In this document: one piece after another, positions 1 to 64,000 of the stretch
Numbering within the stretch: position 1 is the first letter of the stretch
How the letters are laid out: each line of letters opens with the position of its first letter
NCBI RefSeq assembly: GCF_963675975.1
Contig: NZ_OY780939.1
Coordinates: 1,054,001-1,118,000, forward strand
Direction of reading: 5' to 3'
From: Halarcobacter sp.
GTDB taxonomy: Bacteria > Campylobacterota > Campylobacteria > Campylobacterales > Arcobacteraceae
DNA length: 64,000 nt
The notes under the pieces: model-generated
What the model was told of the DNA's origin: nothing
Databases searched by the model: none
What the model saw: the letters and a program-made list of their open reading frames with translations, nothing else
Made by a program: the position numbers and the translations under genes

Positions 1-231
1 GGAATTCTTTTCGCAATATTCGCACACTACACATTTAATGATTCAACAAAAGCATTTTTAACAACAGGTTTTTTAGGTGCACTAACTACTTATTCAACAT
101 TTGCTATAGAGAGCTTTTTTCTTCTACAAACTTCATTACTTTTGGGTATAACAAATATGGCATTAAATCTATTTGGAACAGTACTAGCTGCAGCTAGTGG
201 ATATAAATTAATCTACATTTTTCTTAAGTAA
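1..231 (+). CDS. crcB: FluC/CrcB fluoride channel, C-terminal part (5' end outside window)
   Basis: This is the last 76 residues of an open frame that runs in from the left edge and stops with TAA at 229-231. The segment GFLGALTTYSTFAIESF matches the conserved core of FluC/CrcB channels, where a glycine-rich turn leads into a T-T-x-S-T-F helix that lines the fluoride pore. Two hydrophobic segments flank it, as expected for the third and fourth helices of this roughly 120-residue, dual-topology dimeric protein of the inner membrane. The family exports fluoride. The start and promoter are outside the window, so regulation (for example a fluoride riboswitch) cannot be judged. Family assignment is fairly sure from the core motif alone. 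Confidence 0.8.
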   Translation, partial: GILFAIFAHYTFNDSTKAFLTTGFLGALTTYSTFAIESFFLLQTSLLLGITNMALNLFGTVLAAASGYKLIYIFLK

Positions 232-284
232 AAATTTAAAAATCATCAAATTTGACACAAGTCATTTTTTTTAAGCTTCAAAAA

Positions 285-298
285 GATATAATAATTGT
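285..298 (+). promoter_or_regulatory. Probable promoter -10 box for tatA-argS
   Basis: TATAAT lies at 287-292 in an AT-rich leader, 32 bases before the tatA ATG. A TTGACA at 252-257 is too far upstream (29 bases) to be its -35 element. Campylobacterota sigma70 promoters usually lack a clear -35, so the -10 alone is plausible. Confidence 0.5.
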
Positions 299-324
299 TA
301 AAAATTAGAAATTAAGGATTTAAT

Positions 325-552
325 ATGGGTATGCCAGGTGGTATTGAATGGGTAATTATTGCCTTAGTAGTATTACTATTATTTGGTGGTAAAAAGATTC
401 CAGAACTTGCAAAAGGTTTAGGAAGTGGTATTAAAAACTTCAAAAAAGCTGTAAAAGAAGATGAAGAAGTAGTTTCAACAGATAAATCTGAAGAGATTGA
501 AAAAAAAGCTGAAGTAAAAGAAGAAGAGCCAAAAGAAAACAAAACTGTATAA
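325..552 (+). CDS. tatA: Sec-independent translocase subunit TatA
   Basis: A 75-residue TatA/E-type component of the twin-arginine translocase, which moves folded proteins across the inner membrane. The protein has a short periplasmic N-terminus, one hydrophobic helix (about residues 7-20), the [14 protein letters not shown] hinge with the family's F-G-x-x-x-x-P motif, an amphipathic helix, and a highly charged Glu/Lys-rich tail from about residue 42. This is the normal TatA architecture and length. The ATG at 325 has an AAGGA sequence at about the right distance. tatA next to argS is also the arrangement known in Campylobacter jejuni. Only 12 bases separate it from argS, so the two are probably cotranscribed. 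Confidence 0.93.
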
Positions 553-564
553 AAGAGAAGATAA

Positions 565-2154
565 TTGCAAAAAATAGTAAAAAATTATATTGAATCAGTT
601 TTAGAAAAAGAGATTGTTTTAGAAAAACCAAAAGATATCTCTTTAGGTCATTTTGCAACTCCTGCAGCATTTTCATTAGCTAAAGAGCTTAGAAAGTCTC
701 CTATGATAATTGCTGATGAATTAGCGGCAAAATTTGTAGATGATGAGATGTTTGAAAAAGTTGAAGCTGTAAAAGGGTTCTTAAACTTTAAGTTATCTAA
801 CATATTTTTGGAAAAACTTTCAAAAGAAGCATTGTTAAAAAAAGAAAACTATGCTAAAAGCGATGAAAAGAAAGAATCAATCTTACTTGAATATGTAAGT
901 GCAAATCCTACAGGACCTTTACATATTGGCCATGCTAGAGGTGCAGTTTTAGGTGATGCATTAGCCAGAGTTGGAAGACATCTTGGATATGATATTACAA
1001 CAGAATATTATGTAAATGATGCCGGTGCCCAAATGGATATGCTTGGATTATCAGTTTCACTAGCAGGACGAGATTTTATCTTAAAAGAAAATGTTGATTA
1101 TCCAGAAACATATTATAGAGGTGATTATTTAGTAGATATTGCTCAAAAGATTTTTGAAGAGTATGGAGAAGAGATTTTCCATGACGAATCAAGATTTAGA
1201 GAGATGGCTGAGATTGCTAAAAATGATGTTTTAAAAATTATCGTTAAAGATTTAAAAGATACAGGTATTGAATTTGACAATTTTGTATCAGAAGCATCAC
1301 TATATGATTCATGGCTAAAAACAAAAGAGGTATTACTTGAAAATGGTTCTTTGTATGAAAAAGAGGAAAAACTATTTTTAAAATCAACACTTCATGGAGA
1401 TGATTCAGATAGAGTTGTAGTAAGAGAAAATGGAATACCAACATATTTAGCTGGTGATATTATTTATCACAAAGATAAATTTGATAGAGGTTATGATCAT
1501 TATATAAATATTTGGGGTGCAGATCACCATGGATATATTAAAAGAGTTCATGCTGCAATAGAATTTTTAGGTGAAGATTCAAAAAAACTTGAGATTTTAC
1601 TTTCACAAATGGTTCAATTACTTAAAGGTGGTGAGCCATACAAAATGAGTAAAAGAGCAGGTAATGTAATCTTAATGAGTGATATTGTTGAGGAGATAGG
1701 ACCAGATGCCTTAAGATTTGTATTCTTAACAAAAAAAAGTGATACTCATTTAGAATTTGATCTTGATATGTTAAAAAATCAAGATAGTTCAAATCCTATC
1801 TTTTATATTAATTATGCATATGCTAGAATTAATCAAGTTTTCAAAAAAGCTGAAAAAGAGTTTTCTGATGTTTTAGATATCTCTTATGAAGGTTTAAATG
1901 ATGATTCATTAAACTTAGTTTACGAATCTTTACTTTTACCGACAGTTTTAGAAGAAGCTTTCCTTAAAAGAGATATGCAAAAGATAACTGATTATCTTTA
2001 CTCTTTGGCATCTTCTATTCATAGATTTTACAATCAATATAAGATTGTAGGAAGTGATGAAGAAGAAAAGTATTTAAAAGTTTTAAGTCTATGTGCTTTA
2101 AGTATTAAAGTGGCTTTAAATATTTTAGGAATAAAAGAAAAAGAGGTTATGTAA
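565..2154 (+). CDS. argS: Arginyl-tRNA synthetase
   Basis: A 529-residue class Ia arginyl-tRNA synthetase, which charges tRNA-Arg in the cytoplasm. The N-terminal Add1 domain (about 1-80) precedes the catalytic Rossmann fold. The HIGH signature is ANPTGPLHIGHARG around residues 113-126 and the KMSK loop is at 360-363. The C-terminal DALR anticodon-binding domain ends in a helix-rich segment. Length is typical of Campylobacterota ArgS. Translation appears to start at a TTG (565): it follows AGAGAAG closely and the encoded N-terminus MQKIVKNYIE is family-like. The gene follows tatA and ends in a TAATG overlap with a small membrane-peptide gene. Confidence 0.96.
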   Translation: MQKIVKNYIESVLEKEIVLEKPKDISLGHFATPAAFSLAKELRKSPMIIADELAAKFVDDEMFEKVEAVKGFLNFKLSNIFLEKLSKEALLKKENYAKSDEKKESILLEYVSANPTGPLHIGHARGAVLGDALARVGRHLGYDITTEYYVNDAGAQMDMLGLSVSLAGRDFILKENVDYPETYYRGDYLVDIAQKIFEEYGEEIFHDESRFREMAEIAKNDVLKIIVKDLKDTGIEFDNFVSEASLYDSWLKTKEVLLENGSLYEKEEKLFLKSTLHGDDSDRVVVRENGIPTYLAGDIIYHKDKFDRGYDHYINIWGADHHGYIKRVHAAIEFLGEDSKKLEILLSQMVQLLKGGEPYKMSKRAGNVILMSDIVEEIGPDALRFVFLTKKSDTHLEFDLDMLKNQDSSNPIFYINYAYARINQVFKKAEKEFSDVLDISYEGLNDDSLNLVYESLLLPTVLEEAFLKRDMQKITDYLYSLASSIHRFYNQYKIVGSDEEEKYLKVLSLCALSIKVALNILGIKEKEVM

Positions 2155-2282
2155 TGAAATGGGCAATTATTATTTTAGCTTTGATTATCGGCTATGCGTT
2201 GTGGACTGGCAATACAGGCGGCGCTAAAGATGCAGCAAGTAATTATAATAAATTATTGTCAGGAAGACCAGCAGCACAATAA
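2154..2282 (+). CDS. 42-residue single-pass membrane peptide, unknown function
   Basis: A small gene that starts in the argS stop codon (TAATG, ATG at 2154) and ends with TAA at 2280-2282. The product has 42 residues: a hydrophobic helix MKWAIIILALIIGYALWTG, then a soluble tail rich in small residues (GGAKDAASNYNKLLSGRPAAQ in two parts). AGAGG lies about nine bases upstream of the ATG, inside argS. The translational coupling, ribosome binding site and immediate downstream terminator make a real gene likely. I do not recognise the family. It could be a small membrane regulator or a partner of an unknown membrane complex; nothing in the sequence decides this. Confidence 0.6.
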   Translation: MKWAIIILALIIGYALWTGNTGGAKDAASNYNKLLSGRPAAQ

Positions 2283-2305
2283 TAAAAGAGTTTAACTCTT
2301 TTATT
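2281..2305. terminator. Bidirectional terminator between argS operon and rsfS
   Basis: Perfect 10-bp stem AATAAAAGAG / CTCTTTTATT with loop TTTAA. It lies between convergent genes and overlaps the rsfS stop. A/T-rich flanks on both sides allow termination in both directions. Confidence 0.7.
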
Positions 2306-2630
2306 ATTGATTTTTATTGTCTAGTTCTTTTAGAAACTCTTCTATAGTATATTTTTCTCTATATTTTTCACTTAATAAATGAATAAATATATCACCTAAA
2401 TCTATAACAGTCCAATTTTCGTCATCATCAACTCTTAAAAACTCTTCACCTTGAGGTTTTAAATCAGTTCTTAAATAGTTTAATAATGCAAATGCATGTT
2501 TAGGATTTAATGTTGTTGCAATAACAACATAATCAACAATATACTCTTTTGAAGTTAAATCAATAATTTCAACATTTTTTGCTTTTTTACTAGTTAAAAT
2601 TGATTTTATATTTTCTAATCTTTTGTTCAA
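2304..2630 (-). CDS. rsfS: Ribosomal silencing factor RsfS
   Basis: A 108-residue RsfS/Iojap-family protein. The family binds ribosomal protein uL14 and blocks joining of the ribosomal subunits when nutrients are short. The conserved stretches are visible: DYVVIATTLNPKHAFALLNYL, then GEEFLRVDDDENWTVIDLGD and the IHLLSEKYREKYTIEEF end, which correspond to the family's D-x-x-V-I-A, G-E-x-x-x-x-W-x-x-x-D-x-G-D and R-x-x-Y-x-L-E-x-x elements. The start is a TTG at 2630-2628 that overlaps the nadD stop by four bases (TTGA), so translation is probably coupled to nadD. rsfS next to nadD is a common bacterial pairing. Confidence 0.92.
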   Translation of the reverse strand: MNKRLENIKSILTSKKAKNVEIIDLTSKEYIVDYVVIATTLNPKHAFALLNYLRTDLKPQGEEFLRVDDDENWTVIDLGDIFIHLLSEKYREKYTIEEFLKELDNKNQ

Positions 2631-3178
2631 ATCTTACCTTCTTTATTCCAAATTTTTTTAATATCTTTTCTAATCCTCTTTGGTATATACTCTAAATTAA
2701 AAGTATTTCTAAGCTGAGTAGAACTAATCTTAATATTTACTTTTAGTTTCTTAACTTTATCTTTTTTAGAATATTCAATCCCATCTCTTGTAACAACAAT
2801 AAGTGTAACAAGTTTTTTTATCTCTTTATAGCTATCCCATAAATGGAAACTACTATAATTGTCTGCACCAATTACTAGATATAACTTTTCTGGATTGTAT
2901 TTTTCAATAATGTGTCTAATTGTTTCTATGGAATAAACAGGTCTTTCTTTGTTTATTTCATAAGGTGAAACCAACACTTTTTCTTTTTTTGAAAAAAGCT
3001 TTTTCAAAAGTTTATATCTAACTTTTGCATCTAAAAAAGATCTTACTTTCAAGGGATTTAAATATGCAGGTACTACAATTAAAAGATCAATATCAACTTT
3101 TTTTAATATCTTTTTTACAATAGTTTGATGACCTATGTGAGGTGGGTCAAAACTACCACCAAAAATTGCAATATGCAC
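2627..3178 (-). CDS. nadD: Nicotinate-nucleotide adenylyltransferase
   Basis: A 183-residue NadD, which joins nicotinate mononucleotide and ATP to make deamido-NAD in the NAD synthesis pathway. The N-terminus IAIFGGSFDPPHIGH holds the nucleotidyltransferase G-x-F-x-P-x-H-x-G-H motif, and the C-terminal KISSTQLRNT corresponds to the I-S-S-T-x-I-R motif of the family. Length is normal. The frame begins with GTG at 3178-3176; the motif starts only a few residues later, which leaves little room for another start. It is the first gene of a two-gene minus-strand unit with rsfS and is divergent from gapA. The 89-bp gap should carry both promoters. Confidence 0.94.
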   Translation of the reverse strand: MHIAIFGGSFDPPHIGHQTIVKKILKKVDIDLLIVVPAYLNPLKVRSFLDAKVRYKLLKKLFSKKEKVLVSPYEINKERPVYSIETIRHIIEKYNPEKLYLVIGADNYSSFHLWDSYKEIKKLVTLIVVTRDGIEYSKKDKVKKLKVNIKISSTQLRNTFNLEYIPKRIRKDIKKIWNKEGKI

Positions 3179-3224
3179 TTAATTTTGCCTTTGAAATATG
3201 ATTAAATAATATTATAGCAACATT

Positions 3225-3240
3225 TTGATAAAATATCTAC
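3225..3240 (+). promoter_or_regulatory. Possible -10 region for the gapA-pgk-tpiA-fabI operon
   Basis: TTTTGATAAAAT at about 3223-3234 contains a TG-x-x-A-A-A-A-T extended -10-like element, 34 bases before the gapA ATG. Weak match, given as the best candidate in the divergent nadD-gapA gap. Confidence 0.3.
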
Positions 3241-3267
3241 CGATTTTATAAATACAAAAGGGAAGAA

Positions 3268-4266
3268 ATGGCTGTTAAAGTTGCAATTAATGGATTTGGT
3301 AGAATAGGTAGATGTGTAGCAAGAATAATTGAAAAAAGAGATGATGTTGAACTTGTTGCTATAAATGATACTGCTACTACTGAAATGTTAGAATATATTA
3401 CAAAATATGATACAGTACATGGTACATTCGATGGTGAAGTAAAAGTTGAAGATGGTTATTTAATTATGGGTAAAGTAAAAGCAAAACTTTATTCAACAAG
3501 GGATGCGAAAGAATTAACTTTTACAAAAGATTGCGGGGCAGAAATTATTTTAGAATGTACAGGAGCTTATTTAACTCAAGAAAAATGTCAAGTTCACTTA
3601 GATAATGGTGCAAAAAAAGTTGTAATGAGTGCACCAGCTAAAGATGATACACCAACTTTTGTAATGGGAGTAAATAATGAAGAGTATGAAGGTCAAGCAA
3701 TTATCTCTAATGCTTCTTGTACAACAAACTGTTTAGGACCAATAGCAAAAATTATTGATGATGAATTAGGTATTGAAAAAGGTTTAATGACTACAATTCA
3801 CTCATACACAAATGATCAAAATATTTTAGATGTAAAACATCAAAAAGATAAAAGAAGAGCAAGAGCAGGTGCTCAAAATATGATTCCTACAACAACAGGT
3901 GCAGCTAAAGCTATGAAATTAATTATGCCACAATTAGATGGTAAATTACATGGTCAAAGTGTGAGAGTTCCAACTCCAAATGTATCTATGGTAGATGTTA
4001 ACTTTGTTGTTAAAAAGCAAGTTACAAAAGAGGATCTTAACGCTTTACTAGAGATGAAAGCAAAACAATTAGAAGGGATTGTAGCTATTGACAATGATAT
4101 GATGGTATCTTCAGATTTAGTTGGAAATACAAATTCATCAATTGTAGCATCTGATTTAACACAAGTTATTGGTGGAGATATGATTAAAATCATGACTTGG
4201 TATGATAATGAATGGGGATATTCGAGTAGATTAGTTGATATGGCTATTTACGTATCAGATAAATAA
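3268..4266 (+). CDS. gapA: Glyceraldehyde-3-phosphate dehydrogenase
   Basis: A 332-residue GAPDH that interconverts glyceraldehyde 3-phosphate and 1,3-bisphosphoglycerate. The dinucleotide-binding loop is NGFGRIGR near residue 8. Asp34 in AINDTAT suggests NAD rather than NADP use. The catalytic cysteine is Cys151 in [10 protein letters not shown], and the C-terminal [15 protein letters not shown] helix is present. Length is standard. GGGAAG gives a good ribosome binding site before ATG 3268. It is first in a tight run gapA-pgk-tpiA-fabI (gaps of 11, 2 and 1 bases), an order also known in Campylobacter jejuni. In organisms without a full upper glycolysis this set works mainly in gluconeogenesis; that is context, not shown here. 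Confidence 0.97.
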
Positions 4267-4277
4267 GGGGGAAATTT

Positions 4278-5474
4278 ATGAAGCTTCAAGAGATTAAAAA
4301 TATTGATATAGATGGGAAAAGAGTATTTATTAGATGTGATTTTAATGTTCCAATGGATGAATACAATAATATCACAGATGATAGAAGAATAAGAAGTGCA
4401 TTAAATACTATTAGATATTGTATTGATAGAGATTGTTCTATAATCTTAGCTTCTCACTTTGGAAGACCAACAGAACCTGGAGAAGAAAAATATTCACTTA
4501 AACCTGTTGCTAAAAGATTACATACTCTTTTAAAACAAGATATTAAAATGGCAAAAAATGTTGTAGAAGATGACACTATTGAAATGGCTAAAAATTTAAA
4601 GCCAGGTGAAATAATGCTTCTTGAAAATTTAAGATACAACTCTGGTGAAAAAGCAAATGATAAAGATTTTGCTCAAAAACTGGCATCTATGTCTGAAATT
4701 TATATAAACGATGCTTTTGGAGTTTCTCATAGAGCTCATGCTTCTGTTGAAGCTATTACAGAATTTTTTGATATTAAAAATAAAGCAGCTGGATTTTTAT
4801 TGGCAAAAGAGATTAAATTTTTCCATAATATTGTTGAAAACCCAAAAAGACCTTTTGTTTCAATTGTTGGGGGTTCAAAAGTATCTGGAAAACTTGAAGT
4901 TTTACATAACCTAATCACTAAAGTTGATAAAATCTTGATTGGTGGAGGTATGGCATTTACTTTCTTAAAAGCTCAAGGTTATGAAGTTGGTAAATCTTTA
5001 GTTGAAGATGATTTAATTCCTGAAGCTTTAAAAATTATTGAAGAAGCAAAAGAGCTTGGAGTTAAACTATATCTTCCTGTAGATGTTGTTGCAGCTGAAG
5101 CTTTTGATGCAGAAGCAATTGCAAAACTTGTAACAGTTCAAGAGATTCCTGAAAGCTGGATGGGACTAGATATTGGACCTGCAACTGCTCAATTATTTAG
5201 ATTAGCTTTAGGAGATGCAAATACAATACTTTGGAATGGACCAATGGGTGTTTATGAAATGGAAAAATTTGCAAAAGGAAGTACTAGAATCTCTAATACT
5301 GTAGCTCAATCATATGCAACAACTGTTGTTGGTGGTGGTGATACTGCTGACTTAGTTAGAGTAACAGGAGATGAAGAGGATATGACATTTATCTCAACAG
5401 GTGGTGGTGCTTCACTTGAATTAATCGAAGGAAAAGTTTTACCAGGTGTTAAAGCTTTAGTTTTAGAGGATTAA
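4278..5474 (+). CDS. pgk: Phosphoglycerate kinase
   Basis: A 398-residue phosphoglycerate kinase, which transfers phosphate between 1,3-bisphosphoglycerate and ADP. The N-terminal [10 protein letters not shown] segment and ASHFGRP bind the phosphoglycerate substrate. [11 protein letters not shown] and [17 protein letters not shown] lie around the hinge, and the C-terminal GGGDTADLV and [13 protein letters not shown] loops bind nucleotide. Length and motif order are normal for a single-domain-pair bacterial enzyme. GGGGGAAATTT before the ATG gives a ribosome binding site. Two bases separate it from tpiA. Confidence 0.97.
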
Positions 5475-5476
5475 GA

Positions 5477-7151
<1,675 letters not shown>

Positions 7152-7161
7152 TTTGAAAATG

Positions 7162-7203
7162 AAGTTTTAAATTTAAATTCTTAGGAATTTAGATTTAAAA
7201 TTT
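7162..7203. repeat. AT-rich hairpin upstream of lysA
   Basis: Arms of 19 bases (7162-7180 and 7185-7203) with only two mismatches, both of the wobble type on one strand, and a TTAG loop. It sits just after the larger palindrome and 20 bases before the lysA ATG. There is no run of T after it in the plus direction, so it is not a standard terminator. It may be a processing site or an attenuator-like structure in the lysA leader. Confidence 0.5.
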
Positions 7204-7223
7204 TAAAAAAGTATAGGAAAATT

Positions 7224-8432
7224 ATGAGTATAAATTTCAAAGAATTAGCAAACAAATATCAAACACCTTATTATGTGTATGATTTTGATTATATTTCAAA
7301 TCAATACAATGAATTAAAAGGGGCTTTTAAAGCTAGAAAATCACTTATTGCGTATGCAGTAAAAGCAAATTCAAATTTATCTGTTATTAAACATCTTGCA
7401 AAGCTTGGAGCTGGAGCTGATTGTGTTTCTATTGGTGAAGTAAAAAGAGCATTAAAAGTTGGTATTGCTCCATATAAGATTATATTTTCCGGTGTTGGGA
7501 AAATCGATGATGAGATTAGACAAGCACTTGAATTAGATATTTTGATGATAAATGTAGAAAGTGCAGCAGAGCTTGATAGGGTTGAGCTTATTGCCAAAGA
7601 ATTAGGTAAATGTGCAAGAATCTCTATTAGAGTTAATCCAAATATTGACCCACAAACACATCCATATATCTCAACTGGATTACATGAAAATAAATTTGGT
7701 GTTGATATTGATACAGCAAAAAGAATGTATATCCAATGTAACAACTCTGAAAATCTTGACCCTGTTGGGATTCATTGTCATATTGGTTCGCAATTAACAC
7801 AATTATCACCTATAAAAGAATCTGTAAAAATTATTGCTGATTTAGTAAGAAATTTAAAAGCTATTAAAATAGAACTTTCTTTTATGGATATTGGTGGTGG
7901 TCTTGGAATCATTTATGATGATGAAAAACTGATTGATACAAATGAGTATGCACAATCTGTTTTAGAAACAATGTTTGGTCTTGATATCACTGTTGTTTGT
8001 GAGCCAGGAAGATTTATGGTTGGAAATGCAGGTACATTTGTAACTAAAGTTTTATATGAAAAAGTAAATGGTGAAAAAAGATTTGTTATTGTAGATGGAG
8101 CTATGAATGATTTAATTAGACCATCTTTATATAATGCTTACCATAAGATTGAAGTTTTAAATGATAATAAAGAGTTTAGTGATTGTAATTTAGTTGGACC
8201 TGTTTGTGAAAGTGGTGACTTCTTTGCAAAAAATGTTGAACTTCCAAAAACTCAACACAATGATTTAGTAGCAATTTATAGTGCAGGAGCATATTGTTTT
8301 ACAATGGCAAGTAACTATAATACAAGAGGAAGAGTTGCTGAGATTGCAATTGAAAATGGGCAAGATAGACTTATTAGAAAAAGAGAAACTTTTGAAGATA
8401 TTATAGCTTTAGAAGAGGAGTTTATAAAATAA
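7224..8432 (+). CDS. lysA: Diaminopimelate decarboxylase
   Basis: A 402-residue fold-type III PLP enzyme that decarboxylates meso-diaminopimelate to lysine, the last step of lysine synthesis. The PLP lysine is Lys47 in AYAVKANSN. The glycine-rich GGGLGI loop, the EPGRFMVGNAG phosphate site and CESGDFF with its active-site cysteine follow in the expected order, and AGAYCFTMASNYN lies near the C-terminus. Length is normal. TATAGGAAAATT before the ATG gives a weak ribosome binding site. It is the first gene of the run lysA-HAD-pheA-hisC-dxs, which matches the Campylobacter jejuni order apart from the missing fliFGH genes before dxs. Confidence 0.96.
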   Translation: MSINFKELANKYQTPYYVYDFDYISNQYNELKGAFKARKSLIAYAVKANSNLSVIKHLAKLGAGADCVSIGEVKRALKVGIAPYKIIFSGVGKIDDEIRQALELDILMINVESAAELDRVELIAKELGKCARISIRVNPNIDPQTHPYISTGLHENKFGVDIDTAKRMYIQCNNSENLDPVGIHCHIGSQLTQLSPIKESVKIIADLVRNLKAIKIELSFMDIGGGLGIIYDDEKLIDTNEYAQSVLETMFGLDITVVCEPGRFMVGNAGTFVTKVLYEKVNGEKRFVIVDGAMNDLIRPSLYNAYHKIEVLNDNKEFSDCNLVGPVCESGDFFAKNVELPKTQHNDLVAIYSAGAYCFTMASNYNTRGRVAEIAIENGQDRLIRKRETFEDIIALEEEFIK

Positions 8433-8436
8433 ATCA

Positions 8437-9216
8437 ATGAATAAAGGTTTTTTTATAGATGTACAGGGAACTTTAATTGATGATATTGATAAGAGTCCAA
8501 TTAAAGGTGCCTGTGAATTTATTGAGTATTTAAATAATAAAAACATACCTTATGTGGTAATTACTAATAATAGTAAAAATAAAAGTGAAGATTTTATTGA
8601 AGAGTTAAAACAAAAAGGTTTTGACATAAAAAATTATATTGATCCTTTTTATATTTTAAAAGAGGTTTTAACTAATAAAAAAATTGCTGCATTTGGTACA
8701 GATAAGTTTTTAAAAGTTTTACAAACAATGGGATATGAAATCGATTTTGAAAATTTTGAATCTTTAATTGTATCAATAAAAGAAGATTACACAAATGAAG
8801 ATTATGCAAAAATGATTGAATGTGCTTTAAAAACTGATAATCTAATAGCTATGCATGGAACATCTATTTATAGTAAAAATGGTAAAAGATATCCAGGTGT
8901 TGGAGCTATTATGAGTATGGTTAAATTTGCAGTAAATAAAGATTATGAGATTGTTGGTAAACCTAGTTTAAATTTCTATGAGAAAGCTAGAAAATTGATT
9001 AATTTGGATTTTAAAGATATTACTGTTATAAGTGATGATATGATTGGTGATTTACTTGGGGCTCAAGAGTTAGGAATGAAAACAAACTTAGTATTAAGTG
9101 GAAAAACTAGAACTAAAGAAGAGATTGTAAGTACTCTAGAAAAAGATAAATTGCCAAATGAAATATATAATGATATGAGTGAGATTTTAGATAGTTTAAA
9201 AGAAGGTGTAGTATGA
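8437..9216 (+). CDS. HAD-superfamily protein, NagD-like (IIA), with altered motif I
   Basis: A 259-residue haloacid-dehalogenase fold protein of the NagD-like IIA group. Motif I is FIDVQGTLID: the nucleophile Asp8 is kept, but the second Asp (position +2, the general acid/base of phosphatases) is Gln10. Motif II is VITNNS, motif III has Lys in VGKPS, and motif IV is ISDDMIGDLLGAQ with the metal-binding aspartates. The cap of about 120 residues lies between motifs II and III. A phosphatase of this design would be impaired, so it may be a non-hydrolytic or specialised enzyme. It lies four bases after lysA and overlaps pheA by four bases. An equivalent gene sits at this place in Campylobacter. 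The substrate is unknown. Confidence 0.85.
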   Translation: MNKGFFIDVQGTLIDDIDKSPIKGACEFIEYLNNKNIPYVVITNNSKNKSEDFIEELKQKGFDIKNYIDPFYILKEVLTNKKIAAFGTDKFLKVLQTMGYEIDFENFESLIVSIKEDYTNEDYAKMIECALKTDNLIAMHGTSIYSKNGKRYPGVGAIMSMVKFAVNKDYEIVGKPSLNFYEKARKLINLDFKDITVISDDMIGDLLGAQELGMKTNLVLSGKTRTKEEIVSTLEKDKLPNEIYNDMSEILDSLKEGVV

Positions 9217-10280
9217 GTGAAAAGGGCTTAAAAGAGTTAAGAGATAAGTTAGATTCTATAGATAATGAACTTTTAAAACTTATAAATGAGAGAATGGAAA
9301 TAGTTCATCAAGTTGGTGTTGTAAAAGCACACAGTGGTGGAGCTATTTATAGGCCAGAGAGAGAAAAAGCTATTATAGATAGACTTGATTCTTTAAATGA
9401 AGGAAAACTAAATAGAAAAGCTATTGAGGCTTTATTTCTAGAAATATTTGCAATCTCTAGAAATATTGAATTACCTGAAAATATTGCTTATCTTGGACCT
9501 GAAGGAAGCTTTACTCATCAAGCTGCAGAAACTAGATTTGGAGCAATGAGCTCTTATATTTCAATTGGTTCTATTAAAGGTGTTTTTAGAGAAGTAAGTA
9601 CAAAAAAAGCTAGATTTGGGGTTATTCCTATCGAAAATTCTTCAAATGGGATAGTAAGTGATACCTTAAATTGTCTAAGCACATATAATCTAAAAATTAT
9701 TGCAGAGGTGATTTTAGATATTCATCATACTTTTGCAACTACTTGTGACAAAGTTACAGATATAAAAAGAATTTATTCAAAAGATATAGCTTTTGATCAA
9801 TGTCATAATTTTTTAGAAAATTTTGGTTTAGATGAGGTTGAACATATTCCAGTTGAATCTACTACAAAAGCTGCAAAGTTAGCATTAAATGAACCAAATA
9901 GTGCTGCAATATGTTCACATGTTGGAGCAAAACTTTATAATCTTCCAATTTTGTTTGAAAATATTGAAGATAAAGATAATAATAAAACTAGATTTTTTAT
10001 AGTAAGTGATTTTGAAAATGCACAATCAGGGAATGATAAAACATCAATTTTAGTTAAATTTCCTAATACACCTGGTGCCTTAGTTGACTTTCTATTAGAT
10101 TTTAAAAAAGAAGGTATAGATTTAACAAAAATTAAATCTCATATTGTTGAGGGTGTTTCTATTTTCTTTATTGATTTTAATGGTCATAAAGATGATGAAA
10201 ATATAAAAAGAATTTTTAATAAACATAAAGATAGTATCAAATTCTTAGGTTCTTACGTAAAAGAAATTGATGATATATAA
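9213..10280 (+). CDS. pheA: Bifunctional chorismate mutase / prephenate dehydratase
   Basis: A 355-residue fused enzyme that makes phenylpyruvate from chorismate in phenylalanine synthesis. Residues 1-90 form an AroQ chorismate mutase (LRDKLDSIDNELLKLINERM). From about 92 the prephenate dehydratase domain begins with IAYLGPEGSFTHQAA and includes the catalytic TRFFIVSD segment. The C-terminal ACT domain (about 275-350) starts with the GAL motif (PGALVDFL). The usual E-S-R-P phenylalanine-binding motif is here LTKIKSHIVEG, so feedback control may be altered. The ATG overlaps the HAD stop (ATGA), indicating coupled translation. Confidence 0.95.
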   Translation: MSEKGLKELRDKLDSIDNELLKLINERMEIVHQVGVVKAHSGGAIYRPEREKAIIDRLDSLNEGKLNRKAIEALFLEIFAISRNIELPENIAYLGPEGSFTHQAAETRFGAMSSYISIGSIKGVFREVSTKKARFGVIPIENSSNGIVSDTLNCLSTYNLKIIAEVILDIHHTFATTCDKVTDIKRIYSKDIAFDQCHNFLENFGLDEVEHIPVESTTKAAKLALNEPNSAAICSHVGAKLYNLPILFENIEDKDNNKTRFFIVSDFENAQSGNDKTSILVKFPNTPGALVDFLLDFKKEGIDLTKIKSHIVEGVSIFFIDFNGHKDDENIKRIFNKHKDSIKFLGSYVKEIDDI

Positions 10281-10291
10281 AAGAGGATAAA

Positions 10292-11413
10292 ATGAAATTT
10301 AATAAAGTATTAGATAATTGTAAAATATATGAGGCTGGAAAGCCTATAGAATTAGTTGTTAGAGAGTATGGGGTTGATACAAAAGATATAATTAAACTTG
10401 CTTCAAATGAAAACCCATATGGAACAAGTCCAAAAGTTATAAAAAAGATACAAGATTTGTCAAAAAATATGTTTATGTATCCAGATGATTCTATGTATGA
10501 ATTAAAAGAAGCATTGGCAAATAAATACAGTGTAGAGAGTCAAAATGTGATTGTAGGTGCAGGTAGTGACCAAATTATAGACTTTTTAGTAAAAGCTAAA
10601 TGTGATGAAAGTTCTAAAGTACTTATGGCAAAAACTACATTTGCAATGTATGAAATCTATGGTAGACAAACTGGCTGTACTATTTTAAAAACTGAAGATG
10701 GTATGCATAACTTAGAGCAATTTGAACAAATGTATAATGAACATAAGCCAGATATGATTTTCTTGTGTTTACCAAATAATCCTTTAGGTGAGTGTTTAGA
10801 TAGAGAAGATGTATATAATTTCTTATCAAAAGTAGACAAAGAAACATTAGTTGTAGTTGATTGTGCTTATATGGAATATGCTTCTTATAAAGATGAGAAA
10901 AAAGCTATTAAACCAGCTGAACTTATAGAAAAATTCCCAAATGCAGTGTATCTTGGAACATTCTCTAAAGCATATGCTTTAGGTGGGATGAGAACAGGAT
11001 ATGGTATTGGTCAAGTTAATTTAATTAAAACTTTATATAAAATCAGACCACCATTTAATATTACAACTTTATCATTAGCAGCTGCAATTGAAGCTTTAAA
11101 AGATGAAGAGTTTGTAAATGAGTGTATTAAATTAAATTTTGATGAGATGAAAAGATATGAAGAGTATGCAAAAAGAAAAGGCTTTTCTTATATAGAAAGT
11201 TATACAAACTTTATTACAATCAAATTTGACAATAAATATATCTCTTCAGATGTTGCTCAAAAACTTCTAGAAAGAGGTGTTATTGTTAGAGATTTAACAG
11301 GTTATGGAGTAAATGCAATAAGAATAACTATTGGAACACAAAAACAAAATACAAGAGTATTTAATACTTTAGATGAAGTTTTAGATTCATTAGATAAACA
11401 AGAGAATTTATAA
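10292..11413 (+). CDS. hisC: Histidinol-phosphate aminotransferase
   Basis: A 373-residue class I/II PLP aminotransferase. The PLP lysine is Lys226 in GTFSKAYALGG. LASNENPYGTSPKV near residue 37 and LPNNPLGECL near 160 are the substrate and PLP-ring contact motifs, and IRITIGTQKQN near the end supplies the carboxylate-binding arginine. HisC acts in histidine synthesis, and in many bacteria such enzymes also transaminate aromatic keto acids. Placement directly after pheA fits a role in phenylalanine synthesis as well. AAAGAGGATAAA gives a clear ribosome binding site. Confidence 0.93.
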   Translation: MKFNKVLDNCKIYEAGKPIELVVREYGVDTKDIIKLASNENPYGTSPKVIKKIQDLSKNMFMYPDDSMYELKEALANKYSVESQNVIVGAGSDQIIDFLVKAKCDESSKVLMAKTTFAMYEIYGRQTGCTILKTEDGMHNLEQFEQMYNEHKPDMIFLCLPNNPLGECLDREDVYNFLSKVDKETLVVVDCAYMEYASYKDEKKAIKPAELIEKFPNAVYLGTFSKAYALGGMRTGYGIGQVNLIKTLYKIRPPFNITTLSLAAAIEALKDEEFVNECIKLNFDEMKRYEEYAKRKGFSYIESYTNFITIKFDNKYISSDVAQKLLERGVIVRDLTGYGVNAIRITIGTQKQNTRVFNTLDEVLDSLDKQENL

Positions 11414-11419
11414 TTTATT

Positions 11420-13222
11420 ATGGAAATAAAAGATAAGAATTTAGAAGAATTAGAATCAATTTGTTCTGATATTAGAGGTAGAATCATCGATGTTGTATCA
11501 AGAAAAGGTGGGCACTTTTCTTCAACACTTGGAGCAGTGGAATTAACAGTTGCCATGCATAAAGTGTTTGATGTAAAGAAAGATCCATTTATATATGATG
11601 TATCACATCAATGTTACCCACATAAACTGATAAATGGAAGATGGGATGAGTTTGAAACTATTAGACAGTTTGGCGGTCTTAGTGGTTTTACAAAACCTAA
11701 AGAGTCTGATGCTGATTATTTTGTAGCAGGACATAGTTCAACCTCTATCTCTTTAGCTGTAGGTGCAGCTAAAGCTATAAAACTTAAAGGTGAAGACAGA
11801 ATCCCAGTTGTAATGATTGGAGATGGCTCTATGACAGCAGGTATGGTTTATGAAGCTCTAAATGAGTTGGGAGATAGAAAATACCCTGTTGTAATAATCT
11901 TGAATGACAATGAGATGTCAATAGCTAAGCCAATAGGTTCTATATCTAAATACTTATCAAAAATATTAGCAGGAAAATTCTATCAAGGTTTTAGAGATAG
12001 AGTTGATAGAAATATAGTACAAAAACTTCCAAGTGGAGCTACATATATAGCTAAAAAAATTGAAGAGAGTATGAAATTAATTACTCCTGGAATAATTTTT
12101 GAAGAGATGGGTGTAGATTATATTGGACCTATAGATGGACATGATTTAGAAGAGATTATTGAAACTTTAGAGATAGCAAAAGGTATGAATAAACCTGTAA
12201 TTGTCCACGCAAGAACTGTAAAAGGTAAAGGTTATAAACATGCCGAAGGTCAACAAGAACTTTGGCATGGAGTAGGGCCTTTTAATGTAGAAGATGGAAC
12301 TTTTGCTAAAAAATCATCTGCTAAATCAGCTACAGCAGTATATGCAGATGCCCTATTAGATTTAGCAAAAAAACATGAAAATGTAGTTGGTGTAACAGCA
12401 GCTATGCCAAGTGGAACAGGTATTGATAAACTTATGAAAGAGTTTCCAACAAGATTTTGGGATGTGGCAATTGCAGAACAACATGCAGTAACATCCATGG
12501 CAGCTATGGCAAAAGAGGGTTTTAAACCATTTATCACTATCTATTCTACATTTTTACAAAGAGGATTTGATCAAATAGTTCATGATGTTTGTATTTTAGG
12601 ATTACCTGTAGTTTTTGCTATTGATAGAGCAGGAATTGTAGGAAATGATGGAGAAACTCATCAAGGTGCCTTCGATATCTCATATTTAAGATTTTTACCA
12701 AATATGATACTTTGCGCTCCAAGAGATGACAAAACATTAGAATACTCTTTAGAGTTTGTATATACATTAGACAAACCCTGTGCAATAAGATATCCAAGAG
12801 GAGCTTTTGCCAATCTACCATTTGAAGCTAGTAAATTTGAGTTAGGTAAGGCAGAACTTCTAAAAGAGGGTGACTCAAATAAACTATTTATTGGATATGG
12901 AGCAGGTGTAAATAGAGCCTATGAAACAGAAAAACTTCATAATGATGATATTGCTATATTAGACTTAAGATTTGTAAAACCTTTAGATGAAGATACATTA
13001 AAAGATTTAGCTAAAAAGTACAACGATTGGTATATTTTTAGTGACTCTCAAAAACAAGGTGGTGTAGCAAGTGCTATCTTAGAGTTTATAAATAAAGAAA
13101 AAATCTGTGTAAATGTAACATCTTTTGAATATGAAGATGAATTTATAGAGCATGGAGATACAAAAAAAGTTGAAGAGTATTTAGGATTAAATCCTAGTCA
13201 ATTAGTTGAAAGGATAAAATAG
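11420..13222 (+). CDS. dxs: 1-deoxy-D-xylulose-5-phosphate synthase
   Basis: A 600-residue thiamine-diphosphate enzyme that condenses pyruvate and glyceraldehyde 3-phosphate, the first step of the MEP isoprenoid pathway. The N-terminal GGHFSSTLGAVELTVA holds His32. VAGHSSTSIS supplies a second histidine (105). GDGSMTAGMVYEALN (from 134) is the metal/ThDP-binding motif. The transketolase-like pyrimidine domain begins near 300 (DVAIAEQHAVTSMA includes the catalytic Glu). The C-terminal domain ends at 600. Length is slightly below the usual 620. It lies six bases after hisC. In Campylobacter jejuni fliF, fliG and fliH stand between these two genes; here they do not. Confidence 0.96.
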   Translation: MEIKDKNLEELESICSDIRGRIIDVVSRKGGHFSSTLGAVELTVAMHKVFDVKKDPFIYDVSHQCYPHKLINGRWDEFETIRQFGGLSGFTKPKESDADYFVAGHSSTSISLAVGAAKAIKLKGEDRIPVVMIGDGSMTAGMVYEALNELGDRKYPVVIILNDNEMSIAKPIGSISKYLSKILAGKFYQGFRDRVDRNIVQKLPSGATYIAKKIEESMKLITPGIIFEEMGVDYIGPIDGHDLEEIIETLEIAKGMNKPVIVHARTVKGKGYKHAEGQQELWHGVGPFNVEDGTFAKKSSAKSATAVYADALLDLAKKHENVVGVTAAMPSGTGIDKLMKEFPTRFWDVAIAEQHAVTSMAAMAKEGFKPFITIYSTFLQRGFDQIVHDVCILGLPVVFAIDRAGIVGNDGETHQGAFDISYLRFLPNMILCAPRDDKTLEYSLEFVYTLDKPCAIRYPRGAFANLPFEASKFELGKAELLKEGDSNKLFIGYGAGVNRAYETEKLHNDDIAILDLRFVKPLDEDTLKDLAKKYNDWYIFSDSQKQGGVASAILEFINKEKICVNVTSFEYEDEFIEHGDTKKVEEYLGLNPSQLVERIK

Positions 13223-13239
13223 TAGTTTAAAACTACTAT
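13219..13239. terminator. Bidirectional terminator between dxs and the Tad operon
   Basis: ATAGTAGTTT (13219-13228) pairs with AAACTACTAT (13230-13239); in practice a seven-base or longer stem with a short AT loop. It lies between convergent stops (dxs 13222, secretin 13236). The flanks contain T/A runs but no long T tract. Confidence 0.55.
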
Positions 13240-14810
13240 TCATATCCTAGAATTTGATTAACCTTTTTTTGGTGTAACTCTTCTGGAGTTGGTTCTTTTA
13301 TTTTTGTAGATTTTTTTATTGTATCAACTTTATTTTTTTCTGTTTCTATTGAGCCTTTTTTATCTTCTTTAAGTCTTTTAAAAGACCGGTCGAAAATATT
13401 ATCTTCATCTAGATATTTAGATGTATCTAACATTCTTTTTTTAGTATTTTTATATCCATTAGCTTGATTATTCGTTTCTGGGTCAATTATTTCAGGAGTT
13501 AAGAAAAAAACTAATTCACTTTTTCCTTCTTTAAATACTTTACTTCTAAATAAAAATCCTAATACTGGAACATCTCCAAGTGCAGGTATTTTATCTAAGT
13601 CATATGAATTTTGAGTATTAATAAGTCCCCCTAAAACTATCGTAGAGTTATTTTTTGCAAGTACATTAGTTGTAACTTCATTTTCTAGGAAACTTGGTAT
13701 ATCATCTACAGTTTGTGTCCAATCAATTTTTGTATTACTTGTAGTGATTTCTAAGTCAACATAGTTATCATTCATTACGTTTTTTGCTTTTATATTTAAT
13801 TGAAGCCCATATTTGATCTTTTCTACATCAGTTGATGGTATACCTTCTGCAGTGGTAGTTTGAGTTTTAATTCTTATTGTTCCCCCTGCATGAAAAGATG
13901 CATCTTTGTTTTCTAATGTAATTAACGTAGTTTCATCTAAAATATTAGCTATCCCCTCTTGTGCTAAATATTGAAGTACAAGTGATGTGTTGAAAAATTT
14001 ACCTAAGTAGTTAGCTGCACCACTTAATCCTCCAGTTAAAGATACAGCATTTTGCATAATATTATCAATAGCAGTATCAACTCCTTCTATGTATTGATCT
14101 CTTACATCTGAGTCACTTACTCGACCTAAAGAGGATATTTTATCAATTTCTTTAACTTCATTATTAATTACTTCATAAAAAGTATATTCTTGACTGTTTT
14201 TTCTAGAAATAGCCCAGTTATTCTTTAAATTCAAACCTTTATCATTATCTATTTCAACTGCGAATAATTTTACACGAATCATTTTAGATGGAGTAGAAGT
14301 CTCAATCATATCAACTAATTTTTCATCAGTTTTAATACCAGCTTTTTTAAATGTATCAATAACTAAATCTTTTTCTCTATAATTTTTTACAAAACCTTTT
14401 AGTATGATTGTATCATTTGCTTGTTCAATAATTAGATCTGGATAAGTTGCTTTTACAATAGAGATAATTGTATCTAGATTTTGCATAATACTAAAATTTA
14501 TATGGATTGATTCACCATTTTCTAAAGTAACTATTGCACCTTCATTTCCAATATTTTTACCTAAAATTTTTAGTTTTGTTAGAGGCGACTCAAGACTATC
14601 TATAAAATCAGCACTTATATTTTCACTATTTGTCAATTGAATATTTTTAATTCTAGAATCAAATACTAAAGTTCTATAATTATTAAGTGGCAAATATATT
14701 GTACTATCATGAAAGTCTTTTTGATATATAACTTTATCATTAATATCATAGGCAAAACTAAAATTAGCTGTAAATAAAAATAAAAATAAAACCTTAAAAA
14801 AATACTTCAT
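13236..14810 (-). CDS. Tad/Flp pilus outer-membrane secretin (RcpA/CpaC type)
   Basis: A 524-residue secretin that should form the outer-membrane channel of the Tad pilus. It begins with a signal peptide (about residues 1-20, ending near NFSFAYD). An N-terminal pilus-assembly domain and a BON-like segment (about 125-190) follow. The secretin core ends with VLGGLINTQNSYDLDKIPALGD and VPVLGFLFRSKVF, then ELVFFLTPEII, the family C-terminal signature. A charged tail of about 65 residues (Lys/Glu-rich) extends past the secretin domain and is unusual. It is the last gene of the ten-gene minus-strand Tad operon; in most Tad loci the secretin comes early. No separate pilotin lipoprotein is seen nearby. 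Confidence 0.9.
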   Translation of the reverse strand: MKYFFKVLFLFLFTANFSFAYDINDKVIYQKDFHDSTIYLPLNNYRTLVFDSRIKNIQLTNSENISADFIDSLESPLTKLKILGKNIGNEGAIVTLENGESIHINFSIMQNLDTIISIVKATYPDLIIEQANDTIILKGFVKNYREKDLVIDTFKKAGIKTDEKLVDMIETSTPSKMIRVKLFAVEIDNDKGLNLKNNWAISRKNSQEYTFYEVINNEVKEIDKISSLGRVSDSDVRDQYIEGVDTAIDNIMQNAVSLTGGLSGAANYLGKFFNTSLVLQYLAQEGIANILDETTLITLENKDASFHAGGTIRIKTQTTTAEGIPSTDVEKIKYGLQLNIKAKNVMNDNYVDLEITTSNTKIDWTQTVDDIPSFLENEVTTNVLAKNNSTIVLGGLINTQNSYDLDKIPALGDVPVLGFLFRSKVFKEGKSELVFFLTPEIIDPETNNQANGYKNTKKRMLDTSKYLDEDNIFDRSFKRLKEDKKGSIETEKNKVDTIKKSTKIKEPTPEELHQKKVNQILGYE

Positions 14811-14820
14811 TATAAAACTC

Positions 14821-15258
14821 CTATTCTGAATATGTTATTGTTAGAGTACATGTTACAGTACCAGGACCACTTTCATTGAAGACAGCCCTTCTACTAACTA
14901 TTTGTTTATTGTAAAATGATACACCACTGTCTAATTGCGTAGTGAAGATAACTTGATAATTAGGTGGAACAATTGTATTGTCTATATTACAAACTACATT
15001 CCCTGAACTAATTTGTGCAATACCATTTACAGCTATATTATTTGCTCTTGTAACAAAAGTATTTATTGTAATTGCTCCAATGCCATTTGTTGATATTAAT
15101 CTGGCTCCATAATCGCTGATTGCATCCATATTATCTTTTACTCTTGCAATTTTTGCATAATTAAGAACAAAAAAGAATAAAGTAACAAAGCCTATAAACA
15201 TTACTATCCAAAGTAAAATATTTTCAATATAAGCTTTTTTCATATCATTTATTTTCAC
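14821..15258 (-). CDS. TadE-like minor pilin-like protein
   Basis: A 145-residue protein with one N-terminal hydrophobic helix (about residues 14-32, ILLWIVMFIGFVTLFFFVL) followed by a small exported domain with two or three cysteines. This is the layout of TadE/TadF pseudopilins, which sit in or under the Flp pilus. The frame begins with GTG at 15258, overlapping the stop of the preceding gene (GTGA). An ATG five codons later gives MKKAYIENIL, which resembles MKKAFIDQM of the large protein at 21434-23854, and is an alternative start. Sequence similarity to known TadE proteins is weak; position and topology carry the call. Confidence 0.65.
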   Translation of the reverse strand: MKINDMKKAYIENILLWIVMFIGFVTLFFFVLNYAKIARVKDNMDAISDYGARLISTNGIGAITINTFVTRANNIAVNGIAQISSGNVVCNIDNTIVPPNYQVIFTTQLDSGVSFYNKQIVSRRAVFNESGPGTVTCTLTITYSE

Positions 15259-16409
15259 TTTTCTAACTTTTTATATTCTGAAAAAGATATATCTCTTACA
15301 TCTTTTTTGTTTACATAAGTTCCATCACATAAGATATACCAATCAGGTTGTATCTTAGATTTACTAACATATGACATAATATAGTTTTTATGTATTTTGT
15401 TATTAATTTTTGCTCTAAATGATGGCTTAGTTCTTAGATAAATATTATGTGACAATCCAATTAATAATTTGTCAGTTTTTGAACATTCATCTTTATAACC
15501 TTCTGTAATTTTTGCTTTTTTAACTGTTTTTTTATCGTTATTATTTGCATAAGATATAGTGGCAGTTTTTGTTAAAGTTTTATCTTTAGGCGTATACCAT
15601 TTTATTGGATAAGTAGGTTTTCTATATGAAACTGGTTTAACAAGTTTTTTCTTTTGTACTATTTTTTTAGGTTTCTCTTCTTTTTTCTCTTCATCATCTT
15701 CTTCAATTTTCGATTTAACCATCCAAAGTTGTTTACCTTTATTGTAGTCATCTATTAATTTCAACAATACTTTTTCTTTTATGTCAAGAATTATTTCATC
15801 TGCTTTTACATTAATTATCTCTTCAACTTGTTGTTTTTTTACAAGTTTTTTAATTTTTTTCTTGTATAACGCTTTTTCAGATTCTACACCTTCACTTAAG
15901 AAACCTAATATTTTAATATTTTTTGCCACATATTGAACGGCATAATTATTAACATCTTTTCCTTTTTGATAAACGGATATTATTTTTATAATATCATTAG
16001 GTTCTAATGAAAAGTTTGGGTTCTCAAAAAGTTTCATTGACATATTATAACTGTTATATTTAAAATCTAAAGATTTTTCTTCCACAATTTCGATTTTATT
16101 TGATAGCTTTTCTTTTAAAAAGGCTTCATTTTGATAAATTGTTTCTTTTGCATATTTACCAAGTATTTCCTGTTTTAATAAGGGTTTTGTTAAAACGAAT
16201 TGTCTTGCAATAACAGTTTTTTTAAGATGGCTCTCATTTATAAGAGTATCTTTACTAATTGTGTTTTTTGCAACATATACATTTACTAATCTATTGTTAT
16301 CTTGTGCAACTTTTTCTTTCTCTTTATAAAAATAAAAAGATATTGCTATTGCTGTTAGTAATAAAGATACTAAAACTATAATAACTGCTAACTGTTTGTC
16401 AAACTTCAT
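15255..16409 (-). CDS. cpaB: Flp pilus assembly protein CpaB/RcpC with C-terminal SH3-like extension
   Basis: A 384-residue periplasmic protein anchored by one N-terminal helix (about residues 8-27). Residues 42-105 form a SAF domain (NVYVAKNTISKDTLINES, then NEAFLKEKL), the hallmark of CpaB/RcpC, which works with the secretin in Tad pilus assembly. A Lys/Glu-rich linker (about 180-290) follows, and then an SH3b-like module (about 312-375; NIYLRTKPSFRAKINNKI and the PDWYILCDGTYV stretch). Typical CpaB proteins are about 250-300 residues, so the C-terminal module is an addition that could bind peptidoglycan. It overlaps the TadE-like gene by four bases. Confidence 0.82.
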   Translation of the reverse strand: MKFDKQLAVIIVLVSLLLTAIAISFYFYKEKEKVAQDNNRLVNVYVAKNTISKDTLINESHLKKTVIARQFVLTKPLLKQEILGKYAKETIYQNEAFLKEKLSNKIEIVEEKSLDFKYNSYNMSMKLFENPNFSLEPNDIIKIISVYQKGKDVNNYAVQYVAKNIKILGFLSEGVESEKALYKKKIKKLVKKQQVEEIINVKADEIILDIKEKVLLKLIDDYNKGKQLWMVKSKIEEDDEEKKEEKPKKIVQKKKLVKPVSYRKPTYPIKWYTPKDKTLTKTATISYANNNDKKTVKKAKITEGYKDECSKTDKLLIGLSHNIYLRTKPSFRAKINNKIHKNYIMSYVSKSKIQPDWYILCDGTYVNKKDVRDISFSEYKKLEK

Positions 16410-16418
16410 ACTTTTCCT

Positions 16419-17276
16419 TTACATTCCTAAACCTAATTCTAATTGACCTGCCATCATTGGAAAAACAATAAAGGCTCCTAATGCAGGCAAAACAAAAACA
16501 AATAAAACCAAAATAAGATACATATTAAGAGTATTAACTTTACCTTTAATTTTATAAAATTTTTCTTGCCTCATCTCATCTGACTGAGTTGAAAATATAT
16601 TTTTAACTCCAATTCCTGCCTCTTCACTAAGAATTAAGAAATCTACAATTTTTCCTAAATCATCAGAATCAACTCTTTTTTTCAAATTTTCATAAGCTTT
16701 TTTTGTTGTATAATTAGTCATTTCATACTCTAATATGGCAATCTCTTTTAGTAATTCTTCATCTAATATCCCATGAGCTCTAGTGGATACTGTAAAAAAG
16801 GCATTTTTTAAACCTCCTCCTGCTTCTAATATTACATTAATTAAATCTAAAAATACACCCAAATCATTGTTTATTTTCTCTGCTCTTTCATTTTTAGATA
16901 TGTAAATATATATTTTACCACCAAAAAATATAGCTATTATAGCTATTAAAACACCTATTATAACACTAAGAAGTGTAGCTTTCATTATTACAGGTATTGC
17001 TATACCTAAAATTATTCCAATAAGTGCAATTACAAATTTTCCTTCATTGTATTCTTTTTTAGTTAAACCAGCTTGGATTAATTTAAAATAAAATTCTTTA
17101 TCATCTTTCTCATCGGCACTTTTATTTTTTACATCTTTTTGTTGATCAATAATAGCTAATGCATCAAGTTTTGATAATTGGACAATCTGTTTTTTTTGTC
17201 CTTGTGAATCATAAATATACCAAACAACAATAAATATTACTATTACAATTACAGGTAGGAAAAATATTAAATTCAT
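16419..17276 (-). CDS. tadC: Tad pilus inner-membrane platform protein TadC
   Basis: A 285-residue inner-membrane protein with a type II secretion F (T2SSF) domain. There is an N-terminal helix, a pair of helices around residues 80-125, and a final hydrophobic hairpin after the cytoplasmic four-helix domain (about 145-235). The signature LILSEEAGIGVKNIFSTQSDEMR matches TadC. With TadB it forms the platform on which the TadA ATPase acts. Its ATG shares the TAATG junction with the TadB stop (one-base overlap), so the pair is coupled. Confidence 0.88.
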   Translation of the reverse strand: MNLIFFLPVIVIVIFIVVWYIYDSQGQKKQIVQLSKLDALAIIDQQKDVKNKSADEKDDKEFYFKLIQAGLTKKEYNEGKFVIALIGIILGIAIPVIMKATLLSVIIGVLIAIIAIFFGGKIYIYISKNERAEKINNDLGVFLDLINVILEAGGGLKNAFFTVSTRAHGILDEELLKEIAILEYEMTNYTTKKAYENLKKRVDSDDLGKIVDFLILSEEAGIGVKNIFSTQSDEMRQEKFYKIKGKVNTLNMYLILVLFVFVLPALGAFIVFPMMAGQLELGLGM

Positions 17277-18205
17277 TATTTAACCTTTGTTAATAAATTA
17301 TTTACAAATAAACCAAAGGCAACCCAAACAATTATAAAAAACATTTGAATTTGACCCTCACTGCTTCCAAAAAAGTGTCTATCTAAAACACCATTTAAAG
17401 AACTGTCCATCATTTGATAAGTAAATACTACAAGGCCAATTATCATGTAACTTCCAATCTTTATCTCTTTAGTTGAAGATGTGATTTCTTGCTTTATTTC
17501 CCCTTGATCATGGAGTGTTTTTCTTAGTTTTTCTAAGGTATTTGAAAATTTACCCCCAGATTGCCTACCAATCGAGATTGTTAAGTAGAAAATTCTTAAT
17601 TCTTTTGACTCAACTAACTTAAACATTTTTTCAAAAGCTTTGTTCTCACCAATAATATCTTTTTCCATAAGATATATATTAAAAGTATCTTTTGTAAATT
17701 TTGATTTTGAAGTCATAACAGCTTTTGTCAAGGACTGTTCAAATCCAACTCCACTTTTCATCATACTAGTAACTTTATCTATAATTACTTTTAGTCCATA
17801 ATTAAACTCTTCTTCTCTATTTGAAATTATTTTTTTCAAAACTAAAAGTGGGAAAAAAGAGAAAACAACCCAGCTTATTGCAAATACTACTGGGTTTGTA
17901 ATAGCAAAATTTACAAATGCAGCAGCAAGGAATCCAAATCCTACAGAAATTAATATAAAAATAGGTTCAGCTAAAGGTGATAAAAAGCCTGCATATGAAA
18001 GTTTTTTACCTAACCAATTTCTATCTTTATTAAAAAACCGACTTCTTTTTTTTGCTTCTGCTAATATCTCATTTTGATCATTTGATAATTTTTTAATAAT
18101 TCTATTTTGTTTATTAAAATTTATTGAATAGTTATATATTAAAATAATACTAGTAATTGTTAAGATAGGTATAATTACTGATAAAATAAGAAATTGAATG
18201 TCCAT
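17276..18205 (-). CDS. tadB: Tad pilus inner-membrane platform protein TadB
   Basis: A 309-residue T2SSF-domain membrane protein. An N-terminal helix is followed by a cytoplasmic stretch, two helices (about 80-125), the cytoplasmic domain with SMMKSGVGFEQSLTKAV and ISIGRQSGGKFSNTLEKL, and two C-terminal helices. The S-G-G-x-x-x-x-x-L-E motif is typical of TadB. The gene lies three bases after tadA and overlaps tadC by one base, as in most Tad operons. Role: inner-membrane platform for pilus polymerisation. Confidence 0.9.
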   Translation of the reverse strand: MDIQFLILSVIIPILTITSIILIYNYSINFNKQNRIIKKLSNDQNEILAEAKKRSRFFNKDRNWLGKKLSYAGFLSPLAEPIFILISVGFGFLAAAFVNFAITNPVVFAISWVVFSFFPLLVLKKIISNREEEFNYGLKVIIDKVTSMMKSGVGFEQSLTKAVMTSKSKFTKDTFNIYLMEKDIIGENKAFEKMFKLVESKELRIFYLTISIGRQSGGKFSNTLEKLRKTLHDQGEIKQEITSSTKEIKIGSYMIIGLVVFTYQMMDSSLNGVLDRHFFGSSEGQIQMFFIIVWVAFGLFVNNLLTKVK

Positions 18206-18208
18206 ATA

Positions 18209-19825
18209 CTAATAATCCTTATCTATTTTTTGAAAATGTGGCCATTTATGGAATAATTTTGGATCATTTCTTAAGAATATATCTAAAAATTCATTTTTCC
18301 ATCCACACATTTTATTTGGTAAATCTTTTTCTAATTCTTCAATTAACATTGATTTTGGCATCTCAAACTCTTTGTCAAAAATAGATAAATCAATATCTAC
18401 ACCAAACATATTCATTTGAGAAACTGTTCTACTAGGTGTTGATACAACTTCAAAAGTTCCTCTAGTTTTAGTCATATCACTAGTATCTCTTTTGAATTCA
18501 AATATATTATTCAAAGATACTACTGCACCGTCTTCAATTCTTTTTTCTACTTCTGAAACAGTAATAACTTTTCTGGTACCATCGGGAAATCTAACTAGTT
18601 GAATAATAATATCTATTGCAGAAACAATTTGTGCTCTAATAAAATTGATATTTGCACTAGGTCTGGCTTCTAGATACATATTCTCAATTCTTACTAATGC
18701 TTCTTTTGTATTATCGGCGTGAACAGTAGTCATAGAACCAGGATGTCCTGTATTCATAGCATTTAACATTACAACAATTTCCCCACCTCTACACTCACCA
18801 ACTATAATCCTTCTTGGCGATGATCTTAGAGCTGATCTTAATAAAAAGTCAAGAGTAATAGCACCTTTGCCTTCTTCATTTGCCATTCTTGCTTCATATT
18901 GTCTAATTGTATTACATGGCATTTGAGGTTGCATCTCTTTAGTATCTTCAATTACCATTAATTGCTCATTAGGATCAATAAATCTTGTCATAGCATTTAA
19001 AAATGTTGTTTTACCACTTGATGTACCACCTGATACAATCATATTACACTTACCTTTTGCAATTTTTAGTAAAAAATAAGCCATTTTATAATCCATTTGC
19101 CCAGAATCAATGAGAGATTCTAGTAATAATGGTAAGTAATTAAATTTTCTTATTGTTACACAACTTCCATCATTTGCTGCAATAGGAGGTATTTGTACTT
19201 CTACCCTTGAACCATCCTTAAGTTTACTTGACATAATAGGGTGTGCTTCGTCAATTTTTCTATTATTTTCTGCAAGCATTTTATCTATTACTTTTCTTAA
19301 TTCTTCTTCACTTCTAAAGGTGAAAGGTGTTCTAACTGTTTTACCTTTATAGATAATATCAATATAATCTTTTGTATTAACTATAACGTCATTTAAACCA
19401 TCTTTTGCAATCTCAAAAATACTTGTTATTGGTCCATAGCCCACTATATTGTTTATAATAAATTCTTTAATCTCTTCTAGAATATCTTTTGGTAATTTAC
19501 TCGCTTGTTTAAAAGATAAAATAAATTCAGGTAAAACCTCTTCTAAAGAATCCCTAACTATCTTTTTATCAGATTTTAAATTTATCATAAATGTATCATT
19601 TATCTCATATGCAATTTCTAATAATTTTTCATTATGATAAATTTTTGGAAAATCAAGTTCATGATTTTCAGCTTTTTTTCTTTTAACTTTTTCAATTTTT
19701 TCTTCAAAGTCATCTTCAAAAGTAATTTCATCTTCATTTTTTTCAACTTCATCATATGCAAAAGATTGTTTTTTAATCTCTTTTTTTTGTTCTTCTTCTG
19801 TAATAAGATTTCTTAAATTTCTCAA
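18209..19825 (-). CDS. tadA: Tad pilus assembly ATPase TadA (CpaF family)
   Basis: A 538-residue secretion ATPase that powers Flp pilus extension. The Walker A motif is VSGGTSSGKTTFLNAM near residue 268-283. The Asp box EDTKEMQP, the R-S-S-P-R-R-I-I-V-G-E-C-R-G Walker B region and HADNTKEAL (His box) follow in CpaF order. The N-terminal 60 residues are highly acidic and lysine-rich and probably disordered. The C-terminus is about 80 residues longer than the ATPase core. It lies three bases from the flanking genes tadZ and tadB, so the operon is tightly packed. Confidence 0.94.
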   Translation of the reverse strand: MRNLRNLITEEEQKKEIKKQSFAYDEVEKNEDEITFEDDFEEKIEKVKRKKAENHELDFPKIYHNEKLLEIAYEINDTFMINLKSDKKIVRDSLEEVLPEFILSFKQASKLPKDILEEIKEFIINNIVGYGPITSIFEIAKDGLNDVIVNTKDYIDIIYKGKTVRTPFTFRSEEELRKVIDKMLAENNRKIDEAHPIMSSKLKDGSRVEVQIPPIAANDGSCVTIRKFNYLPLLLESLIDSGQMDYKMAYFLLKIAKGKCNMIVSGGTSSGKTTFLNAMTRFIDPNEQLMVIEDTKEMQPQMPCNTIRQYEARMANEEGKGAITLDFLLRSALRSSPRRIIVGECRGGEIVVMLNAMNTGHPGSMTTVHADNTKEALVRIENMYLEARPSANINFIRAQIVSAIDIIIQLVRFPDGTRKVITVSEVEKRIEDGAVVSLNNIFEFKRDTSDMTKTRGTFEVVSTPSRTVSQMNMFGVDIDLSIFDKEFEMPKSMLIEELEKDLPNKMCGWKNEFLDIFLRNDPKLFHKWPHFQKIDKDY

Positions 19826-19827
19826 TT

Positions 19828-21414
19828 TTATTCCTTATTTAAAAAAGAAAAGATATTTTTTTTATCTTTTGTTTTAGAAGAGGTTTTACTTATAAATTCT
19901 TTTGTTTTAAGAATATCTTCCAAAGTTTTAACAAATGGTGATTCTTGAGATATTTGTGAAGCTAGTTCACAATAATTCCAACATTTACCTAATGTTTGAT
20001 AGTCGTTTGGAATTTTTATATAACTTAATTTTTCTTCTTTACTACTAGTGTTCATAATGGAATCAAAGTCTGAAGATGAAATCTCATTTAATGAGTTAAC
20101 TCTATTTACTATGAAGTTAACTTTATCTTTTAAGCCAGCTCTTTTCATAAGTGAATAAAAAGTTTTAAGTTTCGATACATGTGGAAGAGTCATCTCTGTT
20201 AATATCCAAATTTCATTTACTAAATCATAAATACTACTCTTAAGTGATGAGGCATCTGAAATACCTGTATCTATAATAATATAATTGAAATGTTCACTAG
20301 CTTTTAAAATATAATCTAGCATTTTTTCTATAAATATTTCTTTTTCAAGTATATCCCTATCAATATGTTTTTGTATTCCATTTATACTGTAAAAATTTTC
20401 TCTAATTTTTACTAATCCTAGTTCTAAATTCTTTTTAATGTTAAAATCATTCATATTTACTAAGTCTATTATAGAATGATTTGGTATAGGATTTTGTGAT
20501 AAAAATAGATTACTAATTGCTTTAGTTGTTGAAAGATCTATATATAATACGTTTTTTGATGGGTTGTTTCTTGCTATAATATCAGCAGTATTCATTGATA
20601 TTGTTGTTGCTCCAATCCCACCAGAAACTCCACTTACTGCAATAATTTTATTATCATATTTATTTTTATTTAATAATTTATATTTTGTATCTAGTATTAT
20701 ATTTTTTATATTTTCAGGAGAAAACTCATCAATCGACACATAGTTTTCTATGTTTAACTTTCCACAGCTTAATGAAAGATTATGATTATTTGGACCAATT
20801 ACGATGATAAATTCATTGAATTTTCTTAAAAGCTCACTATCGTCATTTATTAATTCTCCATTTTGTATGGTATAAATTATAATATTTTTAGAGTTTTTCA
20901 TATGTAAAACATCAGAAATTTTAGTAATATCATAAATGACATTTATCTCTGCATTTAATAAAATATCCAAATTTGTTTGTAATTTATTTGCAAATTTTGT
21001 AGTATTCTTATCTGTAACAATAAAAATATTTAAAGGGGTGTTTTGTGATAATAAATCTTTTTCAATCTCAAATATTTTTCTTAATGCAATTCTAGATTTT
21101 TTTAGTAACTCTTTTAATACTTGTCTATACCAAATTTTTCTATTAAATGTAATTTTACCAAAGATAATATCACCATCTTTTAATACTATAGAGTATTTAT
21201 TATTTATAAAATTAATATCATCTTCTATCACTTCATATCCATTTACAGTAAAACCATAAATAAAATTATTGTATTTAAAATCATATTTTAAAAATGTAAG
21301 TTTTTGAATATTTGAAATTAATACAAATAATTGTAATATCTCAATTACATTCTCTTTTCTAATATCTAAAGCACCTTGAATATTTGAATATTCTTGATAT
21401 GTTTTATAATCCAT
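19828..21414 (-). CDS. tadZ: TadZ/CpaE-like ParA-family pilus localisation protein
   Basis: A 528-residue protein. Residues 1-150 are an unassigned N-terminal region, about 150-240 look like an atypical receiver domain, and 250-500 form a MinD/ParA-like ATPase domain (AVSGVSGGIGATTISMNTAD). The usual Walker A lysine (G-K-T) is replaced by alanine (G-A-T-T), as in many CpaE/TadZ proteins, which bind nucleotide or mark a cell pole without fast hydrolysis. TGISDASSLKSSIYD and NFIVNRVNS are the later ParA-like elements. TadZ places the pilus machine at its site. The N-terminal extension is longer than in typical CpaE (about 400-520 residues overall). Confidence 0.82.
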   Translation of the reverse strand: MDYKTYQEYSNIQGALDIRKENVIEILQLFVLISNIQKLTFLKYDFKYNNFIYGFTVNGYEVIEDDINFINNKYSIVLKDGDIIFGKITFNRKIWYRQVLKELLKKSRIALRKIFEIEKDLLSQNTPLNIFIVTDKNTTKFANKLQTNLDILLNAEINVIYDITKISDVLHMKNSKNIIIYTIQNGELINDDSELLRKFNEFIIVIGPNNHNLSLSCGKLNIENYVSIDEFSPENIKNIILDTKYKLLNKNKYDNKIIAVSGVSGGIGATTISMNTADIIARNNPSKNVLYIDLSTTKAISNLFLSQNPIPNHSIIDLVNMNDFNIKKNLELGLVKIRENFYSINGIQKHIDRDILEKEIFIEKMLDYILKASEHFNYIIIDTGISDASSLKSSIYDLVNEIWILTEMTLPHVSKLKTFYSLMKRAGLKDKVNFIVNRVNSLNEISSSDFDSIMNTSSKEEKLSYIKIPNDYQTLGKCWNYCELASQISQESPFVKTLEDILKTKEFISKTSSKTKDKKNIFSFLNKE

Positions 21415-21433
21415 CTAATCCCTTTTAATATTA

Positions 21434-23854
21434 CTATTGCAATTCAACTATAAAGTTATCTATATATAATACCTCATTTGTACTTGAAACATAGATTGAT
21501 AATGATACACCAATAATACCATCACTATCAGTACTTCCTTCTAATGTATATGATTTAGAACCATAATTAATAGAACCACTATAATTACCAAATGATTGCC
21601 TATCAATAACAAGGTCATGGTTTAAGTAAACTGTAAAATAATCTCTACTACTACCCCAATTTTCCCAGCCACCTACATAGTTTAAGTCAAATTTAACAGT
21701 TACTCTTTTATTTGCAAAACTTGGGCCAAAATTAAAAAATCTTCCTGTTGTTTGCCAATCTTTTGTTTTTGCAGCTTGTATTTTTAGTTTACCTTCGTTT
21801 GAATCATACGAATCTTTTATCCATGAACCAAATCTTGTATCAAATTGTTCTTCATCTCTATCAAAAGTTAAATTAAAAATTCGTAAATCAACTTCATTTA
21901 TGATTTTTACATTATAGCTGCTTGTAATACTCTCTTTCCCATCACTTACAGTTACATTTATTTTTAAGTTATTACCAACATAACCATTAGGAATTTTTAT
22001 ATTTGAAGTTATAAGTCCATACTGATTTATATTAAAATATGAACTAACATTAGTTGTTCCATTTAGATAAACAGTAATTGAATAATTTAAATTATCTCCG
22101 TCTGCATCACTAAAGTAAGGACTTACATCAAAACTATAATATGTATCTTCTTTTACTGTACCATCAGGAATTTTACTTGATGTTGGTTTTGAATTAGTAT
22201 CTGTAACTTCAATACTAAACGCCGGTAAAGAAGCTGATAATTGACCATCACTAACTGAAATAACTATATTCTCGTATAATCCTAAATCAGAACTTCTAGG
22301 TATTCCTACAAGTTCTCCTGTATTTTGATTAAAATTAAGCCAAGATGGTTTGTTTGAAATACTGAATGTTAAAATATCATTATCTGGATCTGAAGCATTA
22401 GGAATAAAACTATAATTTTTATCTATATTGATTGTAGGAGTAGGTGCTCCATAAATAGTAGGTGCATCATTTACTTCAGTGATAGTTATATCACAATAAC
22501 CAAAGCCAATAGCTCCACTATTATCAGTTGCAGTGAATGTTATTCTATCTGTACCAAAAAAGTTTAATATTGGAGTATAAGTTAATGTACCATCACTATT
22601 TACCACAACTGTACCATTTTGAGAAGATGCAGAAGTACTAAAAATAGAACCATCAGTGTCAATTGCATTCCATCCTATGGCAGAAGTTTGATTATCTTCA
22701 TTTATATTTATTGGACAACCTGTAATTGTTACCACAGGATTTTGATTATTTCCACAATTTAATAAAACTACTCCACCTTGACCAATACTAAAATTATTTA
22801 ATCGATTAGGTACTGCAAGTCTTGTACTGTCTAATACCAAATCATTGAAGTCTTGGTCTCCTCCTCCATCTAAATCCTCCATTGAGTATCTATACTCATT
22901 ATTTGGATCATTTGTATAGTCTATATCATTAGTAGAATCTTCATCATTGTTTAAATTATCTGCATATTCTATAAATTGTTGATATTTGTCTTTTGCATCA
23001 CCAGATAAGTTACTTATAAAATCATTATATTGATTCCAAATACTTTTTGGAATAATTTGAAAGTGGGCATAATTCCCATCGCCATTTAAATTTTCATGTT
23101 CAAAATATATGTGGGTATTATCTACAGTTTTGTTATTTAGTGTTACACTTGGATTACTTGTTGCTCCCATGCAGTGACTTTGATTTAATGTAATTTGATC
23201 CGAAATAGATGGATAATCATTATATCCATTTTTAAAGGTATTATACCCATCTGATATAATAAAAGTAAATGTAGGAGGAGTTGTAAATTGAGTACCTATT
23301 GGATCGCCCGCATTAGGCCTTTTAGAATCTTCTAAAATAAGTTGGGCATTTTGTACGCAACCGTTATTATCTAAAGTATAAGTTCCAACCATATTTCTAT
23401 AACTTGCATCTTCGCCTCCAAAAGACAAGTTTACATTTAGCGGAGTTGTCAATTGTTCATTAGCAGAGAAGGGGCCAATAGTAAATGAGTCTTTATCCAT
23501 AAATCTATACCAAAATGTATTATAATTATATGCTCCAAATGTAGTTCGGATAGTATCTGGTTGTGAGTCTCCGGTTGTATCTAACCAAGTATAATTTACT
23601 AAACCATTATTAAGTAGATAATTACCTAATTTTGTTTGTCTTAAAATATTATTATTCACATTTTGTGCTGTACACATATCCATTTGTAGAGCATAATGTT
23701 CTGCAATTGAGTGAGATGATGTTCTAGCTAGAGATTGTAAATCTTCCATTTCATTTCTTATTAGAGTTTCATCACTAATAGTTGCAACGAAAAATACAAT
23801 TCCCATGAACAAAAGAAAGGCAAAAAACATTTGATCAATAAAAGCTTTTTTCAT
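21434..23854 (-). CDS. Large TadG-like surface protein: pilin-like anchor, DUF4114, Ig/cadherin-like repeats, C-terminal beta domain
   Basis: An 806-residue protein inside the Tad operon. One N-terminal hydrophobic helix (about 9-25) follows MKKAFID, like the start of the TadE-like protein. An extracellular region with cysteines comes next. At 326-342 EDLDGGGDQDFNDLVLD is the DUF4114 signature, a likely calcium-binding turn. Residues about 370-460 form a cadherin/VCBS-like repeat ending in VNDAPT. Residues 470-551 look like a He_PIG immunoglobulin-like domain (KPSWLNFNQNTGELVGIP), then another Ig-like repeat (560-655). A C-terminal beta-rich domain (about 660-806) resembles carbohydrate-binding jelly rolls. 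The layout suggests a pilus-tip adhesin or TadG analogue. Function is inferred. Confidence 0.75.
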   Translation of the reverse strand: MKKAFIDQMFFAFLLFMGIVFFVATISDETLIRNEMEDLQSLARTSSHSIAEHYALQMDMCTAQNVNNNILRQTKLGNYLLNNGLVNYTWLDTTGDSQPDTIRTTFGAYNYNTFWYRFMDKDSFTIGPFSANEQLTTPLNVNLSFGGEDASYRNMVGTYTLDNNGCVQNAQLILEDSKRPNAGDPIGTQFTTPPTFTFIISDGYNTFKNGYNDYPSISDQITLNQSHCMGATSNPSVTLNNKTVDNTHIYFEHENLNGDGNYAHFQIIPKSIWNQYNDFISNLSGDAKDKYQQFIEYADNLNNDEDSTNDIDYTNDPNNEYRYSMEDLDGGGDQDFNDLVLDSTRLAVPNRLNNFSIGQGGVVLLNCGNNQNPVVTITGCPININEDNQTSAIGWNAIDTDGSIFSTSASSQNGTVVVNSDGTLTYTPILNFFGTDRITFTATDNSGAIGFGYCDITITEVNDAPTIYGAPTPTINIDKNYSFIPNASDPDNDILTFSISNKPSWLNFNQNTGELVGIPRSSDLGLYENIVISVSDGQLSASLPAFSIEVTDTNSKPTSSKIPDGTVKEDTYYSFDVSPYFSDADGDNLNYSITVYLNGTTNVSSYFNINQYGLITSNIKIPNGYVGNNLKINVTVSDGKESITSSYNVKIINEVDLRIFNLTFDRDEEQFDTRFGSWIKDSYDSNEGKLKIQAAKTKDWQTTGRFFNFGPSFANKRVTVKFDLNYVGGWENWGSSRDYFTVYLNHDLVIDRQSFGNYSGSINYGSKSYTLEGSTDSDGIIGVSLSIYVSSTNEVLYIDNFIVELQ

Positions 23855-23866
23855 CCTGAACCCTTT

Positions 23867-24307
23867 TTATTTAATTATAGTATAAATATCTATAGATTCG
23901 TTTATTTTAACTAATATTACAGATAAAAAAATAGCTGGAGCCATTGGTGCTACTCTTCTTTTTTTTACCTTCTGATAATAGATTAAAAATAATCCTTGAA
24001 CTATACCTGTAACTATTAAAAATATAGGTATAGAGATTGGTTGTAAATACAAAGTTATTACTAACATATATTTAATATCACCACCGCCTAAAATCATTTT
24101 AGGAAACAAAAGAATAAGTATAACAAAAAAAACTAAAAATATTATTAAAATAATAAAAGAATAAATTATTTGTTTATTTTCAAAAAAACCAAAAATTATT
24201 AGAAAAATTGAGAGTGCAAAAATCATTAGATTGGGAATTTTATATCTAGTACAATCTATATAAGATATAAATAATGAAAAAATAAAAAAAGAAATATGAA
24301 ATATCAT
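23867..24307 (-). CDS. tadV: Prepilin peptidase (TadV/CpaA family)
   Basis: A 146-residue aspartic prepilin peptidase with about four to five hydrophobic helices. The two catalytic aspartates can be seen: YIDCTRYKIPN near residue 18 and LGGGDIKYMLV (G-x-G-D motif) near residue 73-83. It lacks the N-terminal methylase domain of PilD and has the short CpaA/TadV form. It should cut the Flp pilin and minor pilins in the inner membrane. No Shine-Dalgarno sequence precedes the ATG (24307-24305), and a strong hairpin (24316-24344) lies just upstream, so expression is probably far below that of the pilin. Confidence 0.88.
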   Translation of the reverse strand: MIFHISFFIFSLFISYIDCTRYKIPNLMIFALSIFLIIFGFFENKQIIYSFIILIIFLVFFVILILLFPKMILGGGDIKYMLVITLYLQPISIPIFLIVTGIVQGLFLIYYQKVKKRRVAPMAPAIFLSVILVKINESIDIYTIIK

Positions 24308-24315
24308 AATAGCAT

Positions 24316-24344
24316 GTAGTATGAGTAAATATTACTCATACTAC
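24316..24344. terminator. Perfect hairpin between pilin gene and prepilin peptidase gene
   Basis: GTAGTATGAGTAA (24316-24328), loop ATA, TTACTCATACTAC (24332-24344): a 13-bp perfect stem. It has no T run after it on the minus strand, so it is more likely a leaky terminator or an RNA 3'-end stabiliser that separates abundant pilin mRNA from the rest of the operon. Confidence 0.6.
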
Positions 24345-24362
24345 TTAAAGTTTAATTAAAAT

Positions 24363-24572
24363 TTAGTTGCTATTAGTTTTTTTACTTGCATCTTTAATTG
24401 CATTATCAATAGCACTATTTGCACTTTTTTGTACTGAATTAGTTTGTTTTTGAACCCAAGAATTAAGTCCTACAACAGCACCAACACCAACAATAACTAA
24501 AAGAAGTGTTACAAGAATTTTATCCATAGCACCTTTTTCTGATTTTAATCTTCTTTTTAAGAATTCTAACAT
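24363..24572 (-). CDS. flp: Flp-type major pilin (divergent)
   Basis: A 69-residue protein: a short basic leader (MLEFLKRRLKSEKG), a hydrophobic helix (AMDKILVTLLLVIVGVGAVVGL), and a polar Ser/Asn/Lys-rich tail. Size, position as first gene of the Tad operon and topology fit an Flp pilin. Cleavage after Gly14 is plausible. The glutamate usually found at +5 of the mature pilin is absent (residues after the glycine are AMDKI), so it is a divergent Flp. The ribosome binding site AAGGAG is strong, in contrast to the next gene. Its promoter must lie in 24573-24690, where the minus strand has TATGATAAAAT-like sequence. Confidence 0.8.
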   Translation of the reverse strand: MLEFLKRRLKSEKGAMDKILVTLLLVIVGVGAVVGLNSWVQKQTNSVQKSANSAIDNAIKDASKKTNSN

Positions 24573-24684
24573 TATAATCTCCTTATTTATTTTTATAATT
24601 TTATCATAGATTTATTAAATATTTCTTATTTTTCACTTAAAAAATGAAATTATTTAGATAAAATTATTATTTTAATGTTATTTA

Positions 24685-24692
24685 TGTATAAT
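24685..24692 (+). promoter_or_regulatory. Extended -10 promoter for the glycosylation module
   Basis: TGTATAAT (24685-24692) is a full extended -10 element, 30 bases before the GTG start at 24723, with ATAGGAG as ribosome binding site at about 24704-24710. Confidence 0.55.
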
Positions 24693-24722
24693 AAAAATTA
24701 TTTATAGGAGAAAAATAATAAA

Positions 24723-26177
24723 GTGACTAATCAAATAAAAACTAAATATATAATTTATTTATTTTCAGCTTTTGTATTTGCGTATAGTATTAATGTGAGT
24801 ATGCTTGATGATGGGTTGAGACATATATCTTTTGCTTATAATAGAGAATTAATGAAAAGTTGGGGAGATATTTTTCCTCATTCTTTATTTACATCTTATG
24901 ATCCTTGGTTTATGTGGCATAATTTATTAAGTATCTTAATAGATATTTTTACATATTCTAATGTACATATTGTAGTTAATACTTTATCTTTATTTTTTCT
25001 TTTAGTACTAATACACAAACATTTTGAAAATGAATCAAAATACGATTATGCGTCAGTTACATATATTATAGTTTTTTCTATTTTGTATTTGAGCTATTTT
25101 AGGTATGTATTAGTTAGACCTGATTTATTGTCAGGTTTGTATATTCTTTATATGCTAACTTTAAAAAATAAATTCTATTTAACATTGTTTGTTACAATAA
25201 TATATGGTCCTTTCTATTATTTATTCTTTGTTTATACAGGAATTATAGGTTTAACCTATATAATACAAAAAGATTGGAAATCTTTTTTAGGAACATTTTT
25301 AGGTTCTTCTATTGTACTTTTTATATATCTATATATAGATAAAGTAGAGTATTTAAATACAATATTAAATATTTTAAATGATCAATCATTAAGAATGGGT
25401 TTAGAAGTTTCAGAAGGTGCCCCTTTATTTAACATATTTAAAAATATAAACTATTATATTCTTTTGCCTATTTTCTTATTTTCATGTACAATAATTATAT
25501 ACTTAAAATATGACTATTTTTCTAAAAATAAAGTTGCAACATTTCTTTTAATATCATCATTATTATGGACTAATCAAGTTAGATATTATGTTTTATTTTT
25601 ACCATTAATTTTAGTTTTTGTAGTAACATTTTTTTTAAACTTAAATAAAAAAATATTTTTTTATAGGGTAAGAAAAATACTATATCTAGTAAAAAAATAT
25701 ATTGCTTATTCAAAAAAGGCTTTTATTTTTTATGTAATAGCAATACCTTATAGTATATTTATTTTTTCTTATGCATTTAGTTTAGATTCAAGAGATAAAG
25801 AATTAGATAGTGCAAAATTTTTTAAAAATGAAGAATATAGTAATAAAACTATACTATTTAATAGTCTGAACATAGATATATATAAAGCTTTATATTTTAA
25901 TCCAACAATAAAAACTATACCTAGTTGTAGTATTGGCTGGTTTGAGGATAATAAAGAGATGAAAGATATTTACATAAGAATGCAAAAAGATGATGGTGTA
26001 TCAGAAAAAGAATTAAAAAAACTTATTGATTTTGTAGGAGCTGATATATATATACATAGACTAAGAAATGATAAGCAAATACTAAATTTTAAGAAACTTG
26101 AAAATTTGGGAATAACACCTATAAATATATATAAAAATAGAATAATATTTAATATAAAGAGAAAAATAAATGAATAA
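24723..26177 (+). CDS. Polytopic membrane protein, probable GT-C type glycosyltransferase
   Basis: A 484-residue protein with about nine to ten predicted membrane helices and a C-terminal soluble domain of roughly 120 residues. The first loop after helix 1 carries acidic residues (SMLDDGLRH), the feature expected for GT-C glycosyltransferases that use polyprenyl-phosphate sugars in the periplasm. I do not recognise a named family. The neighbours, a DPM1-like GT2 enzyme and a GtrA-like flippase, form the other two parts of the known three-gene glucosylation systems (gtrA/gtrB plus a specific transferase), which supports the role. The start is GTG at 24723 with a good ribosome binding site. It overlaps the next gene by eight bases. 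Acceptor unknown. Confidence 0.65.
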   Translation: MTNQIKTKYIIYLFSAFVFAYSINVSMLDDGLRHISFAYNRELMKSWGDIFPHSLFTSYDPWFMWHNLLSILIDIFTYSNVHIVVNTLSLFFLLVLIHKHFENESKYDYASVTYIIVFSILYLSYFRYVLVRPDLLSGLYILYMLTLKNKFYLTLFVTIIYGPFYYLFFVYTGIIGLTYIIQKDWKSFLGTFLGSSIVLFIYLYIDKVEYLNTILNILNDQSLRMGLEVSEGAPLFNIFKNINYYILLPIFLFSCTIIIYLKYDYFSKNKVATFLLISSLLWTNQVRYYVLFLPLILVFVVTFFLNLNKKIFFYRVRKILYLVKKYIAYSKKAFIFYVIAIPYSIFIFSYAFSLDSRDKELDSAKFFKNEEYSNKTILFNSLNIDIYKALYFNPTIKTIPSCSIGWFEDNKEMKDIYIRMQKDDGVSEKELKKLIDFVGADIYIHRLRNDKQILNFKKLENLGITPINIYKNRIIFNIKRKINE

Positions 26178-27105
26178 TAAAATAGCAATAATTTTGCCAG
26201 CATATAATGAAGAGCTTACTATTGAGAAAACTATATTAAGTTTTAATAAATATTCTCCTAATAGTAAGATTGTAGTAGTTGATAACAATTCAAGTGACAA
26301 AACCTATGAAATTGCAAAAGAAACTTTTGAAAAAAATCAAATAGATGGCATTTTACTTTTAGAAAAAAGACAAGGTAAAGGTAATGCAATAAGAAAGGCT
26401 TTTAAAGAAATTGATGCTGATATTTATGTAATGAGTGATGCAGATTTAACTTATCCTGCAAATGAAATTAATAAAATTATTGATCCCATATTATTTGAAA
26501 ATATAGATATGTGTGTAGGAGATAGAATAAGTAAAGGTGATTACGAAAAAGAAAATAAAAGATTCTTACATAACTTTGGAAATAAACTTGTAAAAAATTT
26601 AGTAAATAAGCTTTTTAAATCAGATATTAATGACATAATGAGTGGATATAGAGCTTTTAGTAAAAAATTTGTTAAACATTATCCGATATTAGTAGAGGGA
26701 TTTGAACTTGAAACAGATATGACTTTACATGCACTAGATAAAAGATTTAATATAAAAGAAGTACCAATAACTTATAAAGATAGGCCAGAAGGTAGTTTTT
26801 CTAAATTAAATACTTTTAATGATGGTTTTAAAGTATTATTTACTATTTTTAAAATTTTTAGATATTTTAAGCCTTTTGCTTTTTTTAGCCTATTATCTTC
26901 TATATTTGTGTTTTTTTCTATTATTAGTTCTATTCCAGTTTTTGATGACTGGTTTAGATATAAATATATTTTTCATGTTCCTTTGGCAATATTGTCGACT
27001 GGATTAGGGCTTATTAGTATGATACTTTTTGCGGTAGCTTTAATACTCGATGCAATATCTGATCAAAATAGAAGAGAATTTGAACAAAGAATATTAAAAG
27101 AATGA
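26170..27105 (+). CDS. GT2 polyprenyl-phosphate glycosyltransferase (DPM1/GtrB-like)
   Basis: A 311-residue enzyme with a GT-A catalytic domain (about 1-230) and two C-terminal membrane helices (about 235-300). IAIILPAYNEELTIEKTI opens the fold, VVDNNSSDKTYEIA is the nucleotide-binding element, and MSDADLTYP contains the D-x-D metal motif. DIMSGYRAFSK is the family acceptor-site motif. Such enzymes move a sugar from a nucleotide donor to a polyprenyl phosphate on the cytoplasmic face. It overlaps its two neighbours by eight and four bases, so the three genes form one translational unit. The sugar cannot be read from the sequence. Confidence 0.88.
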   Translation: MNNKIAIILPAYNEELTIEKTILSFNKYSPNSKIVVVDNNSSDKTYEIAKETFEKNQIDGILLLEKRQGKGNAIRKAFKEIDADIYVMSDADLTYPANEINKIIDPILFENIDMCVGDRISKGDYEKENKRFLHNFGNKLVKNLVNKLFKSDINDIMSGYRAFSKKFVKHYPILVEGFELETDMTLHALDKRFNIKEVPITYKDRPEGSFSKLNTFNDGFKVLFTIFKIFRYFKPFAFFSLLSSIFVFFSIISSIPVFDDWFRYKYIFHVPLAILSTGLGLISMILFAVALILDAISDQNRREFEQRILKE

Positions 27106-27479
27106 AACAATTTATAAAATTTGGGATAGTTGGAAGTATAGGATTTTGTATTGATGCCATTATATTATTATTATGTGTTAATATATTTGAAATAGAAGTA
27201 TATATTGCTAGAGTATTATCTTTTTCATTAGCAGTATTCACAACTTGGCTTTTAAATAGAGTATTTACATTCCAAAAAAGTAAATATGGAAAAAAAAGAG
27301 AATATTTTTATTATTTTACTATTCAATCAATAGGAGCAATTTTAAATTATATAATTTTTATTATGTTGGTAAAAAATAATATATTTTTTGAACAATATTT
27401 AGTTTTTGCATTAGCAGTGGCATCTTTTATTGCAATGTTTTTTAATTTTATTCTTCTTCAAAAAAAAGTTTTTATTTAG
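27102..27479 (+). CDS. GtrA-like membrane flippase
   Basis: A 125-residue protein with four hydrophobic helices, starting KFGIVGSIGFCIDAIILLL and containing FTTWLLNRVFTFQKSK, the N-R-x-F-T-F motif typical of GtrA proteins. The family is thought to move polyprenyl-phosphate sugars across the inner membrane. Start ATGA overlaps the stop of the GT2 gene. Its stop (27479) overlaps by eight bases with the stop of the convergent LtaS-like gene, with no terminator between them. Confidence 0.88.
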   Translation: MKQFIKFGIVGSIGFCIDAIILLLCVNIFEIEVYIARVLSFSLAVFTTWLLNRVFTFQKSKYGKKREYFYYFTIQSIGAILNYIIFIMLVKNNIFFEQYLVFALAVASFIAMFFNFILLQKKVFI

Positions 27480-29229
27480 AGTCAATAAATTGATATTTTG
27501 GATTTAGTCTTTTTATTCTAGTAAAATTTACTTTTTCAATAACTTCAGGATACTTAGAATTATTCAAGATATGAGTTTCATCACCATAAAACTTAATATT
27601 AAACTCATCCTTTTCAGTAAAAATTGATACAATTCCTCTTTTATCACCTCTTCTATGAACTATATATTTGGGTGTAACTATTTTTTCTGATAAAAAATCA
27701 CCTTTCCATTTTGATGTCGAACTAATTTTTGAAACTAAATTTTTAATTGAATTATATATATCTACTTGTTGAAAGTTTTCTTTTACAGAAAAATTTTTAT
27801 TTTTATAAGCTACAACCATTGGCACTACACTTGAAGATTTTAGTTCCCCAAATCTATTTAATTCTTCATTTCTTATTGGTATAACTGGATGATGATCACC
27901 TACAATAATTAATAAGCCATCATCAAAAAAACTATTTTGTTTTAATTTTTTATAAAATATACCTATTTGTTTGTCTATATATTTTATTGTTTCTTCTTCT
28001 GAAGATGAATTATTTTCTGGATTTCTAAATGGAGCATGTGAAGAAACAGTTTTTATAAATAAATAGTATTGTTTATTTTGCTTTTTTACACGGTCTATTA
28101 CCCTGTCATAAAGAAATTCATCTGCTGCTGCATTGAAATGAAATCTTTGTTTATTAGTATAATAGCTATTTTCACTTCCTTCAATATATTCAAATCCATT
28201 AGATTTTGCCCATTTTCCAGTATTTGAAAAATGTAAATCTGATGAGGTTATAAATTCAGTATGGTAATTAAATCTTTTTAATATGTTAGGTAAAGATTTT
28301 TCCATATTATAAAAACCAGTAAAAGATACTCCTCCCCCATTTGTATATGCTTTAGGTGCATAAAGTGGAAATTCTCCAGTATTGATTGAAACTTCAGCAT
28401 CTTCAGTTACAAATCCATTTGCAAAAAAATTTAAAAAGCTTATATTGTCTTTTGCTATTTTATCCAGATTAGGAGTCCAGTTTTTGATTTCAGAGAAATA
28501 TTGACTTTGATATGATGCTAAAGATTCAACCATAAGTACAATTATATTTGGATATGAAGGGTTTGAATTTTTATATATTAAATTTTCTGGATCTTGTATA
28601 TTTTTAATAAATTCTTTTGTGTATTCTTTTGTTTGATCATTAATCTCTATATTATATTCAATAAAGTTTTTATTTAACCATGAATGGATATATTTGCCAT
28701 CTTTTGCAAAAGAGTATAAAAAAAGAAATAGTAAAATAGGAATAATAAACTTTAAGTATGTTTTTTTACTTTTTATTTTATAGCTATTAAATATAAAAAT
28801 ACTACTAAATAAAACAATAAAAAAAATCAAAATCATAGTATAAAAATTAATTGTATATATTTGTAATAAAAAATTTATTGCATAGTTGTAATATTTTAAA
28901 ATATCATTAATTGTTAGATGGTTATAAAAACCAAGTAAAATATAAATGTCAATTAAATATAAAAAAGTAATATTTAAAGCAATAAATCGTAATAGTATTG
29001 AAAAAAATTTAGGGACAATTTCTAAAAATGAGATAAAAATTAGTAATAAAATCAAAAAATATATAAATGAGTCATGAAATATAGATTGAAAAAATCTATA
29101 ATAAAAAGTACTATCTTGTTGAATTAGTATTGTGTTTATATAATAAGACTTTATAAGTATTATAAGTATAAAAATTTCTATATAAATTGAAAATAGAATA
29201 GTTTTTATCTTAAAATTAGTCAATATCAC
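27472..29229 (-). CDS. LtaS-like phosphoglycerol transferase / sulfatase-fold membrane enzyme (copy 2)
   Basis: A 585-residue protein with about five N-terminal membrane helices (to about residue 175) and a periplasmic sulfatase/alkaline-phosphatase domain. Metal and catalytic residues fit the LtaS group: Glu235 in VLMVESLASYQ, the likely nucleophile Thr275 in NGFVTEDAE, a histidine in KTVSSHAPFRNP, and Asp-His in VGDHHPVIP. LtaS-family enzymes transfer glycerol phosphate to lipids, glucans or proteins. It overlaps the upstream paralogue by 14 bases, so both are translated from one message. In a Gram-negative cell the acceptor could be periplasmic glucan, lipid A/LOS or a surface protein; the sequence does not decide. 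Confidence 0.82.
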   Translation of the reverse strand: MILTNFKIKTILFSIYIEIFILIILIKSYYINTILIQQDSTFYYRFFQSIFHDSFIYFLILLLIFISFLEIVPKFFSILLRFIALNITFLYLIDIYILLGFYNHLTINDILKYYNYAINFLLQIYTINFYTMILIFFIVLFSSIFIFNSYKIKSKKTYLKFIIPILLFLFLYSFAKDGKYIHSWLNKNFIEYNIEINDQTKEYTKEFIKNIQDPENLIYKNSNPSYPNIIVLMVESLASYQSQYFSEIKNWTPNLDKIAKDNISFLNFFANGFVTEDAEVSINTGEFPLYAPKAYTNGGGVSFTGFYNMEKSLPNILKRFNYHTEFITSSDLHFSNTGKWAKSNGFEYIEGSENSYYTNKQRFHFNAAADEFLYDRVIDRVKKQNKQYYLFIKTVSSHAPFRNPENNSSSEEETIKYIDKQIGIFYKKLKQNSFFDDGLLIIVGDHHPVIPIRNEELNRFGELKSSSVVPMVVAYKNKNFSVKENFQQVDIYNSIKNLVSKISSTSKWKGDFLSEKIVTPKYIVHRRGDKRGIVSIFTEKDEFNIKFYGDETHILNNSKYPEVIEKVNFTRIKRLNPKYQFIDSK

Positions 29230-30997
29230 CCTTTCGTAATAATGAAAGAGGAAAACCTTTTCTTGTAATTAAATCACTATTTATTATATTATTATCTCTA
29301 TTTCTTGTTCTTTCAAAATTAACTTTTGTTAAAATTTCTTTTTTCATATCTTTATCCAGTGCTTTTTCATCTATAATAGATGTTTTATCTCCGTTTAATG
29401 AGATATTGTAAGTTATATTTTTATTAAATACTGAATAAATAGATCTATTATCAACTCTTTTATGAAGAATATACTCAGGAGAAATTATAGAGTTATTCGT
29501 AAAAGCACCTTTCCATTTTGAAGTAAAAAAATTATTACCACTATAGTTTAAAATCATATTGTAGATGTCAATTTGTTGAAATTGTGAATCTATTTTTGCA
29601 TTTTTTTTATCTAAACATAGTATCATTGGCACAGATGCTGTAGCTCTATATTCTCCTAGTGTTTCTTCAACTTTTTCTTTTAAAGGTATTGATGGATAAT
29701 GATCTCCTACTATGATTAACATTCCATTATTTTTAAAAAAATTATCTTGCTTTAATTTATTATAAAAAAATGAAATTTGTCTATCAATATACTTAAAAGT
29801 TTCCTCTTCTGAATGTTTTTTGTTTTCTGGATTTATAAATGGGACATGAGAAGAAACAGTTTTTACAAATATAAAATAAGGATTATCTCTTTTTTTATTC
29901 ATTCTTTTAATAACTCTTTCAAATAAATATTTATCGGAAGCTGCAAAGAAATGAAATCTTGGAAGGTTGTTATAGAAAGGATGATCACTTCCTTCAATAT
30001 AATTAAATCCTATACTTTTTGCCCACGTTCCTGTATTTGAAAAACTTAAATCAGATGATGTTATAAATTCAGTATCATAATTCGAATTCTTTAATATATT
30101 TGGAATAGATGTTTTGACATTATAAAAACCATTAAAAGAGATATTATCATCTTTTGAAAAAAGTTGGGGAGGAACTATTGGAAGTTCTCCTGTTAATATT
30201 GATATTTCCGCATGTTCAGTTATGTATCCATTTGCATAAAAATTTTTAAAGTAAATATTCTCTTTTGCAATTTTATCTATTTCTGTAGTCCAATTATTGA
30301 TTCCTGAAAATAAATTACTTTGATATGAAGATAGAGATTCAACCATTAAAACTACAATATTATGTTTTTTTGAATCTGAATTATGTATAAGTTCTTTTTT
30401 CTCATAATGAAGGTTATTTATAAAATTATCAGTATATTTTTTTTCTCTTGATAATAGCTCATAATTATATTCAAAAACATTTTTATATAACCAAGAGTGA
30501 ATATAATTGTTATTATTAGCAGAAAGATAAGAAGTAAAAAATAAACAAATTATTATTATTGTTGAGATATGATAATGTTTTTTTATAGAAATATCTTTAA
30601 ATAAATAGTAAAAAATTGTTATAATAAAAGCTATAATAAAAATTATCAAGTAAATATTTAAATTATAATATTGTGAAATATAATTTGGAAGATAGTTAAT
30701 AAATTTAAATAAATCTTCTACTGTTAAATGTGTAGCAAATCTAACCCAAATTAATGAATCAATTAAATAAATTATAAATATAGTTATGCTTAAAAATCTT
30801 AAAAATATTTTTATGATAATATTTTTTGATATATATGATAAATATGTTAATAGTACTAAAAATAAATAAATTAAAGAGTCATGTAATATAGATTGTATTA
30901 TTATAAATGTTTTTATATTTTGGAAGAGATTTACAATTACAAATAATTTTATTATTAGTGGAATAAGTGCTACAACAACTAAAAGTAATATATGCAT
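29216..30997 (-). CDS. LtaS-like phosphoglycerol transferase / sulfatase-fold membrane enzyme (copy 1)
   Basis: A 593-residue paralogue of the following gene and first of the pair. Five N-terminal helices extend to about residue 160. The sulfatase-fold domain has Glu220 (VLMVESLSSYQ), Thr260 as likely nucleophile (NGYITEHAE), His384 (TVSSHVPFINP) and Asp432-His433 (VGDHYPSIP). The two copies share nearly all motifs along their lengths and arose by tandem duplication. The last 15 residues (TRKGFPLSLLRKGDID) extend beyond the paralogue end and overlap the next start. A gap of 89 bases separates it from the Maf gene upstream; its promoter should be there. Confidence 0.82.
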   Translation of the reverse strand: MHILLLVVVALIPLIIKLFVIVNLFQNIKTFIIIQSILHDSLIYLFLVLLTYLSYISKNIIIKIFLRFLSITIFIIYLIDSLIWVRFATHLTVEDLFKFINYLPNYISQYYNLNIYLIIFIIAFIITIFYYLFKDISIKKHYHISTIIIICLFFTSYLSANNNNYIHSWLYKNVFEYNYELLSREKKYTDNFINNLHYEKKELIHNSDSKKHNIVVLMVESLSSYQSNLFSGINNWTTEIDKIAKENIYFKNFYANGYITEHAEISILTGELPIVPPQLFSKDDNISFNGFYNVKTSIPNILKNSNYDTEFITSSDLSFSNTGTWAKSIGFNYIEGSDHPFYNNLPRFHFFAASDKYLFERVIKRMNKKRDNPYFIFVKTVSSHVPFINPENKKHSEEETFKYIDRQISFFYNKLKQDNFFKNNGMLIIVGDHYPSIPLKEKVEETLGEYRATASVPMILCLDKKNAKIDSQFQQIDIYNMILNYSGNNFFTSKWKGAFTNNSIISPEYILHKRVDNRSIYSVFNKNITYNISLNGDKTSIIDEKALDKDMKKEILTKVNFERTRNRDNNIINSDLITRKGFPLSLLRKGDID

Positions 30998-31086
30998 AAA
31001 TTAAAGTCTTTATAAAATAAATTTTTTTATTATAGTATTAATTTATTTAATAATTAATAAATATACTTTATTTAAAGTTAAATAAT

Positions 31087-31635
31087 TTATATTAAATGAT
31101 GAATTAATTTCTCTACACAAAGTCCCATTGCTGTGCTTTCAAAACCTTTTACATCTAAAATATATGGTTTACAAAAACCTTCAACCATAATTGCTCCGGC
31201 TTTTCCAAAACACTCTTTTGACTTAATATATTTTTCAATATCTTCTTCATCAAATTTTGCAAACCTATATGTTGTGATAGAGATGTCTATAACTTCTTTT
31301 TCTTTACTTTTATATATCATACACGTTATTACAGAGGTTTTATTTCCACTTTGAAGTTTTAACATCCTTCTTGCATCCTCTTCATCTTTTGCTTTTCTAA
31401 GAAGTTGGTTATTTGCTGTAACTACAGAATCAGCAACTAATAATGGCATATCTTCAACACCATATTTTTTTAGCAATTCATTATATTTTCCTAAAGTTGC
31501 TTGGTATACGAAAGATTTTGGATCTTTAGTTTTTATTGAATCCTCATCAAAATCTCCACCATTTTGAATAAAATCAATATTATTATTTCTAAGAATCAAT
31601 GCTCTTGTTTGTGAATTTGAACCTAATCTAATCAA
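31087..31635 (-). CDS. Maf-family nucleotide pyrophosphatase
   Basis: A Maf-like protein, a family of nucleoside-triphosphate pyrophosphatases that remove non-canonical nucleotides and affect septum formation. LGSNSQTRALIL corresponds to the opening S-x-S-x-x-R motif, DFDEDS and LVADSVV to the acidic and A-D-T-V motifs, and GKAGAIMVEG to the G-x-A-G-x-x-x-x-x-G segment. The open frame reaches to 31737, but the family start is at a TTG (31635-31633) preceded by AAAAGGGAC, giving 182 residues, a normal length. The longer reading would place 34 unrelated residues in front and would overlap the divergent gene. Confidence 0.85.
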   Translation of the reverse strand: MIRLGSNSQTRALILRNNNIDFIQNGGDFDEDSIKTKDPKSFVYQATLGKYNELLKKYGVEDMPLLVADSVVTANNQLLRKAKDEEDARRMLKLQSGNKTSVITCMIYKSKEKEVIDISITTYRFAKFDEEDIEKYIKSKECFGKAGAIMVEGFCKPYILDVKGFESTAMGLCVEKLIHHLI

Positions 31636-31697
31636 GTTGTCCCTTTTATAGTGTTTATTTATTTTACCAAAGGATGAGGTAAAATAGAATAAATTTA

Positions 31698-31705
31698 TGT
31701 ATAAT
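31698..31705 (+). promoter_or_regulatory. Extended -10 promoter directly before the membrane transporter gene
   Basis: TGTATAAT (31698-31705). The next ATG begins six bases after the box, at 31712, so transcription is expected to start at or next to that codon: a candidate leaderless mRNA. Confidence 0.5.
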
Positions 31706-31711
31706 TGCGAA

Positions 31712-32992
31712 ATGAATATTTTGAATCTATCTGGCATAGCTATCTTTGCCTCATTTTTAATTACACTTATAAGTTATTTTTTTAAATATGATATTTTTAT
31801 TTTTGCAGGACTATTTGCTTGGTTAGCTTTAATTTTATTATTTAGAAAAATTGGAAATTTAAAACTACTTTTATCTTTGATATTTTTATCAATCATAATT
31901 TTTATTTTTAGTTCTTATAGCAATTTTGTTATTGATTATAAAAAAGCTATATTAGTAAATCAATATATGTTAACACTTCTAATAGGAGTGGGATTTTTAA
32001 GATTGATAGCAACTCCTAAAAATGAAACATTAAAAGAGTTACCAAAAGGTGAACTATCTTTTATAAAAACATATTTAGGAGTGCATCTTTTTGGTTCAGT
32101 AATAAATATGTCTTCATTGATTTTGGTAGCAGATAAGCTTTATAAAAAATCAAAATTAACTAAACTTCAAGCAATTGTATTAACAAGAGCTTTTGCCACA
32201 GATGCATATTGGTCACCATTTTTTGTGGCTTTTGCAGCTGTATCTACATATTCTTCAGGTTTTAAAGCTGTTGAAGTTGTTTTTACAGGAGTTGTATTAG
32301 CAGTCCTGGCTTTTTTTGTTACATATTTTGAATTAAAAAAATCACATGATTTGAGTGAATTTCGTGGTTATCCTTTACAATTTGATACATTAACTTTACC
32401 TGTAATATTAGCTTTACTTGTACTTGTAACAAATCATTATTATCCAGAAATAAAAGTGATATTACTTATATCTTTATTTTCAATAGTTTTAACAAGTTTG
32501 ATATTACCTTTTAAATTAGGTATTAAAAAAGCTATTAAAAGTTTAAATTTTCATGTAACAAATGAGTTACCAAAAATGAAAAATGAGATAGGACTTTTTC
32601 TAATAGCTGGGATGTTTGGAGTGAGTATTAGTACTTTACTTGTTGGTTTTCATATTGAATTCCCTTTTGAAAAGTTTGATGGTTTTAGTGCTTCTATTAT
32701 TCTTTTAGTTCAAATATTATTATCTTTTGTTGGAATACATCCAATTATAACAATTGCAATAATAGGAAACTGGACTGGGGATATAAATCATACTTTATTA
32801 GCGATGACATTTTTAATGGCTTGGTCAACTTCAGTTTGTACCTCTCCTTTTAGTGGAGTAAATTTAACAATGCAAGCAAGATATGGACTTAATACTTTTG
32901 AAATCTTTAAAACAAATTTTCTTTATGCTTTAAAGATGTATATCATTTGTGTTATAATCCTTTTTCTTTTAGCCAATTACTTAGGAATTTAA
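31712..32992 (+). CDS. Polytopic inner-membrane transporter-like protein, family uncertain
   Basis: About 426 residues with roughly ten to twelve hydrophobic helices. It has two similar halves in outline, and near the second half the loop FVGIHPIITIAIIGNWTGD together with FATDAYWSPFF in the first half resemble paired re-entrant hairpin motifs of the ion-transporter (IT) superfamily. I do not recognise a specific family or substrate. An upstream ATG at 31697 lies before the extended -10 box and would not be transcribed, so ATG 31712 (MNILNLSGIAIF) is preferred. It lies one base before the AEC transporter gene, so both are probably made together. Confidence 0.65.
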   Translation: MNILNLSGIAIFASFLITLISYFFKYDIFIFAGLFAWLALILLFRKIGNLKLLLSLIFLSIIIFIFSSYSNFVIDYKKAILVNQYMLTLLIGVGFLRLIATPKNETLKELPKGELSFIKTYLGVHLFGSVINMSSLILVADKLYKKSKLTKLQAIVLTRAFATDAYWSPFFVAFAAVSTYSSGFKAVEVVFTGVVLAVLAFFVTYFELKKSHDLSEFRGYPLQFDTLTLPVILALLVLVTNHYYPEIKVILLISLFSIVLTSLILPFKLGIKKAIKSLNFHVTNELPKMKNEIGLFLIAGMFGVSISTLLVGFHIEFPFEKFDGFSASIILLVQILLSFVGIHPIITIAIIGNWTGDINHTLLAMTFLMAWSTSVCTSPFSGVNLTMQARYGLNTFEIFKTNFLYALKMYIICVIILFLLANYLGI

Positions 32993-32993
32993 T

Positions 32994-33920
32994 TTGAAAA
33001 TATTATTAATAATTTTAGGAAAAATCTTTCCTTTATACATAACTATACTTGCAGGATATCTTTTAACAAGATTTTTTAAAATAAAAAGGGAGCAAATTGC
33101 TTTCTTATTGGTTTATATTTTAGGTCCTGTAGTTATATTTTTTGCTGTTTTATCTATTGAGATAAATTTTCAATTGATATTTTTACCAGTTTTTATATTT
33201 TTATTTGGTACAACCATTGCTTTTTATATATTAGCAAAATATAAAAATGAATGGAAAGATGCTAGTGTAAATACTTTGGCTTTTACTTGTGGAACAGGAA
33301 ACACAGGATATTTTGGTATCCCTTTAGCTATGATTTTATTAGAACCAAATGCAGCAAATATTTTTATCTTTGGAACTTTAGCTTCTTTATTATATGAAAA
33401 TACTACAGGTTTTTTTGTAACTGCAAAAGGAAGCTTTACAGCAAGAGAATCTATAATGAAAATTTTAAAGTTGCCTTTACTTTATGCTTTTATTGCAGGA
33501 GTTACATTTAATATACTTGGATTTAGAACACCCGAATTTATTGTTCCATATTTTGAAAATTTTAAGTGGGCATATGGATTACTTGGGATGATGATGTTAG
33601 GAATGGGGATGAAAGGTTTTAATATCCATGAGGATTTTGATAAAAAGTATATAAAAATCTCTTATTTCTTTAAATTTATATTTTGGCCTGCAGTGGTTTT
33701 AGCAATTATTTTTGTGGATAAAACATTTATAAACTTTTTAAATGAAGAGATATATAAGGTTATGTTTTTATTCTCAATTGTACCTTTAGCTGGAAATACA
33801 GTAACTTTAGCAGTTTTACTAAAAGCAAAACCTGAAAAAGCTTCTTTTACTGTACTTATGTCAACTTTGATATCTGTAGTTTATATACCTGTTGTTTTAG
33901 CTTTATATGGTGGCTTTTAG
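32994..33920 (+). CDS. AEC-family permease (auxin efflux carrier type)
   Basis: A 308-residue membrane protein of the AEC (Mem_trans) family with about ten helices. FTCGTGNTGYFGIPLAMILL is the conserved N-x-G-x-x-G-x-P motif of the first half, and IVPLAGNTVTLAVLLKAKPEKAS is the corresponding motif of the second half. Bacterial members export or exchange organic acids such as malate. The start is TTG (32994), one base after the previous stop, without a clear ribosome binding site, so translation is probably coupled. Its TAG stop overlaps the stop of the convergent NlpC/P60 gene. Confidence 0.85.
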   Translation: MKILLIILGKIFPLYITILAGYLLTRFFKIKREQIAFLLVYILGPVVIFFAVLSIEINFQLIFLPVFIFLFGTTIAFYILAKYKNEWKDASVNTLAFTCGTGNTGYFGIPLAMILLEPNAANIFIFGTLASLLYENTTGFFVTAKGSFTARESIMKILKLPLLYAFIAGVTFNILGFRTPEFIVPYFENFKWAYGLLGMMMLGMGMKGFNIHEDFDKKYIKISYFFKFIFWPAVVLAIIFVDKTFINFLNEEIYKVMFLFSIVPLAGNTVTLAVLLKAKPEKASFTVLMSTLISVVYIPVVLALYGGF

Positions 33921-34519
33921 TTAATCACTCTTTTAGAAGTCCAATATGCTTTTTTATAAAAGGGTTTATTTAGTTTTGTAACTTTTACCCCTTTTATTGA
34001 AGCATGCATAAATTCACCATTGCCAATATATACTCCAACATGTCTATCAATTCTTCCTGTTTTAAAAAAGACTAAATCCCCAAGTTTTAATTCACTTTTT
34101 TTAACAGTTGTCCCCACTTTTACTTGTGTTCTAGTTGTTCTTGGAATATCAAGTTGAAATTTTTCTTTAAAAATCTTTTGGGTAAAAGCGGAGCAGTCAA
34201 TACCTTTTTTAGTATCTCCTCCAAATTTATATTTAACACCTTTCCACTCACTGTAAAACTCCATTAGAGCTTTTTCAATATAAGCTAATTGTTCCTCTTT
34301 CTCAAGATTTCTCTTAGGTTTTTGAAGAATCTTTTTATATTCATTATTGGAAACTATTGCTTTGTATTCAAGATTTGTAATTAAATTTTTATCTAAGTTT
34401 GGATTCTCTTCATGTATTGTATAATCGTTTTTGTCACTTAATACGAATTTTTGATTATTAAATACGCAACCTGTAATAGTTATAGATATTAGTATTATTA
34501 ACAATAAGTTTTTTATCAT
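33917..34519 (-). CDS. NlpC/P60 lipoprotein peptidase (copy B)
   Basis: A 200-residue lipoprotein. A signal peptide with lipobox ITGC (Cys18) is followed by a linker and an NlpC/P60 cysteine-peptidase domain from about residue 85. Catalytic residues: Cys109 in GIDCSAF, His160 in DRHVGVYIGNGEF and a polar third residue at His172 (FMHAS). Such enzymes cut peptide cross-links or stems of peptidoglycan, as Spr/MepS does in Escherichia coli. It is the second of two tandem paralogues, 16 bases after the first. The linker is longer than in copy A by about 35 residues. Confidence 0.88.
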   Translation of the reverse strand: MIKNLLLIILISITITGCVFNNQKFVLSDKNDYTIHEENPNLDKNLITNLEYKAIVSNNEYKKILQKPKRNLEKEEQLAYIEKALMEFYSEWKGVKYKFGGDTKKGIDCSAFTQKIFKEKFQLDIPRTTRTQVKVGTTVKKSELKLGDLVFFKTGRIDRHVGVYIGNGEFMHASIKGVKVTKLNKPFYKKAYWTSKRVIN

Positions 34520-34535
34520 AAATTATTTAGCCCTT

Positions 34536-35033
34536 TTAATGTAGTACTCTTTTTATTTTCCATAAATGTTTTGAATAATATGGATTATCTAATCTTGAGA
34601 TAATAACCCCTTTTTTAGTGGATACGTGCATAAACTTGCCATTTTTTAAATATATTCCTACATGATTTGTTTTAAATCCTGTTTTAAAAAATATTAAATC
34701 TCCAGTTGCAAGGTTATCAATATCAACCTCTTTACCTAACTCTTTTTGAAGAATAGTTGTTCTTGGAATATTAACAAAAAGTTTGTCTTTATATGTTTTT
34801 TGAACAAAAGCAGAACAATCTATACCATTTTTTGAGTAGCCACCATATCTATATTTAACACCTTTCCAGTCTTTGTATTGTGTTAGTAAATTATTATAAA
34901 TTTCGTTATAATCTAAATTATTTGAAAGCTTGTTGTTCTTACTGTAATCAATATCTGATATAGTTTTTGTACTACACCCTTGTAAGATTAAAATTAGTGT
35001 AAAAATAATAAACTTTAAAATAAAAAATTTCAC
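34536..35033 (-). CDS. NlpC/P60 lipoprotein peptidase (copy A)
   Basis: A 165-residue lipoprotein with lipobox LQGC (Cys20) and an NlpC/P60 domain from about residue 50. Catalytic residues: Cys73 (GIDCSAF), His124 (NHVGIYLKNGKF) and His136 (FMHVS). It and the following gene share WKGVKYR/KxGG, IPRTT and GDLxFFKTG blocks, so they are a tandem duplication with diverged linkers. Role: murein remodelling at the outer membrane, by family. It is divergent from the SIMPL-domain gene; the 88-bp gap holds both promoters. Confidence 0.88.
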   Translation of the reverse strand: MKFFILKFIIFTLILILQGCSTKTISDIDYSKNNKLSNNLDYNEIYNNLLTQYKDWKGVKYRYGGYSKNGIDCSAFVQKTYKDKLFVNIPRTTILQKELGKEVDIDNLATGDLIFFKTGFKTNHVGIYLKNGKFMHVSTKKGVIISRLDNPYYSKHLWKIKRVLH

Positions 35034-35121
35034 AAGATACCTAAGATATGGAGTTTAAAACCTTTATTTTAACTTATATTTTCTTAAGTTCTTGAATTGG
35101 ATAAAATTAAAGGATATAAAA

Positions 35122-35838
35122 ATGTCAAAACTTAGTACAAAGTCTATATATTTTTTAGGAATATCTTTTTTATTTGGTATGGTTGCATTAGGGTATTTTT
35201 TAACAAAAAGTGTATCTTTATATAAGCAGTATGATAGAAGTGTTATAGTTAAAGGTTTATCTCAAAAAGAGTTTAAAGCAGATGTAGTTTTATGGCCAAT
35301 AAAATTTGTTACTTTAGATTCTGATTTAGTAAAATTAAATAGAAAAGTTGATGAATACACAAACTTAATATTAAGTTTTCTTGAAAAAAATGGGATTAAC
35401 AAAAATGAAATCACTATTCAAGCCCCTTCTATTACTGATAAACTTGCAAATGATTATTCAAATAAAAATTTTCAATATAGATATGTAGCTAATAGAGTTA
35501 TTAATATATACTCAAAGGATGTGGATAAAATCAGAGAAAATATATCAAAATTAACCTCTTTGATAGATAAAGGAATAGTATTTAAATTTGATGATTATGA
35601 TACAAGAGTGGAGTATATTTTTACAAAATTAAATGAAGTAAAACCAGGAATGATTGAAGAATCTACAAAAAAAGCAAGAGAAGTGGCTATAAAATTTGCA
35701 AAAGATTCAAATAGTAAATTAGGAAAAATCAAAAGAGCAAGACAGGGACAATTTTCAATTTCAAATAGGGATAAAAACACTCCATATATAAAAAAAGTTA
35801 GAGTTGTATCAACTATTGAATATTATTTGAGTGATTAA
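35122..35838 (+). CDS. SIMPL-domain (DUF541) protein, membrane anchored
   Basis: A protein of 238 residues with one N-terminal helix (about 8-28) and a periplasmic SIMPL/DUF541 domain (VIVKGLSQKEFKADVVLWPI opens it; VRVVSTIEYYLSD closes it). The family is widespread and its function is not settled; some members affect oxidative stress or outer-membrane transport. An open frame begins 10 codons earlier (TTG 35092), but ATG 35122 has a good ribosome binding site (AAAGGA) and puts the helix at the right place. A rho-independent terminator follows. Confidence 0.82.
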   Translation: MSKLSTKSIYFLGISFLFGMVALGYFLTKSVSLYKQYDRSVIVKGLSQKEFKADVVLWPIKFVTLDSDLVKLNRKVDEYTNLILSFLEKNGINKNEITIQAPSITDKLANDYSNKNFQYRYVANRVINIYSKDVDKIRENISKLTSLIDKGIVFKFDDYDTRVEYIFTKLNEVKPGMIEESTKKAREVAIKFAKDSNSKLGKIKRARQGQFSISNRDKNTPYIKKVRVVSTIEYYLSD

Positions 35839-35841
35839 AAT

Positions 35842-35870
35842 AGATATATCCAAAAAAGGATATATCTTTT
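35842..35870. terminator. Rho-independent terminator after SIMPL gene
   Basis: AGATATATCC (35842-35851), loop AAAAAA, GGATATATCT (35858-35867), then TTT; an A run precedes the stem, so it can serve the convergent minus-strand gene as well. Confidence 0.75.
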
Positions 35871-36348
35871 AGAAACCTCTTAGTGTAATTCCTAAATAAA
35901 TAGCAATAAGACCTAAAACAATATTTATAGGAATTAAATAATTTGCTATAGGTGTTAATTTAGCTTTTGCTACAGGAAACTGACCCTCATCAAAAGCTTT
36001 TTGTGCTTGTTTTCTTTTTATAAAAATTATAATAAAAACAACAGTCATAATAGTCCAAATAACCTCTTTAGCAATTACAAAATTATAAAGTGGTGTACCT
36101 TTAAAACCTAACGCTATTATCATAATAATAGCTGTTAAAAGTAAAAGTATAATTGAAGGGATAACCATATTAAAAAATCTTCTTAGATTTTCCAATGTTC
36201 TACCAAGTTTAATTTTAGGATCATCAATCTCTTGCATAGAGTAATGAACAGCAAGTCTAATTGCTATCATTCCTCCTACCCAAATAACTGCACTAAGAAC
36301 ATGTAGAAAAACTATAATAGAAGAAAAATTATTAAATAAAGTTTCCAT
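35869..36348 (-). CDS. CopD-like four-helix membrane protein
   Basis: A 159-residue integral membrane protein with four helices. It starts FSSIIVFLHVLSAVIWVGGMI, where a histidine in the first helix and the W-x-G-G motif resemble CopD/YcnJ-family and related haem- or copper-binding membrane proteins. The last helix is preceded by a conserved-looking proline/asparagine pair. It could also be a small cytochrome b-like protein; only two to three histidines are present. The gene lies three bases after alaS (same strand) and is probably cotranscribed. The function is not established. Confidence 0.6.
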   Translation of the reverse strand: METLFNNFSSIIVFLHVLSAVIWVGGMIAIRLAVHYSMQEIDDPKIKLGRTLENLRRFFNMVIPSIILLLLTAIIMIIALGFKGTPLYNFVIAKEVIWTIMTVVFIIIFIKRKQAQKAFDEGQFPVAKAKLTPIANYLIPINIVLGLIAIYLGITLRGF

Positions 36349-36351
36349 TTT

Positions 36352-38907
36352 TTATATATTTTCCTTTACAAATTTTAAAGCTGCTTCTTTAGCTTCTTCA
36401 ATCTTTGTAACATCTTTTCCACCTGCTTGGGCGAAGTCTGGTCTTCCACCACCTCCACCACCAACAATTGGTGCAATATTTTTAATCCAGTCTCCAGCTT
36501 TTACAGAAGTGTTTTTAGACCCAGCTACTAACATAACTTTATCACCTTTTGGTTGAATAAGTAAGATAGCAACTTTTTCATTTCCATTTTTATAATCATC
36601 AACTAGTTTTTTAATATCACCATTTTGAACTATATCAACTACAACTTTTATATCACCTATCATCTCTTCATTTATAGGTGTAGAAATAGAGTTTTGAGCC
36701 TCTTCTAACTCTTTTTTAAGTTCTTTAATTTGATCTTTTAGTTTTTTAATTCCTAAAATTGCATCACTATTTTTAACTTCTGCTTGAACTTCGTCCATTT
36801 TAGAGATAATATCTTTTGTATATCTAATTGCAGAAAGTCCACATACTGCTTCAATTCTTCTAACTCCTGCACTAACACCTGATTCTTTAGTTATATAAAA
36901 AGAACCAATGTCATGAGTATTTCTAACGTGAGTACCACCACAGAACTCTACAGATACATCTTCAAAACTAACTACTCTTACAACATCTCCGTATTTTTCA
37001 CCGAACATTGCAATAGCACCTTTTTCTTTGGCTTCTTCAATAGGTAACTCTTCTATATTTCCAGAGATTCCCCTTACAATCATTGAATTAACTAAATCTT
37101 CAACCTCTTCAATCTCTTCTTTTGTCATAGCTTTAGGATATGTAAAGTCAAATCTTAATCTTGAAGAATCATTTAATGAACCAGCTTGAGATACTGTATC
37201 TCCAAGAACCATTTTAAGTGCACTTTGAAGTAAGTGAGTAGCACTATGATGTTTTGCAACTTCCCATCTATTCACAACAACTGCTGTGATTTTTTCACCT
37301 TTTGAAATATCTGAATTTTCTACTTCAACTTTTGATAGATTTAAACCATGAAATTTTTGAGTTTCTTTAACAATTGCAATATGTTCATTGTCTTCTAATG
37401 CTCCAACATCTCCCTCTTGACCACCACTTGTAGCATAAAATGGAGTTTTATCAAGCATTATCCAACCAGTTGTACCCTTTTCTAGTTTTTCAACTTCATT
37501 AAAACTTTCATCTAGTACAGCAATAATGCTACTTTTATAAGTTGTATTTTCATAACCTACAAATTCATTTATTCCATATTTTTCAATAAGTGCTTTAAAG
37601 TCTCCTTCTGTTGCACTGTCACCACTACCTTTCCATGCAGCTTTTGCTTTTGCTTTTTGTTCATCCATAAGTGAATCAAATTTTTCAACATCTACCTTAA
37701 TATTTTTGTCTCTTAACATATCTTCTGTTAAGTCCAGTGGAAAACCTTTTTCATCATAAAGTTTAAATGCAATCTCACCAGAAAATAAATCTTTAGTATT
37801 TTTAAGCTCTTCATTAAATAAAGCCATACCAGATTCAATAGTTTTGAAGAATCTTTCTTCTTCTAAAGTCATTTGCTCTTTTACATATTTTTTTTGTTCT
37901 ACAAGTTCTGTATAGTGTGAACCCATAATATCGCAAAGTGTATCATAAAGCTCAGCCATAAATGGTTTTCTAAAACCTAAAAGATAACCATGTCTTACAG
38001 CTCTTCTCATGATTCTTCTATTTACATAAGGTCTTCCTTCATTTCCAAAAAGGATACCTTGAGAAAGCATAAATGAGTTTGCTCTTAGGTGGTCTGCTAT
38101 AACTCTAAATGAACCAATAGTTTCAGAATCTGCTTTTTTACCTGCTAGCTCTTCAAGTTTTTTAATAATAGGTTGGAAGTTTGATGAATCAAAGTTATTA
38201 AATACACCCTCTTTTATTGCCATAACTCTCTCAAGACCCATACCTGTATCAATTGAAGGTTTAGGAAGTGGATTTAGTGTACCATCTGCACTTCTTTCAT
38301 ATTGCATAAAAACTAAGTTCCAAATCTCTAAAAATCTATCACCTTCTCCACCCATTTTATCTTCAGGTCCGTTAAAGTGCTCTTCACCTTGGTCATAAAA
38401 AATTTCTGAACAAGGACCACATGCACCTGTATCTCCCATTGACCAGAAATTATCTTTATCTCCAAATCTCATAATTCTTGAAGTATCTACATATTTTGAC
38501 CAGATTTCAAAAGCTTCATCATCACTATCATGAACTGTTACCCATAATTTGTCAATTGGTAATTCAAGATTAACTGTTACAAATTCCCACGCATAAGCAA
38601 TTGCATCCTCTTTGAAATAATCCCCAAAAGAGAAATTACCTAACATCTCAAATAAAGTATGGTGACGCGCCGTGTAACCAACATTTTCTAAGTCATTATG
38701 TTTTCCACCCGCTCTAACACAAAGTTGGCAAGATGTAGCTCTTGGGTTTTCAGGTTTAGGAACTGCACCTGTAAATATATCTTTAAATTGAACCATTCCT
38801 GCATTTGTAAACATTAATGTAGGGTCATCTGGTACAAGTGGCATAGATGAAATAACCTCATGCCCCTTACTTTTAAAAAACTCTAAATACTCTTTTCTAA
38901 TATCCAT
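36352..38907 (-). CDS. alaS: Alanyl-tRNA synthetase
   Basis: An 851-residue class II alanyl-tRNA synthetase. The N-terminal catalytic domain begins [15 protein letters not shown] and contains [17 protein letters not shown] (motif 2 region) and [11 protein letters not shown] (motif 3). The editing domain carries HHSATHLL (H-x-x-x-H) and [16 protein letters not shown] (C-x-x-x-H zinc ligands). A coiled-coil stretch ([17 protein letters not shown]) precedes the C-terminal DHHA1 domain with its glycine-rich [15 protein letters not shown]. All normal for bacterial AlaRS. Its ATG lies in the 139-bp gap shared with trxA. Confidence 0.97.
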
Positions 38908-39004
38908 GTAAACTATCCATATTAAATTTCTGCCTATTCTAACAAAAAATTGATTTATGATAGATTAGGATAAGTAAAGATACAACTATATTTAAGGTTT
39001 AATA

Positions 39005-39012
39005 AGTATAAT
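39005..39012 (+). promoter_or_regulatory. -10 box for trxA
   Basis: AGTATAAT with TATAAT at 39007-39012, 34 bases before the trxA ATG. No -35 is evident. Confidence 0.55.
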
Positions 39013-39046
39013 TTTGACTATGTACATTTAAAAAAAAGGAAAAAAC

Positions 39047-39364
39047 ATGGGTAAATATGTAGATTTAACTCCTGATAACTTCGAGCAAGTTACTAGTTCT
39101 GGTGTATCATTAGTCGATTTTTGGGCTCCATGGTGCGGACCTTGTAGAATGATTGCTCCAGTTATTGAAGAATTAGCTGAAGAATTTGAAGGTAAAGCTA
39201 ATATTTGTAAGGTAAATACAGATGAGCAACAAGACTTAGCGGTTAAGTATGGAATTAGATCTATTCCAACTATTATTTTCATGAAAGATGGTGAAATTGT
39301 AGATCAAATGGTTGGTGCAGCATCAAAACAAGCTTTCGTAGACAAAATTAACTCTTTATTATAA
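39047..39364 (+). CDS. trxA: Thioredoxin
   Basis: A 105-residue thioredoxin with the active site WAPWCGPCRM (Cys30 and Cys33) and the cis-proline segment IRSIPTIIFMKDGE. Length and motifs are those of a typical cytoplasmic thioredoxin that reduces protein disulfides and is recharged by thioredoxin reductase (trxB is at 50626 in this window). AAAAAAAGGAAAAAAC provides the ribosome binding site. It is a single-gene unit with its own promoter and a strong terminator. Confidence 0.97.
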   Translation: MGKYVDLTPDNFEQVTSSGVSLVDFWAPWCGPCRMIAPVIEELAEEFEGKANICKVNTDEQQDLAVKYGIRSIPTIIFMKDGEIVDQMVGAASKQAFVDKINSLL

Positions 39365-39386
39365 GAATTATCGGAAGTTTATTAAA

Positions 39387-39419
39387 GGGATGAGATTTTT
39401 ATCTCATCCCTTTTTTTTT
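39387..39419 (+). terminator. Strong rho-independent terminator of trxA
   Basis: GGGATGAGAT, loop TTTT, ATCTCATCCC (perfect 10-bp stem, 39387-39410) followed by nine T. Confidence 0.95.
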
Positions 39420-39512
39420 ACTTAAATTTTGAAATTAATAAAAATGTCACACTAAAGCCACTTAGTTGATTTATCATTTCATTATAAAAAGAATTTATAA
39501 AAAGGATATGTT

Positions 39513-40919
39513 ATGAGCAATAATGTAAAAATGGCAATTCCAATAGTAATTGCGGTTGTTGTAGCACTTCTTCCTACACCTGAAGGTTTAGCTGTAAATG
39601 CACACTATTTCTTCGCAGTGTTTCTAGGAGTAATTGTTGGGCTTATTTTGGAGCCTATCCCACCAGCATTAATTGGTTTAGTTGGTGTTGCATTTTCTGC
39701 TACTTTTGGATTAGTTGGAGAAAGTGCGAAAGAAGCAAGAGATTGGGCCTTAAGTGGTTTCTCAAACGGTGTAATCTGGTTGATTTTTGCAGCATTTATG
39801 TTTGCATTAGGTTACAAAAAATCAGGTTTAGGAAAACGTATATCATTGATATTGGTTAAAAAACTTGGTAAAACAACTCTTGGTTTAGGGTATGCTGTAG
39901 CGTTTGCTGATGGTATTTTATCACCATTTATGCCTTCTAATACAGCAAGAAGTGCGGGGACTATTTTCCCTATTGCTATTAACATTCCACAAATGTTTAA
40001 TTCATTACCAGATAATGAACCAAGAAAAATAGGTTCTTATATTTCATGGGTTGCAATTGCAGCTACTTGTGTAACTAGTTCAATGTTTTTAACTGCACTA
40101 GCACCAAACTTGCTAGCAGTTTCATTAGTTGAAAAAAATATTGGTGTTGCTATTGAGTGGGGAACTTGGTTTACTACTTTAGCGATGATTATGGTGCCTT
40201 TATTTTTAGCAGTACCATATTTAGCATATATTATTTATCCGCCAGAACAAAAATATTCTCCTGAAGCTCCAGCATGGGCAGCAGCTGAATTAGAAAAAAT
40301 GGGTTCAATCTCTAAAAAAGAGATATTAATGTTATGCTTTGGTATCTTAGCTTTAGTTTTATGGATATTTGGAAAACAATTTGGAGTAAATGGTACAGTT
40401 GCAGCTATTGCAGTACTTTGTTTACTTGTGTTATTTAACGTAATATCTTGGGAAGATGTAATTACAAATAAAGGTGCAATCAATGTATTCATTTGGTTTG
40501 CTACTTTAGTTGCAATGGCAGCAGGGTTAAAAAAAGTTGGATATTTAAAATGGGCATCAGGTCTTATTTCAAGCTGGCTAGTTGGTCTTGATCCTGTGAT
40601 GATAGGAATTATATTGGTAATATTATTCTTCTTATTCCACTATTTATTTGCAAGTGTAACTGCGCATGTTGTTGCTTTACTTCCTTTATTCTTAGGAATT
40701 GCAGCAAATCTATTACCAGTTGAGATGCTTCAACCAACTGCAATGTTACTTGTTGGTTCTTTAGGTCTTATGGGTATTATAACTCCATATGCTACAGGTC
40801 CTTCACCAATTTGGTATGGAGCTGGATATATATCTCAAGCAAAATGGTGGATGTTAGGTGGAATCTTCGGAGCTTTATTCTTAGCTGCCTTAGTTTTACT
40901 TGGATTTATTATTCTATAA
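39513..40919 (+). CDS. DASS-family anion:sodium symporter (di/tricarboxylate type)
   Basis: A 468-residue membrane transporter with about twelve helices of the DASS (SLC13/CitT) family. ILSPFMPSNTARSAGTIFPI contains the first S-N-T motif, and GIITPYATGPSPIWYGAGYIS the second, matching the plastid 2-oxoglutarate/malate translocator and CitT branch. It probably carries a dicarboxylate such as malate, succinate or 2-oxoglutarate; the exact substrate is not readable. AAAAAGGATATGTT gives a ribosome binding site. It stands alone between two terminators, followed by a sensor kinase/regulator pair that may control it. Confidence 0.88.
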   Translation: MSNNVKMAIPIVIAVVVALLPTPEGLAVNAHYFFAVFLGVIVGLILEPIPPALIGLVGVAFSATFGLVGESAKEARDWALSGFSNGVIWLIFAAFMFALGYKKSGLGKRISLILVKKLGKTTLGLGYAVAFADGILSPFMPSNTARSAGTIFPIAINIPQMFNSLPDNEPRKIGSYISWVAIAATCVTSSMFLTALAPNLLAVSLVEKNIGVAIEWGTWFTTLAMIMVPLFLAVPYLAYIIYPPEQKYSPEAPAWAAAELEKMGSISKKEILMLCFGILALVLWIFGKQFGVNGTVAAIAVLCLLVLFNVISWEDVITNKGAINVFIWFATLVAMAAGLKKVGYLKWASGLISSWLVGLDPVMIGIILVILFFLFHYLFASVTAHVVALLPLFLGIAANLLPVEMLQPTAMLLVGSLGLMGIITPYATGPSPIWYGAGYISQAKWWMLGGIFGALFLAALVLLGFIIL

Positions 40920-40936
40920 ATCTTGAGAATAGATTT

Positions 40937-40969
40937 AAAAGAGGTCAAGCTTTTTTGACCTCTTTTTTT
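40937..40969 (+). terminator. Rho-independent terminator of the DASS transporter gene
   Basis: AAAAGAGGTCAA (40937-40948), loop GCTTTT, TTGACCTCTTTT (40955-40966), then more T. Confidence 0.92.
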
Positions 40970-40982
40970 ATTTAAACTTCAC

Positions 40983-40988
40983 TATAAT
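40983..40988 (+). promoter_or_regulatory. -10 box directly before the sensor kinase gene
   Basis: TATAAT at 40983-40988; the ATG begins at 40996, seven bases later, with no Shine-Dalgarno sequence between. Transcription would begin at or one base before the start codon. Confidence 0.5.
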
Positions 40989-40995
40989 ATCTACT

Positions 40996-43164
40996 ATGAA
41001 GAAGCTACTTTTATTTTTAATCTTTCCAATTTTTCTTTTTGCTAATAATTCTATTTTGATTATTAATTCATATCATAAGGGATATGAGTTTAGTGACAAC
41101 ATTATTAATGGTATAGAAAAAACATTATATAGTCATACAGATATTGATTTAAATATTTTATATATGGATTCTAAAAGAGTTACTTCAGAAGAGTATTTAA
41201 ATAGTTTGGAGAAGTTATATAAAGTACAGTTAAAAAACAGAAAATATGATTTAATAATTGCTGTTGATAGGTTTGCATACGATTTTGTTTTGGATATATA
41301 CAATGACTTTTTTGATGATGAGCCCATACTTGCAGTTGGAATTGAAAATTTCTCCCAAGAAAAAGCTAAAAACTATGGGGTGGAAGATAAAGTTTCTGCC
41401 TTACTTGAAAGAAGAGATCTCCAAGGAAATGTAGACATTATTCGTACAATTTTTCCAAGTATGAATAAACTTTATATTATAAATGATAAAAGTCTAAATG
41501 CTCTACATACTGAACCACTTATAAATGAATTAATTGATAATTTTAATGGAAGTTTTGATTTAAAATATATAAAAGAGGATAGCTTAGAAGATTTGAGAAA
41601 AAGATTTTCTAAAAAAGAGGAATCTAGTGCGGCACTTTTTATAAGGTTTTATAAAAATACAAATGGTGAATTAAATAAAAACCAAGAGATAGCAGATTTT
41701 ATAAAAGATGCAAAGATTCCAATTTTTGTTACAGATTCTTTATTTATAAAAAAAGGAGCAACTGGTGGAAAAGTTGTTGATTTATATAGATTTGGAATTA
41801 CTTCAGGAGAAATGGCTTTAGACATATTAGCTGGAAAGCCTCATAAAGTTGTAATATCTGATGATTTATATTATATTTTTGATTCAACTAAATTGGGAGA
41901 ATTTACTCTTCCAGTGGAAGCTCTTAAAGTTCCATATGAGTTGGTAAATAAAAGATTGACTTATTATGATAAACATAGAGGATTTATTAATTTTGTCTTT
42001 ACTATTTCACCTTTTTTAGTTTTTCTTATTTTAGGTTTGATTCATAACATATATATGAGAAAGCAGGTTGAAAAAGATTTAAGAAGTAGAATTGAATTTG
42101 ACGAAACCCTTTTAAATGCAATTGAAAGTCCAATTTTTTGGCAAGATTCAAAAGGGATAATTGTTGATTCAAATAATACTTTTTGTAGATTGGTTGAGGT
42201 TGAGTGCAAAGATTTATATGGAAAAAGACTTGAGGATTTTAAAGATAATATAAAAGTTTCAAAAGTAATAGAAGTATTAGAAAAATATAGACAAAATGAA
42301 GATGAAAATTATGAGTTTCATTATGAAGATACTTTTGGTAAAAATAGAATTTATCTTCTTAAACAAGAGCAGTTTAAAGATAAAAAAAGTAGTGCAGAGG
42401 GTTATGTAACTATTTTTACAGATATTACAAAAGAGAAAGAGATAGCTTTAGAACAACAAAAAAATAGACAGTTTGTAATTCAACAAAGTAAATTAGCAGA
42501 GATTGGTGAAATATTTTCTTCTATTGCACATCAATGGAAATCACCCCTTGTGGAAATAACCGCAATTGCTCAAGAACTATTTTATACAAAAAACTGTAAA
42601 GATATAAAAGAAGATGATAGTTTTGTAAAAGATATTATGCATCAAGTAACCTATATGACTGATACAATTAATGATTTCCAAAAATTTATAATGCCTTCAA
42701 ATAAAAAAATTAATTTTAATATTGAAGAAGCAATAAAATCTATGCTTCAAATTGTCCATCATAATATGAAGTATAATAATATAAAAATAAGTCTAAATAT
42801 AGAAAAGAATACAAATCTTAATGTATATGGGTATAAAAATGAGTTTATGCAATCTTTTTTAAATATAATAAACAATGCAAAAGATGCACTTTTAAATAAA
42901 GATTATAAAGATAGAAAAATTGATATTAATTTGTTAAATCATGGTGACCATCTAATAATAACTATAAAAGATAATGCAGGTGGGATTAAAGATGAAAATC
43001 CATATAAAATTTTTGAACCATATTTTACAACTAAAGAGGATGGTCATGGTATTGGTCTTTATATGACTAAAGTTATTATTGAAGATAAAATGGATGGACA
43101 AATTTTTGTTAAAAATGTAGAGGATGGAGCAATGTTTACTATAAGATTAGGACAAAAAGTATGA
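40996..43164 (+). CDS. Sensor histidine kinase with periplasmic ABC-type substrate-binding-like sensor and PAS domain
   Basis: A 722-residue hybrid of sensing modules. A signal peptide (about 1-17) leads to a periplasmic domain of about 300 residues resembling the ABC_sub_bind family (ILIINSYHKGYEFSDNI; IPIFVTDSLFIKKGATGG). One membrane helix follows (about 328-352), then a PAS domain (about 365-475; NAIESPIFWQDSKGIIVDSN), a dimerisation region with phospho-acceptor His512 in SIAHQWKSPLVE, and a HATPase domain with N box (NIINNAKDAL) and G boxes (IKDNAGGI, GHGIGLYMTK). The H-Q-W-K type is common in Campylobacterota. It overlaps the regulator by four bases. The ligand is unknown; the neighbouring anion symporter suggests a carboxylate. 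Confidence 0.9.
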   Translation: MKKLLLFLIFPIFLFANNSILIINSYHKGYEFSDNIINGIEKTLYSHTDIDLNILYMDSKRVTSEEYLNSLEKLYKVQLKNRKYDLIIAVDRFAYDFVLDIYNDFFDDEPILAVGIENFSQEKAKNYGVEDKVSALLERRDLQGNVDIIRTIFPSMNKLYIINDKSLNALHTEPLINELIDNFNGSFDLKYIKEDSLEDLRKRFSKKEESSAALFIRFYKNTNGELNKNQEIADFIKDAKIPIFVTDSLFIKKGATGGKVVDLYRFGITSGEMALDILAGKPHKVVISDDLYYIFDSTKLGEFTLPVEALKVPYELVNKRLTYYDKHRGFINFVFTISPFLVFLILGLIHNIYMRKQVEKDLRSRIEFDETLLNAIESPIFWQDSKGIIVDSNNTFCRLVEVECKDLYGKRLEDFKDNIKVSKVIEVLEKYRQNEDENYEFHYEDTFGKNRIYLLKQEQFKDKKSSAEGYVTIFTDITKEKEIALEQQKNRQFVIQQSKLAEIGEIFSSIAHQWKSPLVEITAIAQELFYTKNCKDIKEDDSFVKDIMHQVTYMTDTINDFQKFIMPSNKKINFNIEEAIKSMLQIVHHNMKYNNIKISLNIEKNTNLNVYGYKNEFMQSFLNIINNAKDALLNKDYKDRKIDINLLNHGDHLIITIKDNAGGIKDENPYKIFEPYFTTKEDGHGIGLYMTKVIIEDKMDGQIFVKNVEDGAMFTIRLGQKV

Positions 43165-43817
43165 AAATTTTAGTTTTAGAAGATAATGAAAGATTGTCAA
43201 ATGTTATAAAACAAGCATTAGTTGCAGAAGGATATACTGTTGATTGTTTTTTTGATGGAGATGATGCTTCAGAAGCTTTAGGAAACGGTTATTCATGTTT
43301 TATTTTAGATATAAATGTTCCTAATCTTGATGGAATATCTATTTTAGAGTATATAAGATATAACCATAGTACAATACCTGTTATTATCATTAGTTCAAAT
43401 CATGATTTAGAAAAAATACAAAAGTCTTATGAAAAAGGGTGCGATGATTATCTAAAAAAACCTTTTTATATTTTAGAACTTGTCCAAAAGGTTAAAAAAC
43501 TTTGTGTTGTAAAAAAACAATATTTAAATTTTGATGAAGAGTATAAGTATGATTTTATAAATCATAAACTTTTTAAAAATGATTTAGAGATTGAACTTAC
43601 TAAAAAAGAGATTTTATTTTTAGAACTTTTTTCATCAAACTTACACCATGTAGCAACATACGATGAGTTGGAAGAATATGTATGGGAAGGTGAAGAAACT
43701 ACACTTGTAAATATAAGGTCAATGATAAAAAGATTAAGAAAAAAACTTCCTGGGGATCGTATTGTTATAGTAAAAGGTATGGGATACTCTCTAAATAAAA
43801 ATGTGACATTGTGTTAG
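43161..43817 (+). CDS. OmpR-family response regulator
   Basis: A 218-residue regulator. The receiver domain (1-120) has the acid pocket Glu7-Asp8, phospho-acceptor Asp50 (FILDINVPNLDG) and Lys100 before Pro101 (LKKPF). The C-terminal winged-helix DNA-binding domain (about 125-215) contains LTKKEILFLELF and VNIRSMIKRLRKKL, with VKGMGYSL as the wing. The ATG overlaps the kinase stop (ATGA), so the pair is a cognate two-component system. Targets are unknown; the upstream DASS transporter is the nearest candidate. Confidence 0.93.
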   Translation: MKILVLEDNERLSNVIKQALVAEGYTVDCFFDGDDASEALGNGYSCFILDINVPNLDGISILEYIRYNHSTIPVIIISSNHDLEKIQKSYEKGCDDYLKKPFYILELVQKVKKLCVVKKQYLNFDEEYKYDFINHKLFKNDLEIELTKKEILFLELFSSNLHHVATYDELEEYVWEGEETTLVNIRSMIKRLRKKLPGDRIVIVKGMGYSLNKNVTLC

Positions 43818-43819
43818 TA

Positions 43820-43847
43820 AAAAGCCTTAGAAAAATCTAAGGCTTTT
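43820..43847. terminator. Bidirectional terminator between the regulator and the frd-fumarase operon
   Basis: AAAAGCCTTAGA (43820-43831), loop AAAA, TCTAAGGCTTTT (43836-43847); symmetric A/T tails serve both strands. Confidence 0.9.
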
Positions 43848-43871
43848 AGTAGGACGATTAAATTCATTTTG

Positions 43872-43909
43872 TTAAGAAGCTTGTATAATTTTTTCTTGTG
43901 TCACCTCCT
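43872..43909 (-). other. Strong Shine-Dalgarno sequence with possible 10-residue peptide, downstream of fumarase
   Basis: On the minus strand AGGAGGTGA (43909-43901) is a full match to the anti-Shine-Dalgarno sequence, 21 bases after the fumarase stop. A GTG inside it (43904-43902) opens an 11-codon frame, MTQEKIIQAS and stop at 43872. The spacing is too short for normal initiation at that GTG, so the function is unclear. Confidence 0.3.
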
Positions 43910-43929
43910 GAATTAGATTAAAACACATA

Positions 43930-45420
43930 CTAAATAGCTCTCCATTTAGCAGGCCCAGTAGTATGAATAGAGTTACCTTCTGTGTCAACAGCAACAGTAA
44001 CAGGCATGTCTTTTACCTCAAACTCATAAATAGCTTCCATTCCCATCTCTTCAAATGCTAATACTTTTGCATCTTTAATTGATTGTGAAATTAAATAAGC
44101 TGCTCCACCTGTTGCAATTAAATACATAGATTTATACTCTTTGATTAAATCAATTGTTGGTTGCTTTCTTTCAGCTTTACCAATCATTCCCATGATTCCA
44201 ATTTCCATCATGTCTTTTGTAAATTTATCCATTCTTGTAGATGTAGTAGGTCCAGCAGGTCCAACTTTCTCATCTCTTACTGGATCAACTGGTCCAACAT
44301 AATAAATAAATCTGTCTTTTAAATCTACTCCATTTGGAAGTGGTTTATTTGCATTTTTATATTCAACTATTTTTTTATGAGCTGCATCTCTTGCAGTTAA
44401 GATTTTTCCAGATAATAGTAATGTATCACCTGATTTAAACTCTTGTAGTTTCTCTTTTGTTAAATCTTCAATATTTACTTTCTTAATAGTATCCATTGGT
44501 AATTCAATATCTGGCCAAAGGTCTAAATCTGGTTTCTCAAATTTAGCTGCTCCATTACCATCTAATTCAAAATGAATATGTCTAGTAGCTGCACAGTTTG
44601 GAATCATAGCTACTGGTAATGAAGCGGCGTGACATGGGTAATCTAAGATTTTTACATCTAATACAGTTGTGATACCACCAAGTCCTTGTGCACCAATACC
44701 AATTTTATTGATATCTTCATATAGTCTTAGTCTTAACTCTTCAACTGCATTTTGAGGTCCTCTTTCTTTAAGTTCATGAATATCAACATGACCCATTAAA
44801 GCTTCTTTAGCCATAAGCATTGCTTTTTCTGGATTTCCACCAATACCAATACCTAAGATTCCTGGAGGACACCATCCAGCTCCCATTTGTGCTACATTAT
44901 CCATAACCCAAGTATAGATATCATCAGATGGATTTAAAACAGTGAATTTAGATTTATTTTCACTTCCTCCACCTTTTGCTGCAACTGTGATCTCTATTTT
45001 ATCTGAGTTATCTACACTATAGTGGATTACTGCTGGAGTATTATTTTTTGTATTTTTTCTTTCACCTGCAGGATCACTTACAATTGAGTATCTTAGAGTA
45101 TTATCTGGATGAGTATAACCTTGAGCTACACCTGCGTTGATAATATCTTCTAATTCATTTGTGATATCAAGCTCGGCTTTTGTACCTATTTTTATAAATA
45201 CATTTACACTTCCTGTATCTTGGCACAAGGGTCTATGACCCATTGCACACATTTTTGAGTTTATTAATATTTGTCCGATTGCATTTTTTGCTGATTCACT
45301 TTTCTCTTTTTCATATGCTTCAACCATCCCTTTTACGAAATCTTCTGGATGGTAGTACGAAATATATTGTACTGCATCTGCTATACTTTGTTTTATATCT
45401 TCTTGTGTAATTTTAGCCAT
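43930..45420 (-). CDS. Class I (iron-sulfur) fumarate hydratase
   Basis: A 496-residue single-chain class I fumarase that hydrates fumarate to malate using a [4Fe-4S] cluster. The alpha-type part has ICxxx cysteines in MCAMGHRPLCQDTGSV and the GGGSENKSKF and MGAGWCPPGILGIGIGGNP segments; PNCAATRHIHFELDG carries a third cysteine. The beta-type part (from about 325) has YVGPVDPVRDEKVGPAGP and ends with VDTEGNSIHTTGPAKWRAI in two pieces. The frame could extend 11 codons upstream, but ATG 45420 has an AAGGAG site and begins MAKITQED. It is the last gene after frdCAB, so fumarate made or used by the reductase is handled by the same operon. Confidence 0.93.
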   Translation of the reverse strand: MAKITQEDIKQSIADAVQYISYYHPEDFVKGMVEAYEKEKSESAKNAIGQILINSKMCAMGHRPLCQDTGSVNVFIKIGTKAELDITNELEDIINAGVAQGYTHPDNTLRYSIVSDPAGERKNTKNNTPAVIHYSVDNSDKIEITVAAKGGGSENKSKFTVLNPSDDIYTWVMDNVAQMGAGWCPPGILGIGIGGNPEKAMLMAKEALMGHVDIHELKERGPQNAVEELRLRLYEDINKIGIGAQGLGGITTVLDVKILDYPCHAASLPVAMIPNCAATRHIHFELDGNGAAKFEKPDLDLWPDIELPMDTIKKVNIEDLTKEKLQEFKSGDTLLLSGKILTARDAAHKKIVEYKNANKPLPNGVDLKDRFIYYVGPVDPVRDEKVGPAGPTTSTRMDKFTKDMMEIGIMGMIGKAERKQPTIDLIKEYKSMYLIATGGAAYLISQSIKDAKVLAFEEMGMEAIYEFEVKDMPVTVAVDTEGNSIHTTGPAKWRAI

Positions 45421-45430
45421 AATATTCTCC

Positions 45431-46159
45431 TTATGAACCTTGCACTGTTGCAAGTTTTCTTCTCATATAGGCGATTTTATTTTGTAATGGTAAGTGTTTA
45501 GGGCAAGTATCTTCACAACCTAATAGTGTCATACATCCAAAAATACCATTATCATCACCAACTAATTCATAATAATCATCAGCTGTTCTCTCATCATGTG
45601 GGTCACACTCAAATCTTGCAACCCTATTTAATCCAACCGCACCTACAAAGTCTTCTTTAATAAGTTTTGTACCACAACCTGCAACACAACATCCACACTC
45701 AATACATCTGTCAAGTTCAAATACTGCATCTGCAACTTCTGGTTCAATTGGCTCTTCAATTGCTGCAATATCAGTCTCTTTAGAAGTGTGAATCCAAGAT
45801 TCAACTCTTTTACTCATCTCATCCATCCAAACCCCAGTATTAACTGAAAGGTCTTTGATTAGTTTAAATGTAGGAAGAGGTAAAAGAATAATCTCATTTG
45901 GTAAATCTTTTGTTAATGTTCTACAAGCTAACTTTGGTCTACCATTAATCATCATTGCACAACTTCCACAAATACCTGCACGACATACAAAGTCAAAGCT
46001 AAGACCTGCATCCATCGTTTCTCTGATTTGTGTAAGAGCAAGATAGATTGTCATACTATCTGCTTCTTGAATTTTATACTCTTGGAAATACCCTCTTAGT
46101 TTTTCATCTTTATTTTGTGGATCGTATCTAAGAACCTTGATTGTTAACTCTCTAGACAT
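45431..46159 (-). CDS. frdB: Fumarate reductase / succinate dehydrogenase iron-sulfur subunit
   Basis: A 242-residue iron-sulfur subunit of the membrane complex that couples menaquinol to fumarate. The N-terminal ferredoxin domain binds [2Fe-2S] with CRAGICGSCAMMINGRPKLAC in two parts (residues about 57-77). The C-terminal part binds [4Fe-4S] and [3Fe-4S] with CIECGCCVAGC and CMTLLGCEDTCPKHLPL. All cluster ligands are present. The ATG overlaps the frdA stop by one base, and the order C-A-B is that of Wolinella and Campylobacter frd. Confidence 0.96.
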   Translation of the reverse strand: MSRELTIKVLRYDPQNKDEKLRGYFQEYKIQEADSMTIYLALTQIRETMDAGLSFDFVCRAGICGSCAMMINGRPKLACRTLTKDLPNEIILLPLPTFKLIKDLSVNTGVWMDEMSKRVESWIHTSKETDIAAIEEPIEPEVADAVFELDRCIECGCCVAGCGTKLIKEDFVGAVGLNRVARFECDPHDERTADDYYELVGDDNGIFGCMTLLGCEDTCPKHLPLQNKIAYMRRKLATVQGS

Positions 46160-48141
46160 TACTCATCTCCTAATCTTACATTTTTTCTTTTGTATTCACT
46201 TTGTAATTCAAATGGCATTAAAGCTTCTTGGATTTGATATCTGTCTTTACCTTCAGCTTCCATTTTCTCTTTAATATCATCAACCTCTTGTTGTCTAACT
46301 GCACTTAAAGGGTTTTCTATTAGATTACCTTTTGCTCCATAACCTCTAAATCCAGGAGGAATTTCCATTTTCATAATATCTAATGGCTCATATTCAACTG
46401 TAGGCATAGTATCACCCTCTACCCATGATGTAATAGTTCTTTTTAACCAGTTTTCATCATCTCTTTTTGGATAATCTTCTCTTGTATGAGCTCCCCTTGA
46501 TTCTGTTCTGTCAAGTGCACCTTTTGCCACACAAAGTGCAACTTTTAACATCATTGGAACTCTATATGCTTCTTCTAGTTCTGGGTTTGCACTTAATTGT
46601 TTATTTTTTACAGCTACATTTTTAGATTTTATATATAACTCTTCTAACTCTTTAACTGCTTTTGCAAGACCTTCACCATCTCTAAAAATACCTACATACT
46701 CTTGCATGATTTTTTTCATTCTATTTTTAATTTTGAAAACATCTTCACCAATATTTTTAGAAACTAACTCTTTCATATAACTTTCTTTTTCGAAAACAAA
46801 TTTTTCGATAATTTCTGTTTTAATATCGATTTGATTTTCTATACAATAATCAGCAAAATAGTTACCTACAATCATACCTGCAACAACAGTTTCAGATACT
46901 GAGTTACCACCAAGTCTATTAAATCCATGCATATCCCAACAAGCAGCTTCACCAGCACTAAACAGTCCAGCTAAAGTTTGTGACTCACCAGTTGGTTTAG
47001 TTCTAATACCACCCATAGAATAGTGTTGCATTGGGTGAACTGGTGCCCATCCTTTTTTACCTTCATCTGCTGGGTCAATCCCTGCAAAATATTCACAAAT
47101 CTCTTGAACATCTCTTAGATTTTTTTCAATATGTTCTCTACCTAAAATAGAGATATCTAACCAAAGGTGTGTACCGTATGGTGATTCTACACCTTTACCT
47201 TTTCTCATATGTTCCATCATTCTTCTTGATACAACATCTCTTGAAGCTAGGTCTTTTTTCTCAGGTTCGTAATCTGGCATAAATCTGTGTCCATCTACAT
47301 CTCTTAGAACACCACCATCACCTCTACAACCTTCAGTTAATAAAATACCTGATGGGAAAAGTGGAGTAGGGTGAAATTGTACAGCTTCCATATTTCCAAG
47401 TTTTGCAACACCTGTTTCTAAAGCAATAGCAGTACCAATACCTTCACAGATTACTGCATTTGTAGTAATTTCATATATTCTTCCATATCCACCAGTTGCT
47501 ATTAGAGTACCTTTTGCAACATATGCAGCAATTTCACCTGTAATTAAATCTCTAACAACTGCTCCATAACATCTATTATTGTGGTGGATTAAAGCAATAG
47601 CTTCTTTTCTATCTTCAATATTTACATCTAATTTTAATGATTCATTTGCAACTGCAAATAACATAGTATGGCCTGTTGCATCAGATGTATAACATGTTCT
47701 CCATTTTTTTGTACCACCAAAATCTCTTGAGTTGATTAAACCATGTTTATTATCATCTTCAAAAATTGTTGTTCTTTTTGTATTGATAACTGCTTCATGA
47801 TTACCTTTTTTAATTCTTGTCCAAGGCACACCCCAAGCTGCTAATTCTCTTATTGCTTTTGGAGCTGTTGTTACAAACATTCTTGCTACATCTTGATCAC
47901 ATCCCCAGTCTGAACCTTTTACTGTATCAGCAAAGTGAACATCTTCATTATCACCTTCAGACATTTTTGCATTACCTAAAGATGCTTGCATACCACCTTG
48001 TGCAGCTGCACTGTGAGATCTTTTAACTGGAACTAAACTTAAAACTGTTGTACTTAAACCTTTTTGCGCAGCGGCAACACCGGCTCTTAGGCCTGCTAAT
48101 CCACCACCGATTACTAATGCATCACAATATTTTATTTTCAT
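46159..48141 (-). CDS. frdA: Fumarate reductase flavoprotein subunit
   Basis: A 660-residue flavoprotein with the FAD-binding [14 protein letters not shown] at the N-terminus and His43 in [12 protein letters not shown], the covalent FAD attachment site at the same position as in Wolinella FrdA. The substrate site includes [14 protein letters not shown] and [13 protein letters not shown]; the capping and helical domains follow to [12 protein letters not shown] at the end. Length fits the Campylobacterota FrdA group (about 656-663). It is translated between frdC and frdB with tight junctions. Confidence 0.97.
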
Positions 48142-48151
48142 AATATCACCC

Positions 48152-48919
48152 TTACTTTTTAATTATTTCTATAGTATCTGTTGGATTATATTTCATTGGA
48201 AGATGATCTGCTCTTTCAATACCTATTTTGATATAAGCTAAAAGTGTAACTGCACCTAAAGTTAAGAAAAAGATACTTACATATTTTTTTGCTTTAAGCA
48301 TTTTTGCTCTAGTTTCTTTTGGATTTTCTCCATCAAACCAACCCCATTTCATAGCAGCTCTATAAAGTCCAATTGAACCATGAAGTTCAACACAGATTAA
48401 TAAAACCATATATAAAAGCCACATATTTTCACTTACAACTCTGTGTGCACTAGCATATGGTCCGATATTTTCAGGTTGTGTAAACATTATATATAAGTGA
48501 ATCATTGCTGCAAACATCATAATAAATCCACTAATCCATTGAAACATCCACATAGAAGTATCTGTGTGTTTCATCATTTTAGAGTGTTCTCTTATTCTAA
48601 GATATGCTCTATACGATGTTGGAAATTTTCTTACACCTAAAATTGCATGTACAATAAAAATTGCTGTAATTACACCAACAAATACACTAACAATGATAGG
48701 AAGACCTCCATCAAAGATGAAATCTAATTCAAACATCTTTGTTACTGTATACATTGTTTTCTCACCAAAAAGAATAGTAGAAACAAAAAACATATGTGCC
48801 ATCATAAAAATAGCAAGTAACACACCTGAAGCTGTTAAAGCTTTATCAAGTTTTGCAGGAATTCTACTTTTCTTACCTTCTTCATTGATGCCTGTAAAGG
48901 CCTCTATAACTTTGTCCAT
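48152..48919 (-). CDS. frdC: Fumarate reductase dihaem cytochrome b subunit
   Basis: A 255-residue membrane anchor with five helices. Four haem-ligand histidines lie at 42, 91, 141 and 180, each two residues before the positions known in Wolinella succinogenes FrdC (44, 93, 143, 182). Glu178, two residues before the last histidine (CVELHGS), corresponds to the proton-pathway glutamate 180 of Wolinella. The protein therefore belongs to the B-type dihaem quinol:fumarate reductases. AAAGGAGAAGAA gives a strong ribosome binding site. It is the first gene of frdCAB-fumarase. Confidence 0.95.
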
Positions 48920-49025
48920 TTCTTCTCCTTTAAGAGTTTTTCTTATTTCATAGGGAGAAGTTTACAAATGTAAAATGACTTTAAAGTGGTATTTAATATA
49001 AATTTTTAATTTTTATTTTATTTTT

Positions 49026-49053
49026 AGTACAAGCAAAAGCTTGTACTATTTTT
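49026..49053. terminator. Hairpin at the 3' end of the AGCS symporter gene
   Basis: AGTACAAGC (49026-49034), loop AAAA, GCTTGTACT (49039-49047), a perfect 9-bp stem that overlaps the symporter stop. The T run (ATTTTTTG) follows on the plus strand, with an A-rich sequence on the other side. Confidence 0.55.
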
Positions 49054-50368
49054 TGAAGTATCTGTTAGTTTCTTCAGTTATAACTTTAGAAAGAAGAAGT
49101 AGTGCTATTAAGTTAGGAATTGCCATAAGACCATTTGCAAGGTCTGAAAAATTCCATACAAGTTTTAATTCTGTCATTGCTCCAACTACAATAAAACTAA
49201 CAAAAACGATTCTATAAAGTTTTATTGATTTTGAACCAAATATATATTCAAAAGCTCTTTCTCCATAATAAGACCAACCAAGTATTGTTGAGTACCCAAA
49301 TAATACTGTAGCAATTACAATAACAATTGAACCAAAATCACCCAAAAAGAAATTAAAACTTTTTAAAGTTAAGTCTCCTGCACTTCCACCAGTTGTCCAT
49401 ATCGGAGCCATAAGAATAATAACAGCAGTCATTGTACATACAAGTAAGGTATCAATAAAAGTTTGTGTCATGGAAACTAAAGCTTGTTTAACTGGATCAT
49501 CAGTTTTAGCTGCAGCTGCTGCAATAGGAGCAGAACCAAGACCTGATTCATTTGAAAATACACCCCTAGCAATACCGTATCTAATAGCTGCTGCAACAGC
49601 TGCACCAGCAAAACCACCACCAGCTGCTATTGGGTTAAATGCATGATAAAAAATTAAATAAAATGCATCACCAACTTTGTCAAAGTTAGTAACAATAATA
49701 CTCAATGAAGTAATAAGGTATACTATAATCATGAATGGTATTAAAAAAGAAGTTGTTTTTCCTATTGATTTAATACCACCAATAACTACAAAAGATGTAA
49801 TAGTAAGTAGAACTACACCTGTAATCCAAGTTGGTATGTCAAATTGTGAATATATAGCATTTGCAACTGCATTTGATTGGGTCATATTTCCTATACCAAA
49901 TGAAGCGATAACAGTAAATAATGCAAAGGCAAAAGCTAATTTGTGCATTTTTAAACCATTTGCTAAATAATACATAGGTCCACCTTTATACCCATGTTTA
50001 CCTTTCTCTCTATATTTAACAGCTAAAATTGCTTCTGAATATTTTGTGGCCATACCAACTAAGCCAGTAACCCACATCCAGAATACTGCACCAGGACCTC
50101 CAAATGTGATAGCTGTAGCTACACCAACAATATTTCCTATTCCAACTGTTGCCGCAAGTGCCGTCATAAGAGCTTGAAAATGTGATATATCACCTTTGGC
50201 ACTTTTTTCTTTTTCAAATATAAGTTTTACTGCATGACCTAAGGCCCAAAACTGCATACCTTTTAATCTTATAGTTAAATATAAACCTGTTCCAACTAAT
50301 AGTACAAGCATGGGAACACCCCATACAAAACCGGAAGCTGAAGATATAAATTTGTCTAGTAATTCCAT
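49046..50368 (-). CDS. AGCS-family alanine/glycine:cation symporter
   Basis: A 440-residue symporter with about eleven helices. The family signature is visible in ALAATVGIGNIVGVATAITFGGPGA (split here by region) near residue 70 and in RGVFSNESGLGSAPIAAAAA near residue 270. The family imports alanine or glycine with sodium or protons. FWMWVTGLVGMATKYSEA and GGPMYYLANGL are further AGCS blocks. It is a single gene, convergent with nothing and upstream of the frd promoter region on the same strand, with a hairpin after its stop. Confidence 0.92.
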   Translation of the reverse strand: MELLDKFISSASGFVWGVPMLVLLVGTGLYLTIRLKGMQFWALGHAVKLIFEKEKSAKGDISHFQALMTALAATVGIGNIVGVATAITFGGPGAVFWMWVTGLVGMATKYSEAILAVKYREKGKHGYKGGPMYYLANGLKMHKLAFAFALFTVIASFGIGNMTQSNAVANAIYSQFDIPTWITGVVLLTITSFVVIGGIKSIGKTTSFLIPFMIIVYLITSLSIIVTNFDKVGDAFYLIFYHAFNPIAAGGGFAGAAVAAAIRYGIARGVFSNESGLGSAPIAAAAAKTDDPVKQALVSMTQTFIDTLLVCTMTAVIILMAPIWTTGGSAGDLTLKSFNFFLGDFGSIVIVIATVLFGYSTILGWSYYGERAFEYIFGSKSIKLYRIVFVSFIVVGAMTELKLVWNFSDLANGLMAIPNLIALLLLSKVITEETNRYFKK

Positions 50369-50599
50369 TATAATACCTTTATTTAGAAGTCTGTATAATA
50401 CCTTAAAGTAAGTTAAAAAAATATCAATAAATAATAATCAAAGTATTTTTTCAGAAGAAATGTTGTTAAATACGATAAAATTTACTAAAGGAAAATAATT
50501 ATCCTCAATAATAGTTTTAATTAATCTATTACTTAATTAAAATTTAGTATCATTATGCCCTTATAAAAAAGTGCATATGTGGATTACATTTTTTATTTT

Positions 50600-50607
50600 A
50601 GTATAAT
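50600..50607 (+). promoter_or_regulatory. -10 box for trxB
   Basis: AGTATAAT with TATAAT at 50602-50607, 18 bases before the trxB ATG, so the mRNA leader is only about 12 bases and holds AAAGGA. The rest of the 257-base gap 50369-50625 is AT-rich and shows no gene. Confidence 0.55.
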
Positions 50608-50625
50608 AAACAAAAGGATGAATTT

Positions 50626-51555
50626 ATGTTAGATTTAGCAATTATTGGTGGTGGTCCAGCTGGGCTTACTGCAGGTTTATACGCAACTAGAGGTGGTTTA
50701 AAAAATGTAACGATGTTTGAAATGGGTATGCCTGGTGGACAAATTACTGGAAGTTCTGAAATCGAAAACTATCCAGGTCAAGGTAGTATCATGTCTGGTA
50801 TGGATTTAATGCAAAACTGGCCAGAGCAATGTCAAAAATTTGGTTTAAAACATGAGATGAATCAAGTTTCTAAAGTTACAAAAGAGGGTGATGTTTTTAC
50901 TGTTACAACTGCAGATGGTAAAACACAAGAAGCAAAATCTGTATTATTGGCAACAGGTTCTGTTCCTAGACGTGCTGGATTTGAGGGTGAAGATAAATTC
51001 TTTGGTAGAGGAATCTCTACTTGTGCAACTTGTGATGGTTTCTTCTACAAAGGTAAAGAGGTAGCTTTAATTGGTGGTGGTGATTCTGCTTTAGAAGAAG
51101 CTGTTTACCTTTCAAAAATTTGTTCAAAAGTATATTTAGTACATAGAAGAGATACATATAGAGCAGCGCCAAGTACAATTGAACATATGAAAGCTTGTGA
51201 AAATATTGAAGAGGTTTCTAATGTAACTGTTGAAGAAGTTTATGGTGATATGTCAGGAGTTACTGGTCTTAAAGTAAAAAGCAAAGAGTCTGGAGAAATC
51301 AGAGATTTACCAGTTCCTGGTGTATTTGTTTTTGTTGGAAGAGATGTTTTAAATGAGCCTTTAAAACAAGATGATGGTTCTTTCCTTTGTGATGTAAATG
51401 AACAAGGTGAAATTATAGTAGATTTAAAAATGAAAACTTCAGTTCCAGGTTTATATGCAGCAGGTGATGTTAGAATTGATGCAGCGAAACAAGTTGTTTG
51501 TGCGGCAGGTGATGGTGCAACAGCAGCAGTAGATATTATAGAATATTTAGGGTAA
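50626..51555 (+). CDS. trxB: Thioredoxin reductase
   Basis: A 309-residue flavoenzyme that reduces thioredoxin with NADPH. FAD is bound by [20 protein letters not shown] at the N-terminus. The redox pair is Cys133-Cys136 in [10 protein letters not shown]. The NADPH-binding loop is [16 protein letters not shown] with VHRRDTYRA, where the HRR pattern supports NADPH. The C-terminal [19 protein letters not shown] binds FAD. Length is standard. It has its own promoter and lies 40 bases before dapB. Confidence 0.96.
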
Positions 51556-51595
51556 TAATTTAGACTTCAAAGTCTATAAAATAAGGATAAATTAG

Positions 51596-52366
51596 ATGGT
51601 TAATGTAGGTATTGTAGGTAGTACAGGTAGAGTAGGTTCACTTTTAATTGATGATTTAGCATTAGATGAAAATGCAAATTTAAAAGCTTGTCATGTTTTT
51701 GATGAATTAAAGAAGAGTGTTCCAGAAGGGACAGTTGTGACTAATGATATGAGAGTTTTATTAGATTCTTGTGATGTTATAATTGATTTTTCAGCTCCTG
51801 CAGCTACACAAAGCTTACTTGAAGAGGTTGTAGAAAATGGTGGAAAACCATTAGTTATTGCTACAACTGGATTTAATAAACATCAACAAAATTTACTTAT
51901 TGAAGCTTCTAAAAAAGTTCCAGTATTATATGCAACAAACATGAGTTTAGGTGTTGCAGTACTAAATAAATTAGTTTCATTGGCAAGTAAAGCACTAAGA
52001 GATTTTGATTGTGAAATAGTTGAGCAACATCACAGATATAAAGTTGATTCTCCATCAGGAACAGCTTTAACACTTGCAGAGCATGCAGCAAAAGCTAGGG
52101 ACTTAGATCTTGATGCTGTAAGAGTTTCTGGAAGAGATGGTGTAATTGGTGCAAGAACAAAAGATGAAATCGGTGTTATGAGTTTAAGAGGTGGAGATAT
52201 TGTTGGAAGACACACAGTTGGTCTATACAATGATGGTGAGTTTATTGAGCTTCATCACACAGCAACTTCAAGAAACACTTTTTCAAGAGGTGCAATTAAA
52301 GCTGCAAAGTGGCTAGTTAATCAGGAAGCTGGTTTATATTCAATTAATGACTGTTTAGGTCTATAA
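51596..52366 (+). CDS. dapB: 4-hydroxy-tetrahydrodipicolinate reductase
   Basis: A 256-residue DapB of the lysine/diaminopimelate pathway. VGIVGSTGRVGSLLIDDL is the dinucleotide-binding loop, VIDFSAP and ATTGFNKHQ are further cofactor contacts, and EQHHRYKVDSPSGTALTLAE (about residue 142 on) carries the catalytic histidine pair and lysine plus the substrate S-G-T. IELHHTATSRNTFSRGA closes the domain. Length is typical. The ATG at 51596 follows AAGGATAAATTAG. It works with lysA in this window to supply lysine and cell-wall diaminopimelate. Confidence 0.96.
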   Translation: MVNVGIVGSTGRVGSLLIDDLALDENANLKACHVFDELKKSVPEGTVVTNDMRVLLDSCDVIIDFSAPAATQSLLEEVVENGGKPLVIATTGFNKHQQNLLIEASKKVPVLYATNMSLGVAVLNKLVSLASKALRDFDCEIVEQHHRYKVDSPSGTALTLAEHAAKARDLDLDAVRVSGRDGVIGARTKDEIGVMSLRGGDIVGRHTVGLYNDGEFIELHHTATSRNTFSRGAIKAAKWLVNQEAGLYSINDCLGL

Positions 52367-52377
52367 GAAGGTTTAGT

Positions 52378-53724
52378 ATGTGTGCAATAGTTGGTATTTA
52401 TGGTAATGATAACGCTGCAAGGTTGGCTTCTTTAGCTCTATTTTCAATGCAACATAGAGGTCAGGAAGCAACTGGTATCTCTTCCTCTTGTGAAGGGAAA
52501 ATTTATACTAAAAAAAATAGTGGATTAGTTTCAGAAGTTTTTACTGATGAAGCTTTAAAATATTTAAAAGGTGATATGGCAATTGGTCATAATAGATATT
52601 CAACTGCAGGAAGCGATTCAATCTTAGATGCACAGCCTGTATTTGCTAAATATAGCCTAGGTGAAATCTCTATTGTACACAATGGAAATCTTATAAATAA
52701 AGAAGAAGTTAGACAAGAACTTATTGATAATGGTGCTATCTTTCAAACTGGAATGGATACAGAAAATCTTATTCATCTTATTGCAAAAAGTAATAAAGGT
52801 AGATTAAGAGATAGAATAACTTCTGCTTTAGAAAAGACTATTGGTGCTTATTGTTTTATTATTCAATCTAGAAATAAACAATTTGTTATTAGAGATAGAT
52901 ATGGTATTAGACCTTTATCTTTAGGAAAATTAAAATCTGGTGGATATATTGTTGCTAGTGAAACTTGTGCATTTGAACTTGTTGATGCTGAGTTTGTAAG
53001 AGATATTAATCCAGGTGAAATGTTAATATTCTCTAAAAAAGCTGAACCAGAATCTATTCAATTATTTGAACCAGAATTTAGACCTTGTGCCTTTGAATAT
53101 GTATATTTTGCTAGACCAGATTCTGAAATTGATGGTAAAAATGTTTACAATACAAGAGAAAATATGGGTAAAGCCCTTGCTCAAAATGATAAAGCAAAAA
53201 ACATAAAAGCAGATATGGTAATACCAGTTCCAGATTCAGGAGTTCCAGCAGCATTAGGATATGCCCAAGAGAGTGGAATATCTTTTAAATATGGAATTAT
53301 CAGAAACCACTATGTGGGAAGAACTTTTATTGAACCAACTCAAGAGATGAGAAATATGAAAGTTAAAATGAAACTTTCACCAATGAGATCTTTAATAAAA
53401 GGTAAGTCTTTACTTGTAATTGATGATTCTATTGTTAGAGGAACTACTTCAAAAAGAATAGTTAGAATGCTTAAAGAAGCTGGAGCTAAAGAGGTTCACT
53501 TTAGAGTTGCAAGTCCAGAGATAAAATTCCCAAATTTTTATGGAATTGATACCCCTTCAAAAGAGGAGTTAATTTCACATAGAATGACAAAAGAGGAAAT
53601 TTGTGAATATATTGAAGCAGATTCATTAGAATATTTATCAATTGATGATTTAGTTAGCTCAATTGGAAATGGTAGAAACTACGCATTAGAAAGTTTTGAT
53701 GGTGACTATTTCGTTACAAAATAA
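52378..53724 (+). CDS. purF: Amidophosphoribosyltransferase
   Basis: A 448-residue glutamine PRPP amidotransferase, the first enzyme of purine synthesis. Cys2 after Met (MCAIVGIYG) is the N-terminal nucleophile of the glutaminase domain, exposed after removal of Met. SMQHRGQEATGI and IGHNRYSTAG are glutamine-site motifs. The phosphoribosyltransferase domain has the PRPP loop LLVIDDSIVRGTTSKRI. There is no cysteine-rich propeptide, so it is the non-Fe-S type by this criterion. Length is normal. Its 3' end overlaps the radical SAM gene by about 26 bases. Confidence 0.95.
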   Translation: MCAIVGIYGNDNAARLASLALFSMQHRGQEATGISSSCEGKIYTKKNSGLVSEVFTDEALKYLKGDMAIGHNRYSTAGSDSILDAQPVFAKYSLGEISIVHNGNLINKEEVRQELIDNGAIFQTGMDTENLIHLIAKSNKGRLRDRITSALEKTIGAYCFIIQSRNKQFVIRDRYGIRPLSLGKLKSGGYIVASETCAFELVDAEFVRDINPGEMLIFSKKAEPESIQLFEPEFRPCAFEYVYFARPDSEIDGKNVYNTRENMGKALAQNDKAKNIKADMVIPVPDSGVPAALGYAQESGISFKYGIIRNHYVGRTFIEPTQEMRNMKVKMKLSPMRSLIKGKSLLVIDDSIVRGTTSKRIVRMLKEAGAKEVHFRVASPEIKFPNFYGIDTPSKEELISHRMTKEEICEYIEADSLEYLSIDDLVSSIGNGRNYALESFDGDYFVTK

Positions 53725-54691
53725 AACTAAAAAACAAACAAAAGAAGTACTTACTATAGGTAGGTACTTCAAAAAAAAGTTTAAAGAAAAAGTTTATAAA
53801 ACCCCCATATCAATCTCAGGTTTTACATGCCCAAATATAGATGGAAGTGTTGCTAAAGGTGGTTGTACTTTTTGTGAAAATGATTCTTTCTCTCCAAACC
53901 TTCAAGAAAAAAAACCTAGTTTTAAATTAAATCCAAGGGTAAATGAAAATCCTTTTTTAGATAAGCAATTAATGCAATTAGAGATGCAATTTAATGCAAC
54001 AAAACAAAGACTTGAAAATAAGTTTGGAGCTAAAAAATTTATTGTTTATTTTCAATCATTTACAAACACTTATGCCCCATTTGAAACCTTAAAAGCTTTA
54101 TACTCTAAAGCACTTAGTTTTGACAATGTAATAGGGCTTTCTATTGGTACTAGAACCGATTGTATGACTGATGAGATATTAGACTATTTAGAAGATTTAG
54201 CAAAAGATAAAGAGATTTGGGTAGAGTATGGGATCCAGTCATTTTATGATAAAACCTTAGATAAAATCAATAGAGGCGATGATTCAGCTAATATGATTGA
54301 ATGGATTAAAAAGACTAAACAAAGAGGATTAAATGTTTGTGGTCATTTAATCTATGGACTGCCTGATGAAACCCAAGAGATGATGTTAAACTCTTTTTAT
54401 AAAACCCTTGATTTGAAAGTTGATTCTATTAAATTTCATCCTTTATATGTAGTTAAAAATACACTTCTTACAAAAGAGTATAAAAAAGGAAATTTCACAC
54501 CTATTAGTGAAGAATTATATGTTGATACTGTTGTTAAATCAATTAAAAATTTACCTGATAATGTATCTGTTCAAAGGGTAACAGCTGGTATTGATGACAG
54601 TACGCTACTTTCACCTTTATGGTGCAAAAATAAACATAAACAAATAAAAAAAATAAGAGAAGGTTTATTAAAAGAGGGATTAAAATATTAA
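53699..54691 (+). CDS. Radical SAM protein, YhcC type (TIGR01212 family)
   Basis: About 330 residues. GFTCPNIDGSVAKGGCTFCE holds the three cluster cysteines in the family-specific C-x11-C-x2-C spacing. Further motifs are YFQSFTNTYAP, VIGLSIGTRTDC, WVEYGIQS and GLNVCGHLIYGLPDET, all typical of YhcC/TIGR01212 proteins. Their substrate is not known. No ATG gives an obvious ribosome binding site: TTG 53696, ATG 53699 and GTG 53702 are adjacent, all inside purF. The first 20 or so residues are not conserved-looking. It ends before a perfect hairpin. Confidence 0.88.
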   Translation: MVTISLQNKTKKQTKEVLTIGRYFKKKFKEKVYKTPISISGFTCPNIDGSVAKGGCTFCENDSFSPNLQEKKPSFKLNPRVNENPFLDKQLMQLEMQFNATKQRLENKFGAKKFIVYFQSFTNTYAPFETLKALYSKALSFDNVIGLSIGTRTDCMTDEILDYLEDLAKDKEIWVEYGIQSFYDKTLDKINRGDDSANMIEWIKKTKQRGLNVCGHLIYGLPDETQEMMLNSFYKTLDLKVDSIKFHPLYVVKNTLLTKEYKKGNFTPISEELYVDTVVKSIKNLPDNVSVQRVTAGIDDSTLLSPLWCKNKHKQIKKIREGLLKEGLKY

Positions 54692-54710
54692 GAGAAAAAC
54701 TCTCTTAATA
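54686..54710. terminator. Bidirectional terminator between the radical SAM gene and the LysR gene
   Basis: TATTAAGAGA (54686-54695), loop AAAAC, TCTCTTAATA (54701-54710); perfect 10-bp stem overlapping the upstream stop, between convergent genes. Only short T runs follow. Confidence 0.7.
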
Positions 54711-55607
54711 CTATTTAATTTTTAATAGATAGTCTACTACATTTTCAATAAATGCATCATGCTTTCTATCTTTTCTATATGCAATATATAGTTTTCTTGA
54801 CATTTTGTGATTACCAATTCTTGACTCAAATAAAGCTCCCGCTTTAAGTAATGATTCAATTGCATTTCTTGATACAATAGAAACTGTTGGTCTTTCACTT
54901 TTGTCTGAATGTAAAACTGTTTGAACAATAGTTGTAGCACTTGTTACTTCACTTGTAACATCAAAAGTATCACAATCAGGATAATTAGCTTTATCTAAAG
55001 ATTCTTTGAAAATCAGTCTAGTATGAGAATCAGGGTTTCTACACACCCACTTATATGATAATAAATCATCTGCTTTTGCTTTTGCTGGTAGCTCTTGGTT
55101 TGAGAAAATTACAATCTCATCATCCATCCATTCTCTATAAATGATATCCTCATCAGGAATATAGTTCTCAACTAAAGCCATATCAATTTTTTTGTCTAAT
55201 AAGTCTTCAATTGCTTTATGAGATACAGATACATTTATCGATACATCGTTGTTGATATTCTCTTTTAGATTGTTTAAAAATCTAGGTAAAATATAATTTC
55301 CGATAATAAATGAAGCACCAAATACAAAAGTAACATCTTTATTCATAATTTTAAGTAATTCTTTTTCACCATTATTAACACATCTTTCGATTTTTTGGGC
55401 GATTGAATATAGCATTTGACCCTCTTTAGTAAGTCTAATACCATTTTTCTTTCTATCAACTACTTGTACATCAAGATAGTCTTCAATAAATTTCATTTGT
55501 TGTGTTACTGCAGGCTGAGAAATACCTAGTTTAGCAGATGCTTTAGAAAAAGATTTCTCTCTTACTACTGTTAAAAAAGTCTCTAATTTTGCAAAATCTG
55601 TTAACAT
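54711..55607 (-). CDS. LysR-family transcriptional regulator
   Basis: A 298-residue regulator. The N-terminal winged helix (about 1-62; ETFLTVVREKSFSKASAKLG and ISQPAVTQQMKFIEDYL) is a typical LysR DNA-binding domain. The C-terminal effector domain (about 90-295) has the two-lobe periplasmic-binding fold. A regulator of this kind is known in Campylobacter. It stands divergent from the helicase gene and convergent with the radical SAM gene; neither need be a target. The effector cannot be told. The last residues DYLLKIK complete a normal length. Confidence 0.9.
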   Translation of the reverse strand: MLTDFAKLETFLTVVREKSFSKASAKLGISQPAVTQQMKFIEDYLDVQVVDRKKNGIRLTKEGQMLYSIAQKIERCVNNGEKELLKIMNKDVTFVFGASFIIGNYILPRFLNNLKENINNDVSINVSVSHKAIEDLLDKKIDMALVENYIPDEDIIYREWMDDEIVIFSNQELPAKAKADDLLSYKWVCRNPDSHTRLIFKESLDKANYPDCDTFDVTSEVTSATTIVQTVLHSDKSERPTVSIVSRNAIESLLKAGALFESRIGNHKMSRKLYIAYRKDRKHDAFIENVVDYLLKIK

Positions 55608-55698
55608 CTTTGGTTACCTTTTATAATTTGTAATGATAATAATAACATTTGTTTATAAATAAAAATATTAAAGAAGAGTTAATTTATTGAATTTATGA

Positions 55699-55704
55699 TA
55701 TAAT
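55699..55704 (+). promoter_or_regulatory. -10 box for the uvrD-truB-ispE-smpB operon
   Basis: TATAAT at 55699-55704 preceded by TGA (TGATATAAT), 20 bases before the helicase ATG. GGAG lies just before the start. Confidence 0.55.
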
Positions 55705-55724
55705 TTATATTTAATGGAGAGAAA

Positions 55725-57779
55725 ATGTCGGAAAATTTTTTAAACTCACTTAATGAATCTCAGCAATCAGCAGCAAAACATATTGATGGTGCACTTCTAA
55801 TTTTAGCAGGTGCTGGTTCAGGTAAAACAAAAACTATTACAACTAGACTTGCATATCTTATCTCAATAGGGATTGATCCAAGTTCAATATTAACTTTAAC
55901 ATTTACAAATAAAGCTGCAACAGAGATGAGAGAAAGAGCTTATTCTATGATAGATTCAACTACAGTGAATACTCCGCCTTTATTATGTACTTTTCACAAA
56001 TTTGGACTACTTTTTCTAAAATTTCATATGAGTGAATTAGGAAGAAAAAATTCATTTATAATTATTGATAATGATGACAAAAAAAGAATATTAAAATCAA
56101 TAGATAAAGAGATTACAACTTCACTTTTAGTTTCAGAAATATCAAAATACAAAAATACATTATTAACTCCAAGTGAAGCAAAAGCTGCAGCTCAATTAAA
56201 AATTTATCAGCAAATAGCAGATATATATGAGAAGTATGAAGCATATCTTTTAAAAAATAATTTAGTTGATTTTGATGACCTATTATTATTGCCTTATCTT
56301 ATATTAGAAAAAAATGAAAATTTAGCAAAAGAGGTTAGTCAAAAGTATCAATATGTAATGGTTGATGAGTATCAAGATACAAATGAATTACAATATAAAC
56401 TATTAAGAAAACTTTGTCATACCCATGATAATCTTTGTGTTGTTGGTGATGATGACCAATCTATTTATGGTTGGCGTGGTGCAACTATCAAAAATATATT
56501 AAATTTTGCAGATAATTTTAAAGATACTAAGGTAGTTAAACTAGAAGAAAACTACAGATCTACAGATACAATTTTAGAACATGCAAATCAGCTTATAGAA
56601 CACAATAGAGATAGATTAGGAAAGAAACTAAAAGGTACTAGAGACAAGGGTGAAAGTGTAAAAGTTTATGAATCTCATGATGAAAATGAGGAAACAAGAA
56701 AACTTATTGATGATATTACCAGATTAGTTTCAAGGGGTGAATCTGCTAAAGATATTGCAATATTATTTAGAGTAAATGCCTTATCAAGATCTTTAGAAGA
56801 GGGCTTTAATAAAGCAGGAATCAATTATAGACTTATAGGTGGTATGAAATTCTATGAAAGAGCAGAAATAAAAGATTTAATTGCTTATTTTAGAATTCTT
56901 ACTAATTCAACTGATAACTTCTCTTTTAAAAGAATTGTAAATAAACCAAAAAGGGGAATTGGAAAAACAACTATTGATAAACTTGAAGCTAAATCAATAG
57001 AAACTAAAAAACCAATTTTTACTATTATTGAAGAAAGCTCTCCTGATGAGTTAGCAACAATTGTAGGGAAGAAAAACTCAAGAACATTAAAAGTATTTAT
57101 TGCTTCAATTATGGATTTAAGAGATATTTTGGATGAATCAAAAATGAGATTTCTAGATACCTTTGAAGATACCTTTGATTATAGAGCTTCATTTGATAAT
57201 GTACCAGATGGATTTGATAGACAAGCAAATATTGATGAGTTTTACGGATATATCAGAGACTTTTTTATACAAAATCCCCACTTAAATTTAGAAGATTTTT
57301 TAAATGAAATAGCTTTAGAATCTGAACAAAGTGAATTAACAGAACAAGCTGTATCTATGATGAGTATCCACTCATCAAAAGGTTTAGAGTATAAACATGT
57401 ATTTATTATAGGTTTAGAAGAAGGTTTTTTCCCGATTATTGGTGATGGAAGTGATATAGAAGAGGAAAGAAGATTAGGTTATGTAGCCTTAACTAGAGCT
57501 ATGGATACACTTACTTTATCTTTTGTTCATTCTAGATTTTACAAAGGAAAAAGAGCGAACCTTCTTAAAAGTAGATTTTTAAGTGAATCTGGGCTTATAA
57601 AAGGTAGTCTTACTATTGAGAAGAACTCTGCTTATAAAAAAGGTGATTTAGTTCAACATAAAATATTTGGTATGGGAAGAGTACAAAAAGCCTCAAAAGC
57701 TGGAAAAGACCATAAATTAACAATTAATTTTGGTGGACAAATAAGAGATATTCTTTCATCATTTGTAGAGAAAATATAA
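55725..57779 (+). CDS. UvrD/Rep-family ATP-dependent DNA helicase
   Basis: A 684-residue superfamily 1A helicase. Walker A is AGAGSGKT at residues 28-35; motif Ia is TLTFTNKAATEMRER; motif II is VDEYQDTNELQYKLL; motif III is VVGDDDQSIYGWRGA; motif IV is LEENYRST; motif V/VI are SIHSSKGLEYKHVFI and RRLGYVALTRAM. The length is between Rep (673) and PcrA/UvrD (about 720). The C-terminal 50 residues form a short Tudor-like domain (KKGDLVQHKIFGMGRVQ), which binds RNA polymerase in PcrA/UvrD. It leads an operon with truB, ispE and smpB. Confidence 0.93.
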   Translation: MSENFLNSLNESQQSAAKHIDGALLILAGAGSGKTKTITTRLAYLISIGIDPSSILTLTFTNKAATEMRERAYSMIDSTTVNTPPLLCTFHKFGLLFLKFHMSELGRKNSFIIIDNDDKKRILKSIDKEITTSLLVSEISKYKNTLLTPSEAKAAAQLKIYQQIADIYEKYEAYLLKNNLVDFDDLLLLPYLILEKNENLAKEVSQKYQYVMVDEYQDTNELQYKLLRKLCHTHDNLCVVGDDDQSIYGWRGATIKNILNFADNFKDTKVVKLEENYRSTDTILEHANQLIEHNRDRLGKKLKGTRDKGESVKVYESHDENEETRKLIDDITRLVSRGESAKDIAILFRVNALSRSLEEGFNKAGINYRLIGGMKFYERAEIKDLIAYFRILTNSTDNFSFKRIVNKPKRGIGKTTIDKLEAKSIETKKPIFTIIEESSPDELATIVGKKNSRTLKVFIASIMDLRDILDESKMRFLDTFEDTFDYRASFDNVPDGFDRQANIDEFYGYIRDFFIQNPHLNLEDFLNEIALESEQSELTEQAVSMMSIHSSKGLEYKHVFIIGLEEGFFPIIGDGSDIEEERRLGYVALTRAMDTLTLSFVHSRFYKGKRANLLKSRFLSESGLIKGSLTIEKNSAYKKGDLVQHKIFGMGRVQKASKAGKDHKLTINFGGQIRDILSSFVEKI

Positions 57780-57786
57780 GATATCG

Positions 57787-58641
57787 ATGCAAAAAAAACT
57801 TTATGATAATAAGCAATTAAATAAATTAATTGTTGTAAAAAAACCAATATTTAGAAGTTCAAACTCATATCTAAATCAAATAAAAAGAAAATATCGAAAT
57901 AAAAAAGCAGGATTTTCTGGTACACTTGATCCCTTTGCTTGTGGATGTTTAATTGTTGCATTTGGGCAATATTCTAAACTGTTTCAGTTTTTAAAAAAAA
58001 CACCTAAAACCTATAGAACTGTTGTTTGGTTAGGGGCAAGTTCAGAATCACTTGATATTGAAAATATCATAGATATAAAAGATGAAAAAAAACTTAATGA
58101 AAAACTAGTAAAAAATGAGATTGAAAAACTAGTTGGTACCCATGAATATTATCCTCCTAAATTCTCAGCAAAAAAGATTGATGGGAAAAGAGCTTACGAT
58201 TTAGCTAGAGAGGGAAAAGATGTTGAAATGAAAAAGTCAACTATGAATATATATGACACTAAATTTATCTCTTATAGACACCCTTTTATAACATTTGAAG
58301 CAAGTGTAAGTGAAGGCTCATACATTAGAAGTTTAGCTCAAATTTTACTTCAAAGACTAAATAGGGTAGGTACACTCTCTTTTTTAGATAGATTAAATGA
58401 GGGTGAATTTAAATTTGAAAATGAAAAAGATTTAAATCCAATTGACTACTTAGATTTAAAAGAAAACATCTATTTTGGAGATAAAAGTTATTTTGAAAAT
58501 GGGAAGAAGATTCAAAAAAAATATTTTAAATATCAAGAAGATGGAAAATATCTAATTAGATTTGATACATTTTTTAGTATAATCCAAATAGAAAATGATG
58601 AAATCAAATATTTATTAAATAAGGTATTACTGGATGATTAA
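57787..58641 (+). CDS. truB: tRNA pseudouridine-55 synthase
   Basis: A 284-residue TruB that makes pseudouridine 55 in the T-loop of tRNAs. GFSGTLDPFACGCLIVAFGQ holds the catalytic Asp and the G-x-L-D-x-x-A-x-G motif. The thumb and C-terminal region follow (KRAYDLAREGKDVEMK; GSYIRSLAQILLQRL). Length matches Campylobacterota TruB. The ATG follows the helicase stop by seven bases without a clear ribosome binding site. The 3' end overlaps ispE by eight bases. In Campylobacter and Helicobacter csrA lies near here; here no csrA separates truB from ispE. Confidence 0.94.
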   Translation: MQKKLYDNKQLNKLIVVKKPIFRSSNSYLNQIKRKYRNKKAGFSGTLDPFACGCLIVAFGQYSKLFQFLKKTPKTYRTVVWLGASSESLDIENIIDIKDEKKLNEKLVKNEIEKLVGTHEYYPPKFSAKKIDGKRAYDLAREGKDVEMKKSTMNIYDTKFISYRHPFITFEASVSEGSYIRSLAQILLQRLNRVGTLSFLDRLNEGEFKFENEKDLNPIDYLDLKENIYFGDKSYFENGKKIQKKYFKYQEDGKYLIRFDTFFSIIQIENDEIKYLLNKVLLDD

Positions 58642-59398
58642 GCAGTCTTTTGCAAAAGTTAATGTATTTTTAAAAATCTCTGGAAAAAGAGATAATTATC
58701 ATGAAATAGTATCTAGATTTGTAAGAGTGCCTTCTTTATACGATGTAATAAGTTTTGATGAGGGTAGATTTGAAGATTTTACCTTAGTTGGTAATTTTGG
58801 TTGTGAAACAAAAAAGAATACAATATATAAAGCCTATGAAAAGTTAAAAGATATATCACCAAAAGTTGAAGAGTATTTTAAAAAATATTGCGTAATAGTA
58901 AATAAAAGTATTCCAGAGTTTGCTGGACTTGGTGGTGGCAGTTCAAATGCTGCAACTTTTATGCTTATGGTAAATGAGGCTTGTACTTTAAATTTATCAA
59001 AAGATCAGTTAGCTACTATCGGTGTACAAATAGGTGCAGATGTTCCTTTTTTTATATATGAATATAATAGTGCAAATGTTACGGGAATTGGTGAGATTGT
59101 AGAAAAATTTGATGAAGAAGTTTTAGATTTTGAAATAATTACTCCAAAAATAGAGTGTAATACAGGTAAAATTTTTATGAGATTTAGAGATAAGTTTTAT
59201 AAAGAGATAGATAATCAATTAAAAGATAAATTATTAAATCTTAAATCAAAAGAGATTTTATCATTATATAATATAGAAGAGGCAAATGATTTATATGAAG
59301 CTGCTTCAGATGTATATGAAAATTTAAAAAAATATGACAAAAATGGATATTTTTTTAGTGGAAGTGGTAGTTCATTTTTCAAGGTAAAATATGAGTAA
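58634..59398 (+). CDS. ispE: 4-diphosphocytidyl-2-C-methyl-D-erythritol kinase
   Basis: A 254-residue GHMP kinase of the MEP isoprenoid pathway. The N-terminal [20 protein letters not shown] carries the substrate-binding Lys and the H-E pair. [16 protein letters not shown] is the GHMP phosphate loop, and [11 protein letters not shown] is the IspE-specific G-x-D-V-P-F motif. GSGSSFFKV near the C-terminus completes the site. Length is slightly short, as usual in this phylum. It overlaps truB by eight and smpB by eight bases. dxs, the first pathway enzyme, is also in this window but far away. Confidence 0.94.
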
Positions 59399-59864
59399 AA
59401 AAGAAGTAAAAAAAAATTTAGTATTTAAAAATAAAAAAGCTTTTCATGATTATGAAATATTAGATACAATGGAAGTTGGAATAGTACTTGAAGGTAGTGA
59501 AGTTAAGGCTGCTAGAGATGGAAGAGTTAACTTAAAAGATTCATTTGTAAGAATAATTAAAAATGAAGTTTTTGTATTAAATATGCATATCACTCATTTA
59601 AGTACAGCACATACAACTTTTAGACCAAATGAGAGAAGAGATAGAAAACTTTTATTACATAAAAAAGAGATTGAAAAGTTATATTCTAAAGTAACAAAAG
59701 ATGGAATAACTTTAGTTCCTCTTAAACTTTATTTTAATTCAAAAAACATGATAAAAATGCAAATTGCAACTGCAAGAGGGAAAAAACTTCACGATAAGAG
59801 AGAAGACTTAAAGCAGAAGACTCTCCAAAGAGACGTGCAACAAGCCTTAAAAAACTACAAATAA
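59391..59864 (+). CDS. smpB: SsrA-binding protein SmpB
   Basis: A 157-residue SmpB, which binds tmRNA and brings it to stalled ribosomes. The beta-barrel is seen from [23 protein letters not shown], with the family [17 protein letters not shown] motif. The basic C-terminal tail ([19 protein letters not shown]) should enter the ribosomal mRNA channel. The ATG lies within the last codons of ispE. The ssrA (tmRNA) gene itself is not seen in this window. A weak AT hairpin at 59904-59924 may end the operon. Confidence 0.96.
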
Positions 59865-59903
59865 TTAACCTAAGCTTAAAAAAAAATATTTGTTATATTA
59901 GTT

Positions 59904-59927
59904 AAAAAATTGTGTTAATTTTTTGTT
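59904..59927 (+). terminator. Possible weak terminator after smpB
   Basis: AAAAAATT (59904-59911), loop GTGTT, AATTTTTT (59917-59924) followed by GTTAAA; an AT-only stem with a T-rich right arm. Weak. Confidence 0.3.
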
Positions 59928-59947
59928 AAATTTAAGTTTCTCTTCGA

Positions 59948-59953
59948 TATGAT
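59948..59953 (+). promoter_or_regulatory. Possible -10 box for ccoNOQP
   Basis: TATGAT at 59948-59953 after a T-rich stretch, giving a leader of about 49 bases before ATG 60009. Weak match. Confidence 0.3.
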
Positions 59954-60008
59954 TAGTTTGATAAGTGACAGAAAAGTGACTTGTAAAAAAATTAGTAGGA
60001 GGAGATTG

Positions 60009-61475
60009 ATGCAAAACGGTGCACGAATCGAGTATGATTACTCAATTGCAAAAGCGTTTACATTTGCAACAATTCTGTTTGGTATCATTGGTTTAACGTT
60101 AGGTGTTGTACTTGCGTTTCAACTAGCATTTCCTGAGTTAAATAATTTAGCTGGGGAGTATGGTACTTTCAGTAGATTAAGACCTTTACACACTAATGGT
60201 GTTGCATTTGGTTTTACTATGAGTGGTATCTTTGCTACATGGTATTATGTAGGTCAAAGAGTATTAAAAGTATCTCTAAAAGAGTCACCATTTTTATTAG
60301 CAGTAGGTAAACTACACTTTTTAGTTTATTTTATTACTATTCTTTTAGCTGTAGTTACACTATTTGCAGGTATTACTACATCAAAAGAGTATGCTGAAAT
60401 TGAATGGCCTTTAGATATTCTTGTTGTTGTTTTCTGGGTATTATGGGGTATTGGAATATTTGGACTAATTGGTATTAGAAGAGAGAGAACATTATATATC
60501 TCTTTATGGTATTACATTGCATGTTTCATAGCTGTTGCAATGTTACACTTATTTAATAACTTAGAAGTTCCAACTATGTTAGTATCTGGTTATGGTTCAT
60601 GGATTCACTCTGTATCTATGTATGCAGGAACAAATGATGCCTTAGTTCAATGGTGGTATGGACACAATGCGGTTGCATTCGTATTTACTACACCAATTAT
60701 TGCTATGATTTATTATTTCTTACCAAAAGAGTCTGGACAAAATGTTTACTCTTATAAGTTATCTATCTTAGCATTCTGGGGATTAATGTTTGTATATTTA
60801 TGGGCTGGTGGACACCACTTGATTTATTCAACAGTTCCAGACTGGATGCAAACTATGGGTTCTGTAATGTCAGTTGTTTTAATTTTACCATCATGGGGAT
60901 CTGCTATTAATATGCTTTTAACTATGAAAGGTGAGTGGCAACAATTACAAACTAATACACTAATTAAATTTATGGTATTAGCTTCAACATTCTATATGTT
61001 ATCAACAATTGAAGGTCCTATTCAATCAATTAAATCAGTTAACGCAATTGCTCACTTTACTGATTGGATTCCAGGTCACGTTCACGATGGTGTTTTAGGA
61101 TGGGTTGTATTTATGATTATGTCAGCACTATTCCATATGGCACCAAGAATGTATGGAAGAGAGATTTATTCTAAATCATTATTAGATACACAATTCTGGT
61201 TACAAACAACTGGTATTGTTTTATACTTTACGTCTATGTGGATTGCAGGTATTACACAAGGTATGATGTGGAGAGCTTATGACGAATATGGTTCATTAGT
61301 TTACTCTTTTATTGATACAGTAACTGTTTTACATCCATACTATACAATTAGAGCTGTTGGTGGGTTATTATACCTAATTGGATTCTTTATGTTCGCATAC
61401 AACATGTACAAAACTGCAACTGCAGGTAGAGTGCTTGATAAAGAACCAGTAAATGCTTCGCCAGTAGCAGCATAA
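60009..61475 (+). CDS. ccoN: cbb3-type cytochrome c oxidase subunit I
   Basis: The 488-residue haem-copper subunit of the high-affinity cbb3 oxidase. It has about twelve helices. Metal-ligand histidines are seen in RPLHTNGVAFGF (low-spin haem), WWYGHNAVAFVF (CuB), GGHHLIYSTVPDWMQ (CuB pair) and FTDWIPGHVHDGVLG (haems). The frame could begin 20 codons upstream at 59949, but ATG 60009 (MQNGARIEYDY) follows TAGGAGGAG and gives the normal CcoN N-terminus and length. First gene of ccoNOQP, used in microaerobic respiration. Confidence 0.97.
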   Translation: MQNGARIEYDYSIAKAFTFATILFGIIGLTLGVVLAFQLAFPELNNLAGEYGTFSRLRPLHTNGVAFGFTMSGIFATWYYVGQRVLKVSLKESPFLLAVGKLHFLVYFITILLAVVTLFAGITTSKEYAEIEWPLDILVVVFWVLWGIGIFGLIGIRRERTLYISLWYYIACFIAVAMLHLFNNLEVPTMLVSGYGSWIHSVSMYAGTNDALVQWWYGHNAVAFVFTTPIIAMIYYFLPKESGQNVYSYKLSILAFWGLMFVYLWAGGHHLIYSTVPDWMQTMGSVMSVVLILPSWGSAINMLLTMKGEWQQLQTNTLIKFMVLASTFYMLSTIEGPIQSIKSVNAIAHFTDWIPGHVHDGVLGWVVFMIMSALFHMAPRMYGREIYSKSLLDTQFWLQTTGIVLYFTSMWIAGITQGMMWRAYDEYGSLVYSFIDTVTVLHPYYTIRAVGGLLYLIGFFMFAYNMYKTATAGRVLDKEPVNASPVAA

Positions 61476-61489
61476 GAAGGAGGTTTATT

Positions 61490-62173
61490 ATGTTTCATTG
61501 GTTTGAACAAAGACCGTTTTTCTTTTCGGTACTGTTATTTATATTCGTTGCATTTGCAGGTATTGTTGAAGTAATTCCTGATTTTGCAAAACAATCAAGA
61601 CCTACTGTTGGTACAAAACCATACAGTTTATTAGAGTTAGCGGGTAGACATGTTTATATTAAAGATTCTTGTAATGCTTGTCACTCACAATTAATTAGAC
61701 CATTCAAGTCAGAAACTGACAGATATGGTATGTATTCATTATCTGGTGAATACGCATATGATAGACCATTCTTATGGGGATCAAAAAGAACTGGTCCAGA
61801 CTTAATGAGAGTTGGTAATTATAGAACTACAGATTGGCATGAAAATCACATGATGGAACCAGCGTCAGTTGTTCCTGGATCAATTATGCCAGCATATCCG
61901 CACATGTTCTCTAACATGGCAGACTTAGATACTGCATATGCTGAAGCTTATACAGTTAAAACTGTATTTAATACACCATATGATGTAGATTTAGATGGTG
62001 ATGGAAAAGTTGATGTTGAGTTAGGTGATTATGAGTCAGCTATCGCTAAAGCTAAAGAAGAAGCTAAAGCTATTGCTGCTGATATGAAAAATCAAGCTGT
62101 AAAAGATGCCGTAGCAAACGGTCAAGTTCCTCAAATTGTTGCATTAATTGCATATTTAAATTCTTTAAAATAA
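61490..62173 (+). CDS. ccoO: cbb3-type cytochrome c oxidase monohaem subunit
   Basis: A 227-residue membrane-anchored monohaem cytochrome c. One N-terminal helix (about 11-30) is followed by the periplasmic domain with haem motif Cys61-x-x-Cys64-His65 (CNACH) in YIKDSCNACHSQLIRPFK. The Met ligand is probably in VPGSIMPAYPHMF. An acidic/alanine-rich insertion near 165-215 is typical of the phylum. AAGGAGG gives a strong ribosome binding site. Nine bases separate it from ccoQ. Confidence 0.96.
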   Translation: MFHWFEQRPFFFSVLLFIFVAFAGIVEVIPDFAKQSRPTVGTKPYSLLELAGRHVYIKDSCNACHSQLIRPFKSETDRYGMYSLSGEYAYDRPFLWGSKRTGPDLMRVGNYRTTDWHENHMMEPASVVPGSIMPAYPHMFSNMADLDTAYAEAYTVKTVFNTPYDVDLDGDGKVDVELGDYESAIAKAKEEAKAIAADMKNQAVKDAVANGQVPQIVALIAYLNSLK

Positions 62174-62182
62174 GAGGTTAAA

Positions 62183-62407
62183 ATGGATCAAGAAGCTTTA
62201 CTTACGTTCCAAGGTTATGCGAAGTTTTTCCTAATCTTGGCAGTATTTATTATATTTTATTCTTACGCTTATTCTATCTATAAAAGGCAGAGAAAAGGTG
62301 AAAGGGATTTTGAAAAATATTCAAATATAGTACATGATGATACAGCTTCTTCTGATCCTCTCGAAAAAAGAAAAGAAGAAAAAGAGAATAAAGAGAAGGA
62401 GAAATAA
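62183..62407 (+). CDS. ccoQ: cbb3 oxidase small subunit CcoQ
   Basis: A 74-residue protein with one hydrophobic helix (about 13-31, FFLILAVFIIFYSYAYSIY) and a basic, then strongly charged Lys/Glu-rich C-terminus (KRKEEKENKEKEK). Size, topology and position between ccoO and ccoP identify CcoQ, which stabilises the oxidase complex. AAGAGG precedes the ATG. Sequence conservation is low in this family, so the call rests on position and topology. Confidence 0.9.
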   Translation: MDQEALLTFQGYAKFFLILAVFIIFYSYAYSIYKRQRKGERDFEKYSNIVHDDTASSDPLEKRKEEKENKEKEK

Positions 62408-62408
62408 G

Positions 62409-63299
62409 ATGAAATCTATGGTTATAGGTGGAATTATTCTTATCATCGCTTTAATAGCAGGAACTTACATTGTTGCAGGTGATGCTTTTGACAGCGGTGA
62501 TTATATTAATAGTTTAACATTTTTAGGTGCTATTGCAATTATCACTATTACTGTTTTTGTTGCGCTTAAATATGTAAATCAAATTAAAAATGATACAGCT
62601 AGTGGTGAATTAGCTGAAGAAAAATGGGATGGTATTGGTGAGTATAAAAACCCAATTCCTACTGGATGGGGACTTGCATTTATTGGAACAATGGTTTGGT
62701 TACTATGGTACTGGACTGTTGGTTATCCAACAAATGGTTTCTCTCAAATTGGTCAGTACAATGAAGAAGTAAATGATTACAATGCAAAATTTGTTTCAAA
62801 ATGGGAAAATCCATCTGAAGAAACACTTACTGCAATGGGTCAATCAGTATTTTTAGTACAATGTGCACCTTGTCATGGAGTTGATGCTGAAGGTATCAAT
62901 GGAAAAGCACAAAACTTAACACAAAGAATCTCTAAAGAATCTGTTGAGTATGTTATTAAAAATGGTTCAAATAACTTAAAAGATGCATATCCTGCTGGTA
63001 TGCCACCTATGATGTTAACTGAGCAAGCTGATATTGATGCAGTTTCTTCATATGTTGCTGGTGGATTCCAAGGTGAACAACCAGCTGCTTTTGCAGTTTG
63101 TGCTGGATGTCACGGTGTAGATGGTAAAGGTATGGCTTATGTTGGTCCAAATATTAGAGAATATGATGATGCGTTAGTATTATCAGTATTAACTAATGGT
63201 AAAAAAGGTCATATTGGTGAAATGCCAAGCTTCAAAGGTAGACTTAATCCAACACAAGAGAAAGCACTTGCTGCTTACATTAGAAGTATAGGAGAGTAA
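62409..63299 (+). CDS. ccoP: cbb3-type cytochrome c oxidase dihaem subunit
   Basis: A 296-residue dihaem cytochrome c with two N-terminal membrane helices (about 5-24 and 36-55), a third hydrophobic segment near 88-105, and two cytochrome c domains. Haem motifs are Cys152-x-x-Cys155-His (CAPCHG) and Cys231-x-x-Cys234-His (CAGCHG). The longer frame from 62334 overlaps ccoQ; ATG 62409 follows ccoQ directly, has GAGAAGGAG upstream, and begins MKSMVIGGII as a proper membrane helix. It brings electrons from soluble cytochrome c to CcoO/N. Confidence 0.96.
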   Translation: MKSMVIGGIILIIALIAGTYIVAGDAFDSGDYINSLTFLGAIAIITITVFVALKYVNQIKNDTASGELAEEKWDGIGEYKNPIPTGWGLAFIGTMVWLLWYWTVGYPTNGFSQIGQYNEEVNDYNAKFVSKWENPSEETLTAMGQSVFLVQCAPCHGVDAEGINGKAQNLTQRISKESVEYVIKNGSNNLKDAYPAGMPPMMLTEQADIDAVSSYVAGGFQGEQPAAFAVCAGCHGVDGKGMAYVGPNIREYDDALVLSVLTNGKKGHIGEMPSFKGRLNPTQEKALAAYIRSIGE

Positions 63300-63301
63300 T
63301 T

Positions 63302-63541
63302 ATGGCTGGAAATACAGAAATGAACGACAATGAAAGAGGATTATTTTCTCTAGTACATGGTATTACAGGTATGTTAATTGCAGTAGTTTTACTTCTAACT
63401 ATTTTAGTCGTATTAGGATACAATGCTGTAATTGTACAACAAAATGAAGCTCAAAATTTTTATAAAATTAATCAAGACCTAAACGGTTTAGAAGCTAATA
63501 GTCCTGATAACCATAAACAATATGAGTTAATTGGAAAATAA
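63302..63541 (+). CDS. DUF4006 family protein
   Basis: A 79-residue protein with one membrane helix (about 22-44, MLIAVVLLLTILVVLGYNAVI) and short polar ends. Placed two bases after ccoP, it matches the DUF4006 proteins found at this position in Campylobacterota. It is likely an accessory or assembly component of the cbb3 oxidase; no function is proven that I know of. Tightly linked with the following 30-residue gene. Confidence 0.8.
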   Translation: MAGNTEMNDNERGLFSLVHGITGMLIAVVLLLTILVVLGYNAVIVQQNEAQNFYKINQDLNGLEANSPDNHKQYELIGK

Positions 63542-63551
63542 GGAGTAGATT

Positions 63552-63644
63552 ATGGATAAAATTATTTGGGTTTTAATGGGTGTTATGGCAGTAGTATCTG
63601 TATACTTAGGTTTCTTTGATTCTACAAGAGTGTTTGTTGGTTAA
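63552..63644 (+). CDS. 30-residue single-helix membrane peptide in the cco operon
   Basis: MDKIIWVLMGVMAVVSVYLG and then FFDSTRVFVG: 30 residues, almost all one membrane helix. ATG 63552 has AAGGAGT a few bases upstream (63540-63546), and the TAA stop overlaps the ATG of the next gene (TAATG). The strong ribosome binding site and coupling support a real gene. A small gene is known at this position in Campylobacter. It could be an extra oxidase subunit; the sequence alone cannot show it. Confidence 0.72.
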   Translation: MDKIIWVLMGVMAVVSVYLGFFDSTRVFVG

Positions 63645-64000
63645 TGAGAAATTATAACTTTTTAAAAGTAGCAGCGGTTTCGTTGCTACTTTTTTTATCT
63701 ACAAATATATACGCAAGCAAATTCATCTTAAATGATGGTGGAATAATTGACCAAAGAGCAATTGAAAAAATTGAACAAATTGGTAATGAATCTCAAACAA
63801 AACTTGGTGTAAATATTTATGTTTATGCTAATAAATCTCTAAATTTAAATGAAGATATTTCAACACAAGATAAAATTAAATATATAAAAGAGTATGAAAC
63901 TAAAATCACTAAAGATTTAGTTAAACCTTATGTTCTTTTTACAATTGCATTAGATGATACTCATGTAAATTTAATTGTATCTTCAGAACTAAAAGATGTT
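63644..64000 (+). CDS. Secreted or periplasmic TPM-domain-like protein, N-terminal part (runs off the window)
   Basis: The first 119 residues of a longer protein, starting at ATG 63644 inside the previous stop. A signal peptide (about 1-24, AAVSLLLFLSTNIYA with likely cleavage after IYA) is followed by ILNDGGIIDQRAIEKIEQIG and TKLGVNIYVYANKSL, a pattern like the TPM domain (a helix, then a strand with V-x-x-x-V). Location after the cbb3 genes is conserved in the phylum. The end and any membrane segment are outside the window, so the call is tentative. Confidence 0.5.
   Translation, partial: MRNYNFLKVAAVSLLLFLSTNIYASKFILNDGGIIDQRAIEKIEQIGNESQTKLGVNIYVYANKSLNLNEDISTQDKIKYIKEYETKITKDLVKPYVLFTIALDDTHVNLIVSSELKDV

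Follow-up and report, generated by a model that had tools for sequence, protein, structure and literature searches.

What is the role of the large protein that is encoded in the midst of a Tad pilus operon of Halarcobacter sp., between the genes for the prepilin peptidase and the TadZ ATPase? The gene, designated TIP here, lies on the minus strand of the window, the whole stretch of 64,000 nucleotides that was analysed, and consists of an ATG start and an open reading frame for 806 amino acids with no internal stop. A sequence-only reading of this DNA had described an 806-residue reading frame at 21434-23854, leaving out its strand, and had called it the third gene of the Tad operon. The reading frame was found as described, and its rank is right once a 69-amino-acid Flp-like pilin gene at 24363-24572 is counted. 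The operon then comprises ten genes in the order flp, tadV, TIP, tadZ, tadA, tadB, tadC, rcpC/cpaB-like, tadE-like and rcpA secretin, which are listed here with the slash marking the putative processing site:

24363..24572, minus strand: Flp-type major pilin, 69 amino acids, KG/AMDK site (similar pilins adjoin tadV in relatives)
23867..24307, minus strand: TadV prepilin peptidase (Peptidase_A24 in Pfam), 146 amino acids, GGGD motif
21434..23854, minus strand: TIP, 806-amino-acid modular minor pilin and candidate tip adhesin
19828..21414, minus strand: TadZ-like ATPase, 528 amino acids (AAA_31 match)
18209..19825, minus strand: TadA motor ATPase, 538 amino acids (T2SSE, 1.1e-44)
17276..18205, minus strand: TadB-like inner-membrane protein (T2SSF match)
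16419..17276, minus strand: TadC-like inner-membrane protein (T2SSF match)
15255..16409, minus strand: CpaB/RcpC-like protein (SAF and CpaB matches, both under the cut-off)
14821..15258, minus strand: TadE-like minor pilin, 145 amino acids, KA/YIEN site (named from position and helix 1)
13236..14810, minus strand: RcpA/CpaC-type secretin, 524 amino acids (Secretin, 2.7e-39)

The spacing within the operon is at most 55 bp, and two gene pairs overlap. A scan for promoters and terminators identified no more sites than were present in shuffled sequences, and the 69-amino-acid Flp pilin gave no match to the Pfam Flp model. The name TadE-like rests on gene position and on helix 1, since these proteins gave no Pfam TadE match and reached hhalign probabilities of 0.2 and 1.8 with the presumed canonical TadE and TadF, identified by eye, of another genome of the Campylobacterales (G503). 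Two further T2SSE-type ATPase matches were identified in the same genome, away from the window.

A profile of the tip protein matched 30 of the 104 genomes of the family, and 27 were left after three genomes (G003, G013 and G028) were set aside, for which the matches are partial, weak and confined to profile positions 47-106 and were dropped as chance. These are the same 27 of 104 genomes in which this TadA was identified at E<=1e-60. Where tadV and tadZ are both seen, the tip gene is located between them in 24 of 25 family clusters, a count that leaves out the clusters of G101 and G103, which are split across contigs. G036 alone departs from this arrangement: 18 bp separate its tadV from its tadZ, and its tip gene lies 4.9 kb past rcpA and 13 kb away from the empty slot. 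A location between tadV and tadZ was also identified for L075, L076, L077 and L120, which are from outside the family or are not matched to it. In an order-wide profile search, 18 of 398 genomes matched the tip profile; outside the family, the tip gene stands beside tadZ in G309, G168, G119 and G284, and in G317 a version of 660 amino acids adjoins the gene for a TadE-like protein. A match of the profile in G226 was assigned to a methyltransferase by Pfam and was dropped as chance. Plasmids gave no match for tip residues 1-366, and in a genome-contig collection searched with the whole tip protein none was found, while TadA matched 24 loci there. Judged from sequence, both co-occurrence and gene position support the assignment of the tip protein to the Tad system. 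The tadV-tadZ interval of G067 also contains a second Flp gene.

The modules of the tip protein, with their positions in the window, are the following:

23684..23854, minus strand: residues 1-57, leader with KKA/FID site and long pilin alpha-1 helix (AlphaFold2; TadE-like homology)
23453..23683, minus strand: residues 58-134, small alpha/beta part of the pilin domain, common to the aligned tips (15-sequence alignment A1 and models)
22769..23452, minus strand: residues 135-362, DUF4114 head module (Pfam and models)
22841..22858, minus strand: residues 333-338, DQDFND acidic signature, putative Ca2+ site
21893..22747, minus strand: residues 370-654, three cadherin/Ig-like repeats with DTDGS, DPDND and DADGD (Pfam, fold match, motifs)
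21437..21892, minus strand: residues 655-806, C-terminal CBM-like jelly roll (fold match)

Such an architecture had been proposed from the letters of the DNA, including the DUF4114 acidic signature, which was located at residues 333-338, and the structure prediction for the whole protein that was suggested along with it recovered the helix, the modules and the jelly roll. In this AlphaFold2 model (10 sequences; pLDDT 79, pTM 0.37), the pilin-like N-terminus is a single helix from residue 2 to 57, followed by a small alpha/beta part to residue 134, a beta-rich part from 139 to 347, the repeats, and the jelly roll from 659 to 805. A second model of residues 1-366 (16 sequences; pLDDT 78, pTM 0.60) agrees with the first. 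The expected similarity of the first residues to the TadE-like protein was also recovered: in a profile-profile comparison, the first part of the tip (A1, 15 relatives) matched 16 TadE-like proteins (A6) with a probability of 95.3% and an E value of 2.4e-8 over 54 columns. Weaker matches of the A1 profile, with E values from 2e-4 to 8e-4, were found for the TadE-like proteins of G042, G051 and G005, and for a 148-amino-acid frame of G041 in the same range. By these profiles, helix 1 of the tip is homologous to that of the TadE-like protein of the operon.

For the DUF4114 module, the Pfam score stays under the cut-off of 27 bits, with 17.3 bits for the full tip protein (PF13448) and 20.4 bits for the module scanned alone. 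The assignment is nevertheless taken as safe, because the homologous module of a 366-amino-acid relative (L006) clears the cut-off with 30.5 bits and the acids at 326, 327, 333, 335 and 338 are invariant across the 10 sequences of alignment A2. Among 40 tips, which are distinct sequences including close relatives (a truncated tip, L119, was left out), the motif D-x-D-[FYW]-x-D was identified in 17, versus 3.4% of shuffled sequences, and the Pfam DUF4114 model matches 11 at E<=1. The repeats are above the Pfam cut-off for all the families concerned (Big_9 60.3 bits, Cadherin_4 53.9, He_PIG 41.7, Cadherin_5 40.2), as expected from the cadherin/He_PIG-like repeats named before, and they carry DTDGS, DPDND and DADGD, which we take to be Ca2+ motifs of bacterial cadherin-like domains.

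Folds were compared by VIA-align applied to Foldseek candidates. Residues 657-806 of the model matched the C-terminal part of an arabinanase (8ic1_A) with Z 12.6 and an rmsd of 2.5 A over 129 residues, in a tie with the MAM domain 8a28 (Z 12.3, rmsd 3.3, 135 residues); the CBM27 domain 1pmh followed with Z 10.7 and rmsd 3.6 over 144 residues. The C-terminal domain, which has no Pfam match at E<=10 for residues 655-806, is thus predicted to have the fold of carbohydrate-binding jelly rolls, as had been suspected, and this fold by itself shows no function. Residues 369-553 matched the cadherin-like modules of SraP (Z 11.3, rmsd 7.2, 173 residues) and also cadherins, and a single SraP cadherin-like module was matched with Z 10.4 and rmsd 1.9 over 86 residues. 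For the first 366 residues, which hold the pilin and DUF4114 parts, comparison with the PDB gave no clear fold (Z at most 4.3, with an rmsd of 4.7 over 118 residues), and no pilin was among the matches listed. An assignment of the DUF4114 fold to copine or to another C2-type domain was rejected, as its Z values of 4.3 and below are too weak for use.

Comparison of the tips revealed that the pilin part, from residue 1 to about 134, is common to them, and that the part downstream of it varies. The repeats and the C-terminal domain are carried on top of DUF4114 by 5 of the 40 tips; 11 of 40, with lengths of 347-355 amino acids, are without the DUF4114 signature, and no Pfam name was seen for their heads. 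At the slot itself, three head classes were identified in genus g1 and two each in g19 and g20. These classes are scattered over a tree of TadZ-A-B-C, in which the short-headed G059, G060 and G067 are nested among long-headed genomes. Between the window and G065, TadA is 84% identical, the secretin 68%, the TadE-like protein 54% and the tip regions 39-52%; in general, divergence between genomes is far greater for the tips than for TadA and TadZ, and the TadE-like protein and the secretin also differ much. This suggests that the gripping end of the tip has been swapped for others, with little change in the pilus motor. Spare tip genes, with no tad genes in the surrounding stretch examined, were identified in G042, G041, G035 and, as a tandem pair, in G061. 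Those of G042 and G041 (L087 and L088) may be decayed, because no standard start codon is found at the position of the relatives' ATG, where ATT and ATA are present. In G101, a tandem pair of tips precedes tadZ, and on a different contig a third tip adjoins tadV. Both the exchange of heads at the tadV-tadZ locus and the spare genes go beyond what the sequence-only reading had noticed.

Taken with its pilin-like helix, the tip protein is quite probably a minor pilin that caps the Tad filament and carries a binding head, and this modular head is probably Ca2+-dependent and glycan-binding. Modular pilus tips of this kind are already known elsewhere, as far as the available portions of the cited reports describe them. 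In Myxococcus, Tad tips with modular minor pilins, KilLMN, have been described (PMC12075869), and for CpaL of Caulobacter and for TadG, modular minor-pilin Tad tips have been proposed (PMC12075869, PMC12607857). Like KilLMN, which are TadE/F/G-like proteins of the Kil/Tad pilus, the system found here combines a large modular minor pilin, a candidate for the tip, with a companion pilin, and several alternative tips may be present per genome (PMC12075869). Unlike KilLMN, for which that report, as available, gives four three-gene tip clusters, the tip and the TadE-like protein are encoded apart in one operon, and no third minor pilin was seen in that operon. The head also differs, being composed of DUF4114, cadherin-like and CBM-like modules; KilN is set beside the tip protein by its description. 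Like TadG and CpaL, in the accessible part of the source, the tip protein is large, resembles a minor pilin, is linked to the Tad system and ends in a putative binding module (PMC12607857). However, neither the vWA head of CpaL nor the PF13400-type N-terminus of TadG, both as described in part of the literature, was found in the tip protein.

Membership in these families was considered and rejected. PF13400 had no match in the genome at E<=0.001 or in the tip protein at E<=1, and an hhalign comparison with the N-terminal region of TadG from G503 gave a probability of 0.3, a weak test with one TadG, because the TadE-like proteins also fail against canonical TadE and TadF. A vWA head as in CpaL gave no Pfam match in the tip protein. 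The large modular C-terminal head on a minor pilin is a trait in common with TadG, as an analogy of design and not as membership; by this analogy, the tip would work like TadG, KilN and CpaL, yet it is not placeable in TadG by sequence.

The DUF4114 module has its own precedent. PilY1.1 of Myxococcus contains a DUF4114 domain at the tip of a type IVa pilus, and in the available part of the report the D498A exchange abolishes colony motility and not piliation (PMC9109919); as is proposed for the tip protein, DUF4114 is found there at the tip of a type IV pilus, and for PilY1.1 a Ca2+ pocket and exopolysaccharide binding have been proposed (PMC9109919). PilY1 with DUF4114 is also treated in another report, available in part (PMC13190605). 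According to these partial sources, PilY1 is a protein of its own that ends in a propeller, whereas in the tip protein the DUF4114 module directly follows a Tad pilin in one chain. Membership in PilY1 was rejected, as no propeller was identified among the seven Pfam matches at E<=1 and the C-terminus is a predicted jelly roll. The stalk can be compared to SraP, in which a Ca2+-stiffened stem of cadherin-like modules holds a lectin outward, as stated in the accessible part of the source (PMC4047093). A cadherin-like stalk below a known or putative binding domain is, by fold match, common to the tip, to SraP and to similar stalked lectin adhesins. SraP is a surface serine-rich repeat glycoprotein of Staphylococcus and no pilin, and its lectin is of the legume type, again as far as the partial source goes. 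For the Campylobacterota, a Tad pilus has been reported in an Osedax-associated Sulfurospirillum, without detail in the available part of that report (PMC10470745). Among the best matches of a mostly open-access literature, no such Tad tip was found published for this phylum, Arcobacter and Halarcobacter included. The claim that the design is new to the phylum stands to this extent, but modular Tad tips and a DUF4114 tip of a type IVa pilus are known from other bacteria, and the idea is less new than first thought.

The precedent of CpaL also raises the reading that the tip is mainly a primer or a brake of assembly, like TadG or CpaL, with a head that senses contact or tension instead of binding a specific glycan. 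Deletion of CpaL in Caulobacter resulted in less piliation and more holdfast, and CpaL was proposed to be a mechanosensor, in the part of the report available (PMC12607857). In addition, none of the 27 Tad-positive genomes of the family is without a tip, even where the head lacks the DUF4114 signature, and the core function of the tip must therefore not need these head modules. However, the head modules found here are typical of adhesins and of carbohydrate-binding proteins, and the divergence of the tips, far above that of TadA and TadZ, is what ligand binding predicts, although the TadE-like protein and the secretin are divergent too. We regard this reading as rather improbable, and the function of a capping minor pilin with an adhesive head is preferred.

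For a place in the filament, the processing site has to be considered. In the tip, the hydrophobic alpha-1 helix is present directly behind a short charged leader, as in minor pilins. A site of the form x-[GAS]/x-x-[DE], with an acid at +3, was identified in 21 of 21 TadE-like proteins, in 32 of the 40 tips and in 33 of 33 Flp proteins, the last count being a biased sample because the Flp set was collected by similarity to the Flp of the window. The acid at +3 is missing in the other eight tips, with Asn in L010 and L011, Gly in L120, and no acid in L076, L077, L078, L079 and L128, the last five of which represent other lineages. The published consensus for prepilin peptidases, in the available part of its source, is G/A-X4-F/E (PMC12607857), which the site A/F-I-D of the tip does not fit. 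In G503, the genes read as canonical TadE and TadF have Glu at +5. Compared to this consensus and to the G503 proteins, the acid in the tip, Flp and TadE-like pilins is thus displaced from +5 to +3, and processing of the tip by TadV is not assured, because the motif differs.

These deviations might be taken as signs that the tip protein retains an uncut N-terminal helix and stays outside the filament, as an envelope-anchored adhesin or a periplasmic part of the Tad system, since its signal is not the canonical one and the acid is absent from the 8 of 40 relatives. Against this, the same variant site is shared by all the Flp and TadE-like proteins counted, helix 1 is homologous to that of the TadE-like protein, and a cadherin-like stalk of 285 residues with a CBM-like end would be of little use at the inner membrane, so that we consider an anchored protein very unlikely. 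That TIP is a mere passenger in the operon, a cargo adhesin with no pilus function, is hardly credible in spite of heads that differ among close relatives and copies that stand alone elsewhere, as the tip is present in 27 of 27 genomes with TadA versus 0 of 77 without it (3 of 77 with weak partial matches), and where the slot is empty the tip gene stands nearby.

For the tip protein as a capping minor pilin, the following route can be proposed. Helix 1 would insert the protein into the inner membrane, and TadV would cut after the Ala of KKA/FID, leaving an Asp at +3, as in Flp (KG/AMD) and, with Glu, in the TadE-like protein (KA/YIE). The tip and the TadE-like protein might then form a priming tip complex, onto which Flp subunits would be added by TadA, TadB and TadC, and the tip protein would be the first to exit through the RcpA secretin. 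Outside the cell, the C-terminal domain would be held out for carbohydrate binding on DUF4114 and a cadherin-like stalk stiffened by Ca2+, and retraction of the pilus would draw the cell onto a glycan-bearing surface, which would give the tip its putative role in attachment.

The partners of the tip were compared in gene trees of nine genomes, for which a clade of five members was named after the concatenated tree had been viewed. The five long-headed genomes form one clade in the trees of the DUF4114 region of the tip (100), RcpA (100) and the TadE-like protein (97), also of TadC (87) and RcpC (76), and weakly in that of the pilin part of the tip (49). The clade is absent from the trees of TadA, TadZ, TadB and TadV for these genomes; it is rejected by TadA with an AU p of 0.0138, and it is not rejected by TadZ (p 0.245). 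We read this as a joint movement of the tip, the TadE-like protein and the secretin that at least part of the motor did not follow, as far as gene trees can tell; it is the TadA tree that carries this contrast to the motor, because TadC and RcpC share the split and TadZ does not reject it.

A wider model can be derived, which we hold as possible, with the doubts somewhat outweighing the support. In the Tad systems of the Arcobacteraceae, the tadV-tadZ interval would be a dedicated tip slot with a conserved pilin stub and a swappable head, supplemented by spare tips in some genomes. The head, the TadE-like protein and the secretin would be traded as one matched unit for the surface, with separate inheritance of the motor, and the acid at +3 would define a second register of type IV pilins. 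The data suggest that the tip, its TadE-like partner and the secretin must match. If the model is true, strains would re-target one grappling machine to new surfaces by a trade of heads. At this one locus, related bacteria carry a natural series of different heads, all on one pilin stub, so that the role of Tad tip minor pilins is directly testable by head exchange. The presence of the +3 acid in three pilin classes gives a sharp prediction on pilin processing and packing, and DUF4114, discussed for type IVa pilus tips in the sources as available, is now joined to the Tad system.

Modules of the head were also identified in other proteins. The C-terminal domain was found again in a frame of 1188 amino acids in G035 and, alongside Ig-like repeats, in an open reading frame of 3059 amino acids in G054, and the repeats of the tip protein recur in many large open reading frames.

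The position and the copy number of the tip gene, which codes for the 806-residue candidate minor pilin with a modular head, were found to vary among the relatives. In genome G036, only 18 bp separate tadV from tadZ, so that the place between these two genes is empty, and a tip gene is located 4.9 kb past rcpA. Genome G101 contains a tandem pair of tip genes ahead of tadZ, and a third one adjoins tadV and flp on a separate contig. In two further genomes, the reading frames of spare tip genes start with ATT or ATA, where ATG is usual:

L087 4848-5846: spare tip gene of genome G042
L088 5387-6370: spare tip gene of genome G041

These are either genes using rare start codons or genes in decay.

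For the DUF4114 module, which follows the pilin part (residues 135-362; window 22769-23452, - strand), weak fold matches to C2-type domains were identified, with Z scores of 4.3 for copine, 3.2 for the DHR-1 domain of DOCK8 and 2.1 for synaptotagmin. While these matches lie within noise, they could hint at a putative C2-like Ca2+ site.

In another family of the same order, a tad locus of canonical look was identified (L134, genome G503). Its TadG matches PF13400 with 25 bits, above the cut-off, and tadD, tadE and tadF were assigned by eye. Campylobacterales therefore hold two very different Tad types. The locus is followed by a large open reading frame:

L134 10347-14486: open reading frame of 1379 residues

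In the window, further genes are located past the flp end of the tad operon:

24723-26177, + strand: polytopic membrane protein, encoded beside the operon and divergently from flp, that carries a DDG-x-RH motif close to its N-terminus
26170-27105: family 2 glycosyltransferase, the next gene
27472-29229, - strand: membrane protein, first of a tandem pair
29216-30997, - strand: membrane protein, second of the pair

The DDG-x-RH protein, for which no Pfam family was matched, is also encoded beside the tad operon, divergently from flp, in three relatives (L005, L016 and L106), its gene being one gene more distant in L106. In the window, a small membrane protein follows downstream, after the glycosyltransferase. 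The DDG-x-RH protein is possibly a pilus-glycosylating enzyme. The tandem proteins are mutually similar by eye, and the first one matches the Pfam family Sulfatase (7e-25), and is therefore LtaS/sulfatase-like.
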